This document shows, one piece after another, positions 1 through 64,000 of a stretch of DNA of 64,000 nucleotides. The number at the start of each line of letters is the position of its first letter. Position 1 is the first letter of the stretch. A model generated the notes under the pieces. It did no database searches and had not been told where the DNA came from. It saw only the letters and a program-made list of their open reading frames with translations. The position numbers and the translations under genes were made by a program. This DNA comes from Oscillospiraceae bacterium (GTDB lineage Bacteria > Bacillota > Clostridia > Oscillospirales > Oscillospiraceae): positions 124,001-188,000 of the forward strand of contig JAFTGD010000042.1 of NCBI GenBank assembly GCA_017458065.1. The letters are read 5' to 3'.

Positions 1-1660
1 CCTTGTTGACATACAGGGTCAGGTCCGGTGTACCGCCCATGCCTGTGGAGCCGTTGGTAACCGGATGGGACAGCGCCATCAGCTGGACAAACTGCATGCC
101 GACCAGGTTTGCGCCGATATCCCGGCACATGAAGATACCGTCGCCGGTGATATTCGGGCTGTTGTTCGTCGTAATCTCATCCGGGAGCTCAGGCCAGTAG
201 TTGTTGTATTCCTTTACAAGCTCAATGCTGCCGCCGTAGCCGCCGGTCGCCATGACAACACCGCCGTTAGCATGGAGCACAACGGGCGTGCCGTCTTTCA
301 TCTCTGCTCTGACACCGACAACTCTGCCGTCTTCCACGATCAGCTCTTTCCCCGCAGTGGTAAGCATGATGTCCACGCCCAGGCTTTCGGCATAGGGCTT
401 GCCGTGTTTGAAGTAAGCGCTTCCAAGGTAGTCTGTATTGGAGTGGCCACGTGCCCAAAGGCTGCCGTAGACAAACTGGATCTTGTCTGTCCACTGAATT
501 CCCCAGTTCTTGGTCCACTTGATGGTTTCCAGGCTCTTCTCACAAAGATTGCGGATCAGATTGTAGTCGCCGTTATACCAGTTTCCGTCCAGATCCTGAC
601 GCCGTCCGCCTTCATAGCACTGAATTACATGCAGATTGACCGAGTCGAACATATAGGTGGTGTCGCCTGCAAGGTATTCGGTGATCTCTTCTTTCAACGC
701 AGCAAGTGTGGGACCGAAATCGCCGTACTCCGCTTCGTCCTTCTCCAGATAGCCTCTCAGCGTATCCAGCATTCCCGGCTGGGTCGGCTCTTTCCCCTGC
801 AGTTCGGGGTCAGCCGCATTCCACGCGCCGCCGGAATAAAGCGTGTTTCCGCCAAGCATCTCGCCCTTTTCAATCAGGATGACCGAGGCGCCCTCTGTGG
901 CTGCCGCGATTGAGGCCGAGATACCGGCTCCGCCGCCGCCGACAACGATGACGTCGGCTGTCTTCTCAATCAGCTCGCCTGGAACAGACGGCTGGCGGTT
1001 CGCTTTCAGTGCGGTTACGTCCGCGCCTGCGTTGAGCAGGGCCTTTTCTGTTGCCATCATGATTCCCTTGCTGCTGAGCGTGGCGCCGGAGATGGCGTCC
1101 ACGGCAAGAGACTGCTGGTTCACAATGTCTTCCGGGATCTGGGCGATCGCCACATCGCTGACGCCGTCCGTCTCCATGTGCTCGACGATCTCGACCTTTT
1201 CAATTGCGCTGTCGCTCAGGGTAACCGCAACCTTGATCTCGCCGTTTCTTCCCTGTGCAACACCCTCATAGGTTCCCGGGGCATAGATGAGGGTAACTTC
1301 GCTCTCATCGATTCCGCGCGCCTGATCAATGCAGAGCTGCGCTGCCGTCCGGACCGCACTGCTGGTTACGGTTGCGGAGGTCACGCCGTCCACGTCCGCA
1401 GACTGCGCATCCAGAATCTGCTGAGGCATCTGATCAATGGCAAGCGTTCCCACGCCGGGGGTTTCGTTGTCGCCAACGATCTGGACCGCTTCAATGCTGT
1501 CGGCTGTAAACGTCATGGTAACGGTTACATCGCCGCCCATGCCGCTTGCTGTCGCCGAATAGGTACCGGGGGTATATTCCCCGTCGGCCTGCGCCGCAAC
1601 TGCCGACATTGTCATCAGCATTGCCAGCGCCATGACCAAAGCGAAAATGCGTTTTCTCAT
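1..1660 (-). CDS. Secreted FAD/FMN-dependent reductase, two FMN-binding domains (partial)
   Basis: The gene runs off the left edge, so the C-terminus is missing; about 553 codons are present. The start at 1660 (MRKRIFALVMALAM) follows a GGAGGAGCAG ribosome site and opens a signal peptide ending near VAAQA. Two FMN-binding domains follow, each ending in a flavinylation-type motif (DGVTSATVTSS, DAISGATLSS). A flavocytochrome-c/fumarate-reductase-type FAD domain comes next (VIVVGGGGAGISA dinucleotide fold, then EKGEMLGGNTL). Known members pass electrons from covalently bound FMN to FAD and reduce unsaturated organic acids outside the membrane. The substrate cannot be read here because the C-terminal active-site block (His and Arg motifs) is off the window. 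A paralogue with one FMN domain lies at 10235-12133. Confidence 0.88.
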   Translation of the reverse strand, partial: MRKRIFALVMALAMLMTMSAVAAQADGEYTPGTYSATASGMGGDVTVTMTFTADSIEAVQIVGDNETPGVGTLAIDQMPQQILDAQSADVDGVTSATVTSSAVRTAAQLCIDQARGIDESEVTLIYAPGTYEGVAQGRNGEIKVAVTLSDSAIEKVEIVEHMETDGVSDVAIAQIPEDIVNQQSLAVDAISGATLSSKGIMMATEKALLNAGADVTALKANRQPSVPGELIEKTADVIVVGGGGAGISASIAAATEGASVILIEKGEMLGGNTLYSGGAWNAADPELQGKEPTQPGMLDTLRGYLEKDEAEYGDFGPTLAALKEEITEYLAGDTTYMFDSVNLHVIQCYEGGRRQDLDGNWYNGDYNLIRNLCEKSLETIKWTKNWGIQWTDKIQFVYGSLWARGHSNTDYLGSAYFKHGKPYAESLGVDIMLTTAGKELIVEDGRVVGVRAEMKDGTPVVLHANGGVVMATGGYGGSIELVKEYNNYWPELPDEITTNNSPNITGDGIFMCRDIGANLVGMQFVQLMALSHPVTNGSTGMGGTPDLTLYVNK

Positions 1661-1706
1661 TCCTGCTCCTCCTTCATGATACGCATGTATTTAAACTGAC
1701 AGGATT

Positions 1707-1735
1707 AATGTAGCAGAATGATTTTTTGAATGCAA
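1707..1735 (-). promoter_or_regulatory. Predicted promoter of the flavoprotein reductase gene
   Basis: Reading the minus strand, a -35 TTGCAT (1735-1730) and a -10 TACATT (1712-1707) are separated by exactly 17 bases. They lie about 50 bases upstream of the start codon at 1660. Confidence 0.5.
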
Positions 1736-1797
1736 TGGCTCTGGGCCCACTGGTCGTTTTCGTCCGCTGACTGGCAGTTTTATTTGCACAGCCTGAC

Positions 1798-2340
1798 TCA
1801 GCCTTTTTTATAGATTGAGCCTGACATGATCTTATAGGAAATCCTTCGGAGCTCAGTCTTATCAGGAACCGCATGCTCCAGAATGTATTTTTGTGTCAGT
1901 TTACAGAGTCCTGCGGACATGAACAGCGCGGCGTACTCCCGATCATCGTCATTGAGCCCTACAAAGCTCTGTTGGCAGGAAGCCATCGACTGATAAAACT
2001 GTGTGTACAGCACTTCACTCAAGCCGTTCTCTACGAGTATAGACAACAGCTTATAGTTGGATGAAACATACTGACTGTATCGATCACAAACATCGTTCAG
2101 TTGCATGGCAGATGTGTCTTCATGATCCGGCTTCGTGTCGTTTATTAGATCCAACTGATAGAGCAGAATGTTTTCTTTCGTCTCAAAGAGGGAATAAAAG
2201 GTCTGCCGAGAGACGCCGGATTTACTGCATAGTTCGCTGACAGAGATATCCTTAAACTCTTTTTCCTGCAGCAGCGCATTGAGCGCATCCAGCAATAAAC
2301 GCTGAGACAGCAGTGCCTTCGGGTTCTTTCCTTGATACAT
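1798..2340 (-). CDS. TetR/AcrR family transcriptional regulator
   Basis: A protein of about 180 residues with an N-terminal TetR helix-turn-helix (ISVSELCSKSGVSRQTFYSLFETKENIL, near residues 33-60) and a divergent C-terminal ligand domain. I chose ATG 2340 because GGAGG lies 7 bases upstream; the in-frame TTG at 2346 sits directly on that ribosome site. It is divergent from the radical SAM/flavoprotein pair across 122 bases that hold two GACA-N-TGTC palindromes placed on the -35 boxes of both promoters. I infer that it represses itself and that pair. Confidence 0.85.
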   Translation of the reverse strand: MYQGKNPKALLSQRLLLDALNALLQEKEFKDISVSELCSKSGVSRQTFYSLFETKENILLYQLDLINDTKPDHEDTSAMQLNDVCDRYSQYVSSNYKLLSILVENGLSEVLYTQFYQSMASCQQSFVGLNDDDREYAALFMSAGLCKLTQKYILEHAVPDKTELRRISYKIMSGSIYKKG

Positions 2341-2376
2341 TGACAAACCTCCCCGATTGTTCGGATTATGCTCAAA

Positions 2377-2435
2377 ATCTTGACACTGTCAAAATCTAAT
2401 GCTATGATAGCGCAGAACTCAGACAGTGTCAAGAT
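2377..2435. promoter_or_regulatory. Mirror-image divergent promoters with paired operators
   Basis: A perfect 14-bp inverted repeat (ATCTTGACACTGTC at 2377-2390, its complement at 2422-2435) contains the -35 box of each promoter. Rightward: TTGACA 2380-2385, 17 bases, TATGAT 2403-2408. Leftward: TTGACA 2432-2427, 17 bases, TATCAT 2409-2404. The two -10 boxes overlap on opposite strands. Each arm is itself a near palindrome (TTGACA-C-TGTCAA; GACA-G-TGTC), a probable site for the adjacent TetR protein. Confidence 0.8.
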
Positions 2436-2462
2436 TGTATTTATAATTGGAGGCAGATTCAA

Positions 2463-3350
2463 ATGCGATATGTAGAGCCGATCTTCCGGCCAGGCCCTAC
2501 CGAAGGGAACAGCTACCTGCTGCAGGTTACCATTGGCTGCGCCCACAACAAATGTACATTTTGCAGCTTTTTCAAAAACAAGCCTTTTCGGACCCGGCCT
2601 CTGGAAGAGATTAAAGAAGACCTTGTGATGGCACGGCAGGTTTACCGCTATGATCCCCCGGTCTTTCTGATTGACGGAGATGCCACCTGTTATACGATGG
2701 ATAAGCTCCGCCCGATCCTGCAGGAAGTCCGGAAGACTTTCCCAAATTCTCCCCACACCAACATGTACGCCCGATTTGGGGATATCTATAAGCGGTACAG
2801 TGTGGAGGATCTGAAAGAAATGAAGGAACTGAACGTCAAGTTCCTTTATATGGGTATGGAATCCGGCAGCGACAAGGTACTCTCTGATATTCACAAAGGC
2901 GTCACTCAGGCGGAGATGCTGGAAGCCGCCGCGCGGATGAATAAGGCCGGGATGCCCTTTAACGGCAGTGTAATCCTCGGCCTTGGCGGCATTACGGATT
3001 CTGAGGAACACATCCGGGAGTCCATTAAGGTCATCAATCAGATGCATCCTGTTTCTATTGGTACGACAGTTTTGAATCTTCAGCCGGGCACGCCACTGTA
3101 TGAGGATTATCTGGCAGGCAGATTCGAGCTCCCAACCTATCGGGATATCCTCCGTGAGGAGCGAACACTGCTGGAAGGGATCGACGCGGATATGCCGATT
3201 GAGGTATGGACGGGTGGCTTCCTTCCCGGTGACAGATTTGTTGTGGGGCAGTTCCCAGAAGACCGGAACAAGGTTATGAAAGCAATCTCAAACAGACGAA
3301 TTACAAATATGCTGCTGGATCAAAAGCTCATGATCGGCGGCGGCTTATAA
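2463..3350 (+). CDS. Radical SAM protein
   Basis: A 295-residue radical SAM enzyme with the [4Fe-4S] cluster motif CAHNKCTFC near residues 25-33, a GLGG-type SAM-binding stretch (ILGLGGITDSEEH) and the partial TIM-barrel layout of the Elp3/MiaB/NifB-type superfamily. No B12-binding or TRAM domain is present, so it is not a typical MiaB. The ribosome site is GGAGG just upstream of ATG 2463. It is followed 21 bases later by a flavodoxin-like reductase in the same operon, which could supply electrons. The reaction is unknown. Confidence 0.8.
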   Translation: MRYVEPIFRPGPTEGNSYLLQVTIGCAHNKCTFCSFFKNKPFRTRPLEEIKEDLVMARQVYRYDPPVFLIDGDATCYTMDKLRPILQEVRKTFPNSPHTNMYARFGDIYKRYSVEDLKEMKELNVKFLYMGMESGSDKVLSDIHKGVTQAEMLEAAARMNKAGMPFNGSVILGLGGITDSEEHIRESIKVINQMHPVSIGTTVLNLQPGTPLYEDYLAGRFELPTYRDILREERTLLEGIDADMPIEVWTGGFLPGDRFVVGQFPEDRNKVMKAISNRRITNMLLDQKLMIGGGL

Positions 3351-3371
3351 ATGAAAGAAGGAGATCAGCAG

Positions 3372-4058
3372 ATGAAAGCATTGTTTTTTAATGGCAGTCC
3401 GCGGAAAAACTGGACAACGGTCAAGATGCTCGACAACGCCATGAAAGGAGCGGCGGACGCCGGGGCAGAAGTGGAGCTGATCCACCTGTACGACTATGAT
3501 TTCAAGGGCTGCAAGAGCTGCTTTGCCTGCAAGCTGAAAAACAGCAAGACCAACGGCGTCTGTGCGATCCGGGATGATCTTCGACCGATCCTGGAAAAGG
3601 CTCACGAGGCGGACGTGATCGTGATTGGCAGTCCGATCTATTTCAGCTACCCCACCGGAGAAGTTCGCTCTTTCATGGAGAGGCTGATGTTCCCGATCCT
3701 CTCCTACAACGCGAAGGTCGATGAAGTGACCGGCGAAGTGAAGAGCAGTCTGCTTGGAAAATTCGTGCCGACGGCTATGATCTATACGATGGGCGTCCCC
3801 AGCGAGCAGTGGGCGGCGGATTGCCACTATCCGGAAATATTCGGAGAGAATGAGAGATTTCTGAAACAGCTTTTCGGTTATACGGAAACGCTGTGCACCT
3901 ATAATTCCTACCAATTCAGCGATTACTCTAAATATGACATCGTGGAGGGCACACAAGAGCGCAGAGCGGCCTACCGTGACGAGCAGTTTCCGAAGGATCT
4001 GGAGAATGCTTATCAGCTGGGACAGCGGCTTGTTCAAAAAGCCGAGGCAAACAATTAA
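3372..4058 (+). CDS. Flavodoxin-like NAD(P)H-dependent FMN reductase
   Basis: A protein of about 228 residues of the NADPH-dependent FMN reductase / iron-sulfur-flavoprotein type. It begins MKALFFNGSPRKN (phosphate-binding loop for FMN), has a Cys pair at GCKSCFACK and the family motif SPIYFSYPTGEVRSFMERL. ATG 3372 is preferred over ATG 3351 because an AAGAAGGAG ribosome site precedes it at good spacing. It is cotranscribed with the radical SAM gene and the unit ends at the terminator at 4136-4176. A role as electron donor to its neighbour is inference. Confidence 0.85.
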   Translation: MKALFFNGSPRKNWTTVKMLDNAMKGAADAGAEVELIHLYDYDFKGCKSCFACKLKNSKTNGVCAIRDDLRPILEKAHEADVIVIGSPIYFSYPTGEVRSFMERLMFPILSYNAKVDEVTGEVKSSLLGKFVPTAMIYTMGVPSEQWAADCHYPEIFGENERFLKQLFGYTETLCTYNSYQFSDYSKYDIVEGTQERRAAYRDEQFPKDLENAYQLGQRLVQKAEANN

Positions 4059-4135
4059 ACGCAATAAATATGGCCGTTATTATATAGAAGATTTATTTCC
4101 TCTCATAACGGTTCCTTCCTGTCGATACAATTGCA

Positions 4136-4176
4136 AAGCGTTCCATGCCTAAACTGTGCATGGAACGCTTCGTTTT
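4136..4176 (+). terminator. Rho-independent terminator
   Basis: A perfect 13-bp stem (AAGCGTTCCATGC, loop of 9, then the complement) followed by CGTTTT. It ends the radical SAM/flavoprotein operon. Confidence 0.85.
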
Positions 4177-4244
4177 AAGGAGTGAACGTTGAGCCCTGCT
4201 CGCCGGTTTTACGCGTTACTCAACACCGGCATGACCGGCTGTTA

Positions 4245-5198
4245 TTACTTGAAATACTGCTTGTCGTAGTTTGCCTCGATGGCCTTGACCACCTGGGTCA
4301 GGACATCGCAGGTGGGCGTCGGGACCCCGACCTTCTTGCCGTAGTCCGAAATGGCCCCGGTAAGCGCGGTAACCTCGGTCTGCCTGTCGTTGAGCAGCAT
4401 ATCCTGCGCCATGGAAGGATAATAGTTGCTGATTGCGGCAAGTAGATTGTCATAATTGTTGACGGTGAACTCCCACACGCCTTCTATCCCGAGGGCCTCG
4501 GAGACAGCGGCGGCTTCTTTCCAGACCTGCCATACCAGCGCCGAGCCGTTCGGGTCCGCGGCGACCTCGCCGACCTTCATGCGCAGGACCGCGCAGACGG
4601 TATTGAAACCGGCGTTGGACGTTGCCTTTTTCCACACCGCGGGACGGACGTCTTCATAGAAATGCGCGCCGAGTCCGCCCTTGTCGAAGCACTCCTTCAG
4701 ATAGTTGCCGGCCTTTGTGGTCAGCTCGCTCTTCTCCGCAGCGCCGAAGTACATATTGTCGCCGCCGAGGGGCTTTGCCACGCACTTGCCGGGCCCGGCA
4801 AGCTCCGTACCCATGTTGCCGCAGCCGAACAGAATCCGGTCCGCGGGGACAAACTTCTTCACATGTTCATCGTTGCCAAGACCGTTCTGCAGGGTGACGA
4901 CAACCGTCTCGGGGCCGATGCAGGCTTTGGACTTTTCCAGAAGGCCTTCCGTCTGGGTGGCTTTCACCATGATGATGGCGATATCGACAACGCCGATATC
5001 GTCAGCGGTATACGCGGTCTTGAATCCGTCAAGATGATAGGTGCCGGTGGGGTCGGTGAATTCCATTCCCTCTGCGGCCACCTTATCCATGTGGGCCTTA
5101 TAGAGGTCGACGAGCACGATGTCGTCTGCGCCGCCTTTTCTGAGATAGCTGGCAAACACACTGCCGGCGGCTCCGCTTCCAAGCATTGCGATTTTCAT
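4245..5198 (-). CDS. Ketopantoate reductase (PanE/ApbA) family protein
   Basis: A 317-residue protein with an N-terminal Rossmann fold (MKIAMLGSGAAGSVFASYL, then the NADP-loop region VLVDLYKAHMDKVAAEG) and the C-terminal helical domain of the 2-dehydropantoate 2-reductase family. The conserved VWKKATSNAGFNTVCAVL stretch carries the family's catalytic lysine region. Start ATG 5198 is used; the upstream in-frame codons to 5228 have no better ribosome site. The gene lies 89 bases downstream of the YkvI-like permease on the same strand, separated by a strong hairpin. No other pantothenate gene is nearby, so the substrate may be another 2-oxo acid of the permease pathway (inference). Confidence 0.82.
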   Translation of the reverse strand: MKIAMLGSGAAGSVFASYLRKGGADDIVLVDLYKAHMDKVAAEGMEFTDPTGTYHLDGFKTAYTADDIGVVDIAIIMVKATQTEGLLEKSKACIGPETVVVTLQNGLGNDEHVKKFVPADRILFGCGNMGTELAGPGKCVAKPLGGDNMYFGAAEKSELTTKAGNYLKECFDKGGLGAHFYEDVRPAVWKKATSNAGFNTVCAVLRMKVGEVAADPNGSALVWQVWKEAAAVSEALGIEGVWEFTVNNYDNLLAAISNYYPSMAQDMLLNDRQTEVTALTGAISDYGKKVGVPTPTCDVLTQVVKAIEANYDKQYFK

Positions 5199-5230
5199 GA
5201 TAACATATTCCTTTCTGTTTTCATTCATTC

Positions 5231-5258
5231 TGTTCCCCCGCCCGGAGGCGGGGGAACA
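5231..5258 (-). terminator. Strong GC hairpin between permease and reductase genes
   Basis: A perfect 12-bp stem (TGTTCCCCCGCC, loop CGGA, complement) lies between the two leftward genes. No T-run follows on the minus strand, so it may be an attenuator or an RNA-stabilising hairpin as easily as a terminator. Confidence 0.5.
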
Positions 5259-5287
5259 GGTCGCTTTTTCGGTTTCAGGCGGCTGGA

Positions 5288-6457
5288 TTATTCATCCACA
5301 CCGGCCATGTCGATGTTATGCTCTTTGAGGTAGGCTTTCTTGATCTTGCGTCCGGCGAGAAACAGGGCAGGCAGGATCAGGATCGGCAGGTTCACGTAGC
5401 CAAGGATGGTATAGCCGGTGGAGACCAGCTTCACAATGCCGAACTTGGAGGCAAACGCGCAGAGGAGCAGCAGAACCGCGACCAGTGCGGCGTCCTTGCC
5501 CGGGGTCTTCTCTTCCGGCTTGCGGTAAAGCTTGGAGAAGCGGGCCAGACCGCCAAAGCAGAAGCCGACCGCCGTGGACAGCACCGCCACGAACACCGTC
5601 ACCACATAGACGACCTTCGCCCAGCCAAAGTTCAGATGAGTCAGAATGCCGTAGAAGGGCAGCGGATTGGTGCCGAGGTCCATGACGTCATAGCCGTCCA
5701 TCGTGGTGGCAGCCAGGAAGAAGAGACTCAGCGCAACCAGCATCAGGCCGTTGCCGCAGATGCCGATGATGGCAGCCTTTTTGGAGGTGGAGCGGTTGGG
5801 CAGCTGCATCGCCACAGAGGAGATGTTCGCGATAACCGTCGCCTGGAACGCGGCGTAAATAACGGCGCTCCACAGGGCCTTCGGGAGGGACAGGGTGATG
5901 CCCGGGGTCTCAGACTGCTTCGCAATGGCTTCGCCGAGGTGGAGCTGGCCGGTGGAAGCGGAGAGGATGATGATCAGCGCCAGAACCGCGATGACCAGGT
6001 ACATCATGTAGGTGGAAGCGACGGAGACGAGCTTGGCGCCGAAGGCACAGAGCAGCGCCGCGCAGATGATCACCAGCGCAACGCCCAGCCAGTAGTTCAG
6101 GCCGAACTGATTCAGCAGCAGCGTGGCAATGGCATTCAGCGATCCGCCGAGCGCCGTCATCATCGTGATGATGAACGAGAGGTCAAAGAGATACTTGACC
6201 CAGTTCACGCCGAACACGCCCTGGATCCAGTCGCCGTAGTTGTAGGTCTTGTAGATGCGGGAGAATTCCATGGAACAGTAGAGGCAGGTGCCGAGCAGGA
6301 TCATCGCGAGGACGCTGCACACCGTACCCCAGACGCCGTATTTGACCCAGTAGGTCATGATCTGCGTACCGGAAGCGACACCCGGGCCGAAGTGGGTGCC
6401 CATCCATACGCAGGCGATGCCGATCGCAATCGACAGGGTGGACTGTTTCTTGTTCAT
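5288..6457 (-). CDS. YkvI-like APC-superfamily membrane transporter
   Basis: A 389-residue polytopic membrane protein with about ten predicted helices. The first carries a short unwound-helix-like motif (HFGPGVASGTQIM), as in LeuT-fold carriers, and the overall pattern resembles the YkvI family of uncharacterised permeases. Start ATG 6457 follows AAGGAAGG; the upstream in-frame extension to 6547 is rejected because it runs through the promoter motif. The 33-bp palindrome at 6528-6560 lies upstream and is shared with the MFS gene and the 2-oxoacid oxidoreductase operon. The substrate is unknown; an amino or organic acid is likely from context. Confidence 0.78.
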   Translation of the reverse strand: MNKKQSTLSIAIGIACVWMGTHFGPGVASGTQIMTYWVKYGVWGTVCSVLAMILLGTCLYCSMEFSRIYKTYNYGDWIQGVFGVNWVKYLFDLSFIITMMTALGGSLNAIATLLLNQFGLNYWLGVALVIICAALLCAFGAKLVSVASTYMMYLVIAVLALIIILSASTGQLHLGEAIAKQSETPGITLSLPKALWSAVIYAAFQATVIANISSVAMQLPNRSTSKKAAIIGICGNGLMLVALSLFFLAATTMDGYDVMDLGTNPLPFYGILTHLNFGWAKVVYVVTVFVAVLSTAVGFCFGGLARFSKLYRKPEEKTPGKDAALVAVLLLLCAFASKFGIVKLVSTGYTILGYVNLPILILPALFLAGRKIKKAYLKEHNIDMAGVDE

Positions 6458-6527
6458 GATAGAACCGCCTTCCTTTTTACAGTTTTTGGTTTGCCTGATT
6501 CTTAGAATAAAGGAAGACCGCCGATTT

Positions 6528-6560
6528 GTGAAATGCAAAAAATGCATTACAGTTATTCAC
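6528..6560 (-). promoter_or_regulatory. Shared 33-bp palindromic operator, copy 1
   Basis: GTGAAATGC ... TTATTCAC frames an AT-rich core containing GCAAAAAA. On the minus strand it ends in TTTCAC, which could act as a -35 with TTATTC at -10. The downstream GGCGGT-TTCC-TTATTCTAA stretch is shared with copy 2. It lies about 70 bases upstream of the YkvI-like gene start. Confidence 0.65.
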
Positions 6561-6618
6561 TTTTTAACAAAATGTTAACTTTTTCACTGTCTTTTTTGTG
6601 ACATATGCACTAAATCAT

Positions 6619-6656
6619 CGCCGGAGCGGTCTCTGCGAAAGAGGCCGCTCCGGCGG
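6619..6656 (-). terminator. Terminator-like hairpin after the MFS gene
   Basis: A long stem (GCCGGAGCGG-TCTCT / AGAGG-CCGCTCCGGC) lies just beyond the stop codon of the leftward MFS gene. The T-run is weak. Confidence 0.5.
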
Positions 6657-6689
6657 ATTTCATCGTGCAATATGGATTTGTCTGACGCT

Positions 6690-7886
6690 TCAGCTCGCCT
6701 TCCGCAGGCTGAGATTCAGCAGCAGGGCGATGAGGCTGAGCCCCAGCAGCAGCATAAACGCTGCGGAATAACCGTCGGTCGCGCTGTTGACAAGGCTGGC
6801 CCCCGTCGCGATAAACGACGCAAAAAGCAGGTTGCAGTTCATGACGGCAAAATTCATCGGGAAGTACCGGACGCCGAAGACCTCGGAGGTGAAGGCAGAG
6901 GTAATGGTCGGGCAGGTTCCGTAGGAGAGCCCGGTCAGGCAGAGTCCCACGACGCCGAGAACGGCGGAATGCAGCAGGATGGCGCAGAGCGTGATGGCCG
7001 CGGCCGCAATGGCCATGAGGTTTGCCGCGATCATGGTGGTCTTCCTCCCTAAGCGGTCAAACACTGCGCCGGTGATCACCCGCCCCAGTCCGTTGCAGAC
7101 CGACAGGATCCCGACCAGGGCCGTCGCCGCGCCGGCCGCCAGGCCGACCGAGAGGGCCAGATCTTTTGCCATGGAGATCACCGTGTTCCCCACAGCCGCG
7201 AGGAACACCACCAGCAGAAAGGCTTTCCAGAAGACCGCGCTCTTCAGCATCTGGGCTGTTGTCAGATCACGGCTGTCCCCGTCGGCCTCCGCCTTCTGTA
7301 CGGGGGCTTTTTCCGGCGCTTTCCGCAGGAACAGCGCCGCCAGCAGCAATACGGCGCCGAGCGCGCCTCCGATTGCCCGGAAAGCCATGCGCCAGCCGAC
7401 CGAAGGGTTCCCGATCATGGCGTCCGCCGCGCTCCCGATCACCAGTGCCGAAGCGCCGAAGCCCATCATCAGTACGCCGGAGCACAGGCCCTTCTTGTCC
7501 GGGAACCAGGCGTTCACGGTGGAGATGATGCAATTGTACGCAATGCCGATCCCAAAGCCGGCCAGCACGCCGTAACCCAGGTACAGAACCGTGATGCTGC
7601 TCATGCCGGAAGCGAGGAAGAAGCCCGCCGCCGCAAGGACCGCGCCAAGGAGCAGCGCGCCGCGCAGGCCGATCCGCTTGTTCAGGAAACCGCCCAGCAT
7701 CCCGCCCAGACAGAAGCAGCACATCGTCAGCGTAAAGTTAAGACTCAAAGCCGAAGCGGTCCAGCCGAACTCCGCCGCCAGCGGCGCCTTCAGGATGGAC
7801 CAGGCGTAGATCACGCCCGCTACCAGCAGCGCCAACGTCCCAAGGACCAGATAAAACCGGCGGATAAGGGGATTGTTTTCTCTCAT
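6690..7886 (-). CDS. MFS transporter, oxalate/formate antiporter (OFA) type
   Basis: A 398-residue major facilitator protein with 12 predicted helices. It begins RRFYLVLGTLALLVAGVIYAWSIL and then EFGWTASALSLNFTL, the pattern of the OFA subfamily that exchanges mono- and dicarboxylates. The signature GFLNKRIGLRGALL follows helix 2, and GRVITGAVFDRLGRKTTM lies between helices 8 and 9. Start ATG 7886 follows AAGGAACTG. The second copy of the 33-bp palindrome is 75 bases upstream, so it is probably coregulated with the YkvI-like permease and the 2-oxoacid oxidoreductase operon. The substrate is probably a short organic acid (inference). Confidence 0.85.
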   Translation of the reverse strand: MRENNPLIRRFYLVLGTLALLVAGVIYAWSILKAPLAAEFGWTASALSLNFTLTMCCFCLGGMLGGFLNKRIGLRGALLLGAVLAAAGFFLASGMSSITVLYLGYGVLAGFGIGIAYNCIISTVNAWFPDKKGLCSGVLMMGFGASALVIGSAADAMIGNPSVGWRMAFRAIGGALGAVLLLAALFLRKAPEKAPVQKAEADGDSRDLTTAQMLKSAVFWKAFLLVVFLAAVGNTVISMAKDLALSVGLAAGAATALVGILSVCNGLGRVITGAVFDRLGRKTTMIAANLMAIAAAAITLCAILLHSAVLGVVGLCLTGLSYGTCPTITSAFTSEVFGVRYFPMNFAVMNCNLLFASFIATGASLVNSATDGYSAAFMLLLGLSLIALLLNLSLRKAS

Positions 7887-7961
7887 AACAGTTCCTTAGA
7901 TAATTGGTTTCGTTGTGATTCATTTCACGTTTCCTTTAGAATAACGGAAACCGCCGTTTTT

Positions 7962-7994
7962 GTGAAATGCAAAAAGTGTATCACTCTGATTCAC
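7962..7994 (-). promoter_or_regulatory. Shared 33-bp palindromic operator, copy 2
   Basis: GTGAAATGCAAAAAG ... CTGATTCAC, with the same flank as copy 1 (GGCGGT-TTCC-TTATTCTAA on the minus strand). It is positioned about 75 bases upstream of the MFS start, where a LysR-type activator would bind against RNA polymerase. Confidence 0.65.
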
Positions 7995-8008
7995 TATTTT
8001 TGAATTGG

Positions 8009-8037
8009 TTGAAAGAAAAATAAAATCATGTTAAAAT
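8009..8037 (+). promoter_or_regulatory. Predicted promoter of the two-component operon
   Basis: TTGAAA (8009-8014), a 17-base spacer and TAAAAT (8032-8037), about 55 bases before the response regulator start. Confidence 0.5.
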
Positions 8038-8091
8038 CATGCTGTATTCTTTCGTGCCAATCATTTTATTTCTAAGGCAGGAAACACGAAC

Positions 8092-8808
8092 ATGCTGAAT
8101 ATGCTCATCTGCGACGACGAAAAGGAAATACTGGAGCAGTACCGCAGCTATCTGGAGCAGTTTCAGCAGGAAAACGGAATTGGCATTCAGGCAGAATTTG
8201 CGTCGTCCGTTCTCTGGGTCGATAAGGCAGATTACAGCCGATACCAGATCTTCCTGCTGGATATTGAAATCGGGGCGGACAGCGGAATCCAGTTGGCCCG
8301 CCGAATTCGGGAAAAGAATGAAAAGGGCATTATTATCTTCAGCACGAATTTCTTGGAATACGCTCTGGAAGGGTATGAAGTCCGTGCGTTTCGTTATCTG
8401 AAAAAGCCTTTTGATTATCGTTATTTTGCTTCTGTTCTGCTGGATGCGACCGAAGAGGCGAAGAAACTGGAACCGGCTTTTCTGACGCTTCGCTGCGGCT
8501 ACGAGATCGAACGGCTGTGCCTTGACGATATTCTCTGCTGTGAGACGGAACGGGACCACCTGAAAATCACAATGAAAGACGGGTCTTGCCATTTTGCAAA
8601 TATCGGAATTGATGAGATGGAAAAGAACGTCGCCGGCCATGATTTCTGCCGTTGTCACCGTGCTTATCTGATCAATTGCTTTTATATACAGAACCAGACG
8701 AAGCTTGAGATCCGCATGACAAACGGAATGATGATCCCCATCAGCAAATATCGTAAAAAAGAAGTGATGACACAGTTGATGAAGTACTGGGGGAATCGCT
8801 TTTTATGA
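8092..8808 (+). CDS. LytTR-family response regulator
   Basis: A 238-residue AgrA/LytR-type regulator. The N-terminal receiver has the acidic pair at residues 8-9 (CDDE), the phosphoacceptor Asp57 (FLLDIEIGADSG) and the conserved Lys in RYLKKPF. The C-terminal LytTR DNA-binding domain spans about residues 135-235 (CHRAYLINCFYI, PISKYRKKEV). It overlaps the downstream histidine kinase by four bases (ATGA), so the pair is translationally coupled. The adjacent secreted flavin reductase at 10235 is the likely target (inference). Confidence 0.93.
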   Translation: MLNMLICDDEKEILEQYRSYLEQFQQENGIGIQAEFASSVLWVDKADYSRYQIFLLDIEIGADSGIQLARRIREKNEKGIIIFSTNFLEYALEGYEVRAFRYLKKPFDYRYFASVLLDATEEAKKLEPAFLTLRCGYEIERLCLDDILCCETERDHLKITMKDGSCHFANIGIDEMEKNVAGHDFCRCHRAYLINCFYIQNQTKLEIRMTNGMMIPISKYRKKEVMTQLMKYWGNRFL

Positions 8809-10136
8809 GTTCTTATCTGATCAGGGACGGGATCGACCTGGCCGTTAAGCTCTGGTCCTTCTTTTATGCTGCCAATATGCCGCGGCGAAAAAACGGTTTC
8901 ATCCTTCAACTTGCATCCATTATTCTGTTTTCCGTGTTTGTGATGGGGCAGCGTTACCTGTTGACATCTCATGCTCTTTCTGTTGCTTTCCTTCGCAACC
9001 TGCTTCTGTATCTTCTCACTTTAGGGGTGCAGTTCTCCCTTTTTGACGAGAAGCCCGGATACTCTCTCTTTATTGGCAGCGTGCTGTTTTTCCTGTGGGG
9101 CGGATGGCTGAAGCTGTTCAGCCCCTATGTGTTTATCACGCTCGGGATTCCTACTTTGGGTTACGGGATGCATGAAACCTTCCCTATTCTATGGACCGGA
9201 ATTGCAGAAGCGGTTTGCCGCGTTGCTGCAATTGTTATCATGAAAAGGAACTTTTTCCGTGCTGATTCGGTCCACAATATCTCCATCCAGGAAACCGTAC
9301 TTGCCCTTCTTCCGGCCTTGATCGATCATACCACGATCCTGATTGTCTTTTATATTACGGTCGTGGCGCCGTCCGATACGCTGGACGGAATCGCCGGAGC
9401 CATGACCTTGTTGATCTTTCTTCTGGTATTCGGGATGCCCTGCATGCTAGCTGCGTCAGAAAAAATCTTCCAGCTGAAAGCGGAACAGCTTCGCCTGACA
9501 GAAATGGAAAATCAACTGAACAGCCAACTCCAGACCTTTGAGCGCACCCGACAGACCGAGCAGCAGATACGGAGCATGAATCATGACTTCAACAAACATC
9601 TGGCTGTTCTGCGGCAGCTGCTCCGCGCAGGTGATTCGGATACGCAGCATTATTTGGATGAATTGTATGAACACAGCCGGGATATTCTTCCTCGTATCCA
9701 TACCGGGAATGATATTCTGGACGCTCTGCTGAATCAGAAGCTGGATCTCTGTGAAGCCGCCGGAATCCGCTTCGACTGCATGGTCGATTTCAAACGGGTG
9801 GGGTTTATCTCCCCCGCGGATCTCATTACGATTTTTTCAAATGCCATTGACAATGCCATGGAAGCCGTATCGAATGAAAAAACCGAGCGGTGGATACAAC
9901 TCGGCGGCGGCATTGTCGGCGGAAATGTCATGATCAAAATGACAAATCCTTATTCCGGATCTCTTAAGCTCCGAAACGGCGTGCTCCTGAGCAGCAAAGC
10001 GGATGCAGAAAACCACGGAATCGGCCTGGCGAACATCCGGAGAATCGTAGAAAAATACAATGGGATCGTTTCAATTGATACGGAAAACCAACGCTTCCTC
10101 CTGCAATGCATGATTCCATTCGACGGCGCAAAATGA
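8805..10136 (+). CDS. Sensor histidine kinase, GHKL type (HPK10-like)
   Basis: A 443-residue membrane sensor kinase. About six N-terminal membrane segments form the sensor, followed by a short coiled coil (about residues 225-250), the phosphoacceptor block RSMNHDFNKHL with His260, and a HATPase_c domain (N-box SNAIDNAMEAV, G-box HGIGLANIRRIV). This is the layout of AgrC-like kinases paired with LytTR regulators. No peptide gene of the AgrD type is visible nearby, so the signal may be a small molecule. Its stop codon lies inside the terminator stem at 10125-10158. Confidence 0.92.
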   Translation: MSSYLIRDGIDLAVKLWSFFYAANMPRRKNGFILQLASIILFSVFVMGQRYLLTSHALSVAFLRNLLLYLLTLGVQFSLFDEKPGYSLFIGSVLFFLWGGWLKLFSPYVFITLGIPTLGYGMHETFPILWTGIAEAVCRVAAIVIMKRNFFRADSVHNISIQETVLALLPALIDHTTILIVFYITVVAPSDTLDGIAGAMTLLIFLLVFGMPCMLAASEKIFQLKAEQLRLTEMENQLNSQLQTFERTRQTEQQIRSMNHDFNKHLAVLRQLLRAGDSDTQHYLDELYEHSRDILPRIHTGNDILDALLNQKLDLCEAAGIRFDCMVDFKRVGFISPADLITIFSNAIDNAMEAVSNEKTERWIQLGGGIVGGNVMIKMTNPYSGSLKLRNGVLLSSKADAENHGIGLANIRRIVEKYNGIVSIDTENQRFLLQCMIPFDGAK

Positions 10137-10168
10137 CCATTCGAGGCATTTTTGCGCCGTTTTCTTTT
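10125..10168 (+). terminator. Terminator overlapping the kinase stop codon
   Basis: GGCGCAAAA (10125-10133) pairs with TTTTGCGCC (10150-10158), then GTTTTCTTTT. The left arm includes the last codons of the kinase gene, which separates this operon from the reductase gene. Confidence 0.75.
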
Positions 10169-10234
10169 CCCTGTGATATCATGCCGGTATGGCGCTGTCT
10201 GCCATGTCAAATTATATTGAGAAGGGAGCAACTC

Positions 10235-12133
10235 ATGAAAAAGAAACTGTTCAGCATTCTTCTGGTCCTGGCTATGTGCTTAAGCCTGACCACCGTAGCG
10301 TTTGCAGACGTTAGCTACGGCACCTACACCGGCACTGCAATGGGCCGCAATGGTGAAGTCGTCGTCGAAACCTCCTTTTTAAACGGAGAGATCGTATCGG
10401 TTACCATCGTTAGCCAAAGTGAAACCGCAGGTGTTGCAGATCCTGCCCTTGAGACTCTCCCCATTGAAATCGTGGAGAACCAGTCGATCGGTCTGGATGC
10501 GGTCACCGGCGCGACCTTTACCAGCACCGCCATTCTTGAGGCTGTCGCATCCTGCATCAAGCAGGCCGGCGGCGATCTGGAAGAGTGGTCCAAAAAGATC
10601 GTGAAAGAAGCCGGCGAGGACATTGAGCTGACCGCGGACGTCGTCGTGATCGGCGCAGGCGGCGCAGGTATGTCAGCAGCCGCAGTTGCAGGCGCTTCCG
10701 GCGCTTCCGTCATTTTGATCGACAAAGCAGCCGCTGTCGGCGGCAATACCATTTTGTGCGGCGGTTCTTACAACGCTGCAGATCCTGAGGTTCAGAAAAA
10801 CGAGCCCATCAGTGAGGCCCAGCGCAAAGAACTGGCTTCTTACCTGGAGATGGATGAGGCCGATTTCGGCGATTTCGGGCCGACCCTCGCTATTTTAAAA
10901 GAACAGGTTGCGGAATATCTCGATTCCGGAGCGGATTATCTCTTTGACAGCATCGAGCTTCATATGATTCAGAGCTATACCGGATCAAAGCGCACCGGAC
11001 TTGACGGTACAGTCATTGTCCCTGATTTTGAATTGATCTCCAGCCTGTGCCATAACGCTCTGGACGGCTGGCATTGGCTCCAGAGCATCGGCGTGCCTAC
11101 AAGAGAAGATCTGACCACCGCAGTCGGAGCGCTTTGGAAGCGTACCCACCAGGTTGAAGTTCCCCCCACCGGAGCAAAGCCTCTGACTGACGCGCTGAGA
11201 GATTATGTGCTCTCCCAGGGTGTCGAGATCATGCTGAACACCAAAGCAAAGGAATTCATCGTGGAAGACGGTGTTGTTACCGGCGTTCTTGCGGAGAAGA
11301 ATGACGGCACCAAAGTGATCCTCCATTCCAACCACGGTGTCGTTCTTGCAACCGGCGGCTATGCCGGAAACGTCCAGATGTGCGTAGAGTACAACAATTA
11401 CTGGCCTGATCTGACGACCTCGGCCCGTACTGACAACTCATCGAACGCACAGGGCGACGGCATTAAAATGGCCGAGGCAATCGGCGCAAACACCATCGGT
11501 CTCGGCTTTGTACAGATGCTCCCCACCTGCACGGCATTGGACGGACAGGCCGGCAAAGGCGTTGGAAGCAAGATCTATGTCAACAAAGAGGGTCTCCGCT
11601 ACATCAGCGAAAACAGTGAACGCGACGTCCTTTCAAAAGCTGCGCTGGCACAGACGGATGGCGTCTTCTATGGCGTCGGCGACGCCGAGATGATCGCGAC
11701 ACAGGGTGAGACAAAGATCAACGAGTCCGAAGCAATGGGCTACATCTTCATCGGAGATACCCTGGAAGAAGTTGCCGAAAAGGCAGGCGTTGATGCCGAG
11801 GCTCTGATTGAGACCGTGAAGAAATACAACGAATACGTAGACGCTCAGGAAGATCCGGAGTTCGGACGCTATGCATTCAGCAACAAAATCGAGACTGCGC
11901 CCTTTGTCATCGCTCCGATGTCACCGGCACTCCATCATACGATGGGTGGCGTTCAGATCAACACCGATACTCAGGTGATTGATACGAACGGGAATCCGAT
12001 CCCCGGCCTCTATGCTGCCGGAGAAGTCTGCGGAGGTATCCATGCAGGCAACCGCCTCGGCGGAAACGCAGTTGCGGATGCCATTGTTCACGGCCGTGTT
12101 GCCGGAGCAAACGCCCTGGCCTTCGAAAGATAA
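10235..12133 (+). CDS. Secreted FAD/FMN-dependent reductase (fumarate/urocanate reductase-like)
   Basis: A 632-residue protein. The signal peptide MKKKLFSILLVLAMCLSLTTVAFA is followed by one FMN-binding domain whose flavinylation motif DAVTGATFTS lies near residues 88-97. The FAD domain (VVVIGAGGAGMSA) and capping domain follow. Residues typical of the flavocytochrome-c catalytic site are present: the Arg of SERDVLSKA (general acid), HHTMGGV, and GNRLGGNAVADAIVHG. Family members reduce extracellular organic acceptors such as fumarate, urocanate or acrylates for anaerobic respiration. No electron-donor partner is adjacent. Start ATG 10235 has GGGAG upstream; the extension to 10106 covers the terminator and is rejected. 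The substrate is unassigned. Confidence 0.9.
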   Translation: MKKKLFSILLVLAMCLSLTTVAFADVSYGTYTGTAMGRNGEVVVETSFLNGEIVSVTIVSQSETAGVADPALETLPIEIVENQSIGLDAVTGATFTSTAILEAVASCIKQAGGDLEEWSKKIVKEAGEDIELTADVVVIGAGGAGMSAAAVAGASGASVILIDKAAAVGGNTILCGGSYNAADPEVQKNEPISEAQRKELASYLEMDEADFGDFGPTLAILKEQVAEYLDSGADYLFDSIELHMIQSYTGSKRTGLDGTVIVPDFELISSLCHNALDGWHWLQSIGVPTREDLTTAVGALWKRTHQVEVPPTGAKPLTDALRDYVLSQGVEIMLNTKAKEFIVEDGVVTGVLAEKNDGTKVILHSNHGVVLATGGYAGNVQMCVEYNNYWPDLTTSARTDNSSNAQGDGIKMAEAIGANTIGLGFVQMLPTCTALDGQAGKGVGSKIYVNKEGLRYISENSERDVLSKAALAQTDGVFYGVGDAEMIATQGETKINESEAMGYIFIGDTLEEVAEKAGVDAEALIETVKKYNEYVDAQEDPEFGRYAFSNKIETAPFVIAPMSPALHHTMGGVQINTDTQVIDTNGNPIPGLYAAGEVCGGIHAGNRLGGNAVADAIVHGRVAGANALAFER

Positions 12134-12143
12134 TCATATCCCG

Positions 12144-12182
12144 AAAAAAGCGCCTCATGCGTTCTGCATGGGCGCTTTTTTC
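12144..12182. terminator. Bidirectional terminator
   Basis: AAAAAAGCGCC, a 16-base loop, then GGCGCTTTTTT, between the convergent reductase and CoA-transferase genes. A-rich and T-rich flanks suit both directions. Confidence 0.85.
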
Positions 12183-12193
12183 TTCTTATCTCT

Positions 12194-13528
12194 TTATCTC
12201 TTGTTGCTCTGGCGCCAGATCTTCTGCTCTTCGGCGGCCTTGATGAGCTCTTCGCGGAAGTCCGGATGCGCGATGCCGATCAGCGCCTCGGCCCGCTGCC
12301 AGGTGGTCCGGCCGGGCAGAGAGGCGATGCCGTATTCGGTGACGATGTTCGGCGCCTGGGTGCGCGGGGTGGTGATGATGTCGCCCGCGGTGAAGTGCGG
12401 GATGATGTTGGAGTGGAGATTGCCGGCCTTGTCGGTGAAGGTGGAGTGCATGGCAAGGAAGGCTCTGCCGTGCTCCGCCTCCATGGCGCCGGTGATAAAG
12501 TCCACCTGGCCGCCGGTGCCGCTGATCTGCCGCAGCCCGGCAGACTCTGAGCTCACCTGACCGAAGAGGTCCACCGCGATGCAGCCGTTGATGGAGACAA
12601 AGTCGTCCAGCTCCCGGATCACCTGAGGGTTGTTTACGTAGCGCATCGGCGCGGAGAGGATCGCGTCGTTGTGGTCGAGGAAGTCATAGAGCGCGCGGGA
12701 CCCATTGCAGATGGAAAAGATCCCCTTGCCGCGGTTGAGCTTTTTCTTCTGGTTGGTAATCTTCCCGGAGAGATAGAGATCCAGGTAGCCGTCGCTCATG
12801 AGCTCGGTGTGCATGCCCAGATCCTTCACGTCCGACTCGGCGATCATGCTGCCGATGGAGTTGGGGATCCCGCCGATGCCGAGCTGGATGGTACAGCCGC
12901 TGGTGACATAGGGGAAGATGAAAGACGCGATCTTGCGGTCGGTATCCGTCGCCGCGGGGCTCTTGACCGTCGGGATGGGAAGATCGCTCTCCACCACATA
13001 GGTCACATCCTGGATGTTGATGTGGTCGTTTTCCACGCCGGCAATGGTGGGCATGGTGGGGTTGACCTCCACGATGACGTGCTCCGCCACATCCAGGATC
13101 TCCTGCATGGCGCAGTTGGTCAGGCCGTAGGAAAAGTTGCCGTTGCTGTCCATGGGGGCAACGGTGATCATCGCGACGTTCACAGGGGCGTAACCCTTCC
13201 GGTAATAGGTCCCGTTGTGCCGGAACAGCATCGGCGTGTGGTAGGCCCGGCCCTGGTCGATGTACTTGCGGTCCAGACCGGAGCAGTGCCACAGGTTATA
13301 GGTAAAGGAGTGGCCGGGGTCGTTTTCCACGGTCTGTACCGGCTGCATGGTGATGGCGTTGCGGATCTTGACGTCGTGCAGTTCGCCGCTGCGCTTTGCC
13401 AGCGCCGCGTCCAGCAGCTGCGGGAAGGAGCAGGTCTGGCTGTAGTCCACCCAGTCTCCGTCCTTGATAAGCTGAACCGCTTCTTCCGCGCAGCGGAGCT
13501 TTTCGGCATAGAGTGCCTTATAATCCAT
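12194..13528 (-). CDS. Acyl-CoA:acetate CoA-transferase (butyryl-CoA:acetate type)
   Basis: A 444-residue member of the acetyl-CoA hydrolase/transferase family, the same length as butyryl-CoA:acetate and 4-hydroxybutyrate CoA-transferases. The catalytic Glu242 lies in [10 protein letters not shown], with the family motifs GIGGIPN and [13 protein letters not shown]. It would move CoA from an acyl-CoA to acetate, releasing the acid and acetyl-CoA. It is the last gene of the 2-oxoacid oxidoreductase operon, 93 bases after the gamma subunit, with a hairpin between. From context its natural acyl-CoA is the product of that oxidoreductase rather than necessarily butyryl-CoA (inference). Confidence 0.88.
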
Positions 13529-13566
13529 AGATCTCTTCCCTTTCTGTTGTTATTGTCGTTCATAAG

Positions 13567-13602
13567 GATAACGCCTGGCACGATCCCGTGTCAAGCGTTA
13601 TC
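13567..13602 (-). other. Intercistronic hairpin in the oxidoreductase operon
   Basis: GATAACGC and GCGTTATC enclose an inner TGGCACG/CGTGTCA stem between the gamma subunit and CoA-transferase genes. It could tune expression of the last gene. It has no T-run, so it is not a clear terminator. Confidence 0.45.
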
Positions 13603-13621
13603 TGTTTCCGTCGGTTTCGGA

Positions 13622-14173
13622 TCAGGCTGCTTTCACCTTTTTCCCCGCGTCGAGGCCCATGGCGAAGGCCTTTTTGTTGAGCTCGATAAACTCGGGCTTC
13701 TTGCCCAGCAGGCGCAGGATGCAGTCGAGCACCAGGTTCTCGTCGATGAGCCCGGTGTACCCGATATACGCGCCCAGCATCACAATGTTCAGCACCTTCA
13801 GGCTGCCGAGCTCCATGGCCATCTCGGTCACCGGGATGGGAACCACGGCCACATCGTCCCGCTCCGCGCCGCTCTTGACGAGGGAGCTGTTGGTGAAGAT
13901 GATGCCGCCGGACTGTACATTTGTGCGGAACTTGACCATCGAGACATCGTTCATCACGATCAGCTGGTCGACAATGTTCGGCTTGGGGGAGCCGACCTCG
14001 CGGTCAGAGATGACGACGTAGCAGTTGGCTGTGCCGCCGCGCTGCTGTGCGCCGTAGGAGGGGTAGAAGGTCACGTTGTAGTCGGTCGAGTCACATGTCG
14101 CCTGGCTCAGGAGCTTGCCGATCATCATGACGCCCTGGCCGCCGAAGCCGGCCACCATCAGATTGAGTTCCAT
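13622..14173 (-). CDS. 2-oxoacid:ferredoxin oxidoreductase, gamma subunit
   Basis: A 183-residue subunit starting MELNLMVAGFGGQGVMMIGKLL, the hallmark of the KorC/VorC/PorC gamma chain, with YPSYGAQQRGGTANC and SPKPNIVDQLIVMND. It helps form the CoA site of the complex. It follows the beta subunit by 12 bases. Separate alpha, beta, gamma and delta genes match the four-subunit 2-oxoglutarate or branched-chain/aryl 2-oxoacid enzymes. The exact substrate is not determined. Confidence 0.92.
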   Translation of the reverse strand: MELNLMVAGFGGQGVMMIGKLLSQATCDSTDYNVTFYPSYGAQQRGGTANCYVVISDREVGSPKPNIVDQLIVMNDVSMVKFRTNVQSGGIIFTNSSLVKSGAERDDVAVVPIPVTEMAMELGSLKVLNIVMLGAYIGYTGLIDENLVLDCILRLLGKKPEFIELNKKAFAMGLDAGKKVKAA

Positions 14174-14185
14174 CGTCTTTCCTCC

Positions 14186-14923
14186 TTATCCGTTGTCCCG
14201 GATGACGCCGAGCGGGAATTCCTTCATCATGTTCTCTTCCAGGAACTTCAGGCTCTTCTCCGGGCTCAGGCCCCAGTTGGTCGGGCAGCTGGTCATCACT
14301 TCGACAAAGGAGTAGCCCTTGCCGTCTATCTGGTTCTGGAACGCCTTGCGGATGGCGTTCTTGGCCTTGCGCACATTGGCGGGGTTGTTGCAGGAGACTC
14401 GCTCGATATACACGGGGGCGACCAGCTGGTTGATGATCTCCGCCATGTGCAGGGGATAGCCGTGCTGCTTCGGGTCGCGGCCGCCGGGAGCGGTGGTGGC
14501 CTTCATGCCCACCAGGGTGGTGGGGGCCATCTGGCCGCCGGTCATGCCGTAGATGCCGTTGTTGATGAAGATGACGCTGATGTTCTCGCCGCGGTTGGCC
14601 GCATGGATGGTCTCGGCCAGACCGATGGAGGCGAGGTCGCCGTCACCCTGATAGGTAAAGACGACGGTATCGGGATTCGAGCGCTTTAGGCCGGTGGCGG
14701 CAGCGGCGGCGCGGCCGTGAGGCGCGGTCGCCAGGTCATAGCTCACGGCGTCCTGGGCCAGACCGCAGCAGCCGATGGCCAGAATGCAGGAGGCCTTATT
14801 GTCGATGCCGAGCTCTTCCAGGACCTCACCGATGAGCTTGAAGGTGGTCCCGTGCATGCAGCCGGGGCAGAAGCCCAGCAGATTGCCGTTTAAAGTTTTG
14901 GTTCTTGTGTAGACAGCTTCCAT
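14186..14923 (-). CDS. 2-oxoacid:ferredoxin oxidoreductase, beta (TPP) subunit
   Basis: A 245-residue thiamine-pyrophosphate subunit. It has CPGCMHGT near the N-terminus, the TPP motif GDGDLASIGLAETIHAANRG ending in INNGIYGMTGGQ, and THP-type GRDPKQHGYPLHMAEI. It carries out decarboxylation of the 2-oxoacid and transfers electrons through the cluster to ferredoxin. Its start codon shares one base with the alpha-subunit stop (TAATG), which shows tight translational coupling. Confidence 0.93.
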   Translation of the reverse strand: MEAVYTRTKTLNGNLLGFCPGCMHGTTFKLIGEVLEELGIDNKASCILAIGCCGLAQDAVSYDLATAPHGRAAAAATGLKRSNPDTVVFTYQGDGDLASIGLAETIHAANRGENISVIFINNGIYGMTGGQMAPTTLVGMKATTAPGGRDPKQHGYPLHMAEIINQLVAPVYIERVSCNNPANVRKAKNAIRKAFQNQIDGKGYSFVEVMTSCPTNWGLSPEKSLKFLEENMMKEFPLGVIRDNG

Positions 14924-16014
14924 TAGTTGGCACCTCCCGTCAGAATTTCACGCGCTTTGCCGAGAATGTTGTCACGTTCAATGAGATTGCCGCCGCTGCG
15001 CAGGCAGGTATCCACCGGGCAGCGTCCTTTCACCGCCATCCTTACGTCGTACACCATCTGGGCGGGAATGCTCATCTCGATGTCCAGAACGCACTTGCAG
15101 GTGTCGTAGTTGATATGATCAAAAGCCTTGCTCGGGAAAGGATAGAGCGTCTTCGGACGGATCATGCCGACCTTGTGTCCTTCGGCGCGCAGCATCTCCA
15201 GGGCGTTCTTCGCGATGCGGGCGGAGGTACCGTAGGCTACAAACACCATCTCGGCATCCTCCAGGAAGAGCTCTTCCACCTGCACGTCGTTCTGCTCCCA
15301 GCGCTCATACATCGCTTCCAGGTTCCGGCAGTGCTGTTCCTGCATGTCGTTGGACCAGTAGCCGGGCTGGATATAGCCGCGCTTCTCATCTCTGCCGTGG
15401 CCGACGATGGCCCACTCGCGGTTCTTCGCCTTCAGGGCGGCAACCTCTTCATCGCTCTTCATCTCGGGGAGAACCACCGGCTCCATGATGGTGCCGATGA
15501 CGCCGTCGCCGAGGATCAGGACGGGGCTGCGGTCGCGCTCGGCCAGGTCAAAGGCCTGGTAGGTCATGTCGACCGCTTCCTGCACGGTAGACGGGGCCAG
15601 GACGATCATCCGGAAGCCGCCGTTGCCGCTGGCCTTGGTGGCCTGGAAGTAGTCCTGCTGGGCCGCCTGGATGGTGCCGACGCCGGGGCCGCCGCGCTGC
15701 ATGTTAACATACACCATGGGGACCTTGGCGCCCGCGCAGTAGGAAATACCTTCGCTCTTGAGGCTGATGCCGACGCTGGAGGAGGAGGTCATGGACCGGG
15801 TGCCGCCGGCGCCCGCGCCGTAGACCATGTTGATGGAGGCAACTTCGCTCTCACCCTGGACGAAAGCGCCGCCCACCTGGGGCAGTCTGCGGGCCATGTA
15901 CTCGGGGATCTCGTTCTGCGGGGTGATGGGGTAGCCGGCATAGAAGCGGCAGCCCGCTCTGACGGCTGCTTCGGCAATGGCCTCGCAGCCCTTCATAAAT
16001 ACTTTATTGCTCAT
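14923..16014 (-). CDS. 2-oxoacid:ferredoxin oxidoreductase, alpha subunit
   Basis: A 363-residue alpha subunit with GYPITPQNEIPEYMARRLPQ near residues 23-42, the pyrimidine-binding fold with SVGISLKSEG, and the C-terminal KTLYPFPSKAF region. ATG 16014 (MSNKVFMKG) has GGAGGG upstream; the longer reading frame to 16113 would overlap the ferredoxin gene and is rejected. With beta, gamma and the small ferredoxin it oxidatively decarboxylates a 2-oxoacid to acyl-CoA, CO2 and reduced ferredoxin. Confidence 0.93.
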   Translation of the reverse strand: MSNKVFMKGCEAIAEAAVRAGCRFYAGYPITPQNEIPEYMARRLPQVGGAFVQGESEVASINMVYGAGAGGTRSMTSSSSVGISLKSEGISYCAGAKVPMVYVNMQRGGPGVGTIQAAQQDYFQATKASGNGGFRMIVLAPSTVQEAVDMTYQAFDLAERDRSPVLILGDGVIGTIMEPVVLPEMKSDEEVAALKAKNREWAIVGHGRDEKRGYIQPGYWSNDMQEQHCRNLEAMYERWEQNDVQVEELFLEDAEMVFVAYGTSARIAKNALEMLRAEGHKVGMIRPKTLYPFPSKAFDHINYDTCKCVLDIEMSIPAQMVYDVRMAVKGRCPVDTCLRSGGNLIERDNILGKAREILTGGAN

Positions 16015-16024
16015 GGGGCCCTCC

Positions 16025-16228
16025 TTACTTGTAGAGCTCGATGGCCCCTTCGGGACACATGGAGCAGCAGATGGCGCAGCCGATGCACTTCTCCGGCTCG
16101 GTCTGCATGACATAGGGATAACCGTTGGCGTTGATCTCCTCCCCGACCTTCAGGATCTTCTTGGGACAGAACAACACGCAGTAGCCGCAGGATTTGCAGT
16201 AGTCAGGATTGATGACAAGTTTTGGCAT
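16025..16228 (-). CDS. Two-[4Fe-4S] ferredoxin subunit (delta) of the oxidoreductase
   Basis: A 67-residue ferredoxin with two full cluster motifs, CKSCGYCVLFCP and CIGCAICCSMCP. It starts at ATG 16228 (MPKLVINPDYCK) with AGGAGA upstream; longer in-frame starts run into the P-loop gene. It serves as the delta subunit, carrying electrons from the TPP site to soluble ferredoxin. It lies between the P-loop NTPase gene and the alpha subunit in one operon. Confidence 0.92.
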   Translation of the reverse strand: MPKLVINPDYCKSCGYCVLFCPKKILKVGEEINANGYPYVMQTEPEKCIGCAICCSMCPEGAIELYK

Positions 16229-16247
16229 TTTCTTTCTCCTCTCGTGT

Positions 16248-16928
16248 TTATACTTGCCAGGGATGGGGCAGATAACGGTGCAGGGGATAAGTTTCAAAAG
16301 GAACCGTATGCCCGAAGTCCGCATACAGCGCCTCGGTCACAAAACAGGCGGAGATCTCCTCCGCGCCGATCAGCTCTTCCAGCCGCCGGAGGCCTTCGCG
16401 CAGGTCCTCGGCGCCGGTTTCGGGGCCGACGGTGGGGTTTGCAAGGAAGAAGATGTTCTCCAGATGGCAGGCGTTCAGGACGCTCTGCATCGTATCGCGC
16501 ACGTCCTGCAGGCTTCCGGACCAGGGCCGGTAGGGATTCACCACATAAATCGCCGCCGCGTTCTCCCGGTTCAGATAGTCCGAGAGGCACCCGACCATCC
16601 GCGCCGCATTCTCGTTGCCGCCCACGTCCAGGAGGCTGACGCTCTCCTTCCGGACCAGATGGGGGATGATGCCGTTGACCATGACGGGGGTGTCCAGCAG
16701 CTGCGGCATGTAATGGATGGTGATGCCGCGGGTCTTCATCGCTTCCTCCGCATCCCGGGCGCGGAACATGGCCTTGGTCTGGTCCAGGTCAAAGACGTGC
16801 ACATTCCGGTCGGTCTGTCCCCGCAGCAGCACCGCGGTGTTGAGGGCAATCTCGCTCTTGCCGCTTCCGGTCTCGCCGATGAAGATGAAGTTCTTTTTTG
16901 TTTTCAGCAGTTCTGAGAACCGTTCCAT
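16248..16928 (-). CDS. P-loop NTPase of unknown function, first gene of the oxidoreductase operon
   Basis: A 226-residue protein with a Walker A GETGSGKS at residues 18-25 and a Walker-B-like SLLDVGGNENAARM. The stretch HVFDLDQTKAMFRARD suggests a SIMIBI/CobQ-ParA-like fold. No domain beyond the NTPase is evident. It is the promoter-proximal gene, 19 bases before the ferredoxin, so it is made together with the complex. It could serve as an assembly or cluster-loading factor or a regulator, but that is speculation. It is not needed for known 2-oxoacid oxidoreductases. Confidence 0.75.
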   Translation of the reverse strand: MERFSELLKTKKNFIFIGETGSGKSEIALNTAVLLRGQTDRNVHVFDLDQTKAMFRARDAEEAMKTRGITIHYMPQLLDTPVMVNGIIPHLVRKESVSLLDVGGNENAARMVGCLSDYLNRENAAAIYVVNPYRPWSGSLQDVRDTMQSVLNACHLENIFFLANPTVGPETGAEDLREGLRRLEELIGAEEISACFVTEALYADFGHTVPFETYPLHRYLPHPWQV

Positions 16929-17014
16929 GGCAGGCTCTCCTCCGATAATGATAATTTATTTTAGCACGGAAGCTGTCCCTCTGTGAAATGCAAAAACCGT
17001 ATCACTGCGATTCA
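16929..17014. repeat. 86-bp direct repeat, copy A (operon promoter copy)
   Basis: About 90% identical (9 mismatches counted by eye) to 18788-18873. It includes the ribosome site and promoter region of the P-loop NTPase gene and most of the 33-bp operator. The two copies flank the AAA ATPase segment. The rest of the 311-base gap (17015-17239) holds only the inverted repeat at 17137-17177. Confidence 0.85.
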
Positions 17015-17015
17015 G
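16983..17015 (-). promoter_or_regulatory. Shared 33-bp palindromic operator, copy 3
   Basis: GTGAAATGCAAAAACC ... GCGATTCAG, 54 bases upstream of the first gene of the 2-oxoacid oxidoreductase operon. The final base differs from the other copies (G for C). Confidence 0.65.
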
Positions 17016-17136
17016 AGTTTAAAGCACAGCCGGGTTTTGTTTGCCGACATCATTGATCAGGTCGCTCGTAAACCCCGTCCTCAGACTTTCCTTAAAACAG
17101 CGCAAAGTCCATGCCTAATGACAACTAATAAATAAA

Positions 17137-17177
17137 TTTCCTCATTATCACGATAAAAAAGCGAGATAATGAGGAAA
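17137..17177 (+). promoter_or_regulatory. Inverted repeat upstream of the AAA ATPase gene
   Basis: A perfect 13-bp stem (TTTCCTCATTATC at 17137-17149, complement at 17165-17177) about 63 bases before the ATPase start. It could be an operator or the terminus of an inserted segment. No T-run follows. Confidence 0.55.
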
Positions 17178-17239
17178 AATGGTTGATATTTGTCATTAAA
17201 TATGATATCCTTTACTTCAGCGAAAGGGGCGTGATCCGG

Positions 17240-18682
17240 ATGAGCAAAACAGAGGTAATTGGTCGAACCGAGGAATGGCAGGAACTGGACAGGTGCATGG
17301 AACGCAGGCAGGCGCAGCTTATTACAGTATACGGGCGGCGCAGGGTTGGAAAGACTTTTTTGGTCAACGAATACTTCGACAAACAATTTGATTTTAAACT
17401 GACGGGAGAGTATAAAGCTCCGACAGAAAACCAGCTGGAAAACTTTGTGCTGGAGCTGAACAGACAGGCAAAAACAGAATATGCAGTACCGGAAAGCTGG
17501 AGAGCCGCTTTTTCTCTTTTCAGGGGATATCTGTCTTCGTTGCCAGAGGAGGAGAAGCACATTGTGTTTTTTGACGAAATGCCCTGGCTGGATACACCCC
17601 GCTCAGGATTTCTTTCTGCTTTTGAATATTTCTGGAATGATTTTGGCTGTGCATGTGACAATTTGGTCTTCGTTGTCTGCGGGTCTTCAACTTCCTGGAT
17701 GGCTGAGAATATAGAGCATAATAAAGGGGGTTTATTCAATCGCCTGACCAGCAAAATTGTACTGCCGCCCTTTACCCTGCGGGAAACAGAGCAATACCTG
17801 CAGGCCATCGGGATAGAATGGGCGCGGTATGATATTACTCAACTTTATATGATTACGGGCGGAATTCCTTATTACCTTAGCTTTCTTAATCCGTCACTTT
17901 CTCTGAGTGAAAATATTGATCGTCTTTTTTTCCGGAAGGGCGCCGAATTGCGGGATGAATTTGATCATTTGTACCGTACGCTTTTCAAAAACAGCGAGCA
18001 GTATATCAGAATCGTAGAGGAACTCAGCCGAAAAAAAGGCGGAATGGGAAAGGCTCAGCTGGCTGCGAAGGCTGGGCTTCCTCTGAATGGCGATTTCACG
18101 AAAAAGCTAACCAATCTGGTAGATGCCGGTTTTGTCAGAGCATCCGTTTTTTACAATCAGAAAAAACGAGATATTCAGTATCAACTCTCCGACTACTACA
18201 CGCAGTTTTATTTTCGTTTTATAAAAAATCATTACGGGCAGGATGAACACTTTTGGACAAATACGGTTGACCTTCCCTCGCGCCGTGTATGGGCGGGGCT
18301 GACATTTGAACAGCTTTGCCGGGATCACAGTGCTCAGATCAGGCAAAAGCTCGGCATCTCCGGTGTCCTCTCCGAGGAATCCGTTTGGTTTTCCCGCAGC
18401 AGTAAAGATGATTCATCCCGTGGCGCCCAGATTGATCTTGTAATTGACCGACGAGATTACACGACGACCTTGTGTGAGATGAAATATTCTGTCAACATCT
18501 TTGAGATAGACAAAGAATATGATATGATCCTCCGAAATAAATTGGAAGCCTTTCGAAGAGAAACAGGTACAAAAAAGTCGCTACAGCTTGCTATGATCAC
18601 AACCTTTGGCGTTAAAAAGAACAAATACAGCAACATCGTCAGCAAACAGATTGTGTTGGACGATTTGTTTACTGCAGGATAA
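17240..18682 (+). CDS. AAA ATPase with C-terminal DUF234/PD-(D/E)XK-like domain
   Basis: A 480-residue protein of the MSN/DUF234 ATPase group. Walker A is GRRRVGKT (residues 32-39), Walker B HIVFFDEMPWLD and sensor FVVCGSSTSWM. A winged-helix segment (about 270-320) is followed by a C-terminal nuclease-like core with AQIDLVIDR and LCEMKYS, matching D-E-x-K. ATG 17240 is used; the longer frame to 17183 lacks a ribosome site. It is the only rightward gene in a leftward region, is visibly more AT-rich than its neighbours, and is flanked by an 86-bp repeat, all pointing to insertion. Such genes are common accessory genes whose role is unsettled. Confidence 0.85.
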   Translation: MSKTEVIGRTEEWQELDRCMERRQAQLITVYGRRRVGKTFLVNEYFDKQFDFKLTGEYKAPTENQLENFVLELNRQAKTEYAVPESWRAAFSLFRGYLSSLPEEEKHIVFFDEMPWLDTPRSGFLSAFEYFWNDFGCACDNLVFVVCGSSTSWMAENIEHNKGGLFNRLTSKIVLPPFTLRETEQYLQAIGIEWARYDITQLYMITGGIPYYLSFLNPSLSLSENIDRLFFRKGAELRDEFDHLYRTLFKNSEQYIRIVEELSRKKGGMGKAQLAAKAGLPLNGDFTKKLTNLVDAGFVRASVFYNQKKRDIQYQLSDYYTQFYFRFIKNHYGQDEHFWTNTVDLPSRRVWAGLTFEQLCRDHSAQIRQKLGISGVLSEESVWFSRSSKDDSSRGAQIDLVIDRRDYTTTLCEMKYSVNIFEIDKEYDMILRNKLEAFRRETGTKKSLQLAMITTFGVKKNKYSNIVSKQIVLDDLFTAG

Positions 18683-18787
18683 GCAATCGAGGACAGGCGG
18701 TGTCGTCTTTGCTCAGTTCATAAGAAGTCCGTTTTCCCTGGATACGAATCGGTCGCGACAGCGGCTGGATAAGAAATGCTCTCACTT

Positions 18788-18873
18788 GGCAGACCTTCCT
18801 CTGATATTGATGATTTGTTTTAGCACGGAAGTTGTTCCTCTGTGAAATGCAAAAACCGTATCACTGCGATTCA
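18788..18873. repeat. 86-bp direct repeat, copy B
   Basis: A partner of 16929-17014. It ends exactly in the stop codon of the LysR gene and carries a decayed copy of the operon ribosome site and promoter that now points into the 3' end of the ATPase gene. Confidence 0.85.
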
Positions 18874-18874
18874 C
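18842..18874 (-). promoter_or_regulatory. Shared 33-bp palindromic operator, copy 4 (orphan)
   Basis: GTGAAATGCAAAAACC ... GCGATTCAC overlaps the LysR stop codon. No leftward gene lies directly downstream, so it is probably left over from the insertion of the ATPase segment. Confidence 0.6.
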
Positions 18875-19749
18875 TGAACACCGGGCCGCAATTCCTCCGT
18901 CAGCGTATCGATCAGCAGCTCGACCGTCGGCAGTTTTGTGTTCTTCTTCCTGGCGAGGGCAACGCTGATGGTGTCGCCCATGTCCATCGCCCGGATCCCG
19001 GGCGCGTGCAGGTTGCCGTACCATCCGTCCAGCACGGCAACGCCCAGCCCGTTCTCAACACAGGCGAATACCGTGTCCAGGTTCCTCACGGTGACAAAGC
19101 GCGGCACAAAATGATACGGCTGGAAAACCGTCTCCGTCTCGTGGACAATCTGCTGGACGCGCGAGTCGTCCACCAGGAAAAAATAATAGGGGAAAAAGTC
19201 CTCCGGGCTGAGCAGTGTCTCATACCCCTCCAGCCGCTCGGAGTAGACGATATACCGCCGGACCGACGTGATCCGTTCGATCTCCAGATCCGGCTCCTGA
19301 TTCAGATAGTTCTCCATCGAGAGCACCGCGTCCAGGCGCTTCTCATTCAGGCCCTGGATCAGATCCCGAAAGTCCAGGCACTCCAGATGAATCCGAAAGT
19401 CCGGCAGCAGCTGCCGGCAGCGCTGAACCACGTCCGGGAGAAATGCGGACAGGTTCCATCCTGTGTTATATCCCAGATGAAGACTGGGAGAGCCGCCTGA
19501 GAGCAGATTCCGCGTGTGTTCGAACTCTTTGGCAAAGTGCTGGAAAAGGTTGTAGTACTCTTTCCCCGCCTCCGAGAGCAAGATCCTGCGGCTGCTTTCC
19601 CTGACAAACAGCTTCGCCCCCAGCTCCTCCTCCAGACTGGAGATATACCGGCTCACAGCCGGCTGGGGCAGCATCAGGTTCTCCGCCGCCTTGGTAAAGT
19701 TCAGCAGCTTTCCCGCCTCCAGAAAGCACTCGATCTGTCTGGAATTCAT
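18871..19749 (-). CDS. LysR-family transcriptional regulator
   Basis: A 292-residue LysR protein. The N-terminal winged helix-turn-helix is MNSRQIECFLEAGKLLNFTKAAENLMLPQPAVSRYISSLEEELGAKLF, followed by the linker helix and a substrate-binding domain (about residues 90-290). It lies upstream of the 2-oxoacid oxidoreductase operon on the same strand, now separated from it by the ATPase segment. I propose it recognises the 33-bp palindrome found at the oxidoreductase, YkvI-like and MFS genes. The inducer is unknown. Confidence 0.92.
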   Translation of the reverse strand: MNSRQIECFLEAGKLLNFTKAAENLMLPQPAVSRYISSLEEELGAKLFVRESSRRILLSEAGKEYYNLFQHFAKEFEHTRNLLSGGSPSLHLGYNTGWNLSAFLPDVVQRCRQLLPDFRIHLECLDFRDLIQGLNEKRLDAVLSMENYLNQEPDLEIERITSVRRYIVYSERLEGYETLLSPEDFFPYYFFLVDDSRVQQIVHETETVFQPYHFVPRFVTVRNLDTVFACVENGLGVAVLDGWYGNLHAPGIRAMDMGDTISVALARKKNTKLPTVELLIDTLTEELRPGVQ

Positions 19750-19779
19750 CCGCCTTGTCCTCCTTCTCTTTCAGGAATG

Positions 19780-19813
19780 TCGGAAAAGCTCCCGAAGCCG
19801 GGAGCTTTTCCGA
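19780..19813 (-). terminator. Terminator of the LVIVD gene
   Basis: A 15-bp perfect stem (TCGGAAAAGCTCCCG, loop of 4, complement) directly after the stop codon of the LVIVD gene and before the LysR start. Confidence 0.75.
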
Positions 19814-19822
19814 TTGATGCCG

Positions 19823-21202
19823 TCACACCAGGCACTTCAGCACATAGACGCCGTCGTGCATGGCATTGAGGAAGATATAGCCTCTGTCGTCCACCACAAG
19901 GTCTTCCGCCGTGCCCATGGGCTTGTTCGCCATCGGCACATCGAAGCAGAGCTTCTCGGGATTCGGGGGGATGAAATAGGCGATTTCTTTGGGGACATAG
20001 GGGTCGCTGACGTCATAGACGCGCAGCCCCGCATGGAAGTAGCAGTCGTAGACCCGGTCGGAGCGATCTTCGATCCAGGGTTTGCCGGTCATGGGCTCGT
20101 GCAGGTTGTGCGGGCCGAAGGACGTCGGGAACGGCAGTCCCAGCTGGTTGAAGTTCTTATACGGCCAGTTCTCCGGGATCTCCGGATACGGGAACACCGC
20201 GATCATCACCGGGTCGGTGGGATCCGAGACGTCGAACATCTCAATCCCGCAGAAGGCATGGACGCCGAAGCGGTCAAACTCGTGCTCCGAGTAGGTCCAC
20301 TGGCGCTCGCCTTCCTGCATGCCGACGGCGTAGTTTGTGCCGTGGATCGGCATAAAGGTATGGCACAGCGCGCCGCCGAATTTTGTCGCGAAGGGCGGGG
20401 TCATCTTCAGCTCGCCCAGCACCTGCGGCACCTGGGGATCCGAGATGTCCAGGATCTTAAAGCCCGCGCCTGCGCAGGAAATATACGTCAGGTTCTTGTC
20501 CGTCTCCGCAAAGGGGAAGTGGACATAGCCGGGATAGGTGTTGTGGCCCTGCCAGCCTTCCCAGTTTTTCTCTACGGTCTTCTTCGTCTGGTTGCCGACG
20601 AACTGGCCCGGGTTCCACCAGCGTCCGGCCTCAACCGGGTGCTCGGGATCCGCGATGTCGACAATGCGGTAAATATAGTCCTTGAAGCCCGGCGCCGTTC
20701 CGGAGACATGGACGTAACGCCCGCCGTTATAGGTAAAGCGATGCACGCCGCCGAAGCGGTTTTCGGGGTCGCCGGTCGCCCAGAAGGAGAGCTTCTTCGG
20801 ATGCTCAGGATCCTCCTTGAGAGAGAAGATGTGGATGCCGCCGGGGGCCGGCTTATAGTGTGCGGGGGCCGGTCCGTGCAGAAACTCTAGGCAGTTGCCG
20901 TTGGAGACGATGAGAAGATCGTCCGCAACCTGGCACTTGGGCGTGGACATATAGGGGTACTCGTTCGGATCCATCACTGGCATATACTGCACATGTCTCG
21001 GGTTTGCCGGGTCGGTCACATCCAGGATCTCCACGCCGTAGCCGAAGAAGCAGCCGCCGTAGAGATAATACCGCCCGTCCGCGGTCTTATACAGCTGGGA
21101 CTGGAAGAGATAGTGATTGTCGCAGTCGTGATGCGCCAGGACTTCCATGTTCTTGATATAGCCTTCGTTGCCGGGGCTTTTTGCGTAGAATTTACCGCTC
21201 AT
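19823..21202 (-). CDS. LVIVD-repeat beta-propeller protein
   Basis: A 459-residue protein made of LVIVD-type repeats, for example VEILDVTDPANPRHV, FKILDISDPQVPQVL, IEMFDVSDPTDPVMI and LRVYDVSDPYVPKEI, plus further weaker copies, consistent with a seven-bladed beta-propeller. There is no signal peptide, so it is probably cytoplasmic. Start ATG 21202 follows AAAAGGAGAAG. It is divergent from the zinc-ribbon flavoprotein gene across 240 bases. It might be an enzyme or scaffold acting with the flavoprotein, but no catalytic site can be named. Confidence 0.85.
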   Translation of the reverse strand: MSGKFYAKSPGNEGYIKNMEVLAHHDCDNHYLFQSQLYKTADGRYYLYGGCFFGYGVEILDVTDPANPRHVQYMPVMDPNEYPYMSTPKCQVADDLLIVSNGNCLEFLHGPAPAHYKPAPGGIHIFSLKEDPEHPKKLSFWATGDPENRFGGVHRFTYNGGRYVHVSGTAPGFKDYIYRIVDIADPEHPVEAGRWWNPGQFVGNQTKKTVEKNWEGWQGHNTYPGYVHFPFAETDKNLTYISCAGAGFKILDISDPQVPQVLGELKMTPPFATKFGGALCHTFMPIHGTNYAVGMQEGERQWTYSEHEFDRFGVHAFCGIEMFDVSDPTDPVMIAVFPYPEIPENWPYKNFNQLGLPFPTSFGPHNLHEPMTGKPWIEDRSDRVYDCYFHAGLRVYDVSDPYVPKEIAYFIPPNPEKLCFDVPMANKPMGTAEDLVVDDRGYIFLNAMHDGVYVLKCLV

Positions 21203-21442
21203 AATGTCTTCTCCTTTTCCGTCAGCAGATTGCTTGTGTTTTTCTTATCAGAGCTGCTTCTATTATACATGGCAAACCATCGCAAATCCAATATTAAAAT
21301 TGGGGCAAACCGATAACATTATTGTTATTATTAAAACACAATTTTGGCATTTTTCAAGATAGATATTTCGTTATATAATAAACACATCCTCAGAGCAGAA
21401 ATCTGTCTTTTCAAATCAAAACAAAAACAGGAGGTCAAAATC
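21203..21442. promoter_or_regulatory. Divergent intergenic region with candidate regulator sites
   Basis: It holds a -10 TATAAT in each direction, a palindrome ATAACA-TTAT-TGTTAT (near 21313-21328), two GGTTTGCC copies on the minus strand, and TTTTGGCATTTTTCAAG (21342-21358). The last resembles the 23-bp iterons upstream of the DUF2804 gene. The binding protein may be the LysR at 23966. Confidence 0.5.
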
Positions 21443-22432
21443 ATGAAAATTCTCGGAATCTCATGCGGAACCAAAAACGGCAACAACGACACCATGTGCC
21501 GCGTGGCACTCGAAGCCTGCCGCGATGCTGGCGCCGAAATCGAATTCATCCATGCCTTCGACTGGGACCTTCGTCCCTGCACCGGCTGCGTGGCCTGCTC
21601 CCGCGGTCTGGTCATGGGCAAGGGTATGGTCTGCACCCAGAAGGACGACTATGCCGCCCTGTATCAGAAGCTGGTTGAAGCCGACGGTGTGCTGATCGTC
21701 GATCCCATCTATGAGTCCGGCGGTTCCGGTCTGTTCCACATCATCTGCGACCGCATGGGGCCCGGTCACGACTCCGGCATGCTGATGATGCTGGACGGCA
21801 AGCTGAAGGAGCAGGGCAAGGAAGGCCTGAATCCCCGTATGTTCATGCAGAAAGCCATCTCCTTCGTGGGCATCGGCGGCTCCGACTGGGCCTGCCGTGT
21901 GGAGACCGACCACGCCATGCTGGCCATGTCTCCCGGCTGGAAGGTGATTGACAACGACTTCTTCTCATGGAGCAAGGACGTCATCATGCATGACGACAAG
22001 ATTGCCCGGATGCAGGAGATCGGCAGGAACCTGGTCGAGGCTGCCCAGTACATCATTGACAACCACGTCATGATCCCCGGCTCCGAGAATCTGGATCTCT
22101 GGAAAGGCGCAGCCGGCGGATGCCCCCACTGTCACGGCAACAACTTCTATGTCTTCCCCGGCACCAACCACGCCGTCTGCGAGCTCTGCGGCCTTGAGGG
22201 CCATCTGGAAGTGACGGATGAAGGCGTGAAGCTGGTGGGCGATCCCGGTCTGGGCGTCAACGGCACCATCGAGCACTGCCACGATCTGCTCTCCGGCAAG
22301 GCCGCTCACGGCGCCGATATCTTCGAGAACGAAGGCCGCCTCATGAACCTCTTTAAGGATCCCGAGTTCAAGGCGCGCAAACAGCACTACACCGACGTCA
22401 TCGCTCCGACCCCCGCCCCTTCCAAGCAGTAA
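21443..22432 (+). CDS. Flavodoxin-like FMN reductase with C-terminal zinc ribbon
   Basis: A 329-residue protein. Residues 1-220 form an NAD(P)H-dependent FMN reductase fold (MKILGISCGTKNGNND, CTGCVACSRG, DPIYESGGSGLFHIICDRMGPGHD). A C-terminal metal-binding module follows with CPHCHGNN and CELCGLEG, a zinc-ribbon pattern rare in this family. ATG 21443 follows AGGAGG. It heads an operon with the double-barrel protein and the 4-TM protein. The reductase probably acts on an aromatic or quinone-like substrate (inference from family). Confidence 0.82.
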   Translation: MKILGISCGTKNGNNDTMCRVALEACRDAGAEIEFIHAFDWDLRPCTGCVACSRGLVMGKGMVCTQKDDYAALYQKLVEADGVLIVDPIYESGGSGLFHIICDRMGPGHDSGMLMMLDGKLKEQGKEGLNPRMFMQKAISFVGIGGSDWACRVETDHAMLAMSPGWKVIDNDFFSWSKDVIMHDDKIARMQEIGRNLVEAAQYIIDNHVMIPGSENLDLWKGAAGGCPHCHGNNFYVFPGTNHAVCELCGLEGHLEVTDEGVKLVGDPGLGVNGTIEHCHDLLSGKAAHGADIFENEGRLMNLFKDPEFKARKQHYTDVIAPTPAPSKQ

Positions 22433-22458
22433 AAACCGGAGATACGGAGGAGAAAAAC

Positions 22459-23307
22459 ATGGCTTTTGAATTCAACATCATGCGTAGCCTTATCTATGTA
22501 GGCCTCGCGAGAGAAGAATACCGCCCGAAGCTTGAAGAGTGGCTCTATAAGTACCATGTCCCCGAAAGCATCAGCAAATTCACCCCCTACTGCACCAAGT
22601 ACGCCTTTTATCAGGCTTACCCGACGCCCCCCGAGGGAGACCGCTTCGGCGCAAGGAAGATGCAGCTGACCGAGCACTACTGGCTGGTGGACGAGCACCT
22701 GCCCGAGATGGCAAACAACATCTATAACGAGTTTATGCCCATGGACGTGCTGAAATGGCAGGGCTGCATCCCCGATGAGAACGCGCCGCAGTTCCACGTC
22801 AACGCCGAGTCCGGTGACGCCGGCCGCGCAGTGGGCGGCGGTGATTTCCCGCCCTTCATCTTCAGTTTTGTTCCCATCAACTGGGAGGAGGACTTCAAAG
22901 GCCGCGGTCTGACGCCCGAGGACGGACCGAACTACCGCTGGCAGTTCCTGATCCAGTATCCGGACGGAGTGTCAAAGGAAGACGGGGAAAAGTGGTTCTA
23001 TGACGAGGTCGTCCCCTACTTCACAAAGAGCATTTTCGTGCGGCGCTTTGTCAGCAGCAAGGTCAAAATCAACTACGGCGCGCCCACCGCGCAGTTTGAC
23101 CGTCTTGTCGAGCTGTGGTTTGAAGGTCCCGAGGAGTGGTACAAGGCCGCTGTCGAGCACGCCGGCCAGATCCGCAAGCCGGACTGGGCCCAGCAGGAGC
23201 AGTTCCCCTATCTGAAGCCCCAGCACAACATCGCCTCCATCTTCTGCGGCGACCGCGCCACCAGCGACAACTACACCCAGTATCACGGTTATATCACCAT
23301 GCGCTGA
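22459..23307 (+). CDS. Uncharacterised protein with two alpha/beta-barrel-like (EthD-type) halves
   Basis: A 282-residue protein with no signal peptide. The two halves each read like a dimeric ferredoxin-fold unit: an N-terminal half with LEEWLYKYHVPESISKFTPYCTKYAFYQAY, and a C-terminal half with GEKWFYDEVVPYFTKSIFVRRFVSSKV then FDRLVELWFEGPEEWYKAAVE. EthD and related barrels handle aromatic or polyketide-like molecules. The assignment rests on pattern, not on a recognised signature. It lies 26 bases after the flavoprotein gene in one operon. Confidence 0.6.
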   Translation: MAFEFNIMRSLIYVGLAREEYRPKLEEWLYKYHVPESISKFTPYCTKYAFYQAYPTPPEGDRFGARKMQLTEHYWLVDEHLPEMANNIYNEFMPMDVLKWQGCIPDENAPQFHVNAESGDAGRAVGGGDFPPFIFSFVPINWEEDFKGRGLTPEDGPNYRWQFLIQYPDGVSKEDGEKWFYDEVVPYFTKSIFVRRFVSSKVKINYGAPTAQFDRLVELWFEGPEEWYKAAVEHAGQIRKPDWAQQEQFPYLKPQHNIASIFCGDRATSDNYTQYHGYITMR

Positions 23308-23334
23308 CGCGATGCCGGCCGAAAGGAGAACATC

Positions 23335-23805
23335 ATGCCCACCAAGAAAATGATCCTTACGCAGAACCTGGTGTTTAACCTGCCCACCTGCGTCGTCATG
23401 ACGCTTACCGCCGCGCTCGCCAGCGGGGCCGGTCTGAACCCGGGGACCATCATCCAGTATTTTATCGGTCTGGTTGTCATTGAAATCCTCGGCGCGGTGA
23501 TTCCGGTTCAGAAAATCGCCATGGGTATCGGGGCCAGGTTCTTCCCGGGGAAAAACCCGATGGCCATGCCTCAGTTCCTGCTTCCCGCGGCGGTCCTGAC
23601 CGTCATCTTCACCGTTCCCATGACGCTCGTGATGACCGCCGTCGGACTCAAGATGGGCGGTCAGCCGATGAATATCTACTGGTTCGCTTTCCTCGGTACT
23701 TTGCCGAAGATGCTTCTTGCGGCATACATCTCCGTGCTGATTTTCCTTCCTCTGTCGATGAAGGTTTCCGGCATGGATAAGCTTGGCGCCCCTCCGCAGG
23801 CGTAA
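23335..23805 (+). CDS. Small four-helix membrane protein (DUF2798-like)
   Basis: A 156-residue protein with four predicted membrane helices arranged as two pairs, each followed by a similar turn (GLNPGTIIQYFIGLVVIEILG; MNIYWFAFLGTLPKMLLAAYI). This internal duplication resembles DUF2798-type proteins. It is the last gene of the flavoprotein operon. It could export or import the operon's substrate, but no transport signature is recognised. Confidence 0.6.
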   Translation: MPTKKMILTQNLVFNLPTCVVMTLTAALASGAGLNPGTIIQYFIGLVVIEILGAVIPVQKIAMGIGARFFPGKNPMAMPQFLLPAAVLTVIFTVPMTLVMTAVGLKMGGQPMNIYWFAFLGTLPKMLLAAYISVLIFLPLSMKVSGMDKLGAPPQA

Positions 23806-23817
23806 ACATTATCACAG

Positions 23818-23878
23818 AAAAGAGCTCTTTCTCCAGCGGTCCGTTTTCGGGCAGCCCGGTGAGGAAGAGCTCTTTTTT
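23818..23878 (+). terminator. Terminator of the flavoprotein operon
   Basis: AAAAGAGCTCTT pairs with AAGAGCTCTTTT, followed by further Ts. The stem encloses about 35 bases. Confidence 0.75.
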
Positions 23879-23965
23879 GCGCCGCTTTCGCTTGATTTTT
23901 CATCGAAAACGGCTTATGATAAGGACACTTTATTTCTGTTCATACCGCTTTCGGGGGTGAATGCT

Positions 23966-24853
23966 TTGAACATTTTCCAGATCGAATGTTTTCTGGCTCT
24001 TTCCCGTTCGCTGAATTTTACCCAGACATCGGAGGACCTGTTCATCTCCCAGCCGACGCTCAGCCGCAACATCGCCTCTCTCGAGCAGGAACTGGGCGTT
24101 CAGCTTCTGGTACGCAACACCAAGACAGTCGAGCTCACCGCAGCCGGACGCCGCTTTGCAAAAAGCATTGCCGGATCGCTGGATCAGCTGCAGGACTCCA
24201 TTGAAGACGCCCGCCTCGCCCGGGACGGCGTCGTCGGGTCTCTCCGGCTCGGCATTCAGGTGGACACCTTTGAGCCTTTTATTGTGGATCTTGTCAACCG
24301 CTTTCGTGAGACCCATCCGCAGATCGAGCTCAAGCTGCAGCCCATGTCCATGTCCAAGCTCCAGCGCGGCATCAACAACGGCACGCTGGATCTGGTGATC
24401 GGCGCCAGAGAGACCAACCTCCGCCATCCGTGTCGGCTGCTTCTGAGCGAGCGGGACGAATGCATCGCCCTGCCCGCGGGCCACCCTCTCTCCGGGTACA
24501 AGTCGCTGCGGATGGAAGACCTGCGGGATGAATCCTTTGTTGCCATGTCTCAGGCAACCTCCGCGCCGGGGCACTATCTGCTGCTGAAGTATGCCAACGA
24601 CGCCGGCTTCTCCCCCAAGATTGTCGCCTCCGCCGAGACGGTCCCCTCGCTGATGATGATGGTGGCCTGCGGTGTCGGGATCGCGGTTCTCTACGGGGAT
24701 CTCTCCGTCAACGCCTGCGGCCGGATCTCTTTTGTTCCTCTGGAAGGAGTCTCGAGCTTTAAGCGCTATCTGATCTGGGATGAGGACAGCAGCAATCCCG
24801 CTCTCGCCGCCTTTGTGGACTGCGCAAAAGAGCTTTATCCGAAAGAAGCCTGA
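23966..24853 (+). CDS. LysR-family transcriptional regulator
   Basis: A 295-residue LysR protein with the helix-turn-helix near residues 18-37 (TQTSEDLFISQPTLSRNIAS) and a substrate-binding domain. The start is uncertain: TTG 23966 gives the usual LysR opening (LNIFQIECFLALSRSLNFT) with GGGGG about 8 bases upstream, while GTG 23957 has no spacing from that site. The frame upstream to 23783 runs through the terminator and is rejected. It follows the flavoprotein operon and is the natural candidate to control it and the LVIVD gene. Confidence 0.88.
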   Translation: MNIFQIECFLALSRSLNFTQTSEDLFISQPTLSRNIASLEQELGVQLLVRNTKTVELTAAGRRFAKSIAGSLDQLQDSIEDARLARDGVVGSLRLGIQVDTFEPFIVDLVNRFRETHPQIELKLQPMSMSKLQRGINNGTLDLVIGARETNLRHPCRLLLSERDECIALPAGHPLSGYKSLRMEDLRDESFVAMSQATSAPGHYLLLKYANDAGFSPKIVASAETVPSLMMMVACGVGIAVLYGDLSVNACGRISFVPLEGVSSFKRYLIWDEDSSNPALAAFVDCAKELYPKEA

Positions 24854-24882
24854 TTGCTGCGCCAAAAAATAAGAAAACGGAA

Positions 24883-24936
24883 AACAGAGCTGTGAAGCTC
24901 GGGAGCATTCTCTCCCGGTTTCACAGCTCTGCTGTT
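24883..24936. terminator. Terminator hairpin, repeat family 1, copy 1
   Basis: A two-part stem, CAGAGCTGTGAA and CGGGAG paired with CTCCCG and TTCACAGCTCTG, between the convergent LysR and DUF2804 genes. The same sequence recurs after trpA at 47811-47858. Confidence 0.7.
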
Positions 24937-24996
24937 ATTCCGATCCTCTTCTGCCCGGCTCTCGGGCCTGAAATTTTATTGGGATACAGACCGGCT

Positions 24997-26070
24997 TTAC
25001 CAGCGGTTCTCCACGTATTCGCAGAAGGCGTAGAAGTCGCGGATCTCCAGGACCTGGCCGTCGTCCAGCGTGACCGTGCCGTTCCACAGGCCGTGGACCT
25101 GGTGGCTGTGCATCCGCATAACGCCGATGTTCAGGTCGCTGTGGTGGTCGTAGAAGGGGGTCATCGTCAGGGCAAAGCGGCCGTCCTCGGAGACGAACTT
25201 CCAGGGCTGCATGTATTTGTCCGGCTTCGGGAAAGTCTCGACGTCCACTGCGCCGATCTTGTGCGCCTTCCCGTCGTAGAAGACGCAGGTCTCGGTCGCG
25301 TTGGATTCGTCCCCGATGCCCCAGGTGATCTCAAAGCCGAAGAGATGACGCCCGCCGTCCGGTCGCTGGATCCAGCCGGAGCCGTTGCCCCAGTACCAGA
25401 CCAGCGAATAGGGCGTGCAGACCCGGCCCCAGTCGAGAATGCAGAAGCTGTCGTCTTTGGAGAAGGTCCACTTCCCGTCTCCGGACTCGATGAAGCCCTC
25501 GCAGGGCATGCAGTTCTGCTTGGTGGTCATGAAGTAGCGGTCCGGGTACCCCTTAAAGGGCAGGACCGTCGTGATGTTCTCCAGACCGGGCAGGATATCC
25601 ATGGTGATCTCGGCCTGCACCGCCCCGTTCCGGTATGCCAGACGGCGGCGCTCGGCGCCGGTGTGTGCGTCAAAGGCCGCCTTTCCGATGCGGAAGTGGA
25701 CGTCGTTCGGCTCGTCGCCCCTGCGGGGCAGGATGTATTTGTCCTTTCCGCCGACAAAGGGCGCCATGTCCGACACCAGCGTTTTCCCCTCCCGAAGGTC
25801 CGCCAGCACCACCGAGGCGTAGCCGCCGAGGGAGATGTTGGCAAAGCTGATCTGCAGCATCCTTCGCCCGTCCGAGATCTGGTAAAAATCCCACTCCTTG
25901 CGGCGCAGGGTGTGTTTCACCCGGTCGCGGTCGTAAGAGAACACGTTTCTGCGCGCCCAGCCTTTGGCGAGCAGCGTCCCGTCCTCGGTGAGGAGGGGCG
26001 TCTCCTCCGTGTATTCTCTCTGGAGGCTTTTCCTGTCCCACTCCTGCCAGCCTTTGTATGTCTTTTCCAT
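24997..26070 (-). CDS. DUF2804-family protein
   Basis: A 357-residue protein without signal peptide or membrane helices, matching the DUF2804 pattern as I remember it: an N-terminal GWARRNVFSYDRDRVKHTLRRKEWDFYQI block, and a C-terminal half rich in Trp and Gly (DWGRVCTPYSLVWYWGNGSG, FGFEITWGIGD). The fold is expected to be a beta-rich, lipocalin- or hydrolase-like barrel, but no activity is established. The start at 26070 follows GGAGGG. Three 23-bp tandem repeats lie 90 bases upstream. Confidence 0.7.
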   Translation of the reverse strand: MEKTYKGWQEWDRKSLQREYTEETPLLTEDGTLLAKGWARRNVFSYDRDRVKHTLRRKEWDFYQISDGRRMLQISFANISLGGYASVVLADLREGKTLVSDMAPFVGGKDKYILPRRGDEPNDVHFRIGKAAFDAHTGAERRRLAYRNGAVQAEITMDILPGLENITTVLPFKGYPDRYFMTTKQNCMPCEGFIESGDGKWTFSKDDSFCILDWGRVCTPYSLVWYWGNGSGWIQRPDGGRHLFGFEITWGIGDESNATETCVFYDGKAHKIGAVDVETFPKPDKYMQPWKFVSEDGRFALTMTPFYDHHSDLNIGVMRMHSHQVHGLWNGTVTLDDGQVLEIRDFYAFCEYVENRW

Positions 26071-26159
26071 CTGTCAGCCCTCCTTCTCAGATTTGTCGAG
26101 GTTGTTTTCTTCCTTTTCATCCGTTCATCGCGGATGGTATCATGCATAGCCAACATGTA

Positions 26160-26228
26160 TTTTGCATTTTTGAGGTAATTTGTTTTGCGTTTTTGGGGCA
26201 TTCTGTTTTGCATTTTTGAGGCAGTCCG
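26160..26228. repeat. Three 23-bp tandem repeats (iteron-like operator)
   Basis: Units 26160-26182, 26183-26205 and 26206-26228 share TTTTGC-A/G-TTTTTG-A/G-GG. They lie between the cupin and DUF2804 genes, about 90 bases upstream of the latter. Related sequence occurs at 21342-21358. This suggests cooperative binding by a regulator on one face of the helix. Confidence 0.75.
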
Positions 26229-26237
26229 TTTTCAGAA

Positions 26238-26277
26238 CCCGGGAGTCTCCGGCCGTTTAATGGTCGGAGCTCCCGGG
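26238..26277 (-). terminator. Terminator-like hairpin after the cupin gene
   Basis: CCCGGGAG pairs with CTCCCGGG around an inner CTCCGGCC/GGTCGGAG stem, just downstream of the leftward cupin gene. Confidence 0.6.
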
Positions 26278-26302
26278 CTTATCCGTTTATATTCTTTTAC
26301 TG

Positions 26303-26659
26303 TTATTCTTCCCGCCTGTGATTCTCCAGGTGGTCCAGCCGGATCGGGGTGAACACATCCATGATCACCGTATTGGGCTCGGCGGTGATCACGCTGTGCG
26401 CCTCATTGGGCGCGAAAGCCGCGGCATCGCCGGCCTTGCACAGCTTTTCCGTCCCGTCGGCCAGGATGACCTTTGCGGATCCTTTGAGGATATACGACAC
26501 CTGCACATGGTAATGGTCGTGCAGCGGGATCACATGCCCGGCCTTCGGGAACTTCCATTCCATCATCATGAGTTCCGGCGTGTAGGCGATCACCCGACTC
26601 TCAAACAGCTCTTTTCGGTTCCAGAGCTGCTCTTCATAGGGAAACAGTTTACTGAACAC
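26303..26659 (-). CDS. Small cupin-domain protein
   Basis: A single-domain cupin of about 118 residues. Metal-ligand residues of the first motif appear as HDHYHVQVSYILKGSAKV, and the second motif as FAPNEAHSV. Two GTG starts compete: GTG 26668 abuts the AAAGGA ribosome site, so GTG 26659 (10 bases from it) is preferred. Such small cupins bind a metal and act as sugar or acid isomerases, dioxygenases or sensors; this one cannot be assigned. It stands alone between a PLP lyase gene and the DUF2804 gene. Confidence 0.8.
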   Translation of the reverse strand: MFSKLFPYEEQLWNRKELFESRVIAYTPELMMMEWKFPKAGHVIPLHDHYHVQVSYILKGSAKVILADGTEKLCKAGDAAAFAPNEAHSVITAEPNTVIMDVFTPIRLDHLENHRREE

Positions 26660-26743
26660 AGAGATCACATCCTTTACAGATTTTGCGCAGGTCTATTCTA
26701 TCATGACGCAGGCGGTTGGGCAAGAACTGTGTCGATTCTTTTC

Positions 26744-27943
26744 TTACAGCAGGCCGACGGCTTCCATCGCCTGGCGGAGATCCGCCATGATGTCCTCCGG
26801 CTCCTCCAGTCCCACCGAGAAGCGCAGGAAACCCTTGCGGAACTTCTCCGGATACAGGAGGATGCGCTCGTCATAGCTGGGCTGCGGGAAGATCAGGCTC
26901 TCGTCGTGACCCAGCGACACGGCAAAGGTCACCACTTTCAGCGCGGCGCAGAAGCGCTCCACCGTCTTGTCGTCCGCGTCCATGCCGAAGGAGATGACGC
27001 CGCCGCAGCCGTTTTTCATCTGCTTTTTCGCCGTCTCGTAGCCGGGGTCGCTCGGCAGGCCGGGATAGGACACGAAGGTGACGCAGGGCTGCTGCTCCAG
27101 CCAGCGGGCAATCTGCAGGGTCGACTCGTTGATCCGCTGCATGCGCAGGGGGAAGGTGACGGAACCGCGGAAGATCTGCCAGGCGTTGAAGGGGCTGATC
27201 ACCGCGCCGACGTTGACCTGCGCCTCATAGCGGATGCGGTCCATGGTCTCCAGGTCGTTGGAGACGATGGCGCCCCCCTGCGCGTCGCCGTGGCCGTTAA
27301 CGTACTTGGTCAGCGCATCCACGACAAAGTCCGCACCCAGCTCCAGCGGGTGCTGGTTCAGGGGTGAGGCGAAGGTGTTGTCGACCGACAGCAGCGCTCC
27401 GTTCCGGTGCGCAATCTCCGCCACGGCGGCGATGTCCGTGACGCCGACGGTCGGGTTATCCGGGGTCTCGATGTGGACCAGCCTGGTCCCCGGGGTGACG
27501 GCCTTCTCGACGGCGGCCAGGTCCGTCATATCCACCATCACGGTCTCCACGCCGAATTTGCGGTTAAAGAGCTCATGGAACATGCGGTACACCGCCATAT
27601 AGCTCACATTGGGATAGACCACCCTGTCGCCGGTCTGCAGCAGGGTCCAGAACAGCGCGTGCAGCGCCCCGACGCCGCTGGCCAGGACGATGGCGTCCTT
27701 TGCCCCGTAGAGGGCGGCGATTTTCTCTTCCAGCCAGTGCTGGTTTGCGTTGCCGTTTCGCGCATACATCAGCAGATCCGTGGAGGAATAGTTGACCTTG
27801 GACAGATCGTCCGGCAGCTTGTAGCTGTTGGCCATATGGAGCGGGCGCCGGACCGCTCCGGTCTCCGCGTCGTAGTCCGTCCCGGTGTGAATGGCCTGGG
27901 TCGCGATGCCATAGCCTGCAAATTTGTTCTCTTTTTCCGCCAT
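26744..27943 (-). CDS. Cys/Met-metabolism PLP-dependent enzyme (gamma-lyase/gamma-synthase family)
   Basis: A 399-residue fold-type I PLP enzyme. The PLP lysine is Lys213 in VVDALTKYVNGHGDAQGG, with SVDNTFASP upstream and SGVGALHALFW binding the phosphate. It resembles methionine gamma-lyase and cystathionine gamma-synthase/lyase. Start ATG 27943 follows AAAGGAAAAAG. It has its own promoter and no other sulfur genes beside it. A lyase degrading methionine or a related amino acid to a 2-oxoacid would fit the fermentative setting, but this is inference. Confidence 0.87.
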   Translation of the reverse strand: MAEKENKFAGYGIATQAIHTGTDYDAETGAVRRPLHMANSYKLPDDLSKVNYSSTDLLMYARNGNANQHWLEEKIAALYGAKDAIVLASGVGALHALFWTLLQTGDRVVYPNVSYMAVYRMFHELFNRKFGVETVMVDMTDLAAVEKAVTPGTRLVHIETPDNPTVGVTDIAAVAEIAHRNGALLSVDNTFASPLNQHPLELGADFVVDALTKYVNGHGDAQGGAIVSNDLETMDRIRYEAQVNVGAVISPFNAWQIFRGSVTFPLRMQRINESTLQIARWLEQQPCVTFVSYPGLPSDPGYETAKKQMKNGCGGVISFGMDADDKTVERFCAALKVVTFAVSLGHDESLIFPQPSYDERILLYPEKFRKGFLRFSVGLEEPEDIMADLRQAMEAVGLL

Positions 27944-27994
27944 TTTTTCTTTTTCCTTTCTGGCGCTCCCCGTCTGTCAGTGGAGCTCATCTGA

Positions 27995-28023
27995 AGTATA
28001 CGCAATCTAACCTATTAAGTCAA
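27995..28023 (-). promoter_or_regulatory. Predicted promoter of the PLP lyase gene
   Basis: On the minus strand TTGACT (28023-28018), 17 bases, TATACT (28000-27995), about 55 bases before the start codon. Confidence 0.65.
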
Positions 28024-28058
28024 TGGGTTTTCTGTTTTTTCCGCTCCGTATTTTTCTA

Positions 28059-28119
28059 TTGACAATCGACGAAAAAGCGTCTATGATAGCTATGAACATT
28101 TTAGTTAATTGTTCATAGC
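28059..28119 (+). promoter_or_regulatory. Promoter and operator of the TetR-MATE-RPH operon
   Basis: TTGACA (28059-28064), 17 bases, TATGAT (28082-28087). A perfect inverted repeat GCTATGAACA / TGTTCATAGC (28089-28098 and 28110-28119) covers the expected transcription start, a classic autorepressor position. Confidence 0.8.
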
Positions 28120-28142
28120 TTATCAGAAAGGGTGCTGCCGTC

Positions 28143-28760
28143 ATGGGAAAAGCCTTTACCGAGGCCGAGAGAGCCGCCGTTCAGGAGCGGCTGCGGAGAG
28201 CAGGGCTCGAGCTCTTCGCCCGCAAGGGCATCAAGGGCGTTTCGATCCGGGATCTGGCCGCGGCGGCCGGGATCGCGCAGGGAGGCTTCTATACCTTCTA
28301 TGAGAACAAGGAGGATTTCCTCTGCGATCTGATGGAGCTGCGGGTCCGGGAGAAGCTGACCCTGCTGCGCGGGCGCAACCAAGAGTCGCTCGGGGATCCG
28401 GCAGGCTTCCTGAGCGGGGTCTTCTGCTCCGAAGGGCTGCACCTGAAAGAGAACAAGCTCTTCGATAACATGATCAGCGGGACGCTGGCGTTTTTCTATG
28501 ACAGAGAGAAGAACATCCGCGAACGGGTGAGCAGCCTGTACCGGGCGTATCTGGAGGACCTGTTCGCCTGCTGGGAGGAGAACGGTTATCTCGTCACGGC
28601 GGATCTCGACGGACTGATGAACCTCATCCGCGCGGCGGGCATCCTCTTCTCCAACGCGGCGCTCCTGGACGACGGGTATTTTGAGCAGACCTACCGCTGC
28701 TTCTGCGAGGCGGGCGTCCGGCAATTTCTGAAGGTGGTCCCCAGAGATGCGGCGGGCTGA
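28143..28760 (+). CDS. TetR/AcrR family regulator
   Basis: A 205-residue TetR protein with the helix-turn-helix at about residues 30-55 (VSIRDLAAAAGIAQGGFYTFYENKEDF). It is first in an operon with a MATE pump and a rifamycin-phosphotransferase-like enzyme, and its gene overlaps the MATE gene by 14 bases. The palindromic operator between promoter and start suggests autorepression relieved by a toxic ligand. Confidence 0.92.
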   Translation: MGKAFTEAERAAVQERLRRAGLELFARKGIKGVSIRDLAAAAGIAQGGFYTFYENKEDFLCDLMELRVREKLTLLRGRNQESLGDPAGFLSGVFCSEGLHLKENKLFDNMISGTLAFFYDREKNIRERVSSLYRAYLEDLFACWEENGYLVTADLDGLMNLIRAAGILFSNAALLDDGYFEQTYRCFCEAGVRQFLKVVPRDAAG

Positions 28761-30123
28761 AGAACAGCGGGAAGAGAAATACCTCCGCATGACCACCGCC
28801 CCGCTCTATCCCCTGCTTTGGCAGATGGCGGTTCCGTCCATGGTGGGGATGGCGGTGGCCTCGGTCTACAGCATGACCGACACCTTCTTTGTGGGGAAGC
28901 TGGACCGGACGGAGCTGACCGCCGCCGTGGGCATCGTCTTTTCCTTCATCTCCATTATCCAGGCGATCGGTTTCTGGTTCGGTTACGGGTCTGGGAACGC
29001 CCTCTCCCGGCATGCGGGGGAGAAAAACTTCGACCGGGCGGAGGAGATGGCGGCGGCCGGTTTTGACCTCGCGGTCCTTGTCGGCGTCCTGATCGCGGTC
29101 CTGGGCCTCGTGTGGATGCGGCCTCTCGCGGCGCTTCTCGGCGCGGGTACGAGCACCGCAGTTTTCACCGCCGTCCTCTCGTACCTGCGCATCACGCTGA
29201 TCGGCGTCCCGCTGATGCTGGTCTCGAACGTGCTGTACAACCAGCTCCGTCTGCAGGGCAGCGGCCGGGACAGCATGCTCGGCCTTCTGGCGGGGATGGT
29301 CCTGAACATGGCGCTGGACCCCGTGCTGATCCTCGGGCTGCACATGGAGGTCGCCGGCGCCGCGCTCGCCAGCCTGATCGGGCAGGCCTGCGGCGTCGCG
29401 ATCCTGTGGCGGCAGACCGCCCGCAACGGCAACATCCCGGTCCGCCCGCTGCGCTGGAAGCCGAAGCTCTCGCTGGTCGGGGCAATCCTGGCAGGCGGCG
29501 CGCCCAACTTCTGCCGCCAGGGCATCAGCAGCGTCTCGGCCGTGATCCTGAACCATGCGGCGGGCGCCTTCGGAGAGGCCGTCCTCGCCGGGTTGACGGT
29601 GGCGCTGCGGGTCCTGTCCATGGGCTATGCGCTGGTCATCGGCTTCGGACAGGGCTTCCAGCCGATCTGCCTGATCAACTATGGCGCGGGCAGGCATCGC
29701 CGGATCAAAAAAGCCTTCCTCTGTGCGCTGGGGACGGCGACCGGATTCCTGATCCTGGGCAACGCCGTCATGGGCTTCGGGAGCCGGGGCATCGCCGCCG
29801 CGTTCTCGACGGACGATGCGGTGATCCGGGCGGCGTCGGACTTCCTGCGCGCGTTCAGCACCGTCCTCCCCTTTATGGGTTATTATATTCTAATCGGAAT
29901 GCTCATGCAGAACATCGGCAGGTTCGGTCAGGCCACGCTGATCACGACCATGGAGAACGGGCTGTTTCTGATCCCGCTGGCGCTGGCGCTGCCGCCGGTG
30001 TTCGGCTATCCGGGTCTGCTGTGGTGCAAACCCGCCGCCAGCCTGTGCGCGCTGCTCTGTTCCCTGCTGATCGGGACGCGCGCATGGCGGCGCTATCTGA
30101 AGGAAGAACAAGGAGGGGCTTAA
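28747..30123 (+). CDS. MATE-family multidrug efflux transporter
   Basis: A 458-residue protein with 12 predicted helices in two MATE halves. The start region PLYPLLWQMAVPSMVGMAVASVYSMTDTFFVGKL is typical of the DinF/NorM group. It exports cationic or amphipathic compounds using an ion gradient. It overlaps the end of the TetR gene and is followed one base later by the RPH-like gene, so the three are translated from one mRNA. Confidence 0.93.
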   Translation: MRRAEEQREEKYLRMTTAPLYPLLWQMAVPSMVGMAVASVYSMTDTFFVGKLDRTELTAAVGIVFSFISIIQAIGFWFGYGSGNALSRHAGEKNFDRAEEMAAAGFDLAVLVGVLIAVLGLVWMRPLAALLGAGTSTAVFTAVLSYLRITLIGVPLMLVSNVLYNQLRLQGSGRDSMLGLLAGMVLNMALDPVLILGLHMEVAGAALASLIGQACGVAILWRQTARNGNIPVRPLRWKPKLSLVGAILAGGAPNFCRQGISSVSAVILNHAAGAFGEAVLAGLTVALRVLSMGYALVIGFGQGFQPICLINYGAGRHRRIKKAFLCALGTATGFLILGNAVMGFGSRGIAAAFSTDDAVIRAASDFLRAFSTVLPFMGYYILIGMLMQNIGRFGQATLITTMENGLFLIPLALALPPVFGYPGLLWCKPAASLCALLCSLLIGTRAWRRYLKEEQGGA

Positions 30124-30124
30124 A

Positions 30125-32584
30125 GTGGAAAAATATATGCTGTCGTTCCGGGAGATCCGCAAGGAGGACGTCCCGGTCGCCGGAGGCAAGGGGGCCAATC
30201 TCGGCGAGATGGCCGCGGCGGGCATCCCCGTCCCGGAGGGCGGCGTGCTCTCGGCGGCGGCCTACGACCGGTTTCTCCGCGAGAATCACATCGATATTGA
30301 GGCGCTGCTGCGAAGCGCCGCCTCCGAGCAGGAGGCCTCCGAACAGATCCGCAGCCGGATCCTGAGCGCGGCAATCCCCGCTGAGATCGAAGACGAGGTC
30401 CGGGCCTTCTACCGCGCGCTCGGAGCTGGGGCCCGGGTGGCCGTCCGGAGCTCGGCCACGGCGGAGGACCTGGCCGACGCCAGCTTTGCCGGGCAGCAGG
30501 AGACCTATCTGAACGTCGTTTCCGAGGAGGCGCTGCTCTCGAAGATCCGGGAGTGCTACGCCTCCCTGTGGAGCGTCCGGGCCATCCACTACCGCGCCGC
30601 CTCCGGCTACGGGACCGGCGCCGTGTCCCTCGCCGTCGTCATCCAGCAGATGGTGGAGAGCGAGTCGGCCGGCGTCCTCTTCACACAAAACCCTGCCGGG
30701 GATGAGCGCGAGATCCTCATCAACGCCTCCTACGGTCTGGGCGAGGCGGTCGTCTCGGGCCTTGTGAGCCCGGACGAGTACCGCTGCGGCCGGGACGGGT
30801 CGGTCAGGAACGCCGTCATCGGAAGCAAGGAGACCAAAATCGTCTATGGCGAGGCCGGGACCGTCAGGGTGCCCGTCGGGGAAGAGGCGCGGCGCGCCCG
30901 CGTCCTTGACGATCCAAAAATACGCGCCCTGGTCCGGGAAGCACTCCGGATTGAAGAGCATTACGGGCAGCCCATGGACATTGAGTGGGCGATCCGCGGC
31001 GATCAGGTATATATCCTGCAGGCGCGGGCGATCACGACGCTCTCCGGAGAGCAGCGGCCCGTCTTCACCGATGCGGATTTTGCCGGGCTCCCGGCCGCGA
31101 AGCCCGCGACAGGCAGAATGCGGGAGAGCATCCTCTTCAACCTCGAGAAGCTGCCGAAGCCCTACTACCCGCTCGATCACGACTTCGGCGACGCCGTCGG
31201 GATGCAGAAGCAGGTCCTGTTTGAGGAATTCGGCATCCGGATGGACGAGATGTCGCCCATCGACGACAACGGAATCTCCTCCTTCGCCCTCGGCGGCATG
31301 AGGCCCACCGGGAAGGTCGTAAAGCTGCCGGCGGTCATCCGGCAGATGAAGGACGAGGCGTACAACATCCGCATGTCCGCGGACGAGCTGCAGGCCTGCC
31401 GGGAGAGCTATGAGCGTGAGCGCCGCGCCGCCTGTACCACGGTCCGGGAGATCGGGAGCTGCCTCCAACGGATGCAGAAGCTGATCGCGCGGACGGCTTA
31501 CGCCCGCTTCCGCTATGCCATCTTCCCGCAGGTCCTGGAGAACAGGAGCCTGAACCGGACGCTGGCGAAGATCGACAGGAGCCTCAACTCGTTTGACCTG
31601 CTGGAGGGTCTTGAGTATGTGACCGCGGACATCAACCGCAGCATGGCGGCCCTCGCGGCGGAGATCCGCAGGGACCCGGCGCAGGCCGATGCGGTGATGA
31701 CGCTCCCCTACGGGCAGATCGTCGGGAAGTTCCCGCGCCTGGGCGAAGCCTTCGGGCGCTTTATGGAGCAGTTCGGGAACCGCTCGGACTTCAACTGCTA
31801 CTGCTTCATCGCAAAGTCCTGGAACGAGGACCCGGACCGTTTTCTCCACTCCCTGCGGACCGTGCTCCGCGGCAAGGACGCCGGGACCCCGGCCCTCGAG
31901 GAGAGCCGGCAGAAATTCGATGCCCTGATGGAGCGCGCGCGGGCAGCCCTCGGGGAGAAGAAGTACCCCCGCTTTGAACAAAAGGTGCTCGCCGTCCGGC
32001 ATTACCACACGATCCGCGAGGCCACGCAGTACCTCTGGGAATCGGAATTCGCGCTGTGCCGCACGCTGCTGCGGCAGGCGTCCTCGCTGCTCGGCGCGCG
32101 CTATGACGACCTGCTGTACCTCTTCGCCGGCGAGCTTTTCGCCGTGTGCGAGACGGGCGCCCTGGACGAGCAGGCAAAAGCGCTGATCGAAAAACGGAAA
32201 GCAAAACGCCCCCTCGCGGAGGCGTATTGGGACCGAAGCATCCGGTTGATGCTCGACACGGGCGATGCCGGCATCACAGGCGTCTCCGGCAGCAACGGGA
32301 AGGCCACCGGCCGCGCCTGCGTTGTCCGCAGCGCCGAGGAGTTCGGCAAGCTGGCGGAGGGGGATATCCTGGTCTGCCCGTATACCGACCCGGAATGGAC
32401 GCCGCTCTTCACGCTTGCGGCAGGTGTCGTGGTCGATACCGGCGGCACCCTGAGCCATGCGGCCATCGTGGCGAGGGAGTACAGGATCCCGGCGGTGCTG
32501 GCCACGGGCAGCGCGACCGAAAAAATCAGAGACGGCGACACCGTGATGGTCGACGGTGACAGCGGAAAGGTGCTGATCGTATGA
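30125..32584 (+). CDS. PEP-synthase-like phosphotransferase (rifamycin phosphotransferase type)
   Basis: An 819-residue protein. Residues 1-310 form a PPDK-type ATP-grasp domain (GGKGANLGEMAAAGIPVPEG; RSSATAEDLADASFAGQQ). A helical middle domain (about 330-700) follows, then a swivelling phosphohistidine domain with GGTLSHAAIVAREYRIPAV, where His778 is the phosphocarrier. The TIM-barrel PEP/pyruvate domain of true PEP synthase is absent. This is the layout of rifamycin phosphotransferases, which inactivate the drug with ATP. GTG 30125 has AAGGAGG 8 bases upstream. The pairing with a TetR regulator and MATE pump supports a detoxification role, but the substrate is unproven. Confidence 0.8.
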   Translation: MEKYMLSFREIRKEDVPVAGGKGANLGEMAAAGIPVPEGGVLSAAAYDRFLRENHIDIEALLRSAASEQEASEQIRSRILSAAIPAEIEDEVRAFYRALGAGARVAVRSSATAEDLADASFAGQQETYLNVVSEEALLSKIRECYASLWSVRAIHYRAASGYGTGAVSLAVVIQQMVESESAGVLFTQNPAGDEREILINASYGLGEAVVSGLVSPDEYRCGRDGSVRNAVIGSKETKIVYGEAGTVRVPVGEEARRARVLDDPKIRALVREALRIEEHYGQPMDIEWAIRGDQVYILQARAITTLSGEQRPVFTDADFAGLPAAKPATGRMRESILFNLEKLPKPYYPLDHDFGDAVGMQKQVLFEEFGIRMDEMSPIDDNGISSFALGGMRPTGKVVKLPAVIRQMKDEAYNIRMSADELQACRESYERERRAACTTVREIGSCLQRMQKLIARTAYARFRYAIFPQVLENRSLNRTLAKIDRSLNSFDLLEGLEYVTADINRSMAALAAEIRRDPAQADAVMTLPYGQIVGKFPRLGEAFGRFMEQFGNRSDFNCYCFIAKSWNEDPDRFLHSLRTVLRGKDAGTPALEESRQKFDALMERARAALGEKKYPRFEQKVLAVRHYHTIREATQYLWESEFALCRTLLRQASSLLGARYDDLLYLFAGELFAVCETGALDEQAKALIEKRKAKRPLAEAYWDRSIRLMLDTGDAGITGVSGSNGKATGRACVVRSAEEFGKLAEGDILVCPYTDPEWTPLFTLAAGVVVDTGGTLSHAAIVAREYRIPAVLATGSATEKIRDGDTVMVDGDSGKVLIV

Positions 32585-32623
32585 TCCGCTGCGCAGACCG
32601 GAAATCCGTCGTCAAAAGAACAG

Positions 32624-32669
32624 GCAGGGACTGCTTCACCGAACCCGGCGAGGCAGTCCCTGCTTTTTC
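32624..32669 (+). terminator. Terminator, repeat family 2, copy 1
   Basis: GCAGGGACTGC ... GCAGTCCCTGC with the loop region TTCACCGAACCCGGCGAG, then TTTTT. A close relative lies at 40357-40394. Confidence 0.85.
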
Positions 32670-32704
32670 TATTCGTTTCTATTCGTAGTGGAAACGGAAC
32701 AGGA

Positions 32705-33940
32705 TCAGGCCTGCGGCGGCGTCTCGTCCCGCTCCATATAGCGGACCATGGCTTCTACAGCCTGTTTTGCCCCGGCGACCGCATGCGCCACAGTCTTTGC
32801 TCCTGTGACGACATCACCCGCGCCAAAGACGCCCGCTCTGGTCGTCATGCAGTTTTCATCAATGGGCAGAAGCCCGTTTTCGGCAAGCTCCAGGCCCTCC
32901 GTCGTTCGTGCAAGCTTTGCCCGCGGGACCTGACTGATCGAGATAATCGTGGAGTCTGCTTCTACCTGGATCAGCTCGTCCTCATATCCGATCACATGGT
33001 TTTCCTCATCAAAAATACTGCGTTTGAATACAGGGCCTGCTTCGGTAATCTTTTGAATCTGCATGCCGTAGACAAACTCCGCTCCGTCGAGTTCCGCATA
33101 CTGCAGCTCGTGTGAGCTGGCCGTTACATGTTTGCTGCGGGCATAAAGCGTCACATGGCGCGAGCCGTTGCGCAGCGCGGTGCGGGCCACATCCATGGCG
33201 GCGTTCCCCATCCCGATGATCGCCACACGCTCTCCCAGCTTGTGCCCTTTGGGGTTGGCCAGATAGTTGAGTCCAAACAGGACGTTTCCGAAGCTCTCCC
33301 CTTCGATCCCGAGACTCCGCGGCTTCTCGGCGCCGGTGCCGATAAAGATGCTGGCATAGCCGTCCCGGAAGAGCTCGTCAATCATCAGGACCGAACCGAT
33401 GGTGGTATTGGTCCGGATGGTGATCCCCATCTCTTCCATTCTGGCCTGATAGCGGTCGAGAAAGCTTTTCGGCAGGCGGAATTCCGGGATGCCATACTGC
33501 AGAAGGCCGCCGATTTTGCCCTTCCATTCAAAAACCGTCACAGGATATCCTCTCTGCGCCAGCAGAATGGCAACCGTCATGCCCGCCGGGCCGCAGCCGA
33601 TCACGGCGACCTTTTTGTCCTTCTTCTCTACTTTGGGGATTTCCATCCGGTCGAGATACATTTCGGAAATATAGGTTTCGATGCTGGAGAAGTGGACCGG
33701 GCTCTCCTTCCTGCCGCGGATGCAGTGTCCGGCGCACTGCATTTCATGGTTGCAGACAATGGAGCAGACTGCCGACATGGGATTGTTTCGAAACAGCATG
33801 TCTCCGGCTTCCATCAGCCGGTTTTCTTTAAAAAGCTGGATCACAACCGGGATCGGGGTATGGACAGGACAGCCTTCCTGACACATCGGCTTTTTACAGT
33901 TGAGGCAGCGGTTCGCCTCGGCAATAATGTGCAGCGCCAT
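32705..33940 (-). CDS. GltD-like NAD(P)H oxidoreductase with Fe-S clusters
   Basis: A 411-residue homologue of the glutamate synthase small subunit. The N-terminal cysteines (CLNCKKPMCQEGCP; CSIVCNHEMQCAGHC) bind two [4Fe-4S] clusters. The FAD fold starts VAVIGCGPAGM and the second dinucleotide fold VAIIGMGNAAMDVAR; GAGDVVTGAKTVAHAV binds FAD at the C-terminus. No large glutamate synthase subunit or other partner is adjacent, so it could act as an NfnB-like or stand-alone electron-transfer enzyme. It is isolated by terminators on both sides. Confidence 0.87.
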   Translation of the reverse strand: MALHIIAEANRCLNCKKPMCQEGCPVHTPIPVVIQLFKENRLMEAGDMLFRNNPMSAVCSIVCNHEMQCAGHCIRGRKESPVHFSSIETYISEMYLDRMEIPKVEKKDKKVAVIGCGPAGMTVAILLAQRGYPVTVFEWKGKIGGLLQYGIPEFRLPKSFLDRYQARMEEMGITIRTNTTIGSVLMIDELFRDGYASIFIGTGAEKPRSLGIEGESFGNVLFGLNYLANPKGHKLGERVAIIGMGNAAMDVARTALRNGSRHVTLYARSKHVTASSHELQYAELDGAEFVYGMQIQKITEAGPVFKRSIFDEENHVIGYEDELIQVEADSTIISISQVPRAKLARTTEGLELAENGLLPIDENCMTTRAGVFGAGDVVTGAKTVAHAVAGAKQAVEAMVRYMERDETPPQA

Positions 33941-33967
33941 GAAGATACACGCTCCTTCCTTGTTTTT

Positions 33968-34013
33968 GCAAAAAGCAACGTGAGAATCTGTCGGGTTCCC
34001 TCGTTGCTTTTGC
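33968..34013 (-). terminator. Terminator of the TRAP/aldolase operon
   Basis: GCAAAAAGCAACG pairs with CGTTGCTTTTGC. On the minus strand the stem ends in a T-rich arm, downstream of the RraA-like gene. Confidence 0.65.
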
Positions 34014-34055
34014 TTTTGTTTATTTTATGATATCACAGTCGGAAGAATAAATCCA

Positions 34056-34754
34056 TCAGGAATTCAGCATATCGAGGACCCACTGCGGAGCCAGCTGGGG
34101 CAGTTCGTCGCCGCGGGCTTTCGCACGCCGGTAAGCGGCGATGGTCTCGTTGCGCTTGTCCTCGTAGGCCTGCTTCTTCTCGGCCTCGGCGAGAACCGTC
34201 TCAATATGCTCGCGCGGGATGACACACACGCCGTCCGAGTCGCCAACGACCAGATCGCCGGGGTTCACCTTCACGCCGCCGCAGGTAATGGGGGTGTTGA
34301 TGTTGCCCTCGTTCTTCTTGATGGGGCCGCGGGGCATGAAACCCTTGCTCCACACCGGGAAGCCGAGCTCGATGTTGCCGTCGCGGTCGCGGGTGCAGCC
34401 GTCAATGACCATACCCTCGAAGCCGACCGCCTGGCAGGCGCCCATGATCAGGTCGCCGAAGTAAGCGCGCTCTTCACAGCCTTTTCCGTCGATGACCATG
34501 ACATAGCCCTCGGCCTCAAAGCTGTAGCTTGCCACATGGATTGGGAAGTTGTCGCCGTTGTCGGTCTCGACGGTCAGCGCCGTCCCGACAACCGTCATGC
34601 CGCGGTTGACGGCGTTGATGTGCATATCCATGCAGCCGCCGTTGGGGATGTCAATTTTCGCGGCTTTCACGCCGTCCAGGAGCAGGGGGACATTCAGATT
34701 CTTTGCTCTGCGGATCACTTCATCCGGCAGAAGCGGTGCGCACTGGTTGATCAT
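34056..34754 (-). CDS. RraA-family protein (HMG/CHA aldolase-like)
   Basis: A 232-residue member of the RraA / dimethylmenaquinone-methyltransferase-like fold. The core has GTALTVE near the N-terminus, GDLIMGACQAVGFEGMVIDGCTRD and VKVNPGDLVVGDSDGVCVIP, the pattern of class II pyruvate aldolases such as 4-hydroxy-4-methyl-2-oxoglutarate / 4-carboxy-4-hydroxy-2-oxoadipate aldolase. The Arg-Asp pair of GCTRDRD matches the family's pyruvate/metal site. It overlaps the TRAP permease gene by four bases and shares an operon with a GalB-like protein, which supports the aldolase reading. Confidence 0.82.
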   Translation of the reverse strand: MINQCAPLLPDEVIRRAKNLNVPLLLDGVKAAKIDIPNGGCMDMHINAVNRGMTVVGTALTVETDNGDNFPIHVASYSFEAEGYVMVIDGKGCEERAYFGDLIMGACQAVGFEGMVIDGCTRDRDGNIELGFPVWSKGFMPRGPIKKNEGNINTPITCGGVKVNPGDLVVGDSDGVCVIPREHIETVLAEAEKKQAYEDKRNETIAAYRRAKARGDELPQLAPQWVLDMLNS

Positions 34755-36664
34755 ATTGCTGGAACCTCCTTCTGTTTTCCGGCTGTCATTTTGAAAAACA
34801 CCGTCAGCACAACAACGGCTGCCAGGCCGGCCAGGCCGAGGGGCAGGATGTGGTTGCAGAGCGTCAGGATGCAGGCGACAGCCAGGACGATACGTTCCAC
34901 CGCTTTCAGGTCGCGCAGCAGCCAGCCGAACACCGCACAGGACAGGAAGCAGACGCCGATCGCTGTCAGGACGAAGGTCAGGATCACGCCGCCGTCGATG
35001 CCGAAGGTCGCGGTTGCGGGGTGGAACATCACCAGATTGTTGTTATACAGGAACACAAAGGGGATCAGGAAGCCGGCGATGGCAAACTTGACTGCCTGGA
35101 GCCCGGTTTTCCACATGTCGCCGCCCGAGATGCCGATCGCTGCGAACACTGCCAGCGCAACCGGAGGCGTGATGGCGGCGATGACGCCGAAGTAGAGCAC
35201 GAACAGGTGGGCGGAGGCCATGGACACGCCCAGCTTCACCATGGCGGGGGCAACCAGTACCGAGAGGATGATGTAGCAGGCGGAGGTCGGGAGGCCCATG
35301 CCGAGGATGATGCAGACCACTGCGGTCAGCAGGCCCATGACCAGAACGCTGCCGCCGGCGAGCATCGTGATGATGGTGGAGATCTTCAGGCCGAGGCCGG
35401 TGATGTTGATGGCGCCGACGACAATGCCGACCACCATGCAGGCGATGGACACGCTCATCATGGATTCCGCCGCGTCACGACACATGGCCACAATGTTCTT
35501 GAAGGTGAACTTCTTCGGGTTGGTGATCAGGCCGATCACGATGCAGACCAGGATGGTGTAGAGCGCTGCGCGGGCGGTGCTCATGCCGCTGATCATCAGG
35601 CCGATCAGCAGGAAGATGGGGACAAAGTAGAACCAGCCTTTTTTGAAAATCTGGCCGACCGTGGGGTCGCCCGGGGCTCTCTTGATGGCGGGGACTTTGT
35701 GCCGGTGCGCATAGGAGATGATGCCGGCGGAAGTGGTCAGATAGTAGAGGATCGCCGGGATCAGGGCTGCGAGGCAGATGGTGCCGTAGGGGATGGAGGT
35801 GGCGTCCGCCATCAGGAAGGCAACCGCGCCCATGACCGGGGGCATGATCTGTCCGCCGGAAGCCGCGGTGGCGACAATGCCGCCTGCGGTGTCGTTGTCA
35901 AAGCCCGTCTTCTTCATCAGCGGGATCGTGAAGGTGCCGGCAGTCACAACCGTGGCAGCGCCGGACCCGTTGACCATGCCCAGCAGCATGCTGGAATAGA
36001 CAGCCGCCTGAGCCGGGCCGCCGACGAAGTGGCCGAAGGCCGCGGAGGCGATCTCAACGAAGAACTCGCCCGCTCCGATGAAACTGAGCACGGAGCCGAA
36101 CAGAACAAACAGGAAGATGTAGATCGCCGCGACATTCAAAGCGCTTCCGAAGAGGCCCTCGCTGGAGACCATCAGGTAGGTCGCCATGCGGTAAACGGAT
36201 ACGCGGGAGGTCTCGAGCGTTCCCGGCAGATACGAGCCGTAGAACGTGTACACCAGAAACAGCAGGCAGAGGCCGGGGAGGATGCTGCCCAGTGCGCGGT
36301 AGGAGATATAGATGGCCGCACAGACAAAGAGTACCGAGACGATCTTCTGGAAGTCCGTATAGAGCATCGTCGTCGCGACGTTGGAGTTGCGGAGAACGAT
36401 GACCTCATGGGCGGCAACCACCGTCAAGGCAATCAGCAGGAGATCAAAGATCTTGCCCGGGGCGGATTTCTTGCTTCTCACGAGGAGGAAGAAGGCGATG
36501 ATCAGCGCCCCGTGATAGACCGACTGTTCGGTGTTGTTCAGGGTCAGGAACGGAGACGCCGCCAGCAGGTGGAAGAGGCAGAGGGCAATGGCAACCGCCG
36601 AAGCCATGACATTGAACGCTTTATCGAGCCCGGTCTTGTTGGAAATGGTCTTCTCGTTATCCAT
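34751..36664 (-). CDS. TRAP transporter fused permease (TAXI-type DctQM)
   Basis: A 637-residue fused small and large TRAP membrane subunit with about 16-18 helices. Signature segments include VNGSGAATVVTAGTFTIPLMKKTGF with GGQIMPPVMGAVAF and GLPTSACYIILSVLVAPAMVKLGV. It imports an organic acid with sodium or protons, fed by the TAXI binding protein encoded 18 bases upstream. Start ATG 36664 follows GGAGGAT. Confidence 0.92.
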   Translation of the reverse strand: MDNEKTISNKTGLDKAFNVMASAVAIALCLFHLLAASPFLTLNNTEQSVYHGALIIAFFLLVRSKKSAPGKIFDLLLIALTVVAAHEVIVLRNSNVATTMLYTDFQKIVSVLFVCAAIYISYRALGSILPGLCLLFLVYTFYGSYLPGTLETSRVSVYRMATYLMVSSEGLFGSALNVAAIYIFLFVLFGSVLSFIGAGEFFVEIASAAFGHFVGGPAQAAVYSSMLLGMVNGSGAATVVTAGTFTIPLMKKTGFDNDTAGGIVATAASGGQIMPPVMGAVAFLMADATSIPYGTICLAALIPAILYYLTTSAGIISYAHRHKVPAIKRAPGDPTVGQIFKKGWFYFVPIFLLIGLMISGMSTARAALYTILVCIVIGLITNPKKFTFKNIVAMCRDAAESMMSVSIACMVVGIVVGAINITGLGLKISTIITMLAGGSVLVMGLLTAVVCIILGMGLPTSACYIILSVLVAPAMVKLGVSMASAHLFVLYFGVIAAITPPVALAVFAAIGISGGDMWKTGLQAVKFAIAGFLIPFVFLYNNNLVMFHPATATFGIDGGVILTFVLTAIGVCFLSCAVFGWLLRDLKAVERIVLAVACILTLCNHILPLGLAGLAAVVVLTVFFKMTAGKQKEVPAI

Positions 36665-36682
36665 GGTTCATATCCTCCCTTC

Positions 36683-37702
36683 TTAATCCTGTGCGATTCC
36701 CGCTTCACGGTAATAGCGCAGAGCGCCGTCGTGAATGGGGATATGCGAGGTGGCGATCGTTTCCGGAGAGATCTGGCGCGTGGCGTCATTGGTCTCCTGA
36801 TAGGTGTCCAGGGATTCCATCATGCCCTTGACAAAGGAATAGATCAGGTCGTCATCCGCCTGGGCGGAGCAGAAGATCGTGGTGGCATAGCCGATGGTGC
36901 TGACCGCGTCCTCATTGGCCTGGTGCTCATAGACGCCCGCGGGGATCACGGTCTTGCCGATGAAGGAGAACTCGTCGATGATGGAATCGATCACCTCGTC
37001 GGAGATCGGCAGCATACGGAAAGCGGTCGTCGCTGCGGACTGCTGGATGCCGGCAATGGGATAACCGCCTGTCTGGAAGGCCGCGTCGATATCGCCGTTT
37101 GCAAGCGCTTCGGCAGATTCCGCATAGTTCATGTAGAAGGGGCGGATATCGGCCATCGTAATGCCGTAAGCATTGAGGATCTTCTCATTGATGAACAGAT
37201 AGGATGTGCCCTGCGAGCCCACACAGACCTTTTTCCCCTTCAGGTCGGAGATGTCCGTGATGCCGCTGCTGCCCTTGACGAAGACATGCAGCTGGGACTG
37301 GTACAGCGAAGCAACCTCTCTCAGGTCTTCCTGGGGACCCGCGTCCTGATAGGACATGGTCCCGTGATAGGCGCTGTAAATGGAGTCGCAGTTGGCCATA
37401 CCCAGATCGATGTCGTGATTCACCACCATCGAGATGTTCTCGTTGGATCCGGAGGTGGCCTGGACATTGATGTTCAGCGGGCTTACCTTGGAGACGGCGT
37501 TGCCGATGGCCGCGCCCACATAGTAGAAGGTGCCGGTGGAAGAAGCCGTTCCCAGCGTCAGAGAGCCGGAATAGCTGCCGTCGGGGTTCACGACCTTGCG
37601 GGCCGGATGTCCGTCGCGGTTCTGGAAGAAGGCCACGACCAGGGCGGCGATCATGATGCCGTATACGATCGCGACCGCAATATTCTTCTTACTTTTCTTC
37701 AT
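36683..37702 (-). CDS. TAXI-family TRAP substrate-binding protein
   Basis: A 339-residue binding protein. An N-terminal hydrophobic segment (IAVAIVYGIMIAALVVAFF) serves as signal anchor, followed by the TAXI fold SLTLGTASSTGTFYYVGAAIGNAVSK and DLKGKKVCVGSQGTS. It captures the substrate outside the membrane for the fused permease. Its gene lies between the GalB-like and permease genes in one operon. Confidence 0.9.
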   Translation of the reverse strand: MKKSKKNIAVAIVYGIMIAALVVAFFQNRDGHPARKVVNPDGSYSGSLTLGTASSTGTFYYVGAAIGNAVSKVSPLNINVQATSGSNENISMVVNHDIDLGMANCDSIYSAYHGTMSYQDAGPQEDLREVASLYQSQLHVFVKGSSGITDISDLKGKKVCVGSQGTSYLFINEKILNAYGITMADIRPFYMNYAESAEALANGDIDAAFQTGGYPIAGIQQSAATTAFRMLPISDEVIDSIIDEFSFIGKTVIPAGVYEHQANEDAVSTIGYATTIFCSAQADDDLIYSFVKGMMESLDTYQETNDATRQISPETIATSHIPIHDGALRYYREAGIAQD

Positions 37703-37719
37703 GGCTCACCGCCCGCTTC

Positions 37720-38460
37720 TCAGACCAGCTCGTCGCCGGCCACAGGGAAGAAGTTTGAAAAGCTCTCGCCGTACTGGTAGGTCTGGTTGCCGGAGATACG
37801 GCGCAGGTGGTTGCCGCGCAGGTGAGCGCGCTCGGTATAGTACTGAATGAGATGCTTCTGGGCCTTGAAGCACTGCATCGCAGCGACCTTCTGCTCATAG
37901 ACCTCGCTGATATCGATGAGCGTACCGGGGACAAACTTGCTCAGCTCGGTCTGGTGCGGCTCAAAGCCGAAGAGGCGCATCTGCTTGGTGGTCTTGGTGC
38001 CTTCGATGCGGACGCCGTTGGAGTTGGACTGGATGCTGCAGGCAAAGACGAACTTGGCAACCGCGTTGTGGTCCGGATTCAGAACGTCTTCCCCGTTCTT
38101 GTCGTGGGTCAGGATGATGTTGGGCTGGACCTCGCGGATCTTGCGGATGAGGCGCTCGCGCACTTCGTCGTTCAGGGCCGGCTCCATCGGGTAGTCGGGC
38201 AGATCCCAGAACTCGATGTTCTTGATGCCGAGGATCTCCGCCGCCTTGGTGGTCTCGGCCAGGCGCTCGGCCTTGACGGACTCATAGGTCGCCCCTTCCT
38301 TCTTCCAGAGGTCGTTGCTCTCGCCCCGGATGCCGAAGCTCAGGACAACCACATGGACGTCTGCGCCGTGTTTGATGTACTTGGCGATCGTGCCGCCGCT
38401 GCGCCATACGTAATCCGCCGCGTGTGCGCTGACTACCAGAACCTTCTTGCCTTCGATCAT
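37720..38460 (-). CDS. PIG-L-family protein, 4-oxalomesaconate hydratase (GalB)-like
   Basis: A 246-residue PIG-L/LmbE fold protein. The zinc motif, usually AHPDDE in deacetylases, reads AHAADYVWRSGG here, which resembles the variant of GalB-type 4-oxalomesaconate (4-carboxy-2-hydroxymuconate) hydratases rather than sugar deacetylases. The later metal/catalytic stretch is THDKNGEDVLNPDHNAVAKFV. GalB hydrates a tricarboxylic intermediate of gallate and protocatechuate breakdown, and an RraA-type aldolase performs the next step. The same pair of families is found in this operon. I did not align it to GalB, so the substrate is inference. Confidence 0.72.
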   Translation of the reverse strand: MIEGKKVLVVSAHAADYVWRSGGTIAKYIKHGADVHVVVLSFGIRGESNDLWKKEGATYESVKAERLAETTKAAEILGIKNIEFWDLPDYPMEPALNDEVRERLIRKIREVQPNIILTHDKNGEDVLNPDHNAVAKFVFACSIQSNSNGVRIEGTKTTKQMRLFGFEPHQTELSKFVPGTLIDISEVYEQKVAAMQCFKAQKHLIQYYTERAHLRGNHLRRISGNQTYQYGESFSNFFPVAGDELV

Positions 38461-38521
38461 GATGAAATCCTCCCTAAAATAATGATTTGTTCTATTTCTT
38501 TTCCTGTTTCGGTCTGTGATC

Positions 38522-39424
38522 TTACTCTGCGTCTTTCCCGAGCAGCCATCTGGGATTTGTGACAGCCATGGCCCGGATATCCTCGGCGGTCAGCCCCTGC
38601 TCCATCAGCGCCTCGGCGAACTCTTCCATGCCCTCGTCGGGATAGCAGAGCTTTGTGTTGCCCAGGTCGGTGCCGATGATGCAGTTCTCTGCGCCGACGG
38701 CCTTGATCATCTCGGCGATCACGGGGAGCTCTTCCTTGCCGGTCTTCCAGGTGGTGTAGCAGTGCTCGCACTTGGCGCCGTAGGAGATGAACATCTTCTG
38801 GTCCTCAACGGAGTAATAGGTGGTCGGGAAGGTCACGTGGGTGATGACGATCTTCTTCACGCCGCGCTTTGCCGCTTCGGGGACCAGCTTGTAGGCTTCC
38901 TCATGGGAGACATGGCCCATGGCGAGGATCATGTCGTAGCGGGCGATGATATCGAGGATGTCGAGGACTTCCTTTTTCAGCTCGCCGTTCTCGTCCAGGC
39001 AGTTCTGGGTCGGGGTCTGGATGCCCTGCTCCTTCATCTCGAGGATGATGCTTGCCCAGAAGGCCAGCTTCTTGTTGGGGTTGCCGTCGAACTGATAAGC
39101 CGCCTCATGCTCGTTGTCGCAGGTCGGGAACCAGACCAGCTTGACGCCGCCGCGCGCTGCCATTTCCACTGCCGTCGGGTTCAGCCCGCCGACAGCGCTG
39201 TTGAGGGTGATGGTGCCGACGGCATCGCAGCCGGGATACAGACGGTTGATGAGCTTGGCTCTGCCCGCGGTAGAGGTCCAGTGGTTCTTGATGGCGTAGC
39301 CGGCGAGCGGGGAATCCGTGATCCGCTCCGCCATGTCGATGTCGTCCATCTTGCGGGGGAGACAGTCTGGTGCGGAATGTACGTGCAGATCGTAGCCGCC
39401 TTTGAGAATTTCCTTGAGATCCAT
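38522..39424 (-). CDS. DUF6282-family metal-dependent hydrolase
   Basis: A 300-residue protein with an amidohydrolase/PHP-like barrel. The N-terminal metal motif is GYDLHVHSAPDCLPRK, with histidines in MGHVSHEEA and ITHVTFP and a late IIGTDLGN aspartate. DUF6282 proteins have no firm function. ATG 39424 has AAAGGAG upstream; the frame to 39583 runs through the operators and is rejected. It is the first gene of the TRAP operon, so its reaction (lactone or amide hydrolysis, for example) may be the entry step of the pathway. Confidence 0.82.
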   Translation of the reverse strand: MDLKEILKGGYDLHVHSAPDCLPRKMDDIDMAERITDSPLAGYAIKNHWTSTAGRAKLINRLYPGCDAVGTITLNSAVGGLNPTAVEMAARGGVKLVWFPTCDNEHEAAYQFDGNPNKKLAFWASIILEMKEQGIQTPTQNCLDENGELKKEVLDILDIIARYDMILAMGHVSHEEAYKLVPEAAKRGVKKIVITHVTFPTTYYSVEDQKMFISYGAKCEHCYTTWKTGKEELPVIAEMIKAVGAENCIIGTDLGNTKLCYPDEGMEEFAEALMEQGLTAEDIRAMAVTNPRWLLGKDAE

Positions 39425-39467
39425 AGTAATTGCTCCTTTCAATTGTCGCTCTTGTTTGACTGTCATG

Positions 39468-39664
39468 ATTGTAGAACAATTTTGTATAACTGTCAACCCT
39501 CTTTTTCCGTTTTTCGATAATTCGGCATATCCGCCAATTTTGCAGCCCTGCTTTTGTGCGTTTTGCTCAATATTGTTGAACAATCTCTCCGTACTCCCCG
39601 ATTTGCGGACATTGACAAACCGCAGGTCGCGTGATATATTGTCTTAGCAATGTTGTTCTACAAT
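39468..39664. promoter_or_regulatory. Divergent promoters with three TTGT-N3-ACAA operators
   Basis: Sites at 39468-39480, 39572-39584 and 39653-39664 share TTGT-N3-ACAA. Leftward promoter: TTGACA (39496-39491), 17 bases, TACAAT (39473-39468), with site 1 on the -10. Rightward promoter: TTGACA (39612-39617), 17 bases, TATATT (39635-39640), with site 3 just past the start. The neighbouring GntR protein probably represses both. Confidence 0.82.
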
Positions 39665-39689
39665 TTTCCCGCGATCGGAGGCCCCCGCA

Positions 39690-40337
39690 ATGGCAAACAT
39701 GAATCAGACGACAATGGTGTACGAGAAGCTCAAAGACAGGATCGAAAAGGGATATTATTCCCCCTCTGAGAGCCTCCCGGAAGTGGAGCTTGCGACGGAA
39801 TACAACGTCAGCCGCAACACCGTAAAAAAAGCTCTGCTCATGCTGGAGAACGATTCGTACGTCACCATCGAGCAGAACAAGGGGGCAAAGGTCCGCAGTT
39901 ATTCCAAAAAGGAAGTTCTGGACTATCTGGAGTTCCGTGTGGAGCTGGAGGGCTTTATCACGCGCCTCGCGGTCGAGCACTTCACCAAAAAGGACCTGGA
40001 GAAGCTGGAAGCCATCTATGCCAAAATGGGCCAGCGCCGGGAGGAGAACGACCTGATGGGCTACTCCGCCCTGAACCAGCAGTTCCATGCCACGATCTAC
40101 GCCGCCTGTCCCAACAGGATGGCCACCGATACGCTGGTCCATATGAAGAACCAGATGCGCAAGTACAACGCCAAGACCATTTTGGTCCCGGGCCGCGATG
40201 CACATTCGTACGAAGAGCACGGGAAGATCCTGGCAGCGATCCGCGCCGGGGATGCGAAGGAAGCGGAAGCCTGCATCCGGCATCACGTTGAGAGCGTGAG
40301 AAAGACCTTTGAGGATTACTACTCTCTGCTGTTTTAA
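39690..40337 (+). CDS. GntR-family (FadR/FCD-type) transcriptional regulator
   Basis: A 215-residue regulator. The winged helix-turn-helix covers residues 5-70 (LPEVELATEYNVSRNTVKKALLMLE), followed by an all-helical FCD ligand domain with metal-binding histidines suggested by NQQFHATIYAAC and the HHV near the C-terminus. It is divergent from the DUF6282/GalB-like/TRAP operon and faces the TTGT-N3-ACAA sites. FCD domains bind organic acids, consistent with a tricarboxylate-like inducer (inference). Confidence 0.9.
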   Translation: MANMNQTTMVYEKLKDRIEKGYYSPSESLPEVELATEYNVSRNTVKKALLMLENDSYVTIEQNKGAKVRSYSKKEVLDYLEFRVELEGFITRLAVEHFTKKDLEKLEAIYAKMGQRREENDLMGYSALNQQFHATIYAACPNRMATDTLVHMKNQMRKYNAKTILVPGRDAHSYEEHGKILAAIRAGDAKEAEACIRHHVESVRKTFEDYYSLLF

Positions 40338-40356
40338 TCATAACCCCATAACCAGA

Positions 40357-40394
40357 CATGGACTGCCTCGCCGAACCCGGCGAGGCAGTCCATG
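40357..40394. terminator. Hairpin, repeat family 2, copy 2
   Basis: CATGGACTGCCTCGCC, loop GAACCC, complement. It lies between the convergent GntR and MBL-fold genes. No clear T-run. Related to 32624-32669. Confidence 0.65.
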
Positions 40395-40441
40395 CTGATT
40401 ATGGTTTCTGCGCTCACCAGAAACAGCAGGAAAAAGATGTA

Positions 40442-41278
40442 TTAAACTGAAATAACTCCCGCCTTGATTGCCGGATCGTGGCTGCACAGCACTGCGACGC
40501 ATCCCGGATCGGCGGCCATTTCGGCGATCCAGCGAAGACTTTTGCGCTGCCATTCCCGGGCAAAGCCGAAGCCGGGCGTGATCATCTCCTGCCAGTTGCG
40601 CGGAGAGTATGCGGCGTCCGCGGCCAGCAGGACATAACGCCCGCCATTTCGCACGATAATTGCCGCCTGCCCGTCCGTATGCCCGGGAACATTGACCATC
40701 TGAATGCTTTCATCTCCGAACAGGTCGATCGCCCAGCGGTTCGGCCCGAGGGGCGAGCCCCGGTAATAAAGACGCTCAATGGGCTGATCGTACCACAGGC
40801 TCCAGGGCTGACGCGTCTTGTATACCGTCCGGCAGGCCCAGAAGTACTCATCCTCCGGGAGGATGATATGTTTCGCTTTGTTTACATGCTTCAGCCCTGC
40901 CACATGATCGGGATCCAGATGCGTCAGGAGCACATAGTCCAGATCCTCCGGCCGGATCCCCATGGCGGCGAGCTGCTCATGAATCGCCATGCCCTCGGGC
41001 AGGCAGGGATGAAAAAGAGCGGAAAGATGGGCCGGCAGGACTTTGTTGACCGCGTTCAGATCGTAGACGCCGCAAGGACTGATGTCCCGACACCAGCCGG
41101 TGTCTATCAGGATCAGGCCCTTGGGGTGCTCGATCAGATAGGCGCACACCGGCATGGTCAGGCGGTTCTTGTCCGGCGCGGCCAGCTGTTTTGCCGTGTT
41201 CCTGAGATCAATGCTGTTGCCGTAAGGAACCGTCTCGGACACCTGGATATATCCGCAAACGAGAATATGAAGCTTCAT
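40442..41278 (-). CDS. MBL-fold metallo-hydrolase (AHL-lactonase-like)
   Basis: A 278-residue metallo-beta-lactamase-fold hydrolase with the dinuclear motif THLDPDHVAG (HxDxDH), NVPGHTDGQAAII and LLAADAAYSPRNW. The profile is that of N-acyl-homoserine lactonase-like enzymes of Firmicutes. ATG 41278 is used; the extension to 41404 overlaps the HMA gene. It is the last gene of the leftward copper operon, 28 bases after the HMA protein. A role in metal handling is unproven, and it may simply be read through. Confidence 0.8.
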   Translation of the reverse strand: MKLHILVCGYIQVSETVPYGNSIDLRNTAKQLAAPDKNRLTMPVCAYLIEHPKGLILIDTGWCRDISPCGVYDLNAVNKVLPAHLSALFHPCLPEGMAIHEQLAAMGIRPEDLDYVLLTHLDPDHVAGLKHVNKAKHIILPEDEYFWACRTVYKTRQPWSLWYDQPIERLYYRGSPLGPNRWAIDLFGDESIQMVNVPGHTDGQAAIIVRNGGRYVLLAADAAYSPRNWQEMITPGFGFAREWQRKSLRWIAEMAADPGCVAVLCSHDPAIKAGVISV

Positions 41279-41306
41279 GAGATTGCCCCCTCTGCCAAAC
41301 CTTGTG

Positions 41307-41591
41307 TCACTTGCCCGGCGCGCGGCGCAGGGGATGCCGCAGGGCGTTGAGAATCGGGTTTGACCCGGGCGCGCCCTTTTCGCAGCTCGGATACCCACAG
41401 GCATCCAGGCGATCCCGAATCTTTTTTTCTGTCACGATCTCCGGATCATAGCGCACGGTCAGCTCTGCGCGCAGATAGACGATGGCCGCATCCAGTACCC
41501 CTCTGGTCTGCAGCATAGTGCCCACGATCACCTCCGCGCACTGGCGACAGTAGATGCCCTTTACATGGGTTACGAATGCTTTTTCTTCCAT
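41307..41591 (-). CDS. Heavy-metal-associated (HMA) domain protein
   Basis: A 94-residue protein with one HMA fold, metal motif GIYCRQC (CxxC) near residue 15 and the beta-alpha-beta pattern ending RLDACGYPS. It has a short basic tail beyond the domain. It overlaps the end of the copA gene by 22 bases. It is a likely copper chaperone handing metal to the pump. The usual GMTC is replaced by GIYC. Confidence 0.85.
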   Translation of the reverse strand: MEEKAFVTHVKGIYCRQCAEVIVGTMLQTRGVLDAAIVYLRAELTVRYDPEIVTEKKIRDRLDACGYPSCEKGAPGSNPILNALRHPLRRAPGK

Positions 41592-43939
41592 GGCAGCCTC
41601 CGTAACTTTTTATCGCCCGTGCCCTTTAGCCGCAGCGAATTCATCAGTACGCCGATGGAGCTGGCAGACATGGCCAGCGCGCACAGTGACGGGTGCAGAA
41701 TGCCCGCAGCCGCCACCGGGATGCTGACGGCATTATAGCCCAGTGCCCAGCGGAGATTTTGCCGTACCACGCGCATGGTACGGTGGGAGATGGAAAACAC
41801 CTCATTCAGCTTCTCGAGCTTCCCGGCGGGCAGCAGCACGTCGGCGGATTCAATCGCGATATCCGATCCGGTTCCCATGGCCACGGAGCAGTCCGCCGTG
41901 GCAAGGGCGGGGGTGTCGTTGATCCCGTCGCCCACCATGCAGACGGTTTTGCCCTGCGCTTTCAGCTCCCGGACCTTTTGCGCCTTGTCCTCGGGCAGCA
42001 CCTGCGCGAGCACATGGTCGATCCCGGCTTTCGCGGCAATGGCCCTGGCGGTTTCTTCATGGTCGCCGGTCATGATCCAGAGTTCCTTCCCGGCAGCTTT
42101 GAGCGCAGCGACGGTCTCCATTGCGTCCTCCCGCAGCACATCCGCCACACCGAGCACGCCGAGGAGTTTCCCGCCGCGGGCGACACAGAGCTCTGTTTTC
42201 GCCTCTTTCCGGAGATCGGGCAGGGTATCCAGATCCGCAAGCGAGACGCCCCGCTCCATCAGCAGCGCCCGATTGCCGCAGAGAACCGATTCTCCCATGA
42301 TCACGCCTGTGATGCCGCGACCCGGGAGGTATTGGAACTCCGAGACCTCCACAGCCTCACACGCCGGCAGATGCTCCCCGGCATAGGCGGTCACCGCTCT
42401 GGAGATCGGGTGATCCGAGTGGGTCTCGATGGCCGCGCTGAGGCGAAGAAGCGTTTCCTCCGTCACGCCCGGCAACGGGCGCACATCTGTGAGCACCGGT
42501 TCGCCCAGGGTGAGCGTCCCGGTTTTATCGAACACAATCGTGTCTGCCTTCCAGGCGTTTTCCAGCGCGCTTCCGTTCTTAAAGAGGACACCCCGCTCCG
42601 CACCCGTGCCGGAGCCCACCATGAGCGCTGTTGGCGTGGCGAGACCCAACGCGCAGGGACAGGCCACCGTCAGCACATCACAGCAATTCAGGATCGCCGT
42701 TTCCAAATTGCCCTTTTTCAGCTTGAAAAACCACAGCGTGAAGGTCCCGGCAGCCACGGTCACGACGCCGGGCACAAACCACTGAGCCACTGCGTCGGCA
42801 AAGCGCTGAATCGGCGCCTTTTCGGTCTGCGCTTGCCGGACCATCGCCACGATGCGAGCCAAAACAGAGTCTTTCCCAAGGGTGGTGGCGGTATAGGTGA
42901 CGAAGCCGGAGCGATTCAGGCTGCCGCCCACGAGGCTGTCTCCCTCGGCCTTGTCCACGGGCATGCTCTCGCCCGTTAGCATGGATTCATCCACAGCGCA
43001 AAGACCACTCAGGATCACGCCGTCCACCGGCACGCGCTCGCCGGGCCGGAGCAGTATTTCATCCCCTGTCCGGATGCACTCCACCGCCATCTCCTTCCAT
43101 TCGCCGTCCTTCCGCACCATGGCGGTGCCGGGCTGCAGACGCAGAAGCTTACGGATGGCGGAACCCGCTTCCCCCGCCGCCACCTGTTCCATATATTTAC
43201 CAAAGAGGATCAGACTCAGCAGGACGCCCTGGGAGGTGAAATACAAGGTGAAGTTTCTTTTTCTTGTCAGCGCCACGAAGGAGCTGTAGGCCCAGATAAC
43301 GGAGCTGGAGAGGGACACCAGCAGATCCATACCGAACGTGCGGTTTCTGAGGTTTCGCAGCGCGCCCGCGTGGAAAGTTCGGCCGGGGACGAACTGGAGC
43401 GCCGTGCCGAGGACGAACTGCGCTTTGGGGTGAAGCTCCAGCATGAGCGGCGCGGTGAGCCCGACGGAAGTCAGGAGCGCTTGGAAAAGGCGCATGCGCG
43501 TGTCCAGCTGATGATACTCCTCACCGGCGCGCAGACCCGTCACCTCAGCCTCCGCACCTGCTTCTCTGCAGGCGGAGAGCATCGTGCGGCTGTCCACACC
43601 CACGGGGCGGAACGTAACCAGCAGCGTCCCGTCCGGGCGGTCGGTCACATCGATCACGCCGTAGACGTTCCGCAGGGCAGCCTTCACGGCGTCAACGTCC
43701 GCGGCAGAAGCGAGAGCAATATCCGCCTCCTCCCGCGGCACGCGGTAGCCCGCCTTTTTCACGTAAAGAACCACGTCCTCCAGTGTGAGAGCAGCATCGT
43801 CATAGATCAGCTCCATCGTTTGGGCAGTGTAGTTCACCGTCACGCGTTTCACCCCGCTCTGCCGCTGCATGACGCGCTCGAGCGTCGCGGCGCATGCGGC
43901 ACAGTCCATGCCGAGAATGGTCAGTTGGATCGTTTTCAT
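41570..43939 (-). CDS. copA: Copper-exporting P1B-type ATPase
   Basis: A 789-residue pump. One clear HMA domain has the metal motif GMDCAAC (residues 10-16), followed by a second HMA-like domain (about 75-135) without CxxC. Then come the membrane helices, the actuator TGES (322-325), the ion-site CPC (427-429), the phosphorylation motif DKTGT (Asp471), the SDHPIS motif and GDGINDTPALA. These mark a copper(I) P1B-1 ATPase. ATG 43939 follows AAGGAG; the earlier ATG at 43954 overlaps that site. It is second in the operon after a small membrane protein. Confidence 0.93.
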   Translation of the reverse strand: MKTIQLTILGMDCAACAATLERVMQRQSGVKRVTVNYTAQTMELIYDDAALTLEDVVLYVKKAGYRVPREEADIALASAADVDAVKAALRNVYGVIDVTDRPDGTLLVTFRPVGVDSRTMLSACREAGAEAEVTGLRAGEEYHQLDTRMRLFQALLTSVGLTAPLMLELHPKAQFVLGTALQFVPGRTFHAGALRNLRNRTFGMDLLVSLSSSVIWAYSSFVALTRKRNFTLYFTSQGVLLSLILFGKYMEQVAAGEAGSAIRKLLRLQPGTAMVRKDGEWKEMAVECIRTGDEILLRPGERVPVDGVILSGLCAVDESMLTGESMPVDKAEGDSLVGGSLNRSGFVTYTATTLGKDSVLARIVAMVRQAQTEKAPIQRFADAVAQWFVPGVVTVAAGTFTLWFFKLKKGNLETAILNCCDVLTVACPCALGLATPTALMVGSGTGAERGVLFKNGSALENAWKADTIVFDKTGTLTLGEPVLTDVRPLPGVTEETLLRLSAAIETHSDHPISRAVTAYAGEHLPACEAVEVSEFQYLPGRGITGVIMGESVLCGNRALLMERGVSLADLDTLPDLRKEAKTELCVARGGKLLGVLGVADVLREDAMETVAALKAAGKELWIMTGDHEETARAIAAKAGIDHVLAQVLPEDKAQKVRELKAQGKTVCMVGDGINDTPALATADCSVAMGTGSDIAIESADVLLPAGKLEKLNEVFSISHRTMRVVRQNLRWALGYNAVSIPVAAAGILHPSLCALAMSASSIGVLMNSLRLKGTGDKKLRRLPWKKKHS

Positions 43940-43999
43940 TCGTTTCTCCTTCATCAGAAAAAAGGCGGCGGAGACGCTGCGATCTCTGCCGCCATAAGG

Positions 44000-44512
44000 T
44001 TACGCTTCGAGCTGCTCCTTGAAATCCTTGCGCATCGTGAGCATATTCTGCACCATGGGGACGCTCAGCGCGATCAGATCGAGCACCAGCGCCCAGTCAT
44101 ACCACTTGATGCCCTGGATCCATTGACCCTCATGCCAGACGCCCTTCTGGAGTTTGAAGTAGTTGTGGTTCCATACGCCCCAGATGTCAGTGGTTGGCTT
44201 CCACCAGTGTACCTTGTTGAAGGCTGCAGCTGTGACTACAGAGCCGGCAGCTGCCGCACCGAAGGCAGCAGGGCGCTTGTTCTTGACCAGGAATTCCGTG
44301 ACCACAGGCAGCACATAGACCGCCAGATTGATGACCCACAGCTTCAGCGGAATGTGGTAATGCCAGCGGCGGGCCTGGATGATGTGGTCCGCGTCGTGCG
44401 CGAGCGTCAGAGCCAGCAGGGCGAGGTTCCACTTTTCTACCTTGGCTGCGGTCTCGTCATCGAGTCTTGTGTCCAGAAACGCTGCTTCTTCCTTTTGCTG
44501 CTCCAATGTCAT
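44000..44512 (-). CDS. Unrecognised membrane protein of the copper operon
   Basis: A 170-residue protein I do not recognise. It has three or four hydrophobic segments and is rich in His and Trp (HDADHIIQARRWHYH; NKVHWWKPTTDIWGVWNHNYF; GVWHEGQWIQGIKW). The His and Trp clusters near the membrane could bind copper or haem. It is the first gene after the double operator at 44540-44604, so it is strongly tied to the copper response. The start at 44512 follows AGGAGG. Confidence 0.7.
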   Translation of the reverse strand: MTLEQQKEEAAFLDTRLDDETAAKVEKWNLALLALTLAHDADHIIQARRWHYHIPLKLWVINLAVYVLPVVTEFLVKNKRPAAFGAAAAGSVVTAAAFNKVHWWKPTTDIWGVWNHNYFKLQKGVWHEGQWIQGIKWYDWALVLDLIALSVPMVQNMLTMRKDFKEQLEA

Positions 44513-44539
44513 GATCGGCTCCTCCTAAGCATGAAATTA

Positions 44540-44604
44540 TATTGACCAAATGGTTTACTCATAACCGGCTACATTATGCCACTACGATAACCATTTGGTC
44601 AATA
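44540..44604 (-). promoter_or_regulatory. Double TetR-type operator and promoter of the copA operon
   Basis: A perfect 16-bp inverted repeat, TATTGACCAAATGGTT (44540-44555) with its complement at 44589-44604. Each arm is close to the palindrome ACCAAATGGT. On the minus strand the upstream arm supplies a -35 TTGACC, with CATAAT 18 bases on. Confidence 0.8.
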
Positions 44605-44653
44605 TACAAATTCTACAAAAATACTGTCCGTTTTTTGACAAAACCGCAAAAGA

Positions 44654-44745
44654 GGGGTGGTGGATTCAAGCCCACCACCCCCCAGGGGCGTTTGCATAAA
44701 ACAGGCAGAAGATCCCGCAAAAACGGTTGGGCCTTCTGCCTGTTT
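44654..44745 (-). terminator. Two hairpins downstream of the copper-island TetR gene
   Basis: GGGGTGGTGG/CCACCACCCC near 44654-44682, and ACAGGCAGAAG (44701-44711) with CTTCTGCCTGT (44733-44743), the latter followed by a T-run on either strand. They end the TetR transcript and insulate the copA promoter. Confidence 0.7.
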
Positions 44746-44748
44746 CTT

Positions 44749-45330
44749 TTATGATTTTGCCAGATTGCTGAGATAGCCGATAATATTATGATTGATGCCG
44801 CCGGTGAGGGCGCCGACATAGTTGCAGAGGAAGGTTCCGGTGATGAGGATCATCATGGCCTCGGCCTCCTGCCGTCCCGCATCTTCCCCGTATACATGGA
44901 TGAGGCACTGCTCCATCGTCTCCCGCCATTCCCGGAATTCCGCCTTCACCAGCGCCGCGATCTCTTCGTCATAATGGGTGAGGACATAGGTTTGCGTGGT
45001 GGCATTGGGCCGGTACTCTCCCGCGCGGCCATTGGCCACATATTCCATGAAGGCGTTCATATAGGCCAGATTGCTCTCAAAGTCCGCCCGGTTGTGTTCA
45101 TAGAACCACTGCTTGCATTTCTCGGTCATGAAATCCTTGGTATATCGAACATAGCTGCGTACCAGGTCGTCCCGACTGTCAAAGTAGTTGAGCAGCTTCG
45201 CATGGCTCATGCCGGCTTCCTCTGCAATGTCCCGCAGGGAGACCTTGGTCATGGGGCGGCGCTCAATGCACCGCTGAAACGCCATCAGAATATCCATACG
45301 CACAGCGTCTTTATCTACAATCAGGGGCAT
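44749..45330 (-). CDS. TetR-family regulator of the copper island
   Basis: A 193-residue TetR protein with the helix-turn-helix KVSLRDIAEEAGMSHAKLLNYFDSRDDLV (about residues 29-57). ATG 45330 has GGAGG 8 bases upstream. It lies between the HMA-SafE gene and the copA operon, on the same strand as both. ACCA-A/T-TGGT palindromes occur at both operon fronts, so it probably represses them. It has no obvious copper-binding Cys cluster, so its inducer may not be copper itself. Confidence 0.9.
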   Translation of the reverse strand: MPLIVDKDAVRMDILMAFQRCIERRPMTKVSLRDIAEEAGMSHAKLLNYFDSRDDLVRSYVRYTKDFMTEKCKQWFYEHNRADFESNLAYMNAFMEYVANGRAGEYRPNATTQTYVLTHYDEEIAALVKAEFREWRETMEQCLIHVYGEDAGRQEAEAMMILITGTFLCNYVGALTGGINHNIIGYLSNLAKS

Positions 45331-45386
45331 ACAATCGACCTCCGTTTCCTTCGTTTATTATATCAGAAATTGTTGGGAGGTCAAGC

Positions 45387-46370
45387 TCACATGGAGCCCA
45401 TATGCAGCATCTGCAGCCCCATCAACAGCATCCGAAGACCCATGGCGGTAACCAGTACGCTGCTGGCCTTCAACAAATATTTGTTCCAATTTCGCGGAAA
45501 CCACGCACCCAGTGCGCCGAACAGCACCAGCAGCGGCACAGTCCCGGCGGTAAAGGCCAGCATCCGCAGCGCGCCCCCTGCCGCGCTGCCGGAGGCCATC
45601 GCCACCAGCCACATGGCGTAAAGGGAGCCGCATGGCATCAGCCCCGTGAGCAAACCGATAAGCAGCGGGCGTCCGGCAAAGCGCTTCCGTGTACTGCCCG
45701 GCAGCGCGCAGGCGGAGTTCTGCTCCGGAACCAGAGCGCGAAGACCGGGGAGGAGTCCCCACATGTTCAGCCCGATAACCGCTACAAGGATTCCTATCAT
45801 CGTAAACACCATGGATTTCACGCTCATGGTATAGGTAATCACCGTGCCCAGTGCGCCGAAGATCGCGCCCATCGCGGTATAGGACAGGAGCCTCCCTCCG
45901 TTGTAGCTAACGGCTGCCAGCACCGGCGCAGACCGGCGAACAGACAAGTCCTTTCCGGTCGTCGTGCTCAAAAGGATACCTCCGCACATCCCGATACAGT
46001 GGGTACTGGTGAGCAGGCCGATCACAAACAGGAGGGCCAAACTCGTGTCTGCGGTGGCCTCCGGGACGGGATTAAGCGGGCTGACCGTAAGAAACCAGAC
46101 GATCAGTGCCGTAAACGCCAGACAAACAAGATCCACAGCCCATGCCGCGAGACCCTTGTCGCCCGTCTCATATCCGGCAGAGAGGATGCGTTGCTCCAAA
46201 AGTTCCGGCGTTACAAGGTCCGGATCATATTCCACCGTCGCCAAACCCTTATAATACCGTACTTTGGCTGAGAGTACGCCTCGGGTCTGGAGCAGCGCCT
46301 CCTCCACCGATTCCGTACAGGCCCGGCAGATCATGCCGCGAACCTGGATTTCTGCGGTTTCATTTCTCAT
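45387..46370 (-). CDS. HMA-domain/SafE-type (DsbD-like) membrane protein
   Basis: A 327-residue fusion: an N-terminal HMA domain (metal motif GMICRAC, residues 12-18), then six or so membrane helices of the SafE/DsbD_2 family with STHCIGMCGG and GLMPCGSLYAMW. Proteins of this layout sit beside copper ATPases and probably move copper or electrons across the membrane. It follows the truncated ATPase gene by 12 bases. Confidence 0.87.
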   Translation of the reverse strand: MRNETAEIQVRGMICRACTESVEEALLQTRGVLSAKVRYYKGLATVEYDPDLVTPELLEQRILSAGYETGDKGLAAWAVDLVCLAFTALIVWFLTVSPLNPVPEATADTSLALLFVIGLLTSTHCIGMCGGILLSTTTGKDLSVRRSAPVLAAVSYNGGRLLSYTAMGAIFGALGTVITYTMSVKSMVFTMIGILVAVIGLNMWGLLPGLRALVPEQNSACALPGSTRKRFAGRPLLIGLLTGLMPCGSLYAMWLVAMASGSAAGGALRMLAFTAGTVPLLVLFGALGAWFPRNWNKYLLKASSVLVTAMGLRMLLMGLQMLHMGSM

Positions 46371-46382
46371 GGTCTTGTTTCC

Positions 46383-47603
46383 TCATTTGGGCCAAAAGGC
46401 TATCGCCGTGACAGACAGGCAAAGGAGAATCAGCCCCAGGGAGCTGACTCTTTTATACACAGCCCTTTTCTTGTCCGCCCGATCCTGCAATTCCTGAATG
46501 CGTTCTCCCAGGGCAGAAGCCTCTGTTTCCCTGAGAGGACGGAGTTTTCCGCTTCCTGCGCGGTTCAAGGAGCCGCCAAACAGGGGATCCCCCGGATATT
46601 TTTCCTTCAGATCGCTGTCCCCGCTCACCGCAGATTCATCGACTGTGCACGCACCTTCGAGCAACACGCCATCCACCGGGATCCTCTCCCCCGGCTGCAG
46701 CGTGATGATATCCTGCGCCTGCAGCGCTGAAACAGGGATCTCGCGTATCTCTGGTCCGCGCTCTACTGAGACGGTTTTGGGCAGAAGCATGCGCAGCTTG
46801 CCAAGCGGCGCTTCTGCGCGAATCAGCAACGTCGCCTCCAAAGAACGAATCAGCAGCGGGAGGAACACGAGCAAGCCGCTGCAGAGAAAAGCTTTCCTGC
46901 TGCCGTTGGCTGTTGCAATAAGGCTCCAGACACAGCCGCTGTAAATCAGCAAGACGCACACGACGATCAGGATATCGCAATCCCACAGCCGGTTCTTCAT
47001 TTCGACCCAGGCAGAGCGCAGGAATAAGCGGCCGGGTCCAATGATCAACAGGGTCACAAATACAAGCATAACCCAGGGCGGCAGGTCCCAGAGCAGCGGC
47101 AAGCCCATAAACAGAGCAAGGAAAGTTTTGCGCAGCAGTGCGATCTGGCCCGGAGAAGCATCCGCCTGCCCGCGAAGGACTTTTCCAGGCACAACGGAAA
47201 ATCCGGCGTCCCTGCACGCAGAAAGAAGTGTGCTTTCTTCTACCCCAATGGCCCACATGCGCACCGACGCAATTCCCGTCTCTAGGTCGACCGCCGCATC
47301 AGAAACGCCGAATACATTTAAGAGAACGCTTCGCAATGTTTCGGCCTTCTCCGGAGAGAGCCCGGAAAAAATGAGTTCCGCCTGATCCATCGGTGTGTCA
47401 CAGCCCGCTTTGCGAATAGCCGACGCGATCTGTGAAATATCCGTTAGCGTCTCCTCATATTGGACGCTTGCTTCCGCGGCGGCATAGTTGGTCGAGGTGG
47501 ATTGCACACCGTAGAGCTCGGCCAGTGCGCGATCTATCCGGAGCGCACAAGCGGCGCAGTCAAGCCGGGTAAGCCGAATATCGATGTCGATCATGTCGTT
47601 CAT
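46383..47603 (-). CDS. Headless P1B-type ATPase: HMA and actuator parts only
   Basis: A 406-residue protein matching only the N-terminal half of a metal ATPase. It has an HMA domain (LDCAAC), a second HMA-like domain, about four membrane helices and an actuator-like domain with PGERIPVDGVLLEGACTVDESAVSGDS, then a final hydrophobic segment ending FWPK. The CPC helix, the DKTGT phosphorylation domain and the nucleotide domain are absent, and the TGES motif is SGDS. The next gene starts 12 bases on, so there is no frameshifted second half. ATG 47603 is used (GTG 47606 possible). It cannot pump as known; a metal-binding or regulatory partner role is possible. Confidence 0.78.
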   Translation of the reverse strand: MNDMIDIDIRLTRLDCAACALRIDRALAELYGVQSTSTNYAAAEASVQYEETLTDISQIASAIRKAGCDTPMDQAELIFSGLSPEKAETLRSVLLNVFGVSDAAVDLETGIASVRMWAIGVEESTLLSACRDAGFSVVPGKVLRGQADASPGQIALLRKTFLALFMGLPLLWDLPPWVMLVFVTLLIIGPGRLFLRSAWVEMKNRLWDCDILIVVCVLLIYSGCVWSLIATANGSRKAFLCSGLLVFLPLLIRSLEATLLIRAEAPLGKLRMLLPKTVSVERGPEIREIPVSALQAQDIITLQPGERIPVDGVLLEGACTVDESAVSGDSDLKEKYPGDPLFGGSLNRAGSGKLRPLRETEASALGERIQELQDRADKKRAVYKRVSSLGLILLCLSVTAIAFWPK

Positions 47604-47629
47604 CACCCAATTCTGCCGACTTTTTAGTA

Positions 47630-47639
47630 ACCAATTGGT
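47630..47639. promoter_or_regulatory. TetR-type operator before the headless ATPase gene
   Basis: A perfect palindrome ACCAATTGGT within TAACCAATTGGTAA, about 27 bases upstream of the start. It resembles the arms of the copA operator (ACCAAATGGT). A further half site TGACCAATTA lies near 47707-47716. Confidence 0.65.
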
Positions 47640-47810
47640 AATCTATCAACAACATAACACAGTTTGCCTTCCTTTTCAAGCCTGTGAAACAGGGAACTTC
47701 CAAATCTGACCAATTAAAGCAGATAATATATCTCTACAAGTTATACACGGCCGATGATATCACCCTGCATCATTTCATGCAGAGAAATAATCCTTTTCTT
47801 TCATTATATA

Positions 47811-47858
47811 CAGAGCTGTGAAGCTCGGGAGAATTTTCGCCTGTCTTCACAGCTCTGC
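47811..47858 (-). terminator. Terminator of the trp operon, repeat family 1, copy 2
   Basis: CAGAGCTGTGAAG pairs with CTTCACAGCTCTG around a loop beginning CTCGGGAG. It lies just downstream of trpA. The left arm matches copy 1 (24883-24936) base for base over about 20 positions. Confidence 0.75.
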
Positions 47859-47887
47859 AGTTTATTATGCTATTTTCGCCTGTCCGG

Positions 47888-48656
47888 TTACAGGTCTTTC
47901 AGGGCATCCTTCATGGATCTGACGTATTTCCCGACCTCCGGCGCGGCGTCCCTGCCGTACTTTTCCAGGATCTTGATGATGGCCGATCCCACAATGGCCC
48001 CGTCCGAGACGGCCGCCATCTTCCGCGCCTGCTCCGGCGTCGAGATGCCGAAGCCAATGGCACAGGGCACCTTCGCGTGCTGCCGCACCACCGAGACGAT
48101 GGACGCGAGGTCGGTGGTGATCTCGCTGCGGGTCCCGGTGACGCCGAGGCTTGAGACGATATAGAGGAAGCCCTCCGCCTCCGCGGCGATCTCTGCAATG
48201 CGGTTCTCCGAGGTAGGGGCGATCAGCGAGACGAGATCCACGCCGTACTCATGACAGAGCGGCAGGAATTCTTCCTTCTCCTCATAGGGCACATCCGGCA
48301 GGATGAGGCCGTCGATCCCGATGTCGCTGCAGGTCCGGATAAAGCGCTCAGCCCCGTAGGAATACACGACGTTTGCATAGGTCATAAAGACCATCGGGAT
48401 GCTCACATCCCGGCGGAGCTCCCGCACCAGGTCAAAGATCCTGTCCGTCGTGACACCGCCGCTGAGGGCCCGCAGGTTCGCCCCCTGGATCACCGGTCCC
48501 TCGGCCGTGGGATCGGAAAAGGGGATCCCCAGCTCGATGAGGTCCGCGCCGTTTGCCGCCGCGGCGCGCACCACCTTCGCCGTGGTCTCCAGATCCGGGT
48601 CCCCGCAGGTGATGAAGGCGATAAAAGCCTTCCCGTTTTGGAACGCGTTTTTGATC

Positions 48657-48664
<8 letters not shown>
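47888..48664 (-). CDS. trpA: Tryptophan synthase alpha chain
   Basis: A 258-residue TIM-barrel subunit that cleaves indole-3-glycerol phosphate to indole and glyceraldehyde-3-phosphate. The catalytic Glu and Asp lie in [17 protein letters not shown], and the phosphate site in SSLGVTGTR and [10 protein letters not shown] chose GTG 48664 (GTG AGT AAG) with GGGGAGGA upstream; it overlaps the trpB stop by 8 bases. The frame upstream to 48691 would lengthen the overlap without a ribosome site. Confidence 0.96.
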
Positions 48665-49843
<1,179 letters not shown>

Positions 49844-49847
<4 letters not shown>

Positions 49848-50452
49848 ATCGCATTCTCCTCCCGTACCGCGGCCACAAAGGCCGCCATTTTTTCAGGGTC
49901 CTTGACCCCGCCGGTCTCGATCCCGGAGCTGACATCCACGCCGTAGGGCCGGAGGCTGCGGATCGCCCCTCTCACCATCCGCGGGTCCAGCCCTCCGGCC
50001 AGGAAGTATCTTCTCTTCGCCCCCAGCAGCAGGTTCCAGTCGAAGACCGTCCCCGTCCCGGCGCCGGCGTCCAGCAGGATCTCGTCCGCGCTGCTCGCCT
50101 CCGCCCGGCGGAGGTCCGCCTCCGACGCGATCCGAAAAGCCTGGATCAGCGGCCGGTCGGTAAGTCCGCGGAGCTTCCGGATTGTTATCTCGTCCTCCGT
50201 CCCGTGGAGCTGGGCGATGTCGATCACGCCCTCGTTCAGGAGCCTTGCCACGGTCTCTGGCGCCTCGTTTACAAACACGCCGACCGCCCGGATCCCGGGC
50301 AGAAGCAGCCGCTTCAGCTCGGCCGCCTCTACCGGCGGGATATAGCGCCTGCTCTTTGCGGCAAACACAAAGCCGATGTAATCCGGCTGCAGGGCGTTTG
50401 CCGTCTCAATATCCTTGACGCGGGAGAGCCCGCAGAGTTTGATCTTAGTCAT
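49844..50452 (-). CDS. trpF: Phosphoribosylanthranilate isomerase
   Basis: A 202-residue TIM barrel. The catalytic Cys is in [11 protein letters not shown], the general acid Asp in [15 protein letters not shown], and the phosphate loop in [11 protein letters not shown] and [14 protein letters not shown]. It carries out the Amadori rearrangement of phosphoribosylanthranilate. It overlaps both trpC and trpB by four bases. Confidence 0.95.
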
Positions 50453-51231
50453 GCTTCCCCTCTCAGCTGTCTCAGCATCAGGCGCTTGTCCTTCGCCCGC
50501 ATCAGGGCTTCGCCCACCAGCACCGCGTCCGCGCCGATCTCCCGCAGGGCCGCCACGTCCGCGGCGTCCTTCACGCCGCTCTCGGAGACGAACAGAACCC
50601 CTGACGGGATCAGCGCCCGCAGGCGGCGGCTGTTTTCCGTGTCCACGGTGAAGTCCTTCAGATTCCTATTGTTGACCCCGATGATCCGCGCGCCGGCATC
50701 CAGCGCCATGCGGATCTCGTCTTCGTCATGCGCCTCCACCAGCGCCGAGAGGCCGAGCTCATCACAGAGTTCCCGGTATGCCAGCAGCTCGACCGGGTTC
50801 AGGATCGAGCAGATCAGCAGGACCGACGCGGCGCCCATCAGCTTCGCTTCAAAGATCATGTACGGGTCCACCGTAAAGTCCTTGCGCAGGCAGGGGACCG
50901 AGACCCGCTCCGCGATCTCCCGCAGATATTCCCCGCTCCCCAGAAACCACTTCGGCTCCGTCAGGACCGAGATGGCGTCCGCCCCCGCCGCCTCGTATTC
51001 CGAGGCGATCTGCAGGTACGGAAAATCTTCCGCGATCAGCCCCCTGGAGGGGGAAGCCTTCTTGCACTCGCAGATAAAAGCGATCCCCTCCTTCCGGAGC
51101 GCCTGCTCAAAGCGGAAGTCTCCCTTCGGCAGAGCCAGCGCCCGCTCCCGAAGCTGCTCATACGGCAGAGTCCGTTTTGCCTGTTCCGTCCGTTCTCTGG
51201 CGTGTTCCGCCAGCCGGTCGAGGATGTTCAC
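50449..51231 (-). CDS. trpC: Indole-3-glycerol-phosphate synthase
   Basis: A 260-residue TIM barrel with the signature [19 protein letters not shown] (catalytic Lys), [29 protein letters not shown] and [11 protein letters not shown]. It closes the indole ring. It overlaps trpD and trpF by four bases each. Confidence 0.96.
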
Positions 51232-52259
51232 GCCTCCGCCTCCGGCCGGTTGCTGACCTCGATGAACTTCTCCAGCGTCGCCAGCGCTTTGCCGGAATCG
51301 ATCAGCTCGGCGGCGAGGACCGTTCCGTCCTTCATCGTCTCGGCCTTGCCGGCGATGTAAAGGGCGGCGCCCGCGTTCAGCAGGACGGCGTTGCGTTTGT
51401 GGCCCCCGGCCCCCTTCAGGATGCTGCGGGTGATCTCGGCGTTCTCCTCGGGCGTGCCGCCGCGCAGGTCCTCTTTTGCGCAGCGCTCAAAGCCGAAGTC
51501 CTCCGGCGTGATCACCGTGCTGCGGTACCAGCCGTCGCGGATCTCGCTGACGGTGGTGGGCGCGCTCAGGGAGATCTCGTCCAGCTTGTCCTGGCCGTAG
51601 ACCACCATGCCCCGGCGGACGCCGAGGTTAATGAGGACCTGAGTCAGCGGCGCGACCAGATACTCGTCATACACGCCCAGCAGCTGCATGGACGGGTGAC
51701 CGGGGTTGGTCAGCGGCCCGAGGATGTTGAACACCGTGCGGAAGCCCAGCTCCTTGCGGATGGGCCCCACATACTTCATGGAGGTGTGGTACTGCTGGGC
51801 AAAGAAGAAGCACATGCCCACCTCGTTTAAAAGCTCGACGCAGCGGGCGGGGCTCTGCCGGATGTTGACGCCGAGGGCCTCCAGGCAGTCCGCCGTGCCG
51901 CTGAGCGAGGAGGCGGCACGGTTGCCGTGCTTTGCCACCTTCACGCCGCCGGCCGCCGCAACCAGGGCGGAGGTGGTGGAGATGTTGAAGCTCTTTGCGT
52001 TGTCCCCGCCAGTGCCGACGATCTCAAACAGCTCCATCCCCGTATCCACCCGGGTGGCATGTTCCCGCATGGCGGCGGCGCAGCCCGCGATCTCGTCCGT
52101 GGTCTCGGCGCGGGCGCTCTTGGTGGAGAGGGCCGCGAGGAAGGCCGCGTTCTGTGTGGCGGAGGATTCGCCGTTCATAATCTCGTTCATGACGGTATAG
52201 GCCTCGTCAAAGCTGAGGTCCCCTTTGTTGACGATTTTTTCAATGGCTTCTCTGATCAT
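51228..52259 (-). CDS. trpD: Anthranilate phosphoribosyltransferase
   Basis: A 343-residue enzyme with the PRPP motif [38 protein letters not shown] and the GPLTNPGHP loop. It joins anthranilate to PRPP. It is the first gene of this operon, directly after the T-box. The usual upstream genes trpE and trpG (anthranilate synthase) are not present, and TrpD is not fused to a glutaminase domain. Confidence 0.96.
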
Positions 52260-52319
52260 GGTTTTGTCTCCTTTTCAGATCTTCGGTCCCACCGGGGGAT
52301 CTTATTCCGGTTTTTTATC

Positions 52320-52637
52320 TCCGCAGGGGCAACAAAAACGCCCCTGACAGAAAACGTTCTTCTGTCAAGGACGAATAAATGCTTATCCGCGGTGCCACCT
52401 TGATTCACGGTCTGACCCGTGCGCTTGTCAGGATACCGTCATATCCCCGGCAACTGACGTATGCCTCCACGTTGCAGAATACTCTGTGCGCATCCGCGCA
52501 CATTTGACTGCACCCTCGGCGGTCCATTTGACAAGCTGTTTCTCACCTGACTCTCAGCATCGCAGGCTCTCTGTGGAGGCATTTTTGCCGTTATCTCCGC
52601 TTCATCGGTTTAACGTATTGAATTGCTGTGAATTTTA
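52320..52637 (-). promoter_or_regulatory. Tryptophan T-box leader
   Basis: The leader starts just after the -10 TAAAAT at 52637-52632. Stem I carries a candidate specifier TGG (52526-52524), followed by ACCGCC. The T-box sequence AAGGTGGCACCGCGG is at 52401-52387. The terminator stem CCTTGACAGAA / TTCTGTCAGGGG (52370-52341) ends in GCGTTTTTG. Uncharged tRNA-Trp would stabilise the antiterminator and turn on trpDCFBA. Confidence 0.93.
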
Positions 52638-52660
52638 CCACTGTCAAACCCACTTGTCAA
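52632..52660 (-). promoter_or_regulatory. Promoter of the trp operon
   Basis: On the minus strand TTGACA (52660-52655), 17 bases, TAAAAT (52637-52632), directly before the T-box leader. Confidence 0.85.
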
Positions 52661-52693
52661 GTTTGGTTTCCCGAGATTTTTTAAAAATTTATA

Positions 52694-52757
52694 AAGGTAC
52701 CTTGACAAGTCGCTTTTCGTGTGCTATCCTGTAGCCAAGGTAAAACAAAGGTACCTA
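52694..52757 (+). promoter_or_regulatory. MarR promoter with two AAGGTACCT operators
   Basis: TTGACA (52702-52707), 17 bases, TATCCT (52725-52730). Palindromes AAGGTACCTT (52694-52703) and AAGGTACCTA (52748-52757) bracket it, the first touching the -35 box. This fits autorepression by the MarR protein. Confidence 0.8.
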
Positions 52758-52785
52758 ATGAATATTGCTTTGAAAGGATTTTTCT

Positions 52786-53544
52786 ATGTCTGAAATCAAC
52801 AACAAATGTCCCGGCTGCGGCCGTCAATGTGATCTGAGCGCTCCGAGCTGCCCCCGCGGCGAAGCGTATGCAAGAGGAGAGGCCCCGGATGTCCAGAACA
52901 CGGAACACACCTCCCGGGGGCATCACGAACACATGGGGAAAGCCGGAAATCATGACGGCCACCGTCATGATCATCCGGAAGATGAGGCAGTCAGCAGTTT
53001 CCGGTGCGGTCATGAAGGCCACGACCGCGATAACCGCGGTCCCAGACCACCCAAACTCAGTGACGAACAGTACACGCTCCTGAATACAGAGGAAAAGCTT
53101 GCCGTTCAGCTCCGTGAACTCGGGCACATGAGCCGCCATCATTTGGAGAGCAAAGGCGGACAGGGCAGAATCCTGAGTATTCTCGCCCAGGAGGGCGTTA
53201 TGACCCAGCGTGTTCTTACAGAAAAACTGGGCATTCAGTCCGGATCGGCCAGTGAAGTGATCGGCAAGCTGGAGCGCGCCGGTCTGGTGGAGCGCAGCGA
53301 AAATGAGAATGACCGCCGCACCTCGGATGTTTGCCTGACTGAGCTCGGGCGGGCGCAGAGCGCCGAGGCTACCCGGGAACGTCCTGATCTATTTTCCGCT
53401 TTGAACGAAGAAGAAAAGCTTCAGCTTCTCACTCTACTGGAGAAACTCAGTACCGACTGGAAAACCCGTTTTCCCCGCGGACATCACGGACACGGTATGA
53501 GGAAAGACCATCATCACGGCGAATATCACGAGAGAAACGAATAA
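52786..53544 (+). CDS. MarR-family regulator with Cys-rich and His-rich extensions
   Basis: A 252-residue protein. Residues 1-30 hold a Cys module (CPGCGRQC ... CPRGEAYARG) and residues 43-80 a His-rich stretch (RGHHEHMGKAGNHDGHRHDHPED). A MarR winged helix follows (about 105-220: QRVLTEKLGIQSGSASEVIGKLERAGLVER, ENDRRTSDVCLTELG), then a His-rich tail (GHHGHGMRKDHHHGEYH). Typical MarR proteins are about 140-150 residues, so over 100 residues are metal-ligand-rich additions. It may sense metal or redox state. A FUSC exporter gene lies convergent downstream; its target beyond itself is unknown. Confidence 0.87.
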   Translation: MSEINNKCPGCGRQCDLSAPSCPRGEAYARGEAPDVQNTEHTSRGHHEHMGKAGNHDGHRHDHPEDEAVSSFRCGHEGHDRDNRGPRPPKLSDEQYTLLNTEEKLAVQLRELGHMSRHHLESKGGQGRILSILAQEGVMTQRVLTEKLGIQSGSASEVIGKLERAGLVERSENENDRRTSDVCLTELGRAQSAEATRERPDLFSALNEEEKLQLLTLLEKLSTDWKTRFPRGHHGHGMRKDHHHGEYHERNE

Positions 53545-53550
53545 CGGAGC

Positions 53551-53596
53551 GAGACAGGGAACCCTCTGTAGATGAGGTTCCCTGTCTCTTATTTTG
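53551..53596. terminator. Terminator between MarR and FUSC genes
   Basis: GAGACAGGGAACC pairs with GGTTCCCTGTCTC, then TTATTTTG on the plus strand, between convergent genes. Confidence 0.8.
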
Positions 53597-53607
53597 AGCG
53601 TTATCAC

Positions 53608-54120
53608 TCAGGCGTCTTTCTTCTTCGCTTCCCTATGGAAAAGCTTATCGTAGATCCATGCGATCAGCAGTGCCAGCAGTGCGCCTACAATGGTACCGAT
53701 CAAACGGAAGAGTGCATACCGGATGCGGATCTCTCCCTGCGTTGCGAGTGTCACCAGCGCGAAGGTAATGCAGCTGACCTTGGCAGCCACCGCGGGCATT
53801 TTTGCAAGGCGGCAGCAAAGCAGGTTCAGTATGATCCCGATGCCGCAGAGCAGCATGAAAAGATACGGGTTCTCAACTGCATTGTCAATGAAAACGACCA
53901 GCAGAGCAAGAACACCGCCGATAATCACACCTTCCACACGGGTCACTCCGACCTTCCAGGTGATTTTCCCACTGTCCTGCGTACACATGATGATCGCTGT
54001 TCCTGCGGAAAGCGCCTGAATGCTTGGGAAAAAATGCACCAGCAGCAGAGAAAGCGCAATCCCGATTCCGATCCTGATATCGATGTTGTTGGGGGTATAA
54101 GAACCGTTTTTCTGTTCCAT
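53608..54120 (-). CDS. FUSC/aromatic-acid-exporter-like membrane protein
   Basis: A 170-residue protein with about five to six predicted helices and no cytoplasmic domain. The pattern (NIDIRIGIGIALSLLLVHFFPS, SAGTAIIMCTQDSGKITWKVGVTRVEGVIIGGVLALLV, RYALFRLIGTIVGALLALLIAWIYDKLF) is that of the FUSC/ArAE N-terminal module. Full family members are much longer, so this is a minimal form. It is the last gene of the long leftward operon starting at 63660 and may export a hydrolysis product. Confidence 0.8.
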   Translation of the reverse strand: MEQKNGSYTPNNIDIRIGIGIALSLLLVHFFPSIQALSAGTAIIMCTQDSGKITWKVGVTRVEGVIIGGVLALLVVFIDNAVENPYLFMLLCGIGIILNLLCCRLAKMPAVAAKVSCITFALVTLATQGEIRIRYALFRLIGTIVGALLALLIAWIYDKLFHREAKKKDA

Positions 54121-54160
54121 CTATAAATCTTCTTTCTGTTATGCCTGAAATCGCGCGCAA

Positions 54161-55381
54161 TCAACCATGTTGTTCTTCCAAAAGGGAAACCATGTCACGG
54201 ATCAATTGTTCTGCGCTGCCTCTGGCATAATGACTTCTGAGCGCCTGATAGCTCACTTTATCGTAATATTCCGCTTCCGGTAAGTAGCCTCCGCCCAATT
54301 CGGAGAATTCCACCACCCAGGTTTTGCCATAGGGTGAAGCAGCTCGCAGCGCGGCCATGGTACTCACGTTCAGCTCTACGCCGCAAAAAAGTATGGCGGC
54401 GTCACCCAATGTCAGAAGCGTAACCCCGGCTTCGTCTTCGCCGGCGATCTCGTATCGACAGCTTTTCGCCGCCCTGGCGGGAGAGGCATCCAGCACCTGC
54501 TGATGCGGATAGAAAAAAGTTGCTTTTTTCACACCGATGGCGTCGATCTCGCATGTCTTCGTTTCGAGCGCCGCCCGCATAACCTGTTCGCCCAGCCGTA
54601 TGCCGAGAATTGTTGTCAGGGCAAACCCGGCTTCGCCCAGGTCAATAAAAACCTGTTCTCCATCCGGCGTCCGATAGTCAAGTCTGGCGCGAAGCGCAGT
54701 CCATTGATCTCCTGTGGCGCCGGTACAATACATGGCAACAATGTCCTCGCTCAGCTGAGACTCCAGAAAGCGCTCCGAGACGCCGGCTATATCGGCAGAT
54801 ACAGCTTTGCCCTCAGGCAGTGTAGAGAATTCGAGACATCCCGGCGCGGCATTCAGCGTATAAACAAGCCCCATAAGACTACTGTCCGCCCGGTCCACAC
54901 GGAGGAAATAGACATTTGGATCTGTAGGACCGTCCTGGTTTACGCCCTGCCACCAGCCGTCGCGGGTTTCAGCCACGCGGTTTACGGTAACATTTGTTTT
55001 TGCTGTACCCACGCCGAGCCGGGCAGGACCGAGAGTTGCTTCTGCCTGCAGAACAGCGGAACGGAACGCGTCCATATAGGCACTGTGCAGAGTTGGACTC
55101 TCCGCAATTTCATAGTGCGGTGTAGAAAGGATGTGCTGAAAATGGACGACGATATGATCGCGGTTGATGCCCAGCAGTTCCTGCGCAGCGTCCAGAAACA
55201 CATTGCGATCGCCCATGACCAGTCCGATATTGACAAGTGCAAAATTCTCTGTCTCTGTCTTCAGCAGCAGTACCTTGACAGAGGGGCAGTCGTGAATGCT
55301 GGCATACCCTTCTCCGGAGTACGGGAGCATGTCCGGGGTCATCACCACTTCGCTGCGGCCGACACCCGCCTGTAAACTCAT
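54161..55381 (-). CDS. Neutral/alkaline ceramidase-like protein
   Basis: A 406-residue protein resembling the N-terminal catalytic domain of neutral ceramidases: VGRSEVVMTPDMLPYSGEGYASIHD at the start, VNIGLVMGDRNVFLDAAQELLG, then IVVHFQHILSTPHYEI in the place of the THTHSGP metal site, and CTGATGDQW. Several classical metal-site histidines appear replaced (HFQHILSTPH), so true ceramidase activity is uncertain; an amidase or lactonase is possible. No signal peptide. ATG 55381 is used with AAAGGGAAA upstream. It sits 31 bases after the SDR gene. Confidence 0.68.
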   Translation of the reverse strand: MSLQAGVGRSEVVMTPDMLPYSGEGYASIHDCPSVKVLLLKTETENFALVNIGLVMGDRNVFLDAAQELLGINRDHIVVHFQHILSTPHYEIAESPTLHSAYMDAFRSAVLQAEATLGPARLGVGTAKTNVTVNRVAETRDGWWQGVNQDGPTDPNVYFLRVDRADSSLMGLVYTLNAAPGCLEFSTLPEGKAVSADIAGVSERFLESQLSEDIVAMYCTGATGDQWTALRARLDYRTPDGEQVFIDLGEAGFALTTILGIRLGEQVMRAALETKTCEIDAIGVKKATFFYPHQQVLDASPARAAKSCRYEIAGEDEAGVTLLTLGDAAILFCGVELNVSTMAALRAASPYGKTWVVEFSELGGGYLPEAEYYDKVSYQALRSHYARGSAEQLIRDMVSLLEEQHG

Positions 55382-55412
55382 TTCTTTTTCCCTTTCTTTG
55401 ATGCTGCCTGTC

Positions 55413-56177
55413 TCAGCCGCGCAGCGAGTATCCGCCGTCAAGGGCGATAATCTGGCCGGTCAGATAGGCGCTTTCTTCACTGGCCAGAAAACAGATCGTC
55501 CCCGCGAGGTCCTCCGATGATCCCAGCCGATGCATGGGAATTTGCGGAAGAAAGTCCGCCGGATCCGCATCCCCCGGGCGTATTCCCTCAATTCTCGGAA
55601 TGGCCCCTTTTGCAACCGCATTCACGGTGATGCTCTCTTCCGCCAGACGCGCCGCCGCATTCAGCGTCAGCGCCCGGACTGCACCCTTTGCGACGGCATT
55701 TTCGAAGCTTTCGTGGATGCCGCCCCTGGATCCCTCCACGCTGGTCATCAGGATGATCCTCGGCGCTCTGCTGCGGCGCAGGCAGGGCAGGGCAGCTTTC
55801 ATCATGGCAAAGGCGCCGCCGACCAGATGATCCATGTTGTGGACCAGCTGATCCCGGGTCAGTTCCTCCATCGAAAGGGCGCTTCCCGTCGCGCCGGTAT
55901 TGGAGATAATCACATCCACGCTTCCGAAGCGCCGCTCAATCTCTTCATAGGTCTCCGTGCGCTCTTCCGCCGGCCCGTCATCTCCCCCGAAGTATGCCTC
56001 GCAGATTCCCGGCAACGCCGCTGCCCGGATCTCTTCCACCAGGGCTTTCGCCCGTTCGGCGTTATGGGTTGTCACCACCACATTCATCCCGCCTGCACAC
56101 AGCGCATGCACGCAGGCAATGCCGTCACCGGCCGTCGCGCCCGCGAAGACGCAGGTTCTCCCGCTTAAAGTCTGCAT
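55413..56177 (-). CDS. SDR-family oxidoreductase lacking the usual catalytic Tyr
   Basis: A 254-residue short-chain dehydrogenase/reductase fold with the cofactor motif GATAGDG (residues 13-19), Ser146 in ILMTSVEG and Lys164 in AVAKGAVRAL. The Tyr that should stand four residues before Lys164 is Asn160. The C-terminus GQIIALDGGYSLRG is normal. Either another residue acts as the acid or the protein does a different reaction. It lies 11 bases after the alpha/beta hydrolase gene. Confidence 0.85.
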   Translation of the reverse strand: MQTLSGRTCVFAGATAGDGIACVHALCAGGMNVVVTTHNAERAKALVEEIRAAALPGICEAYFGGDDGPAEERTETYEEIERRFGSVDVIISNTGATGSALSMEELTRDQLVHNMDHLVGGAFAMMKAALPCLRRSRAPRIILMTSVEGSRGGIHESFENAVAKGAVRALTLNAAARLAEESITVNAVAKGAIPRIEGIRPGDADPADFLPQIPMHRLGSSEDLAGTICFLASEESAYLTGQIIALDGGYSLRG

Positions 56178-56188
56178 GGCAGTTCCCC

Positions 56189-57505
56189 TCAGTTTAAAAA
56201 GCGTCCCGGCGCGCTCAGCCAGCGGTCGGCATAGTCGAACGTGAGCTTCTGGGTATCGCCGAATTCATCTCTGCCCATGTTGTCGAAATTGTGGCCGGCA
56301 CCCTCTACAAACGCAATGGACTTATCCGTGCTCCCTGCATTGTGGAAGATTTCTTCCGCGGCCAGCCCCTCATAGCTTCCGGTCATCCCCATAGCCAGGA
56401 GCGGCACGCTCACATTCCGAATATTTCCCGGTGTGCAATTGAAGGTGTTCTCCCACCGGATGCCATATGCGCCGTCATCCCGGATCGTATAGTCTTCGCC
56501 GGCCAGAACAGACCGGTTGCTCAGATAGGAACGGACTGTTCCGATAAATGCGAACCGGCAGAATCGGGAGACGCTGCTGCCTCCGCGGGGGCGGCGGACG
56601 CTCCGGACGATTTCTCTGGTTTCGCCGCCGTCTTTATGAAGAAGGATATACGGTTCTTTTGTATGGGCAAGCAGGCTCACGTCCTCCGGGAACAGCTTGT
56701 TGCAGGGGCCAAACTGCGCCGCCGCGGGAACTACAAACGGTTCATCTTCAGCATAAAATCCCTTGCCGGCATTCAGCACCGTCAGGCGATCCAACGCCTG
56801 GTGGATTATCCGGTTGTTTCTTTCCGCCTGCGCCTCCAGGAACTTTTTCAGGAAGGCTTCGCTGTAATGGCTGCCGTCGGGGGCATAACCGTTTTTCTCC
56901 TGAAATGGATCAAGCTCCGGATCAATCCGGATACGGCCGTTTTCTTCGACCACCGAAGGATCGATGCTGAACAGCGTCATGGATCCGTTCCCCCAGTTCG
57001 AGTCAAGGGTCATCAATCCGTCTGCAGGAATCAATTCTTCGTCCAGCGTACAGGGTGAAAGCATATTGCTTCCCTGATAAATCCCTGTTCCGTTCTCCGC
57101 TGCAGACTGGTATGCGCTCATCAGCGTTGCACCGCCGCTGTGACCCATCAGGACAACCTTTTCGATCCCCGGATATTCCTTCAGAAACTGCACCACGTGC
57201 AGGATATCGCGCATTCTTTCTTCCAGTGTGGCTCCCGGATCCCGGACCTGACCGCAGAGTGTTCGATAGCCGCGTCTGGCCAATTCCCCGCCGATCGGGA
57301 AGGTGCTGTAATCGTCATCAGAATGAATCACCACGATGCCGATTTTGCTCTTTTCCTCCGGCAGTTCCGGTTCATAAAGCACGCAGCGCATGCAGGACAT
57401 CCCCATCCCGATACGGACGAAATGATCCCGTATGGCAAGCCCGCCGTTCTGATACCCTCCGGCTGTGTAGTGAATGGTTTTTCTTTTGTCATCAAATATG
57501 TACAT
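56189..57505 (-). CDS. Alpha/beta-hydrolase family protein
   Basis: A 438-residue alpha/beta-hydrolase with nucleophile Ser123 in MGHSGGATL, an oxyanion region IVVIHSDDDYSTFPIG and a catalytic His in EGAGHNFDNMG. A large insertion (about 150-330) forms a lid. No signal peptide, so it acts in the cytoplasm. It is 23 bases downstream of the 4-TM protein gene of the ABC operon. It probably hydrolyses the imported ester or amide. Confidence 0.83.
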   Translation of the reverse strand: MYIFDDKRKTIHYTAGGYQNGGLAIRDHFVRIGMGMSCMRCVLYEPELPEEKSKIGIVVIHSDDDYSTFPIGGELARRGYRTLCGQVRDPGATLEERMRDILHVVQFLKEYPGIEKVVLMGHSGGATLMSAYQSAAENGTGIYQGSNMLSPCTLDEELIPADGLMTLDSNWGNGSMTLFSIDPSVVEENGRIRIDPELDPFQEKNGYAPDGSHYSEAFLKKFLEAQAERNNRIIHQALDRLTVLNAGKGFYAEDEPFVVPAAAQFGPCNKLFPEDVSLLAHTKEPYILLHKDGGETREIVRSVRRPRGGSSVSRFCRFAFIGTVRSYLSNRSVLAGEDYTIRDDGAYGIRWENTFNCTPGNIRNVSVPLLAMGMTGSYEGLAAEEIFHNAGSTDKSIAFVEGAGHNFDNMGRDEFGDTQKLTFDYADRWLSAPGRFLN

Positions 57506-57528
57506 ATGATTCTCCTGATTCCGGTTTC

Positions 57529-58188
57529 TTAGTCAATCAGACTGCTGGTTTCATCCGGTCTGTTTCCGCTGGCTTCCTGTGTATATGGTATTCTCTTTTC
57601 CGTCTCTTTCAAAAGCGCACTGAAGACTCCGCATAGCAAAAATCCGCAGAAGCAGACGCCTGTGCTTCCGGATGATTCCGGACGCCGGAGGAGCAGCCAA
57701 ACGATGCTCGCCCCCGCGGCCAGAATGGATGAGAGCCCTGTCAGCGTCGCCGCGTGCTGCAGCGCTTTTGAAGACGCCTTGTATTCGTAGACGGTCATCT
57801 TCTCCGGTGACACAACATATCGGAACAATGCAACCAGTTCCCAAAACAGCCCCATCACCGTAAGGGCTTGAAAACATGTTACATAGACCGAACGGTTGCT
57901 GCCAACCGGCCTGGTCGCTGCCAGCACGAAGGCAGCCGCTGCGACAATCCAAAGCAATCCATATTCGACCCGCAGCCAGACTGCTTTTTTCCGGCTCACA
58001 TTTTGACAGTAATACAGGCCGATGTAGGTCCGCTCGATTCTGAGCCGTCCATCCGCATCAAGCCGCTGTCTCTCTGCATAATCCTCAAAGAAGCGGTGAT
58101 AAGCTCTGCTGTGGAAATTGGAATGCGCATCCTCCGAAGAGAACCGTGCCTCTCTTTGATTGACGAAGTTTACCAGCCGCTCCTTCAT
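57529..58188 (-). CDS. Unrecognised four-helix membrane protein
   Basis: A 219-residue protein I cannot assign. A soluble N-terminal part of about 75 residues (MKERLVNFVNQREARFSSEDAHSNFH) is followed by two pairs of predicted membrane helices, at about 78-130 and 150-200, with a polar linker. ATG 58188 has AAAGGAAG upstream and follows the stop of the ABC ATPase gene within two bases. Its place between transporter and hydrolase genes ties it to the operon. Confidence 0.72.
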   Translation of the reverse strand: MKERLVNFVNQREARFSSEDAHSNFHSRAYHRFFEDYAERQRLDADGRLRIERTYIGLYYCQNVSRKKAVWLRVEYGLLWIVAAAAFVLAATRPVGSNRSVYVTCFQALTVMGLFWELVALFRYVVSPEKMTVYEYKASSKALQHAATLTGLSSILAAGASIVWLLLRRPESSGSTGVCFCGFLLCGVFSALLKETEKRIPYTQEASGNRPDETSSLID

Positions 58189-58190
58189 GT

Positions 58191-59144
58191 TCAGTTCACT
58201 TCCTTTACACGGCAACAGGACACAAAGTGTCCGGGACTGACTTCCTCCAGCTTCTGCGGCTGGCTGCAGGCCTCCGTTGCGTATGGGCAGCGGGAAGCAA
58301 ACCGGCAGCCGGGCTTGGGATTGATCGGAGAGGTAATCTCCCCTCTCATCTGGATGCGCTGCATCGGATGGTCGATGTCGACAGAGGGAATCGCGCTCAG
58401 AAGCGCTTTGGTATACGGATGCAGCGTGTTTTCAAACAGCTCGTCGGTCGGCGCTTTCTCTACCAGCTGTCCGAGATACATGACACAGATGTTGTTTGAG
58501 ATGTGGCGGACGACAGAGAGATCGTGCGTTACAAACATATATGCCATTCCAAGCTCTTCCTGCAGGTCCATCAGCAGGTTCAGGACCTGTGCCTGGATGG
58601 AGACATCCAGCGCGCTCACCGGCTCGTCGCAGACGACAAATTCGGGATTCAGTGCCAGGGCGCGGGCAATCCCGACGCGCTGACGCCGCCCGCCGTCCAG
58701 CTCGTGCGGGTAACTCGCACGAAGTCTCTCATCGATTCCGACCAGATCCATGAGGCGGTTGGTTTCCGCGTCCAGATCCGCCCGTTTGCGAAAACGTCCC
58801 GAATACTGCAGGGGTTCCCGGATGGTCTCTTCAATGGTCATCCTAGGGTTCAGCGAAGAATAGGGGTCCTGAAAAATGATCTGCATCTTTTCCCGAACCC
58901 GCTCCAGCGCGCGGCCTTTGATATGGGTGATGTCTTCTCCGTTAAGCAGCACCTGACCGTCCGTTGCCTCGTGCAGCCGTATAATCGCACGGCCGAGAGT
59001 GCTCTTGCCGCAGCCGGATTCCCCGACCACACCGAGCGTCTCACCTTTCCGGATGGTGAAGGAAACGTCATCGACGGCGTGATTGTATCCCGCCGGAACC
59101 TTAAAATATTTTTTCAGATTTCTGACTTCAATCAGTTCCGCCAT
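58191..59144 (-). CDS. Dipeptide/oligopeptide ABC transporter ATPase (DppF/OppF type)
   Basis: A 317-residue ATPase with Walker [10 protein letters not shown], the Q-loop region [14 protein letters not shown], Walker [13 protein letters not shown] and the C-terminal oligopeptide-type Cys cluster ([15 protein letters not shown] ... CC). The ABC signature reads [12 protein letters not shown], with LDGG where LSGG is usual. It pairs with the next ATPase to drive import. Start ATG 59144 follows GGAGGAG. Confidence 0.94.
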
Positions 59145-59147
59145 GCT

Positions 59148-60134
59148 TCACTCCTCCTTTCCGCGCAGACAGCAGCGCACGAAATGACCCGGGGCGATCT
59201 CGCGCAGCTGAGGATGTGCCGCGCGGCATTCTTCGGTTGCGTAGGGGCAGCGAGGACTAAATGCGCAGCCTTCCGGCAAATCTGTGGGATCTGGCGGCAT
59301 GCCGCTGATGGGCTTCAGACGGTTAGCCTGCACGCTGATATCCGGGAGGGAATCAAACAGTCCAATGGTATAGGGGTGCGTCGTGTGTTTATAAATGGAG
59401 CGTTTGTCGCCGTACTCCACAATCTCGCCGGCATAGATCACTGCAACCTTGTCGCAGGTTTCGGCCACCACGCCGAGATCATGCGTGATCAGAATCATAC
59501 TCGTCTGATACTTTTCTCTCAGTTCCCGGATCAGATCCAGAACCTGTGCCTGGATGGTTACATCCAGCGCCGTGGTCGGTTCATCTGCCAGAAGAAGCTG
59601 AGGATCACAGGCCAGCGCCATCGCAATCACCACGCGCTGTTTCATTCCCCCGGAGAACTGATGCGGATACTCGCCGTAGCGTTCTCTGGGGATGTTCACC
59701 AGTTCCAGCATGTCACCGGCGCGTTTGATCAGTTCCTCTTTGCTCTCGGATTTGTTGTGCAGCTGAAGAACTTCCAGGATCTGGTCTCCGACCGTCATGA
59801 GCGGGTTCAACGCCGTCATCGGATCCTGGAAAATCATGGCGATTTTATCTCCACGGATTTTCAGCATCTCTTCCTCGGTCAGGTCAATGAGGTTCACCCC
59901 GTCCAGCTCAATTCTGCCGCCTTTGAAGATGGCAGGGGGATCCGGAAGAATGCGCAGGATCGCACGCGCGATGGTTGTTTTTCCGGCGCCGGTCTCCCCC
60001 ACGAGACCCAGGGTCTCGCCACGTTTCATATCGAAGGAAACCCCGTTTACCGCATGCACGATTTTCTTCCCGGACGTATAGATCACTTCAATATCTTTTA
60101 CTGAGAGGAACGCTTCGTTCTGTTTTTCGCTCAT
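59148..60134 (-). CDS. Dipeptide/oligopeptide ABC transporter ATPase (DppD/OppD type)
   Basis: A 328-residue ATPase with Walker A GETGAGKTT, signature FSGGMKQRVVIAMAL, Walker B LLLADEPTTALD and the C-terminal cluster GCAFSPRCPYATEEC. It forms a heterodimer with the DppF-type ATPase. Its start follows the permease gene within 16 bases. Confidence 0.95.
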   Translation of the reverse strand: MSEKQNEAFLSVKDIEVIYTSGKKIVHAVNGVSFDMKRGETLGLVGETGAGKTTIARAILRILPDPPAIFKGGRIELDGVNLIDLTEEEMLKIRGDKIAMIFQDPMTALNPLMTVGDQILEVLQLHNKSESKEELIKRAGDMLELVNIPRERYGEYPHQFSGGMKQRVVIAMALACDPQLLLADEPTTALDVTIQAQVLDLIRELREKYQTSMILITHDLGVVAETCDKVAVIYAGEIVEYGDKRSIYKHTTHPYTIGLFDSLPDISVQANRLKPISGMPPDPTDLPEGCAFSPRCPYATEECRAAHPQLREIAPGHFVRCCLRGKEE

Positions 60135-60150
60135 TTCTGTTCCTCCTTTT

Positions 60151-61029
60151 TCAGCTTCTCAGCCGCGGATCCAGCGCATCGCGCAGCCCGTCACCGAGCA
60201 GATTGATCGCGAGCACGGTCAAAGCAATGCACAAGCCGGGAAATGCAATGATGTGCGGAGAATACAGGATATCTGCCTTTCCGTCGGCCAGCATGGCTCC
60301 CCATTCGGGCGTGGGCGGCTGAACGCCAAGGCCGATGTAGGAAAGAGTCGCGGCCATGGTAATGGTCATGCCGATGGTCATGGTTGCATTCACGATGGTC
60401 GGGGAAATCACGTTTGGAAGAAGATGCTTGAACATGATCTTTGTCTTTGGGCAGTTGATGGATTCCGCTGCCTCCAGGTATTCTTTTCCCCGTTCTCGTA
60501 GAATCTGCGCGCGCTGGAGACGTACACCGCCAGGAACACCGCCGACGGCCAGCGCGAGAATGGTGTTTCCAAACCCTGTGCCGAGCGAGGCCGAGATCAG
60601 CAGGCACAGCAGCATGCCGGGAATCGAGGACCATATGTCCATGATGCGCATGATAATCGTCTCAGTCGTGCCACCGAAATAACCGGCCACCGAGCCGATG
60701 ACCACGCCGACCGCACTGCCGAGAAGTGCTGTCAGAATTCCCAGAGACAGGGAATACCTTCCGCCGTAGAGGATACGTACCAGGATATCTCTCCCGAGCG
60801 CATCGGTCCCAAACGGATGAGCTGCGCTGGGCTTTGCCTTGGTATTCAGGAGGTCAAACTGATCAATCTTGTAGGGCGAAAGATACGGTCCGATGATTAC
60901 CGCCAGGACAATCAGACAGAACAGAATTGCTCCAAGTTTTGCGCTGGGTGATTTCACCGTGCGCTGCAGTGTTTCCAGGAACATGGATTTTTTCTTCGGT
61001 GCTTTCTTTTCGGATCCTGAATTAGCCAT
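60151..61029 (-). CDS. Dipeptide/oligopeptide ABC transporter permease (DppC type)
   Basis: A 292-residue permease with an N-terminal cytoplasmic stretch, a GTDALGRDILVRILYGGRYSL segment, and the EAA loop YLEAAESINCPKTKIMFKHLLPN that docks on the ATPases. Six predicted helices. Confidence 0.94.
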   Translation of the reverse strand: MANSGSEKKAPKKKSMFLETLQRTVKSPSAKLGAILFCLIVLAVIIGPYLSPYKIDQFDLLNTKAKPSAAHPFGTDALGRDILVRILYGGRYSLSLGILTALLGSAVGVVIGSVAGYFGGTTETIIMRIMDIWSSIPGMLLCLLISASLGTGFGNTILALAVGGVPGGVRLQRAQILRERGKEYLEAAESINCPKTKIMFKHLLPNVISPTIVNATMTIGMTITMAATLSYIGLGVQPPTPEWGAMLADGKADILYSPHIIAFPGLCIALTVLAINLLGDGLRDALDPRLRS

Positions 61030-61032
61030 GGA

Positions 61033-61992
61033 TTACGCCCCCTTTCTTTTTCCCGCAGCGGAAGCGGAATACTGTGCTTTGATGCGCGGATCCACAAACG
61101 CATAGGCAAGATCCACCAGCAGCATGGCAATGGATGTGAACAGCGCAAAGAAAATTACACAGCCCCTTACCACCGGGTAATCACGGTTGGTTATACCGGT
61201 CAGCATATAGAGACCGACGCCCGGAATGGAGTAAACGGATTCTACAACCGCCCCTCCGGCTACAATGCTCGTAAAGGCTGTACCGAGGGATGTAATGATC
61301 GGCATCAGCGCATTCGGCAGCATGTGTTTGCGTACGACAACCTTCTCCTTCTGCCCTTTTGCCCGGGCAGTGGTTATATAGTCGGACCGAAACACCTCCA
61401 GCATACTGGAGCGGGTCTGCCTTGCGTTGACCGCGATGCCTGCGATGGAAGAAACGATGATCGGCATGATGAAGGAATACCAGTACTGAACGCCGTAAGG
61501 CGGCAGCCACTTCAGTTTCTGCGCAAACAGGACAATCATCATCAGTCCCAGCCAGAAATCCGGGACGGAGATGAAAACCATCGCGATGATCATCGCCACA
61601 GAGTCCTGCCACTTTCCTTCATGCGTCGCTGCAAAGATGCCGAGCAGCAGGCCGATGATCACATTCAGAATCATCGAGATTCCGCCAATGGTAACGGTAT
61701 AGGGAAGCCGGTTTCCGAGTTCCTGCATGACCGGGACGCTGTAGGTCCAGGAATTTCCGAGATCAAAGCGCAGGAACGTGTTATACATAAAGTTGCCAAG
61801 CTGTACAAGATACGGCTGATCCAGCCCCAGCACGTGCCGCATATTTTCAACTTCTTCGGCTGTTGCGCTGGCACCCAGAAGGTTTTTGGCCGGGTCGCCG
61901 GGCGTAAAATACAAGATCGTAAAAATGACGAATGCCGCAGCTATCATGATGACGATAACCATGAGAATTCGTCGCAGAACGTAACGTCCCAT
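61033..61992 (-). CDS. Dipeptide/oligopeptide ABC transporter permease (DppB type)
   Basis: A 319-residue permease beginning MGRYVLRRILMVIVIMIAAAFVIF, with FTPGDPAKNLLG and the EAA loop YITTARAKGQKEKVVVRKHMLPNAL. ATG 61992 has GGAGG upstream; the frame to 62013 lacks one. It is preceded by a strong hairpin that probably reduces expression relative to the binding protein gene. Confidence 0.94.
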   Translation of the reverse strand: MGRYVLRRILMVIVIMIAAAFVIFTILYFTPGDPAKNLLGASATAEEVENMRHVLGLDQPYLVQLGNFMYNTFLRFDLGNSWTYSVPVMQELGNRLPYTVTIGGISMILNVIIGLLLGIFAATHEGKWQDSVAMIIAMVFISVPDFWLGLMMIVLFAQKLKWLPPYGVQYWYSFIMPIIVSSIAGIAVNARQTRSSMLEVFRSDYITTARAKGQKEKVVVRKHMLPNALMPIITSLGTAFTSIVAGGAVVESVYSIPGVGLYMLTGITNRDYPVVRGCVIFFALFTSIAMLLVDLAYAFVDPRIKAQYSASAAGKRKGA

Positions 61993-62020
61993 ATTTTCCT
62001 CCGTTCGACTCAATCAAATT

Positions 62021-62056
62021 GAGCGCCGCCCGCCGCACCTGCGGAGGGCGACGCTC
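62021..62056 (-). other. Intercistronic hairpin between binding protein and permease genes
   Basis: GAGCG-CGCCC-CCGCA pairs with TGCGG-GGGCG-CGCTC with small bulges. It has no T-run on the minus strand. Such hairpins commonly stabilise the binding-protein mRNA and attenuate the permease genes. Confidence 0.7.
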
Positions 62057-62091
62057 GTGGGTTTATGACTCAGGATGTGCGTCCGTTGTTA

Positions 62092-63660
62092 TTACTGGCC
62101 GGCATAGGTGGAGCCGCCGGGAACGAAGTTCAGGTTGTTGTCATAGCAGGGCTCGGTCAGAGCATTGCTGTAGATGGAGTAGTTTACATTGACAACCAGG
62201 GGATCCAGATAGCCTTTGCCGATCCAGATCTCGCGCAGCTTATCCATGTTCTCCTTGTTGTTGCCTTCCATGGTGTTGCAGAGGTTATAGGCTGCGCGAA
62301 GCTCTTCATCGGTGAAGTTGCCGAGCGTCATGTCATCGCCGTTGATGGTGTCATCGAAGAAGGCCTGGCTCAGGCTGATGCAGAAACCGCCGGATGCGCA
62401 GTACATGAGGTAGAGATCCCATCCGGTATTCTGGTTGGAAATGGTCTGGATCGAGTTCAGGTCGCCGATATTGAGCGTCACATTGAAACCGGCCATGTCA
62501 AGCAGGGCCTTGCAGATGGTCGCCATGTTCTTGATGTCCTCATCGTTCATCGCGATGATGGTGATCTCTTCTCCGTTGTAGCCTGCCTTTGCGGCGTACT
62601 CTTTTGCGAGATCGACGTCATAGACCGTCATGTAGTTTTCTTCGGTCTCCCAGGCGGGGTCATAGTCTGCAAAGATGTTGGTGCCTGCGCCGTATGCGGG
62701 GTTGTACCCGGTGACGGCCGCGGCAATCATGGTGTTGTCAATCGCATAATAGACCGCCTTGCGAAGGTCCTCGTTTGCCATCAGGCCGCCTTCATAGCAG
62801 TTTGCAAGCAGAGAATAAACGAAGTTGCCGTCGCTCTGTTTCACGGTGTAGTTCGGATTTGCCTCAAAGTCTGCGAGGCTTGCCATATCAAAGGAGTTGG
62901 AATACTCAATGGAACCGGTGTTCAGCGCAACGGTCTGGGAAGCCGCTTCGGTGATGATGTCATATTCCACCGTCTGGACCGTGCGCTTGTGCGTATCAGC
63001 GGTCAGTTCGTCGGTCTGCCAGTAGTTTTCGTTTGCCTCCAGAACCAGCTTGGAACCGGACTGATAGCTCGCGACCTTATACGGACCGGTACCGACAGGG
63101 GCAATTGCGAAGTTCCCCGCTTCATAAGCTGCCTTGGTGAAGATCGCCGTGCCGCCCCAGATGAACTCAAGCGAGCCGATGGCAACAAACGGATCTTCCT
63201 TGAAGTGGAAACGAACTGTGTAGTCGCCGGTCTTCTCAATGCTGTCATAGATGCCGTACTTGATGGCGTAGCCGGAATCAACCAGAACCTGATAGGAATA
63301 AACGACGTCATCCGCGGTCACGGGGTTTCCTTCGGAGTCCTGAATGTAGTCATAGATCTCTACATCCACCGTGGTGGGATCAACGACCGTGTATCCCTTT
63401 GCAAGAATGGGGACATATTCCGCGCCGTCGTTGTCGAACAGGCACTCATAAATCTGATGCCAGACCAGATTCTTGCCCTGGTTGTTCGGGTTCCAGGGGG
63501 CGAGCTCCTGCGGGTCGTTTGCCATGCCAATCGTGAACTTTTCCAGACGGCCGTTGTCAAGAACATTGCCGGCTGCAAACGCCGTGCCGTTTCCGACAAA
63601 GAGGGTGAAAACCATCACGAGGGCAACGATCAATGCTGCGTATTGTTTCGCTTTTTTCAT
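62092..63660 (-). CDS. ABC transporter substrate-binding protein (DppA/OppA family)
   Basis: A 522-residue SBP family 5 protein. The signal peptide MKKAKQYAALIVALVMVFTLF ends near GTAFA with no lipobox Cys, which is unusual for a Gram-positive binding protein and leaves membrane attachment unexplained. The fold includes VWHQIYECLFDNDG, YTVRFHFKEDPFVAIGSL and DLRKAVYYAIDNTMIAAAVTG. ATG 63660 follows AAGGAGAAG. It heads the operon that runs leftward to the FUSC gene. The ligand is unknown; the family takes peptides but also other amides and opines. Confidence 0.92.
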   Translation of the reverse strand: MKKAKQYAALIVALVMVFTLFVGNGTAFAAGNVLDNGRLEKFTIGMANDPQELAPWNPNNQGKNLVWHQIYECLFDNDGAEYVPILAKGYTVVDPTTVDVEIYDYIQDSEGNPVTADDVVYSYQVLVDSGYAIKYGIYDSIEKTGDYTVRFHFKEDPFVAIGSLEFIWGGTAIFTKAAYEAGNFAIAPVGTGPYKVASYQSGSKLVLEANENYWQTDELTADTHKRTVQTVEYDIITEAASQTVALNTGSIEYSNSFDMASLADFEANPNYTVKQSDGNFVYSLLANCYEGGLMANEDLRKAVYYAIDNTMIAAAVTGYNPAYGAGTNIFADYDPAWETEENYMTVYDVDLAKEYAAKAGYNGEEITIIAMNDEDIKNMATICKALLDMAGFNVTLNIGDLNSIQTISNQNTGWDLYLMYCASGGFCISLSQAFFDDTINGDDMTLGNFTDEELRAAYNLCNTMEGNNKENMDKLREIWIGKGYLDPLVVNVNYSIYSNALTEPCYDNNLNFVPGGSTYAGQ

Positions 63661-63737
63661 TTTACTTCTCCTTCTTTTTAAAAATTTTGACCAAATTTAC
63701 TTGCGGATTTCAACTTAATTTCCGCTTCTAATTGTAT

Positions 63738-63766
63738 AATATAACGATTTTGCTGCACGCTGTCAA
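63738..63766 (-). promoter_or_regulatory. Promoter of the ABC operon
   Basis: On the minus strand TTGACA (63766-63761), 17 bases, TATATT (63743-63738), about 78 bases before the binding-protein start. Confidence 0.8.
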
Positions 63767-63787
63767 TGCTTCCGGCGTTTCATAATG

Positions 63788-63830
63788 CAGCACGGACATT
63801 TCCAAAGCGGAAATGTCCGTGCTGTTTTAT
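63788..63830. terminator. Terminator-like hairpin between the LysR and ABC genes
   Basis: A perfect stem of about 16 bp (CAGCACGGACATTTCC, loop AAAGC, complement) with TTTTATTT on the plus-strand side. It lies just downstream of the leftward partial LysR gene. Confidence 0.7.
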
Positions 63831-63849
63831 TTCATTCGTTTTTTGTTTT

Positions 63850-64000
63850 CTATGTTTCAGCTTCATGAAGAAGAGAATTCAGGAAAGTCTTCGCTGCCGG
63901 AGAAAGCTTCCTTCCGCGCGCCTTCCAGATCTCCACATGAATCTCTGTCTGCGGTTCCAGACGGATGACGCGAACGGCGCTGTTTTTCTGATTCCTTGTC
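63850..64000 (-). CDS. LysR-family regulator, C-terminal end (partial)
   Basis: Only the last 49 codons are in the window; the gene enters from the right edge and stops at TAG 63852-63850. The peptide AVRVIRLEPQTEIHVEIWKARGRKL followed by SPAAKTFLNSLLHEAET has the form of the end of a LysR substrate-binding domain. It lies directly upstream of the ABC operon on the same strand and may control it. The short length makes this a family-level guess. Confidence 0.72.
   Translation of the reverse strand, partial: TRNQKNSAVRVIRLEPQTEIHVEIWKARGRKLSPAAKTFLNSLLHEAET

Follow-up and report, generated by a model that had tools for sequence, protein, structure and literature searches.

Which regulator acts on a short element that recurs in front of transporter and 2-oxoacid genes, and what does the element do there? 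In the window, the whole stretch of 64,000 nucleotides that was analysed, exact copies of the 14-mer GTGAAATGCAAAAA were found at positions 6528, 7962, 16983 and 18842, all on the plus strand, in agreement with the earlier note that had listed them. When up to two mismatches were allowed, five matches were counted against 0.43 expected. A scan of the 3.6-Mb genome recovered these four as the only exact copies; five other matches carried one mismatch each, and the best matrix site at each of those five loci did not exceed 1.8 bits. A 32-bp degenerate pattern matched without mismatches solely at the four element copies, with four more matches at three mismatches (three hits for the reversed control). 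Random placement across the genome, named beforehand as the result that would count against the proposal of a regulon, was tested with both scans and not found. A random genome-wide repeat was ruled out, as the exact copies were confined to the locus.

The full elements were read on the minus strand: copy 1 (6528–6560), copy 2 (7962–7994), copy 3 (16983–17015) and copy 4 (18842–18874). Copies 1, 2 and 3 stood 70, 75 and 54 nt from the start codons of the genes behind them and in constant orientation to the gene, as had been proposed (54–75 bases upstream). Copy 4 was said to touch the end of a LysR gene, and the stop codon of that gene (LysR 18871; 18871–19749, minus strand) indeed fell within it. 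Other parts of the original description had to be revised. The ending GATTCAC was exact in two of the four copies, whereas copy 1 ended in TATTCAC and copy 3 in GATTCAG, differing in the last base. Nor was the element a 33-bp palindrome: that reading drew on its outer bases only, with dyad pairing averaging 48% around centre 17, and a stronger dyad was internal, the best centre being position 10 (70%).

Genes behind the element

All genes in this section are encoded on the minus strand. Copy 1 was located 5' of a YkvI-like permease gene (5288–6457), which is followed by a ketopantoate reductase (PanE/ApbA)-like gene (KPR; 4245–5201; Pfam ApbA and ApbA_C above cut-off). The name of the permease was taken over from the earlier note; Pfam and NCBIfam gave no match for it, and its homologs reached 75% in another genome of the genus (G015) and 85% in a genome of another genus (G556). 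Copy 2 preceded a gene for an MFS transporter (6690–7886; MFS_1 above cut-off), for which the nearest NCBIfam models, lactate and oxalate/formate carriers, scored below their cut-offs.

Copy 3 preceded an operon whose first gene encoded a P-loop ATP-binding protein (16248–16928; CbiA just below cut-off) that accompanies the operon in relatives. It was followed by genes for the alpha (14923–16020), beta (14186–14923; TPP_enzyme_C) and gamma (13622–14173; POR domain) subunits of a predicted 2-oxoacid:ferredoxin oxidoreductase and for an acyl-CoA:acetate CoA-transferase-like protein (12194–13528; AcetylCoA_hydro and AcetylCoA_hyd_C, TIGR03948 below cut-off). The alpha subunit scored 463.7 bits against NF005507 (cut-off 399), which places it in the VorB subfamily of these oxidoreductases as far as a sequence model can assign it. 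The earlier idea of one LysR-type regulon comprising two transporters, a 2-oxoacid oxidoreductase and a CoA-transferase was well supported, in that the homologs in G556, with a KPR-like gene among them, are strung together in what looks like one operon preceded by a single element.

Half-sites and promoter geometry

The element consisted of the half-sites GNAT, ATNC and GNAT at 11 bp spacing and included a LysR-type box. T15-N11-A27 was present in all 12 aligned non-relic sites, as read off the alignment, and the full ATNC-N7-GNAT in 11 of the 12, the exception being G717 with ATCG. A -10-like hexamer lay 18 bp beyond the element, TATTCT at copies 1 (6504–6509) and 2 (7938–7943), and 19 bp beyond it at copy 3 (TAAAAT, 16958–16963), all on the minus strand. 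At spacer 18, a hexamer with three to four matches to TATAAT was found in 11 of the 12 non-relic promoters, and copy 3 had five matches at spacer 19. The mean number of matches was 3.75 at spacer 18, followed by 3.0 at spacer 16. In G556, spacer 21 scored better than spacer 18 (4 versus 3 matches), and another spacing tied with spacer 18 in copies 1 and 2, G015a, G784 and G717. Across four genera the orientation was constant and the distance to the -10-like hexamer near-constant. The spacing of these predicted hexamers to the element is as in activator sites. A sigma-54 promoter, considered by eye only, was set aside because the -10-like hexamer occurred at near-constant spacing.

Candidate regulators

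The element is very probably the operator and activation site, at the 2-oxoacid genes, of a second LysR-type gene of the window, LysR2 (23957–24853, plus strand; start uncertain, GTG at 23957 or TTG at 23966). LysR2 is a LysR-type transcriptional regulator with an N-terminal HTH_1 domain (69.6 bits, cut-off 26.6) and a substrate-binding domain (LysR_substrate, 109.6 bits, cut-off 28), and co-occurrence and synteny made it the best-supported regulator. In the window it lay approximately 7 kb from the oxidoreductase operon and divergent from no target, separated from the operon by a flavonoid-type module with an flr-like gene (21437–22432; matching FLR, 7d38) and a chi-like gene (22459–23307; matching bacterial chalcone isomerase, 4d06). 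Among the best matrix sites of the window, none fell in the promoter of LysR2 itself or in the flr-chi promoter region.

Within the genus, the element and a LysR2 ortholog co-occurred in the same two of 102 genomes, which counts as about one event since the two may share the cluster by descent. A matrix built from the four window copies alone gave three sites of 44–48 bits in G015 (next best 4.9): one between LysR2 and the divergent oxidoreductase operon, one before YkvI-KPR-MFS and one before genes for a hydrolase and a flavin reductase. Five genomes with oxidoreductase genes and no LysR2 ortholog (G022, G075, G083, G024 and G106) reached only 5.7–15.5 bits in the fetched loci with the first matrix, versus the 44–48 bits of G015. 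A LysR2 search of related contigs returned the G015 record itself and two LysR proteins of 28–29% identity, whose loci were without a strong site.

Beyond the genus, the LysR2 homolog of G556 (60% identical) was divergent from a run of the ATP-binding protein, alpha, beta, gamma, CoA-transferase, YkvI, MFS and KPR genes, with a 30.0-bit site in between and a next best of 2.4 in 20 kb (G556 did not contribute to the matrix); the MFS gene, 41% identical, is perhaps not an ortholog. Five further homologs (G240, G186, G836, G784 and G717; two genera, four of the loci from one genus) were divergent from flavonoid genes, and the site preceded chi or flr. In each of these seven genomes, counting G015, the LysR2 homolog and a target were transcribed divergently and the site lay in the gap separating them. 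For every one of the six loci outside the genus, the highest-scoring matrix site within the 12–20 kb retrieved fell in the divergent intergenic region. None of 500 column-permuted matrices placed its best site there in six loci and one did so in five; the reversed matrix did so in one of six. In G240, G186 and G836 the oxidoreductase operon was about 2 kb off, and the family pattern gave no second site.

This 32-base family pattern, which was derived from the same sites it scores, matched exactly in six of seven LysR2-bearing genomes; the 393 other family genomes of the draw, to which G015 does not belong, gave no exact match. Among these 393, in which no LysR2 was found, 16 had a match with one mismatch, compared with 1 of 400 for the reversed control; LysR2 presence was judged on at most five candidates per genome and the absences are not absolute. 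Support for the clade that unites both LysR2 groups was moderate (81/82).

It is improbable that another regulator, such as the LytTR response regulator at 8092 or an unlinked LysR, binds the element. Copy 2 does lie between the MFS gene and the divergent LytTR gene, and G015 is rich in LysR candidates (18 in a first look), but the loci fetched from G015 and G556 contained no LytTR or kinase homolog, the T-N11-A box and the distance between half-sites resemble those of LysR regulators, and in seven other genomes a LysR2 homolog stands next to the site.

Still less probable is binding by LysR 18871, the regulator named by the earlier note. It is a LysR-type protein and its stop codon is shared with copy 4, yet its orthologs occurred in three other genomes of the genus (G024, G035 and G062) with the element in none, and G015, with its three strong elements, had no ortholog at E 1e-60. 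LysR 18871 was rejected on this distribution: it is probably the wrong regulator because its orthologs go without the element whereas LysR2 co-occurs with it. In G024, G035 and G062 the orthologs adjoined an LVIVD gene, and in G024 and G035 also flr. In relatives, LysR 18871 thus belongs with the LVIVD/flr-chi module that neighbours it in the window, and insertion of this module would explain its contact with copy 4.

It is barely credible that the copies are instances of some small repeat, mobile or structural: a duplication around an ATPase gene does include copies 3 and 4, but the genome had no other exact copies, and orientation and hexamer distance were preserved as described above. The duplication is an 87-nt direct repeat (16928–17014 on the operon side, 18787–18873 on the LysR 18871 side; 90% identical), and the two element copies are not independent since both lie within it. 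As a duplicate, copy 4 is an orphan: the start codon of the duplicated gene was lost there. The gene between the repeats (17240–18682, plus strand; Pfam ATPase_2) had two paralogs elsewhere in the genome (39–40% identical) and no homolog in two sets of loci from other genomes, one of five and one of 12.

The predicted regulon and known systems

With LysR2 as the regulator, we infer binding and activation rather than repression, and treat the start sites, the inducer and the substrate in the same conditional way. LysR2 would bind the three half-sites, which follow each other at intervals of one helical turn between roughly -63 and -31, where the proximal part of the element would substitute for a -35 box, and would help RNA polymerase at three promoters: those of YkvI-KPR, of MFS and of the ATP-binding protein/2-oxoacid oxidoreductase/CoA-transferase operon. 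The transporters might import or exchange a carboxylate. The oxidoreductase would oxidise a 2-oxoacid to acyl-CoA and reduced ferredoxin, the CoA-transferase would recycle CoA by transfer, and part of the 2-oxoacid may undergo reduction.

The comparisons indicate that the element is a presumptive LysR-type switch site of the ordinary kind, for another LysR gene than first suspected. The LysR-type regulators CatM and BenM have ATAC-N7-GTAT boxes, several promoter-near sites and catabolic targets (PMC6628147). The element resembles these in its T-N11-A box ATNC-N7-GNAT, its several promoter-near sites and its catabolic targets; it differs in that its half-sites form two overlapping boxes, centred near -54 and -43 relative to an assumed start, and in that the LysR2 targets look fermentative. 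Classical LysR regulators are divergent from their target, with a primary site near -65 and a second site reaching to the -35 region (PMC4834489). G015, G556 and the five further loci conform to this arrangement, whereas in the window LysR2 is parted from its target by the flavonoid-type module and its predicted regulon extends over three promoters.

Genes flr and chi are described from Flavonifractor plautii (PMC7862272). The two flavonoid-type genes of the window resemble them, as do the genes divergent from LysR2 homologs in five loci; unlike there, the window flr-chi promoter is without the element and the LysR2 sites are at 2-oxoacid genes. The literature listings searched showed no described regulator of the flr-chi genes of related genera; the analysis predicts both a regulator and a promoter for them. 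It also provides a sharply defined operator and a better-supported regulator for a putative regulon of 2-oxoacid genes, in bacteria whose relatives include a water-buffalo MAG. As a tentative and rather doubtful extension, the LysR2 clade may be one sensor family that switched targets among related gut bacteria, with flr-chi flavonoid genes in one branch and 2-oxoacid fermentation genes in the other under the same promoter geometry, perhaps sensing a shared metabolite that ties 2-oxoacid fermentation to the breakdown of polyphenols; the two modules would have come to lie side by side in the window, and the regulator would have lost the divergent position that it originally had.

Element copies and the genes behind them

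The 14-mer GTGAAATGCAAAAA occurred exactly at 6528, 7962, 16983 and 18842 (copies 1 to 4), as the earlier note had claimed, and nowhere else in the assembly (3,595,469 bases, 83 contigs), where five more matches carried one mismatch. The heptamer GATTCAC, claimed for all four copies, was exact in only two. A 32-bp degenerate pattern without mismatches found only the four copies in the genome; allowing three mismatches added four matches, and its reversed control gave three. A matrix was built from six sites, namely window copies 1, 2 and 4 and three sites of G015, a genome of the same genus. The window copies scored 46.4–52.4 bits with it, partly by construction. The next site in the window reached 9.1 bits, and the top score in ten third-order Markov sequences of 64 kb was 5.7 bits.

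Copy 1 precedes two genes, one for a YkvI-like permease that matched neither Pfam nor NCBIfam models and one for a ketopantoate-reductase-like (KPR) protein. The gene after copy 2 encodes an MFS carrier; its top NCBIfam models, with scores under the cut-offs, were those of lactate and oxalate/formate carriers. Copy 3 precedes an operon for a P-loop protein, a VorB-type 2-oxoacid:ferredoxin oxidoreductase (subunits alpha, beta and gamma) and a protein resembling acyl-CoA:acetate CoA-transferases. In the G015 operon the genes for the P-loop protein and the alpha subunit are separated by a small ferredoxin-like gene. Copies 3 and 4 are contained in an 87-nt direct repeat (16928–17014 and 18787–18873, 90% identical) that frames an ATPase_2 gene on the opposite strand. 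At copy 4 the duplicated gene no longer has its start codon and the -10-like hexamer differs in one base, so three copies were counted as promoters. The ATPase_2 gene within this framed stretch (16928–18873, repeats included) has two paralogs elsewhere in the genome. Adjoining copy 2, the stretch 8092–12133 holds genes identified by eye as LytTR-like response regulator and histidine kinase, and after them one for an FMN/FAD protein resembling fumarate reductase.

Candidate regulators within and beyond the genus

Among 102 genomes of the genus, the element (up to three mismatches allowed) occurred in two, the window's and G015; the reversed control pattern occurred in none. The same two genomes, again out of 102, encoded an ortholog of LysR2, a LysR-type gene at about 23957–24853 on the plus strand (query 23912–24853, E 1e-60). 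LysR 18871 (18871–19749, minus strand) had orthologs in four of the 102 (the window's, G024, G062 and G035), and the scan of these 102 genomes found no element in the latter three. The proposed regulon of two transporters, a 2-oxoacid oxidoreductase and a CoA-transferase stands as a prediction from sequence, but its assignment to LysR 18871 was probably wrong, given the three genomes with an ortholog and no element. The element itself is a putative switch site, clearly delimited and of an ordinary kind.

The G015 LysR2, 78% identical to that of the window, points away from the oxidoreductase operon, and an element lies between the two. Two further elements preceded the YkvI-KPR-MFS genes and a hydrolase with a flavin reductase. 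With a matrix built solely from the window copies, the three G015 sites reached 44.3–48.3 bits and the next site in the locus 4.9. The hydrolase and flavin reductase genes (5929–7734 and 3802–5889 of the fetched locus L043) encode a protein of the alpha/beta-hydrolase type and, after it, an FMN/FAD reductase carrying a TAT signal; the pair is perhaps an extracellular electron-acceptor step of the regulon.

In samples drawn without G015 and with up to five candidates scored per genome, LysR2 homologs were found in two genomes besides the window's among 394 from the order (E 1e-55), and in seven, including the window's, among 400 from the family (E 1e-50). In G556, from another genus, LysR2 (60% identical) is divergent from a same-strand run of P-loop ATP-binding protein, alpha, beta, gamma, CoA-transferase, YkvI, MFS and KPR genes. 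One run with one element thus holds homologs of genes that stand under three elements in the window, although its MFS gene is only 41% identical to the window's. The site between LysR2 and the run scored 30.0 bits, the next within 20 kb 2.4 bits. In G240, G186, G836, G784 and G717 the homolog (41–43%) is divergent from chalcone isomerase (chi) or flavone reductase (flr) genes, and the first three have the oxidoreductase operon at a distance of about 2 kb.

The divergent intergenic region held the top matrix site of the fetched stretch in all six loci beyond the genus, which are not independent, as four come from one genus. None of 500 column-permuted matrices placed its top site there at six loci and one did so at five; they ranked first at single loci in 4–17%, and the reversed matrix in one of six. 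A tree built from 16 LysR proteins, in which the program flagged long branches, placed the LysR2 homologs, three being of the 2-oxoacid type and five of the flr/chi type, in one group (support 81/82) and the four LysR 18871 orthologs in a separate one (100/100). A literature search that was not exhaustive yielded no paper on the 2-oxoacid gene set with a regulator of this kind and no regulator of the LysR2 kind for flr/chi genes; an unnamed transcriptional regulator is mentioned for a phloroglucinol cluster (PMC10470551).

The flavonoid-type module

The stretch 19823–23805 encodes an LVIVD protein, an FLR-like flavone reductase, a homolog of chalcone isomerase and a small membrane protein. Within it, 21437–22432 matched PDB 7d38 (E 4e-77), one of the FLR structures 7D38–7D3B (PMC7862272), and 22459–23307 matched the bacterial chalcone isomerase 4d06 (E 1e-87). 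The chalcone isomerase domain occurred in 3 of 102 genus genomes. No element was found at the flr-chi promoter among the best matrix sites of the window.

G015 has the order operon, element, LysR2; the window has operon, copy 3, ATPase gene, copy 4, LysR 18871, LVIVD gene, flr, chi, membrane gene, LysR2. It is possible that G015 lost the module. The sequence just upstream of LysR2 is still alike in the two genomes (alignment score reached by 8 of 1000 shuffles), and in G024 a LysR 18871 ortholog (59%) stands beside LVIVD, chi, flr and membrane genes that are 85–92% identical to those of the window. Because of this likeness, the gene order and the G024 arrangement, the module seems to have been inserted, with its own LysR, between the element and LysR2. 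Such an insertion would explain the contact of LysR 18871 with copy 4.

Promoter architecture and the family-wide pattern

Twelve non-relic promoters were aligned (three from the window, three from G015, one from G556, five others). Half-sites GNAT (3–6, 12/12), ATNC (14–17, 11/12) and GNAT (25–28, 12/12) were spaced 11 bp each, the exception being ATCG at the ATNC position in G717. The five flr/chi sites were picked by the author from matrix matches. For G240 and G186 an overlapping opposite-strand reading was chosen, after sight of the sequence, because it was oriented to chi and had a -10; it scored lower (-1.0 and 3.6 bits vs 11.5 and 9.5).

A family-wide pattern from the same sites was searched in 400 family genomes. 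With at most one mismatch it matched 23, including all seven with a LysR2 homolog. Of the seven, six had exact matches (G000, G556, G784, G240, G186 and G836) and G717 had one mismatch; none of the 393 others matched exactly. The remaining 16 (L081, L083, L088–L101), in which no LysR2 homolog was found, had one-mismatch matches, an excess over the single genome matched by the reversed control. Some of the 16 may be sites of other regulators; one had four of six TATAAT matches at spacer 18, the others fewer.

A -10-like hexamer followed the element by 18 bp in 11 of the 12 aligned promoters and by 19 bp in one. Mean TATAAT matches were 3.75 at spacer 18, 3.0 at 16 and 2.67 at 21, although spacer 21 outscored 18 in G556 and another spacing tied with it in five promoters. 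With the -10 set at -12 to -7, the element would span about -63 to -31. ATAC-N7-GTAT with T-N11-A is described as a known LysR box (PMC6628147), and LysR activators are known to have sites that extend to the -35 region (PMC4834489).
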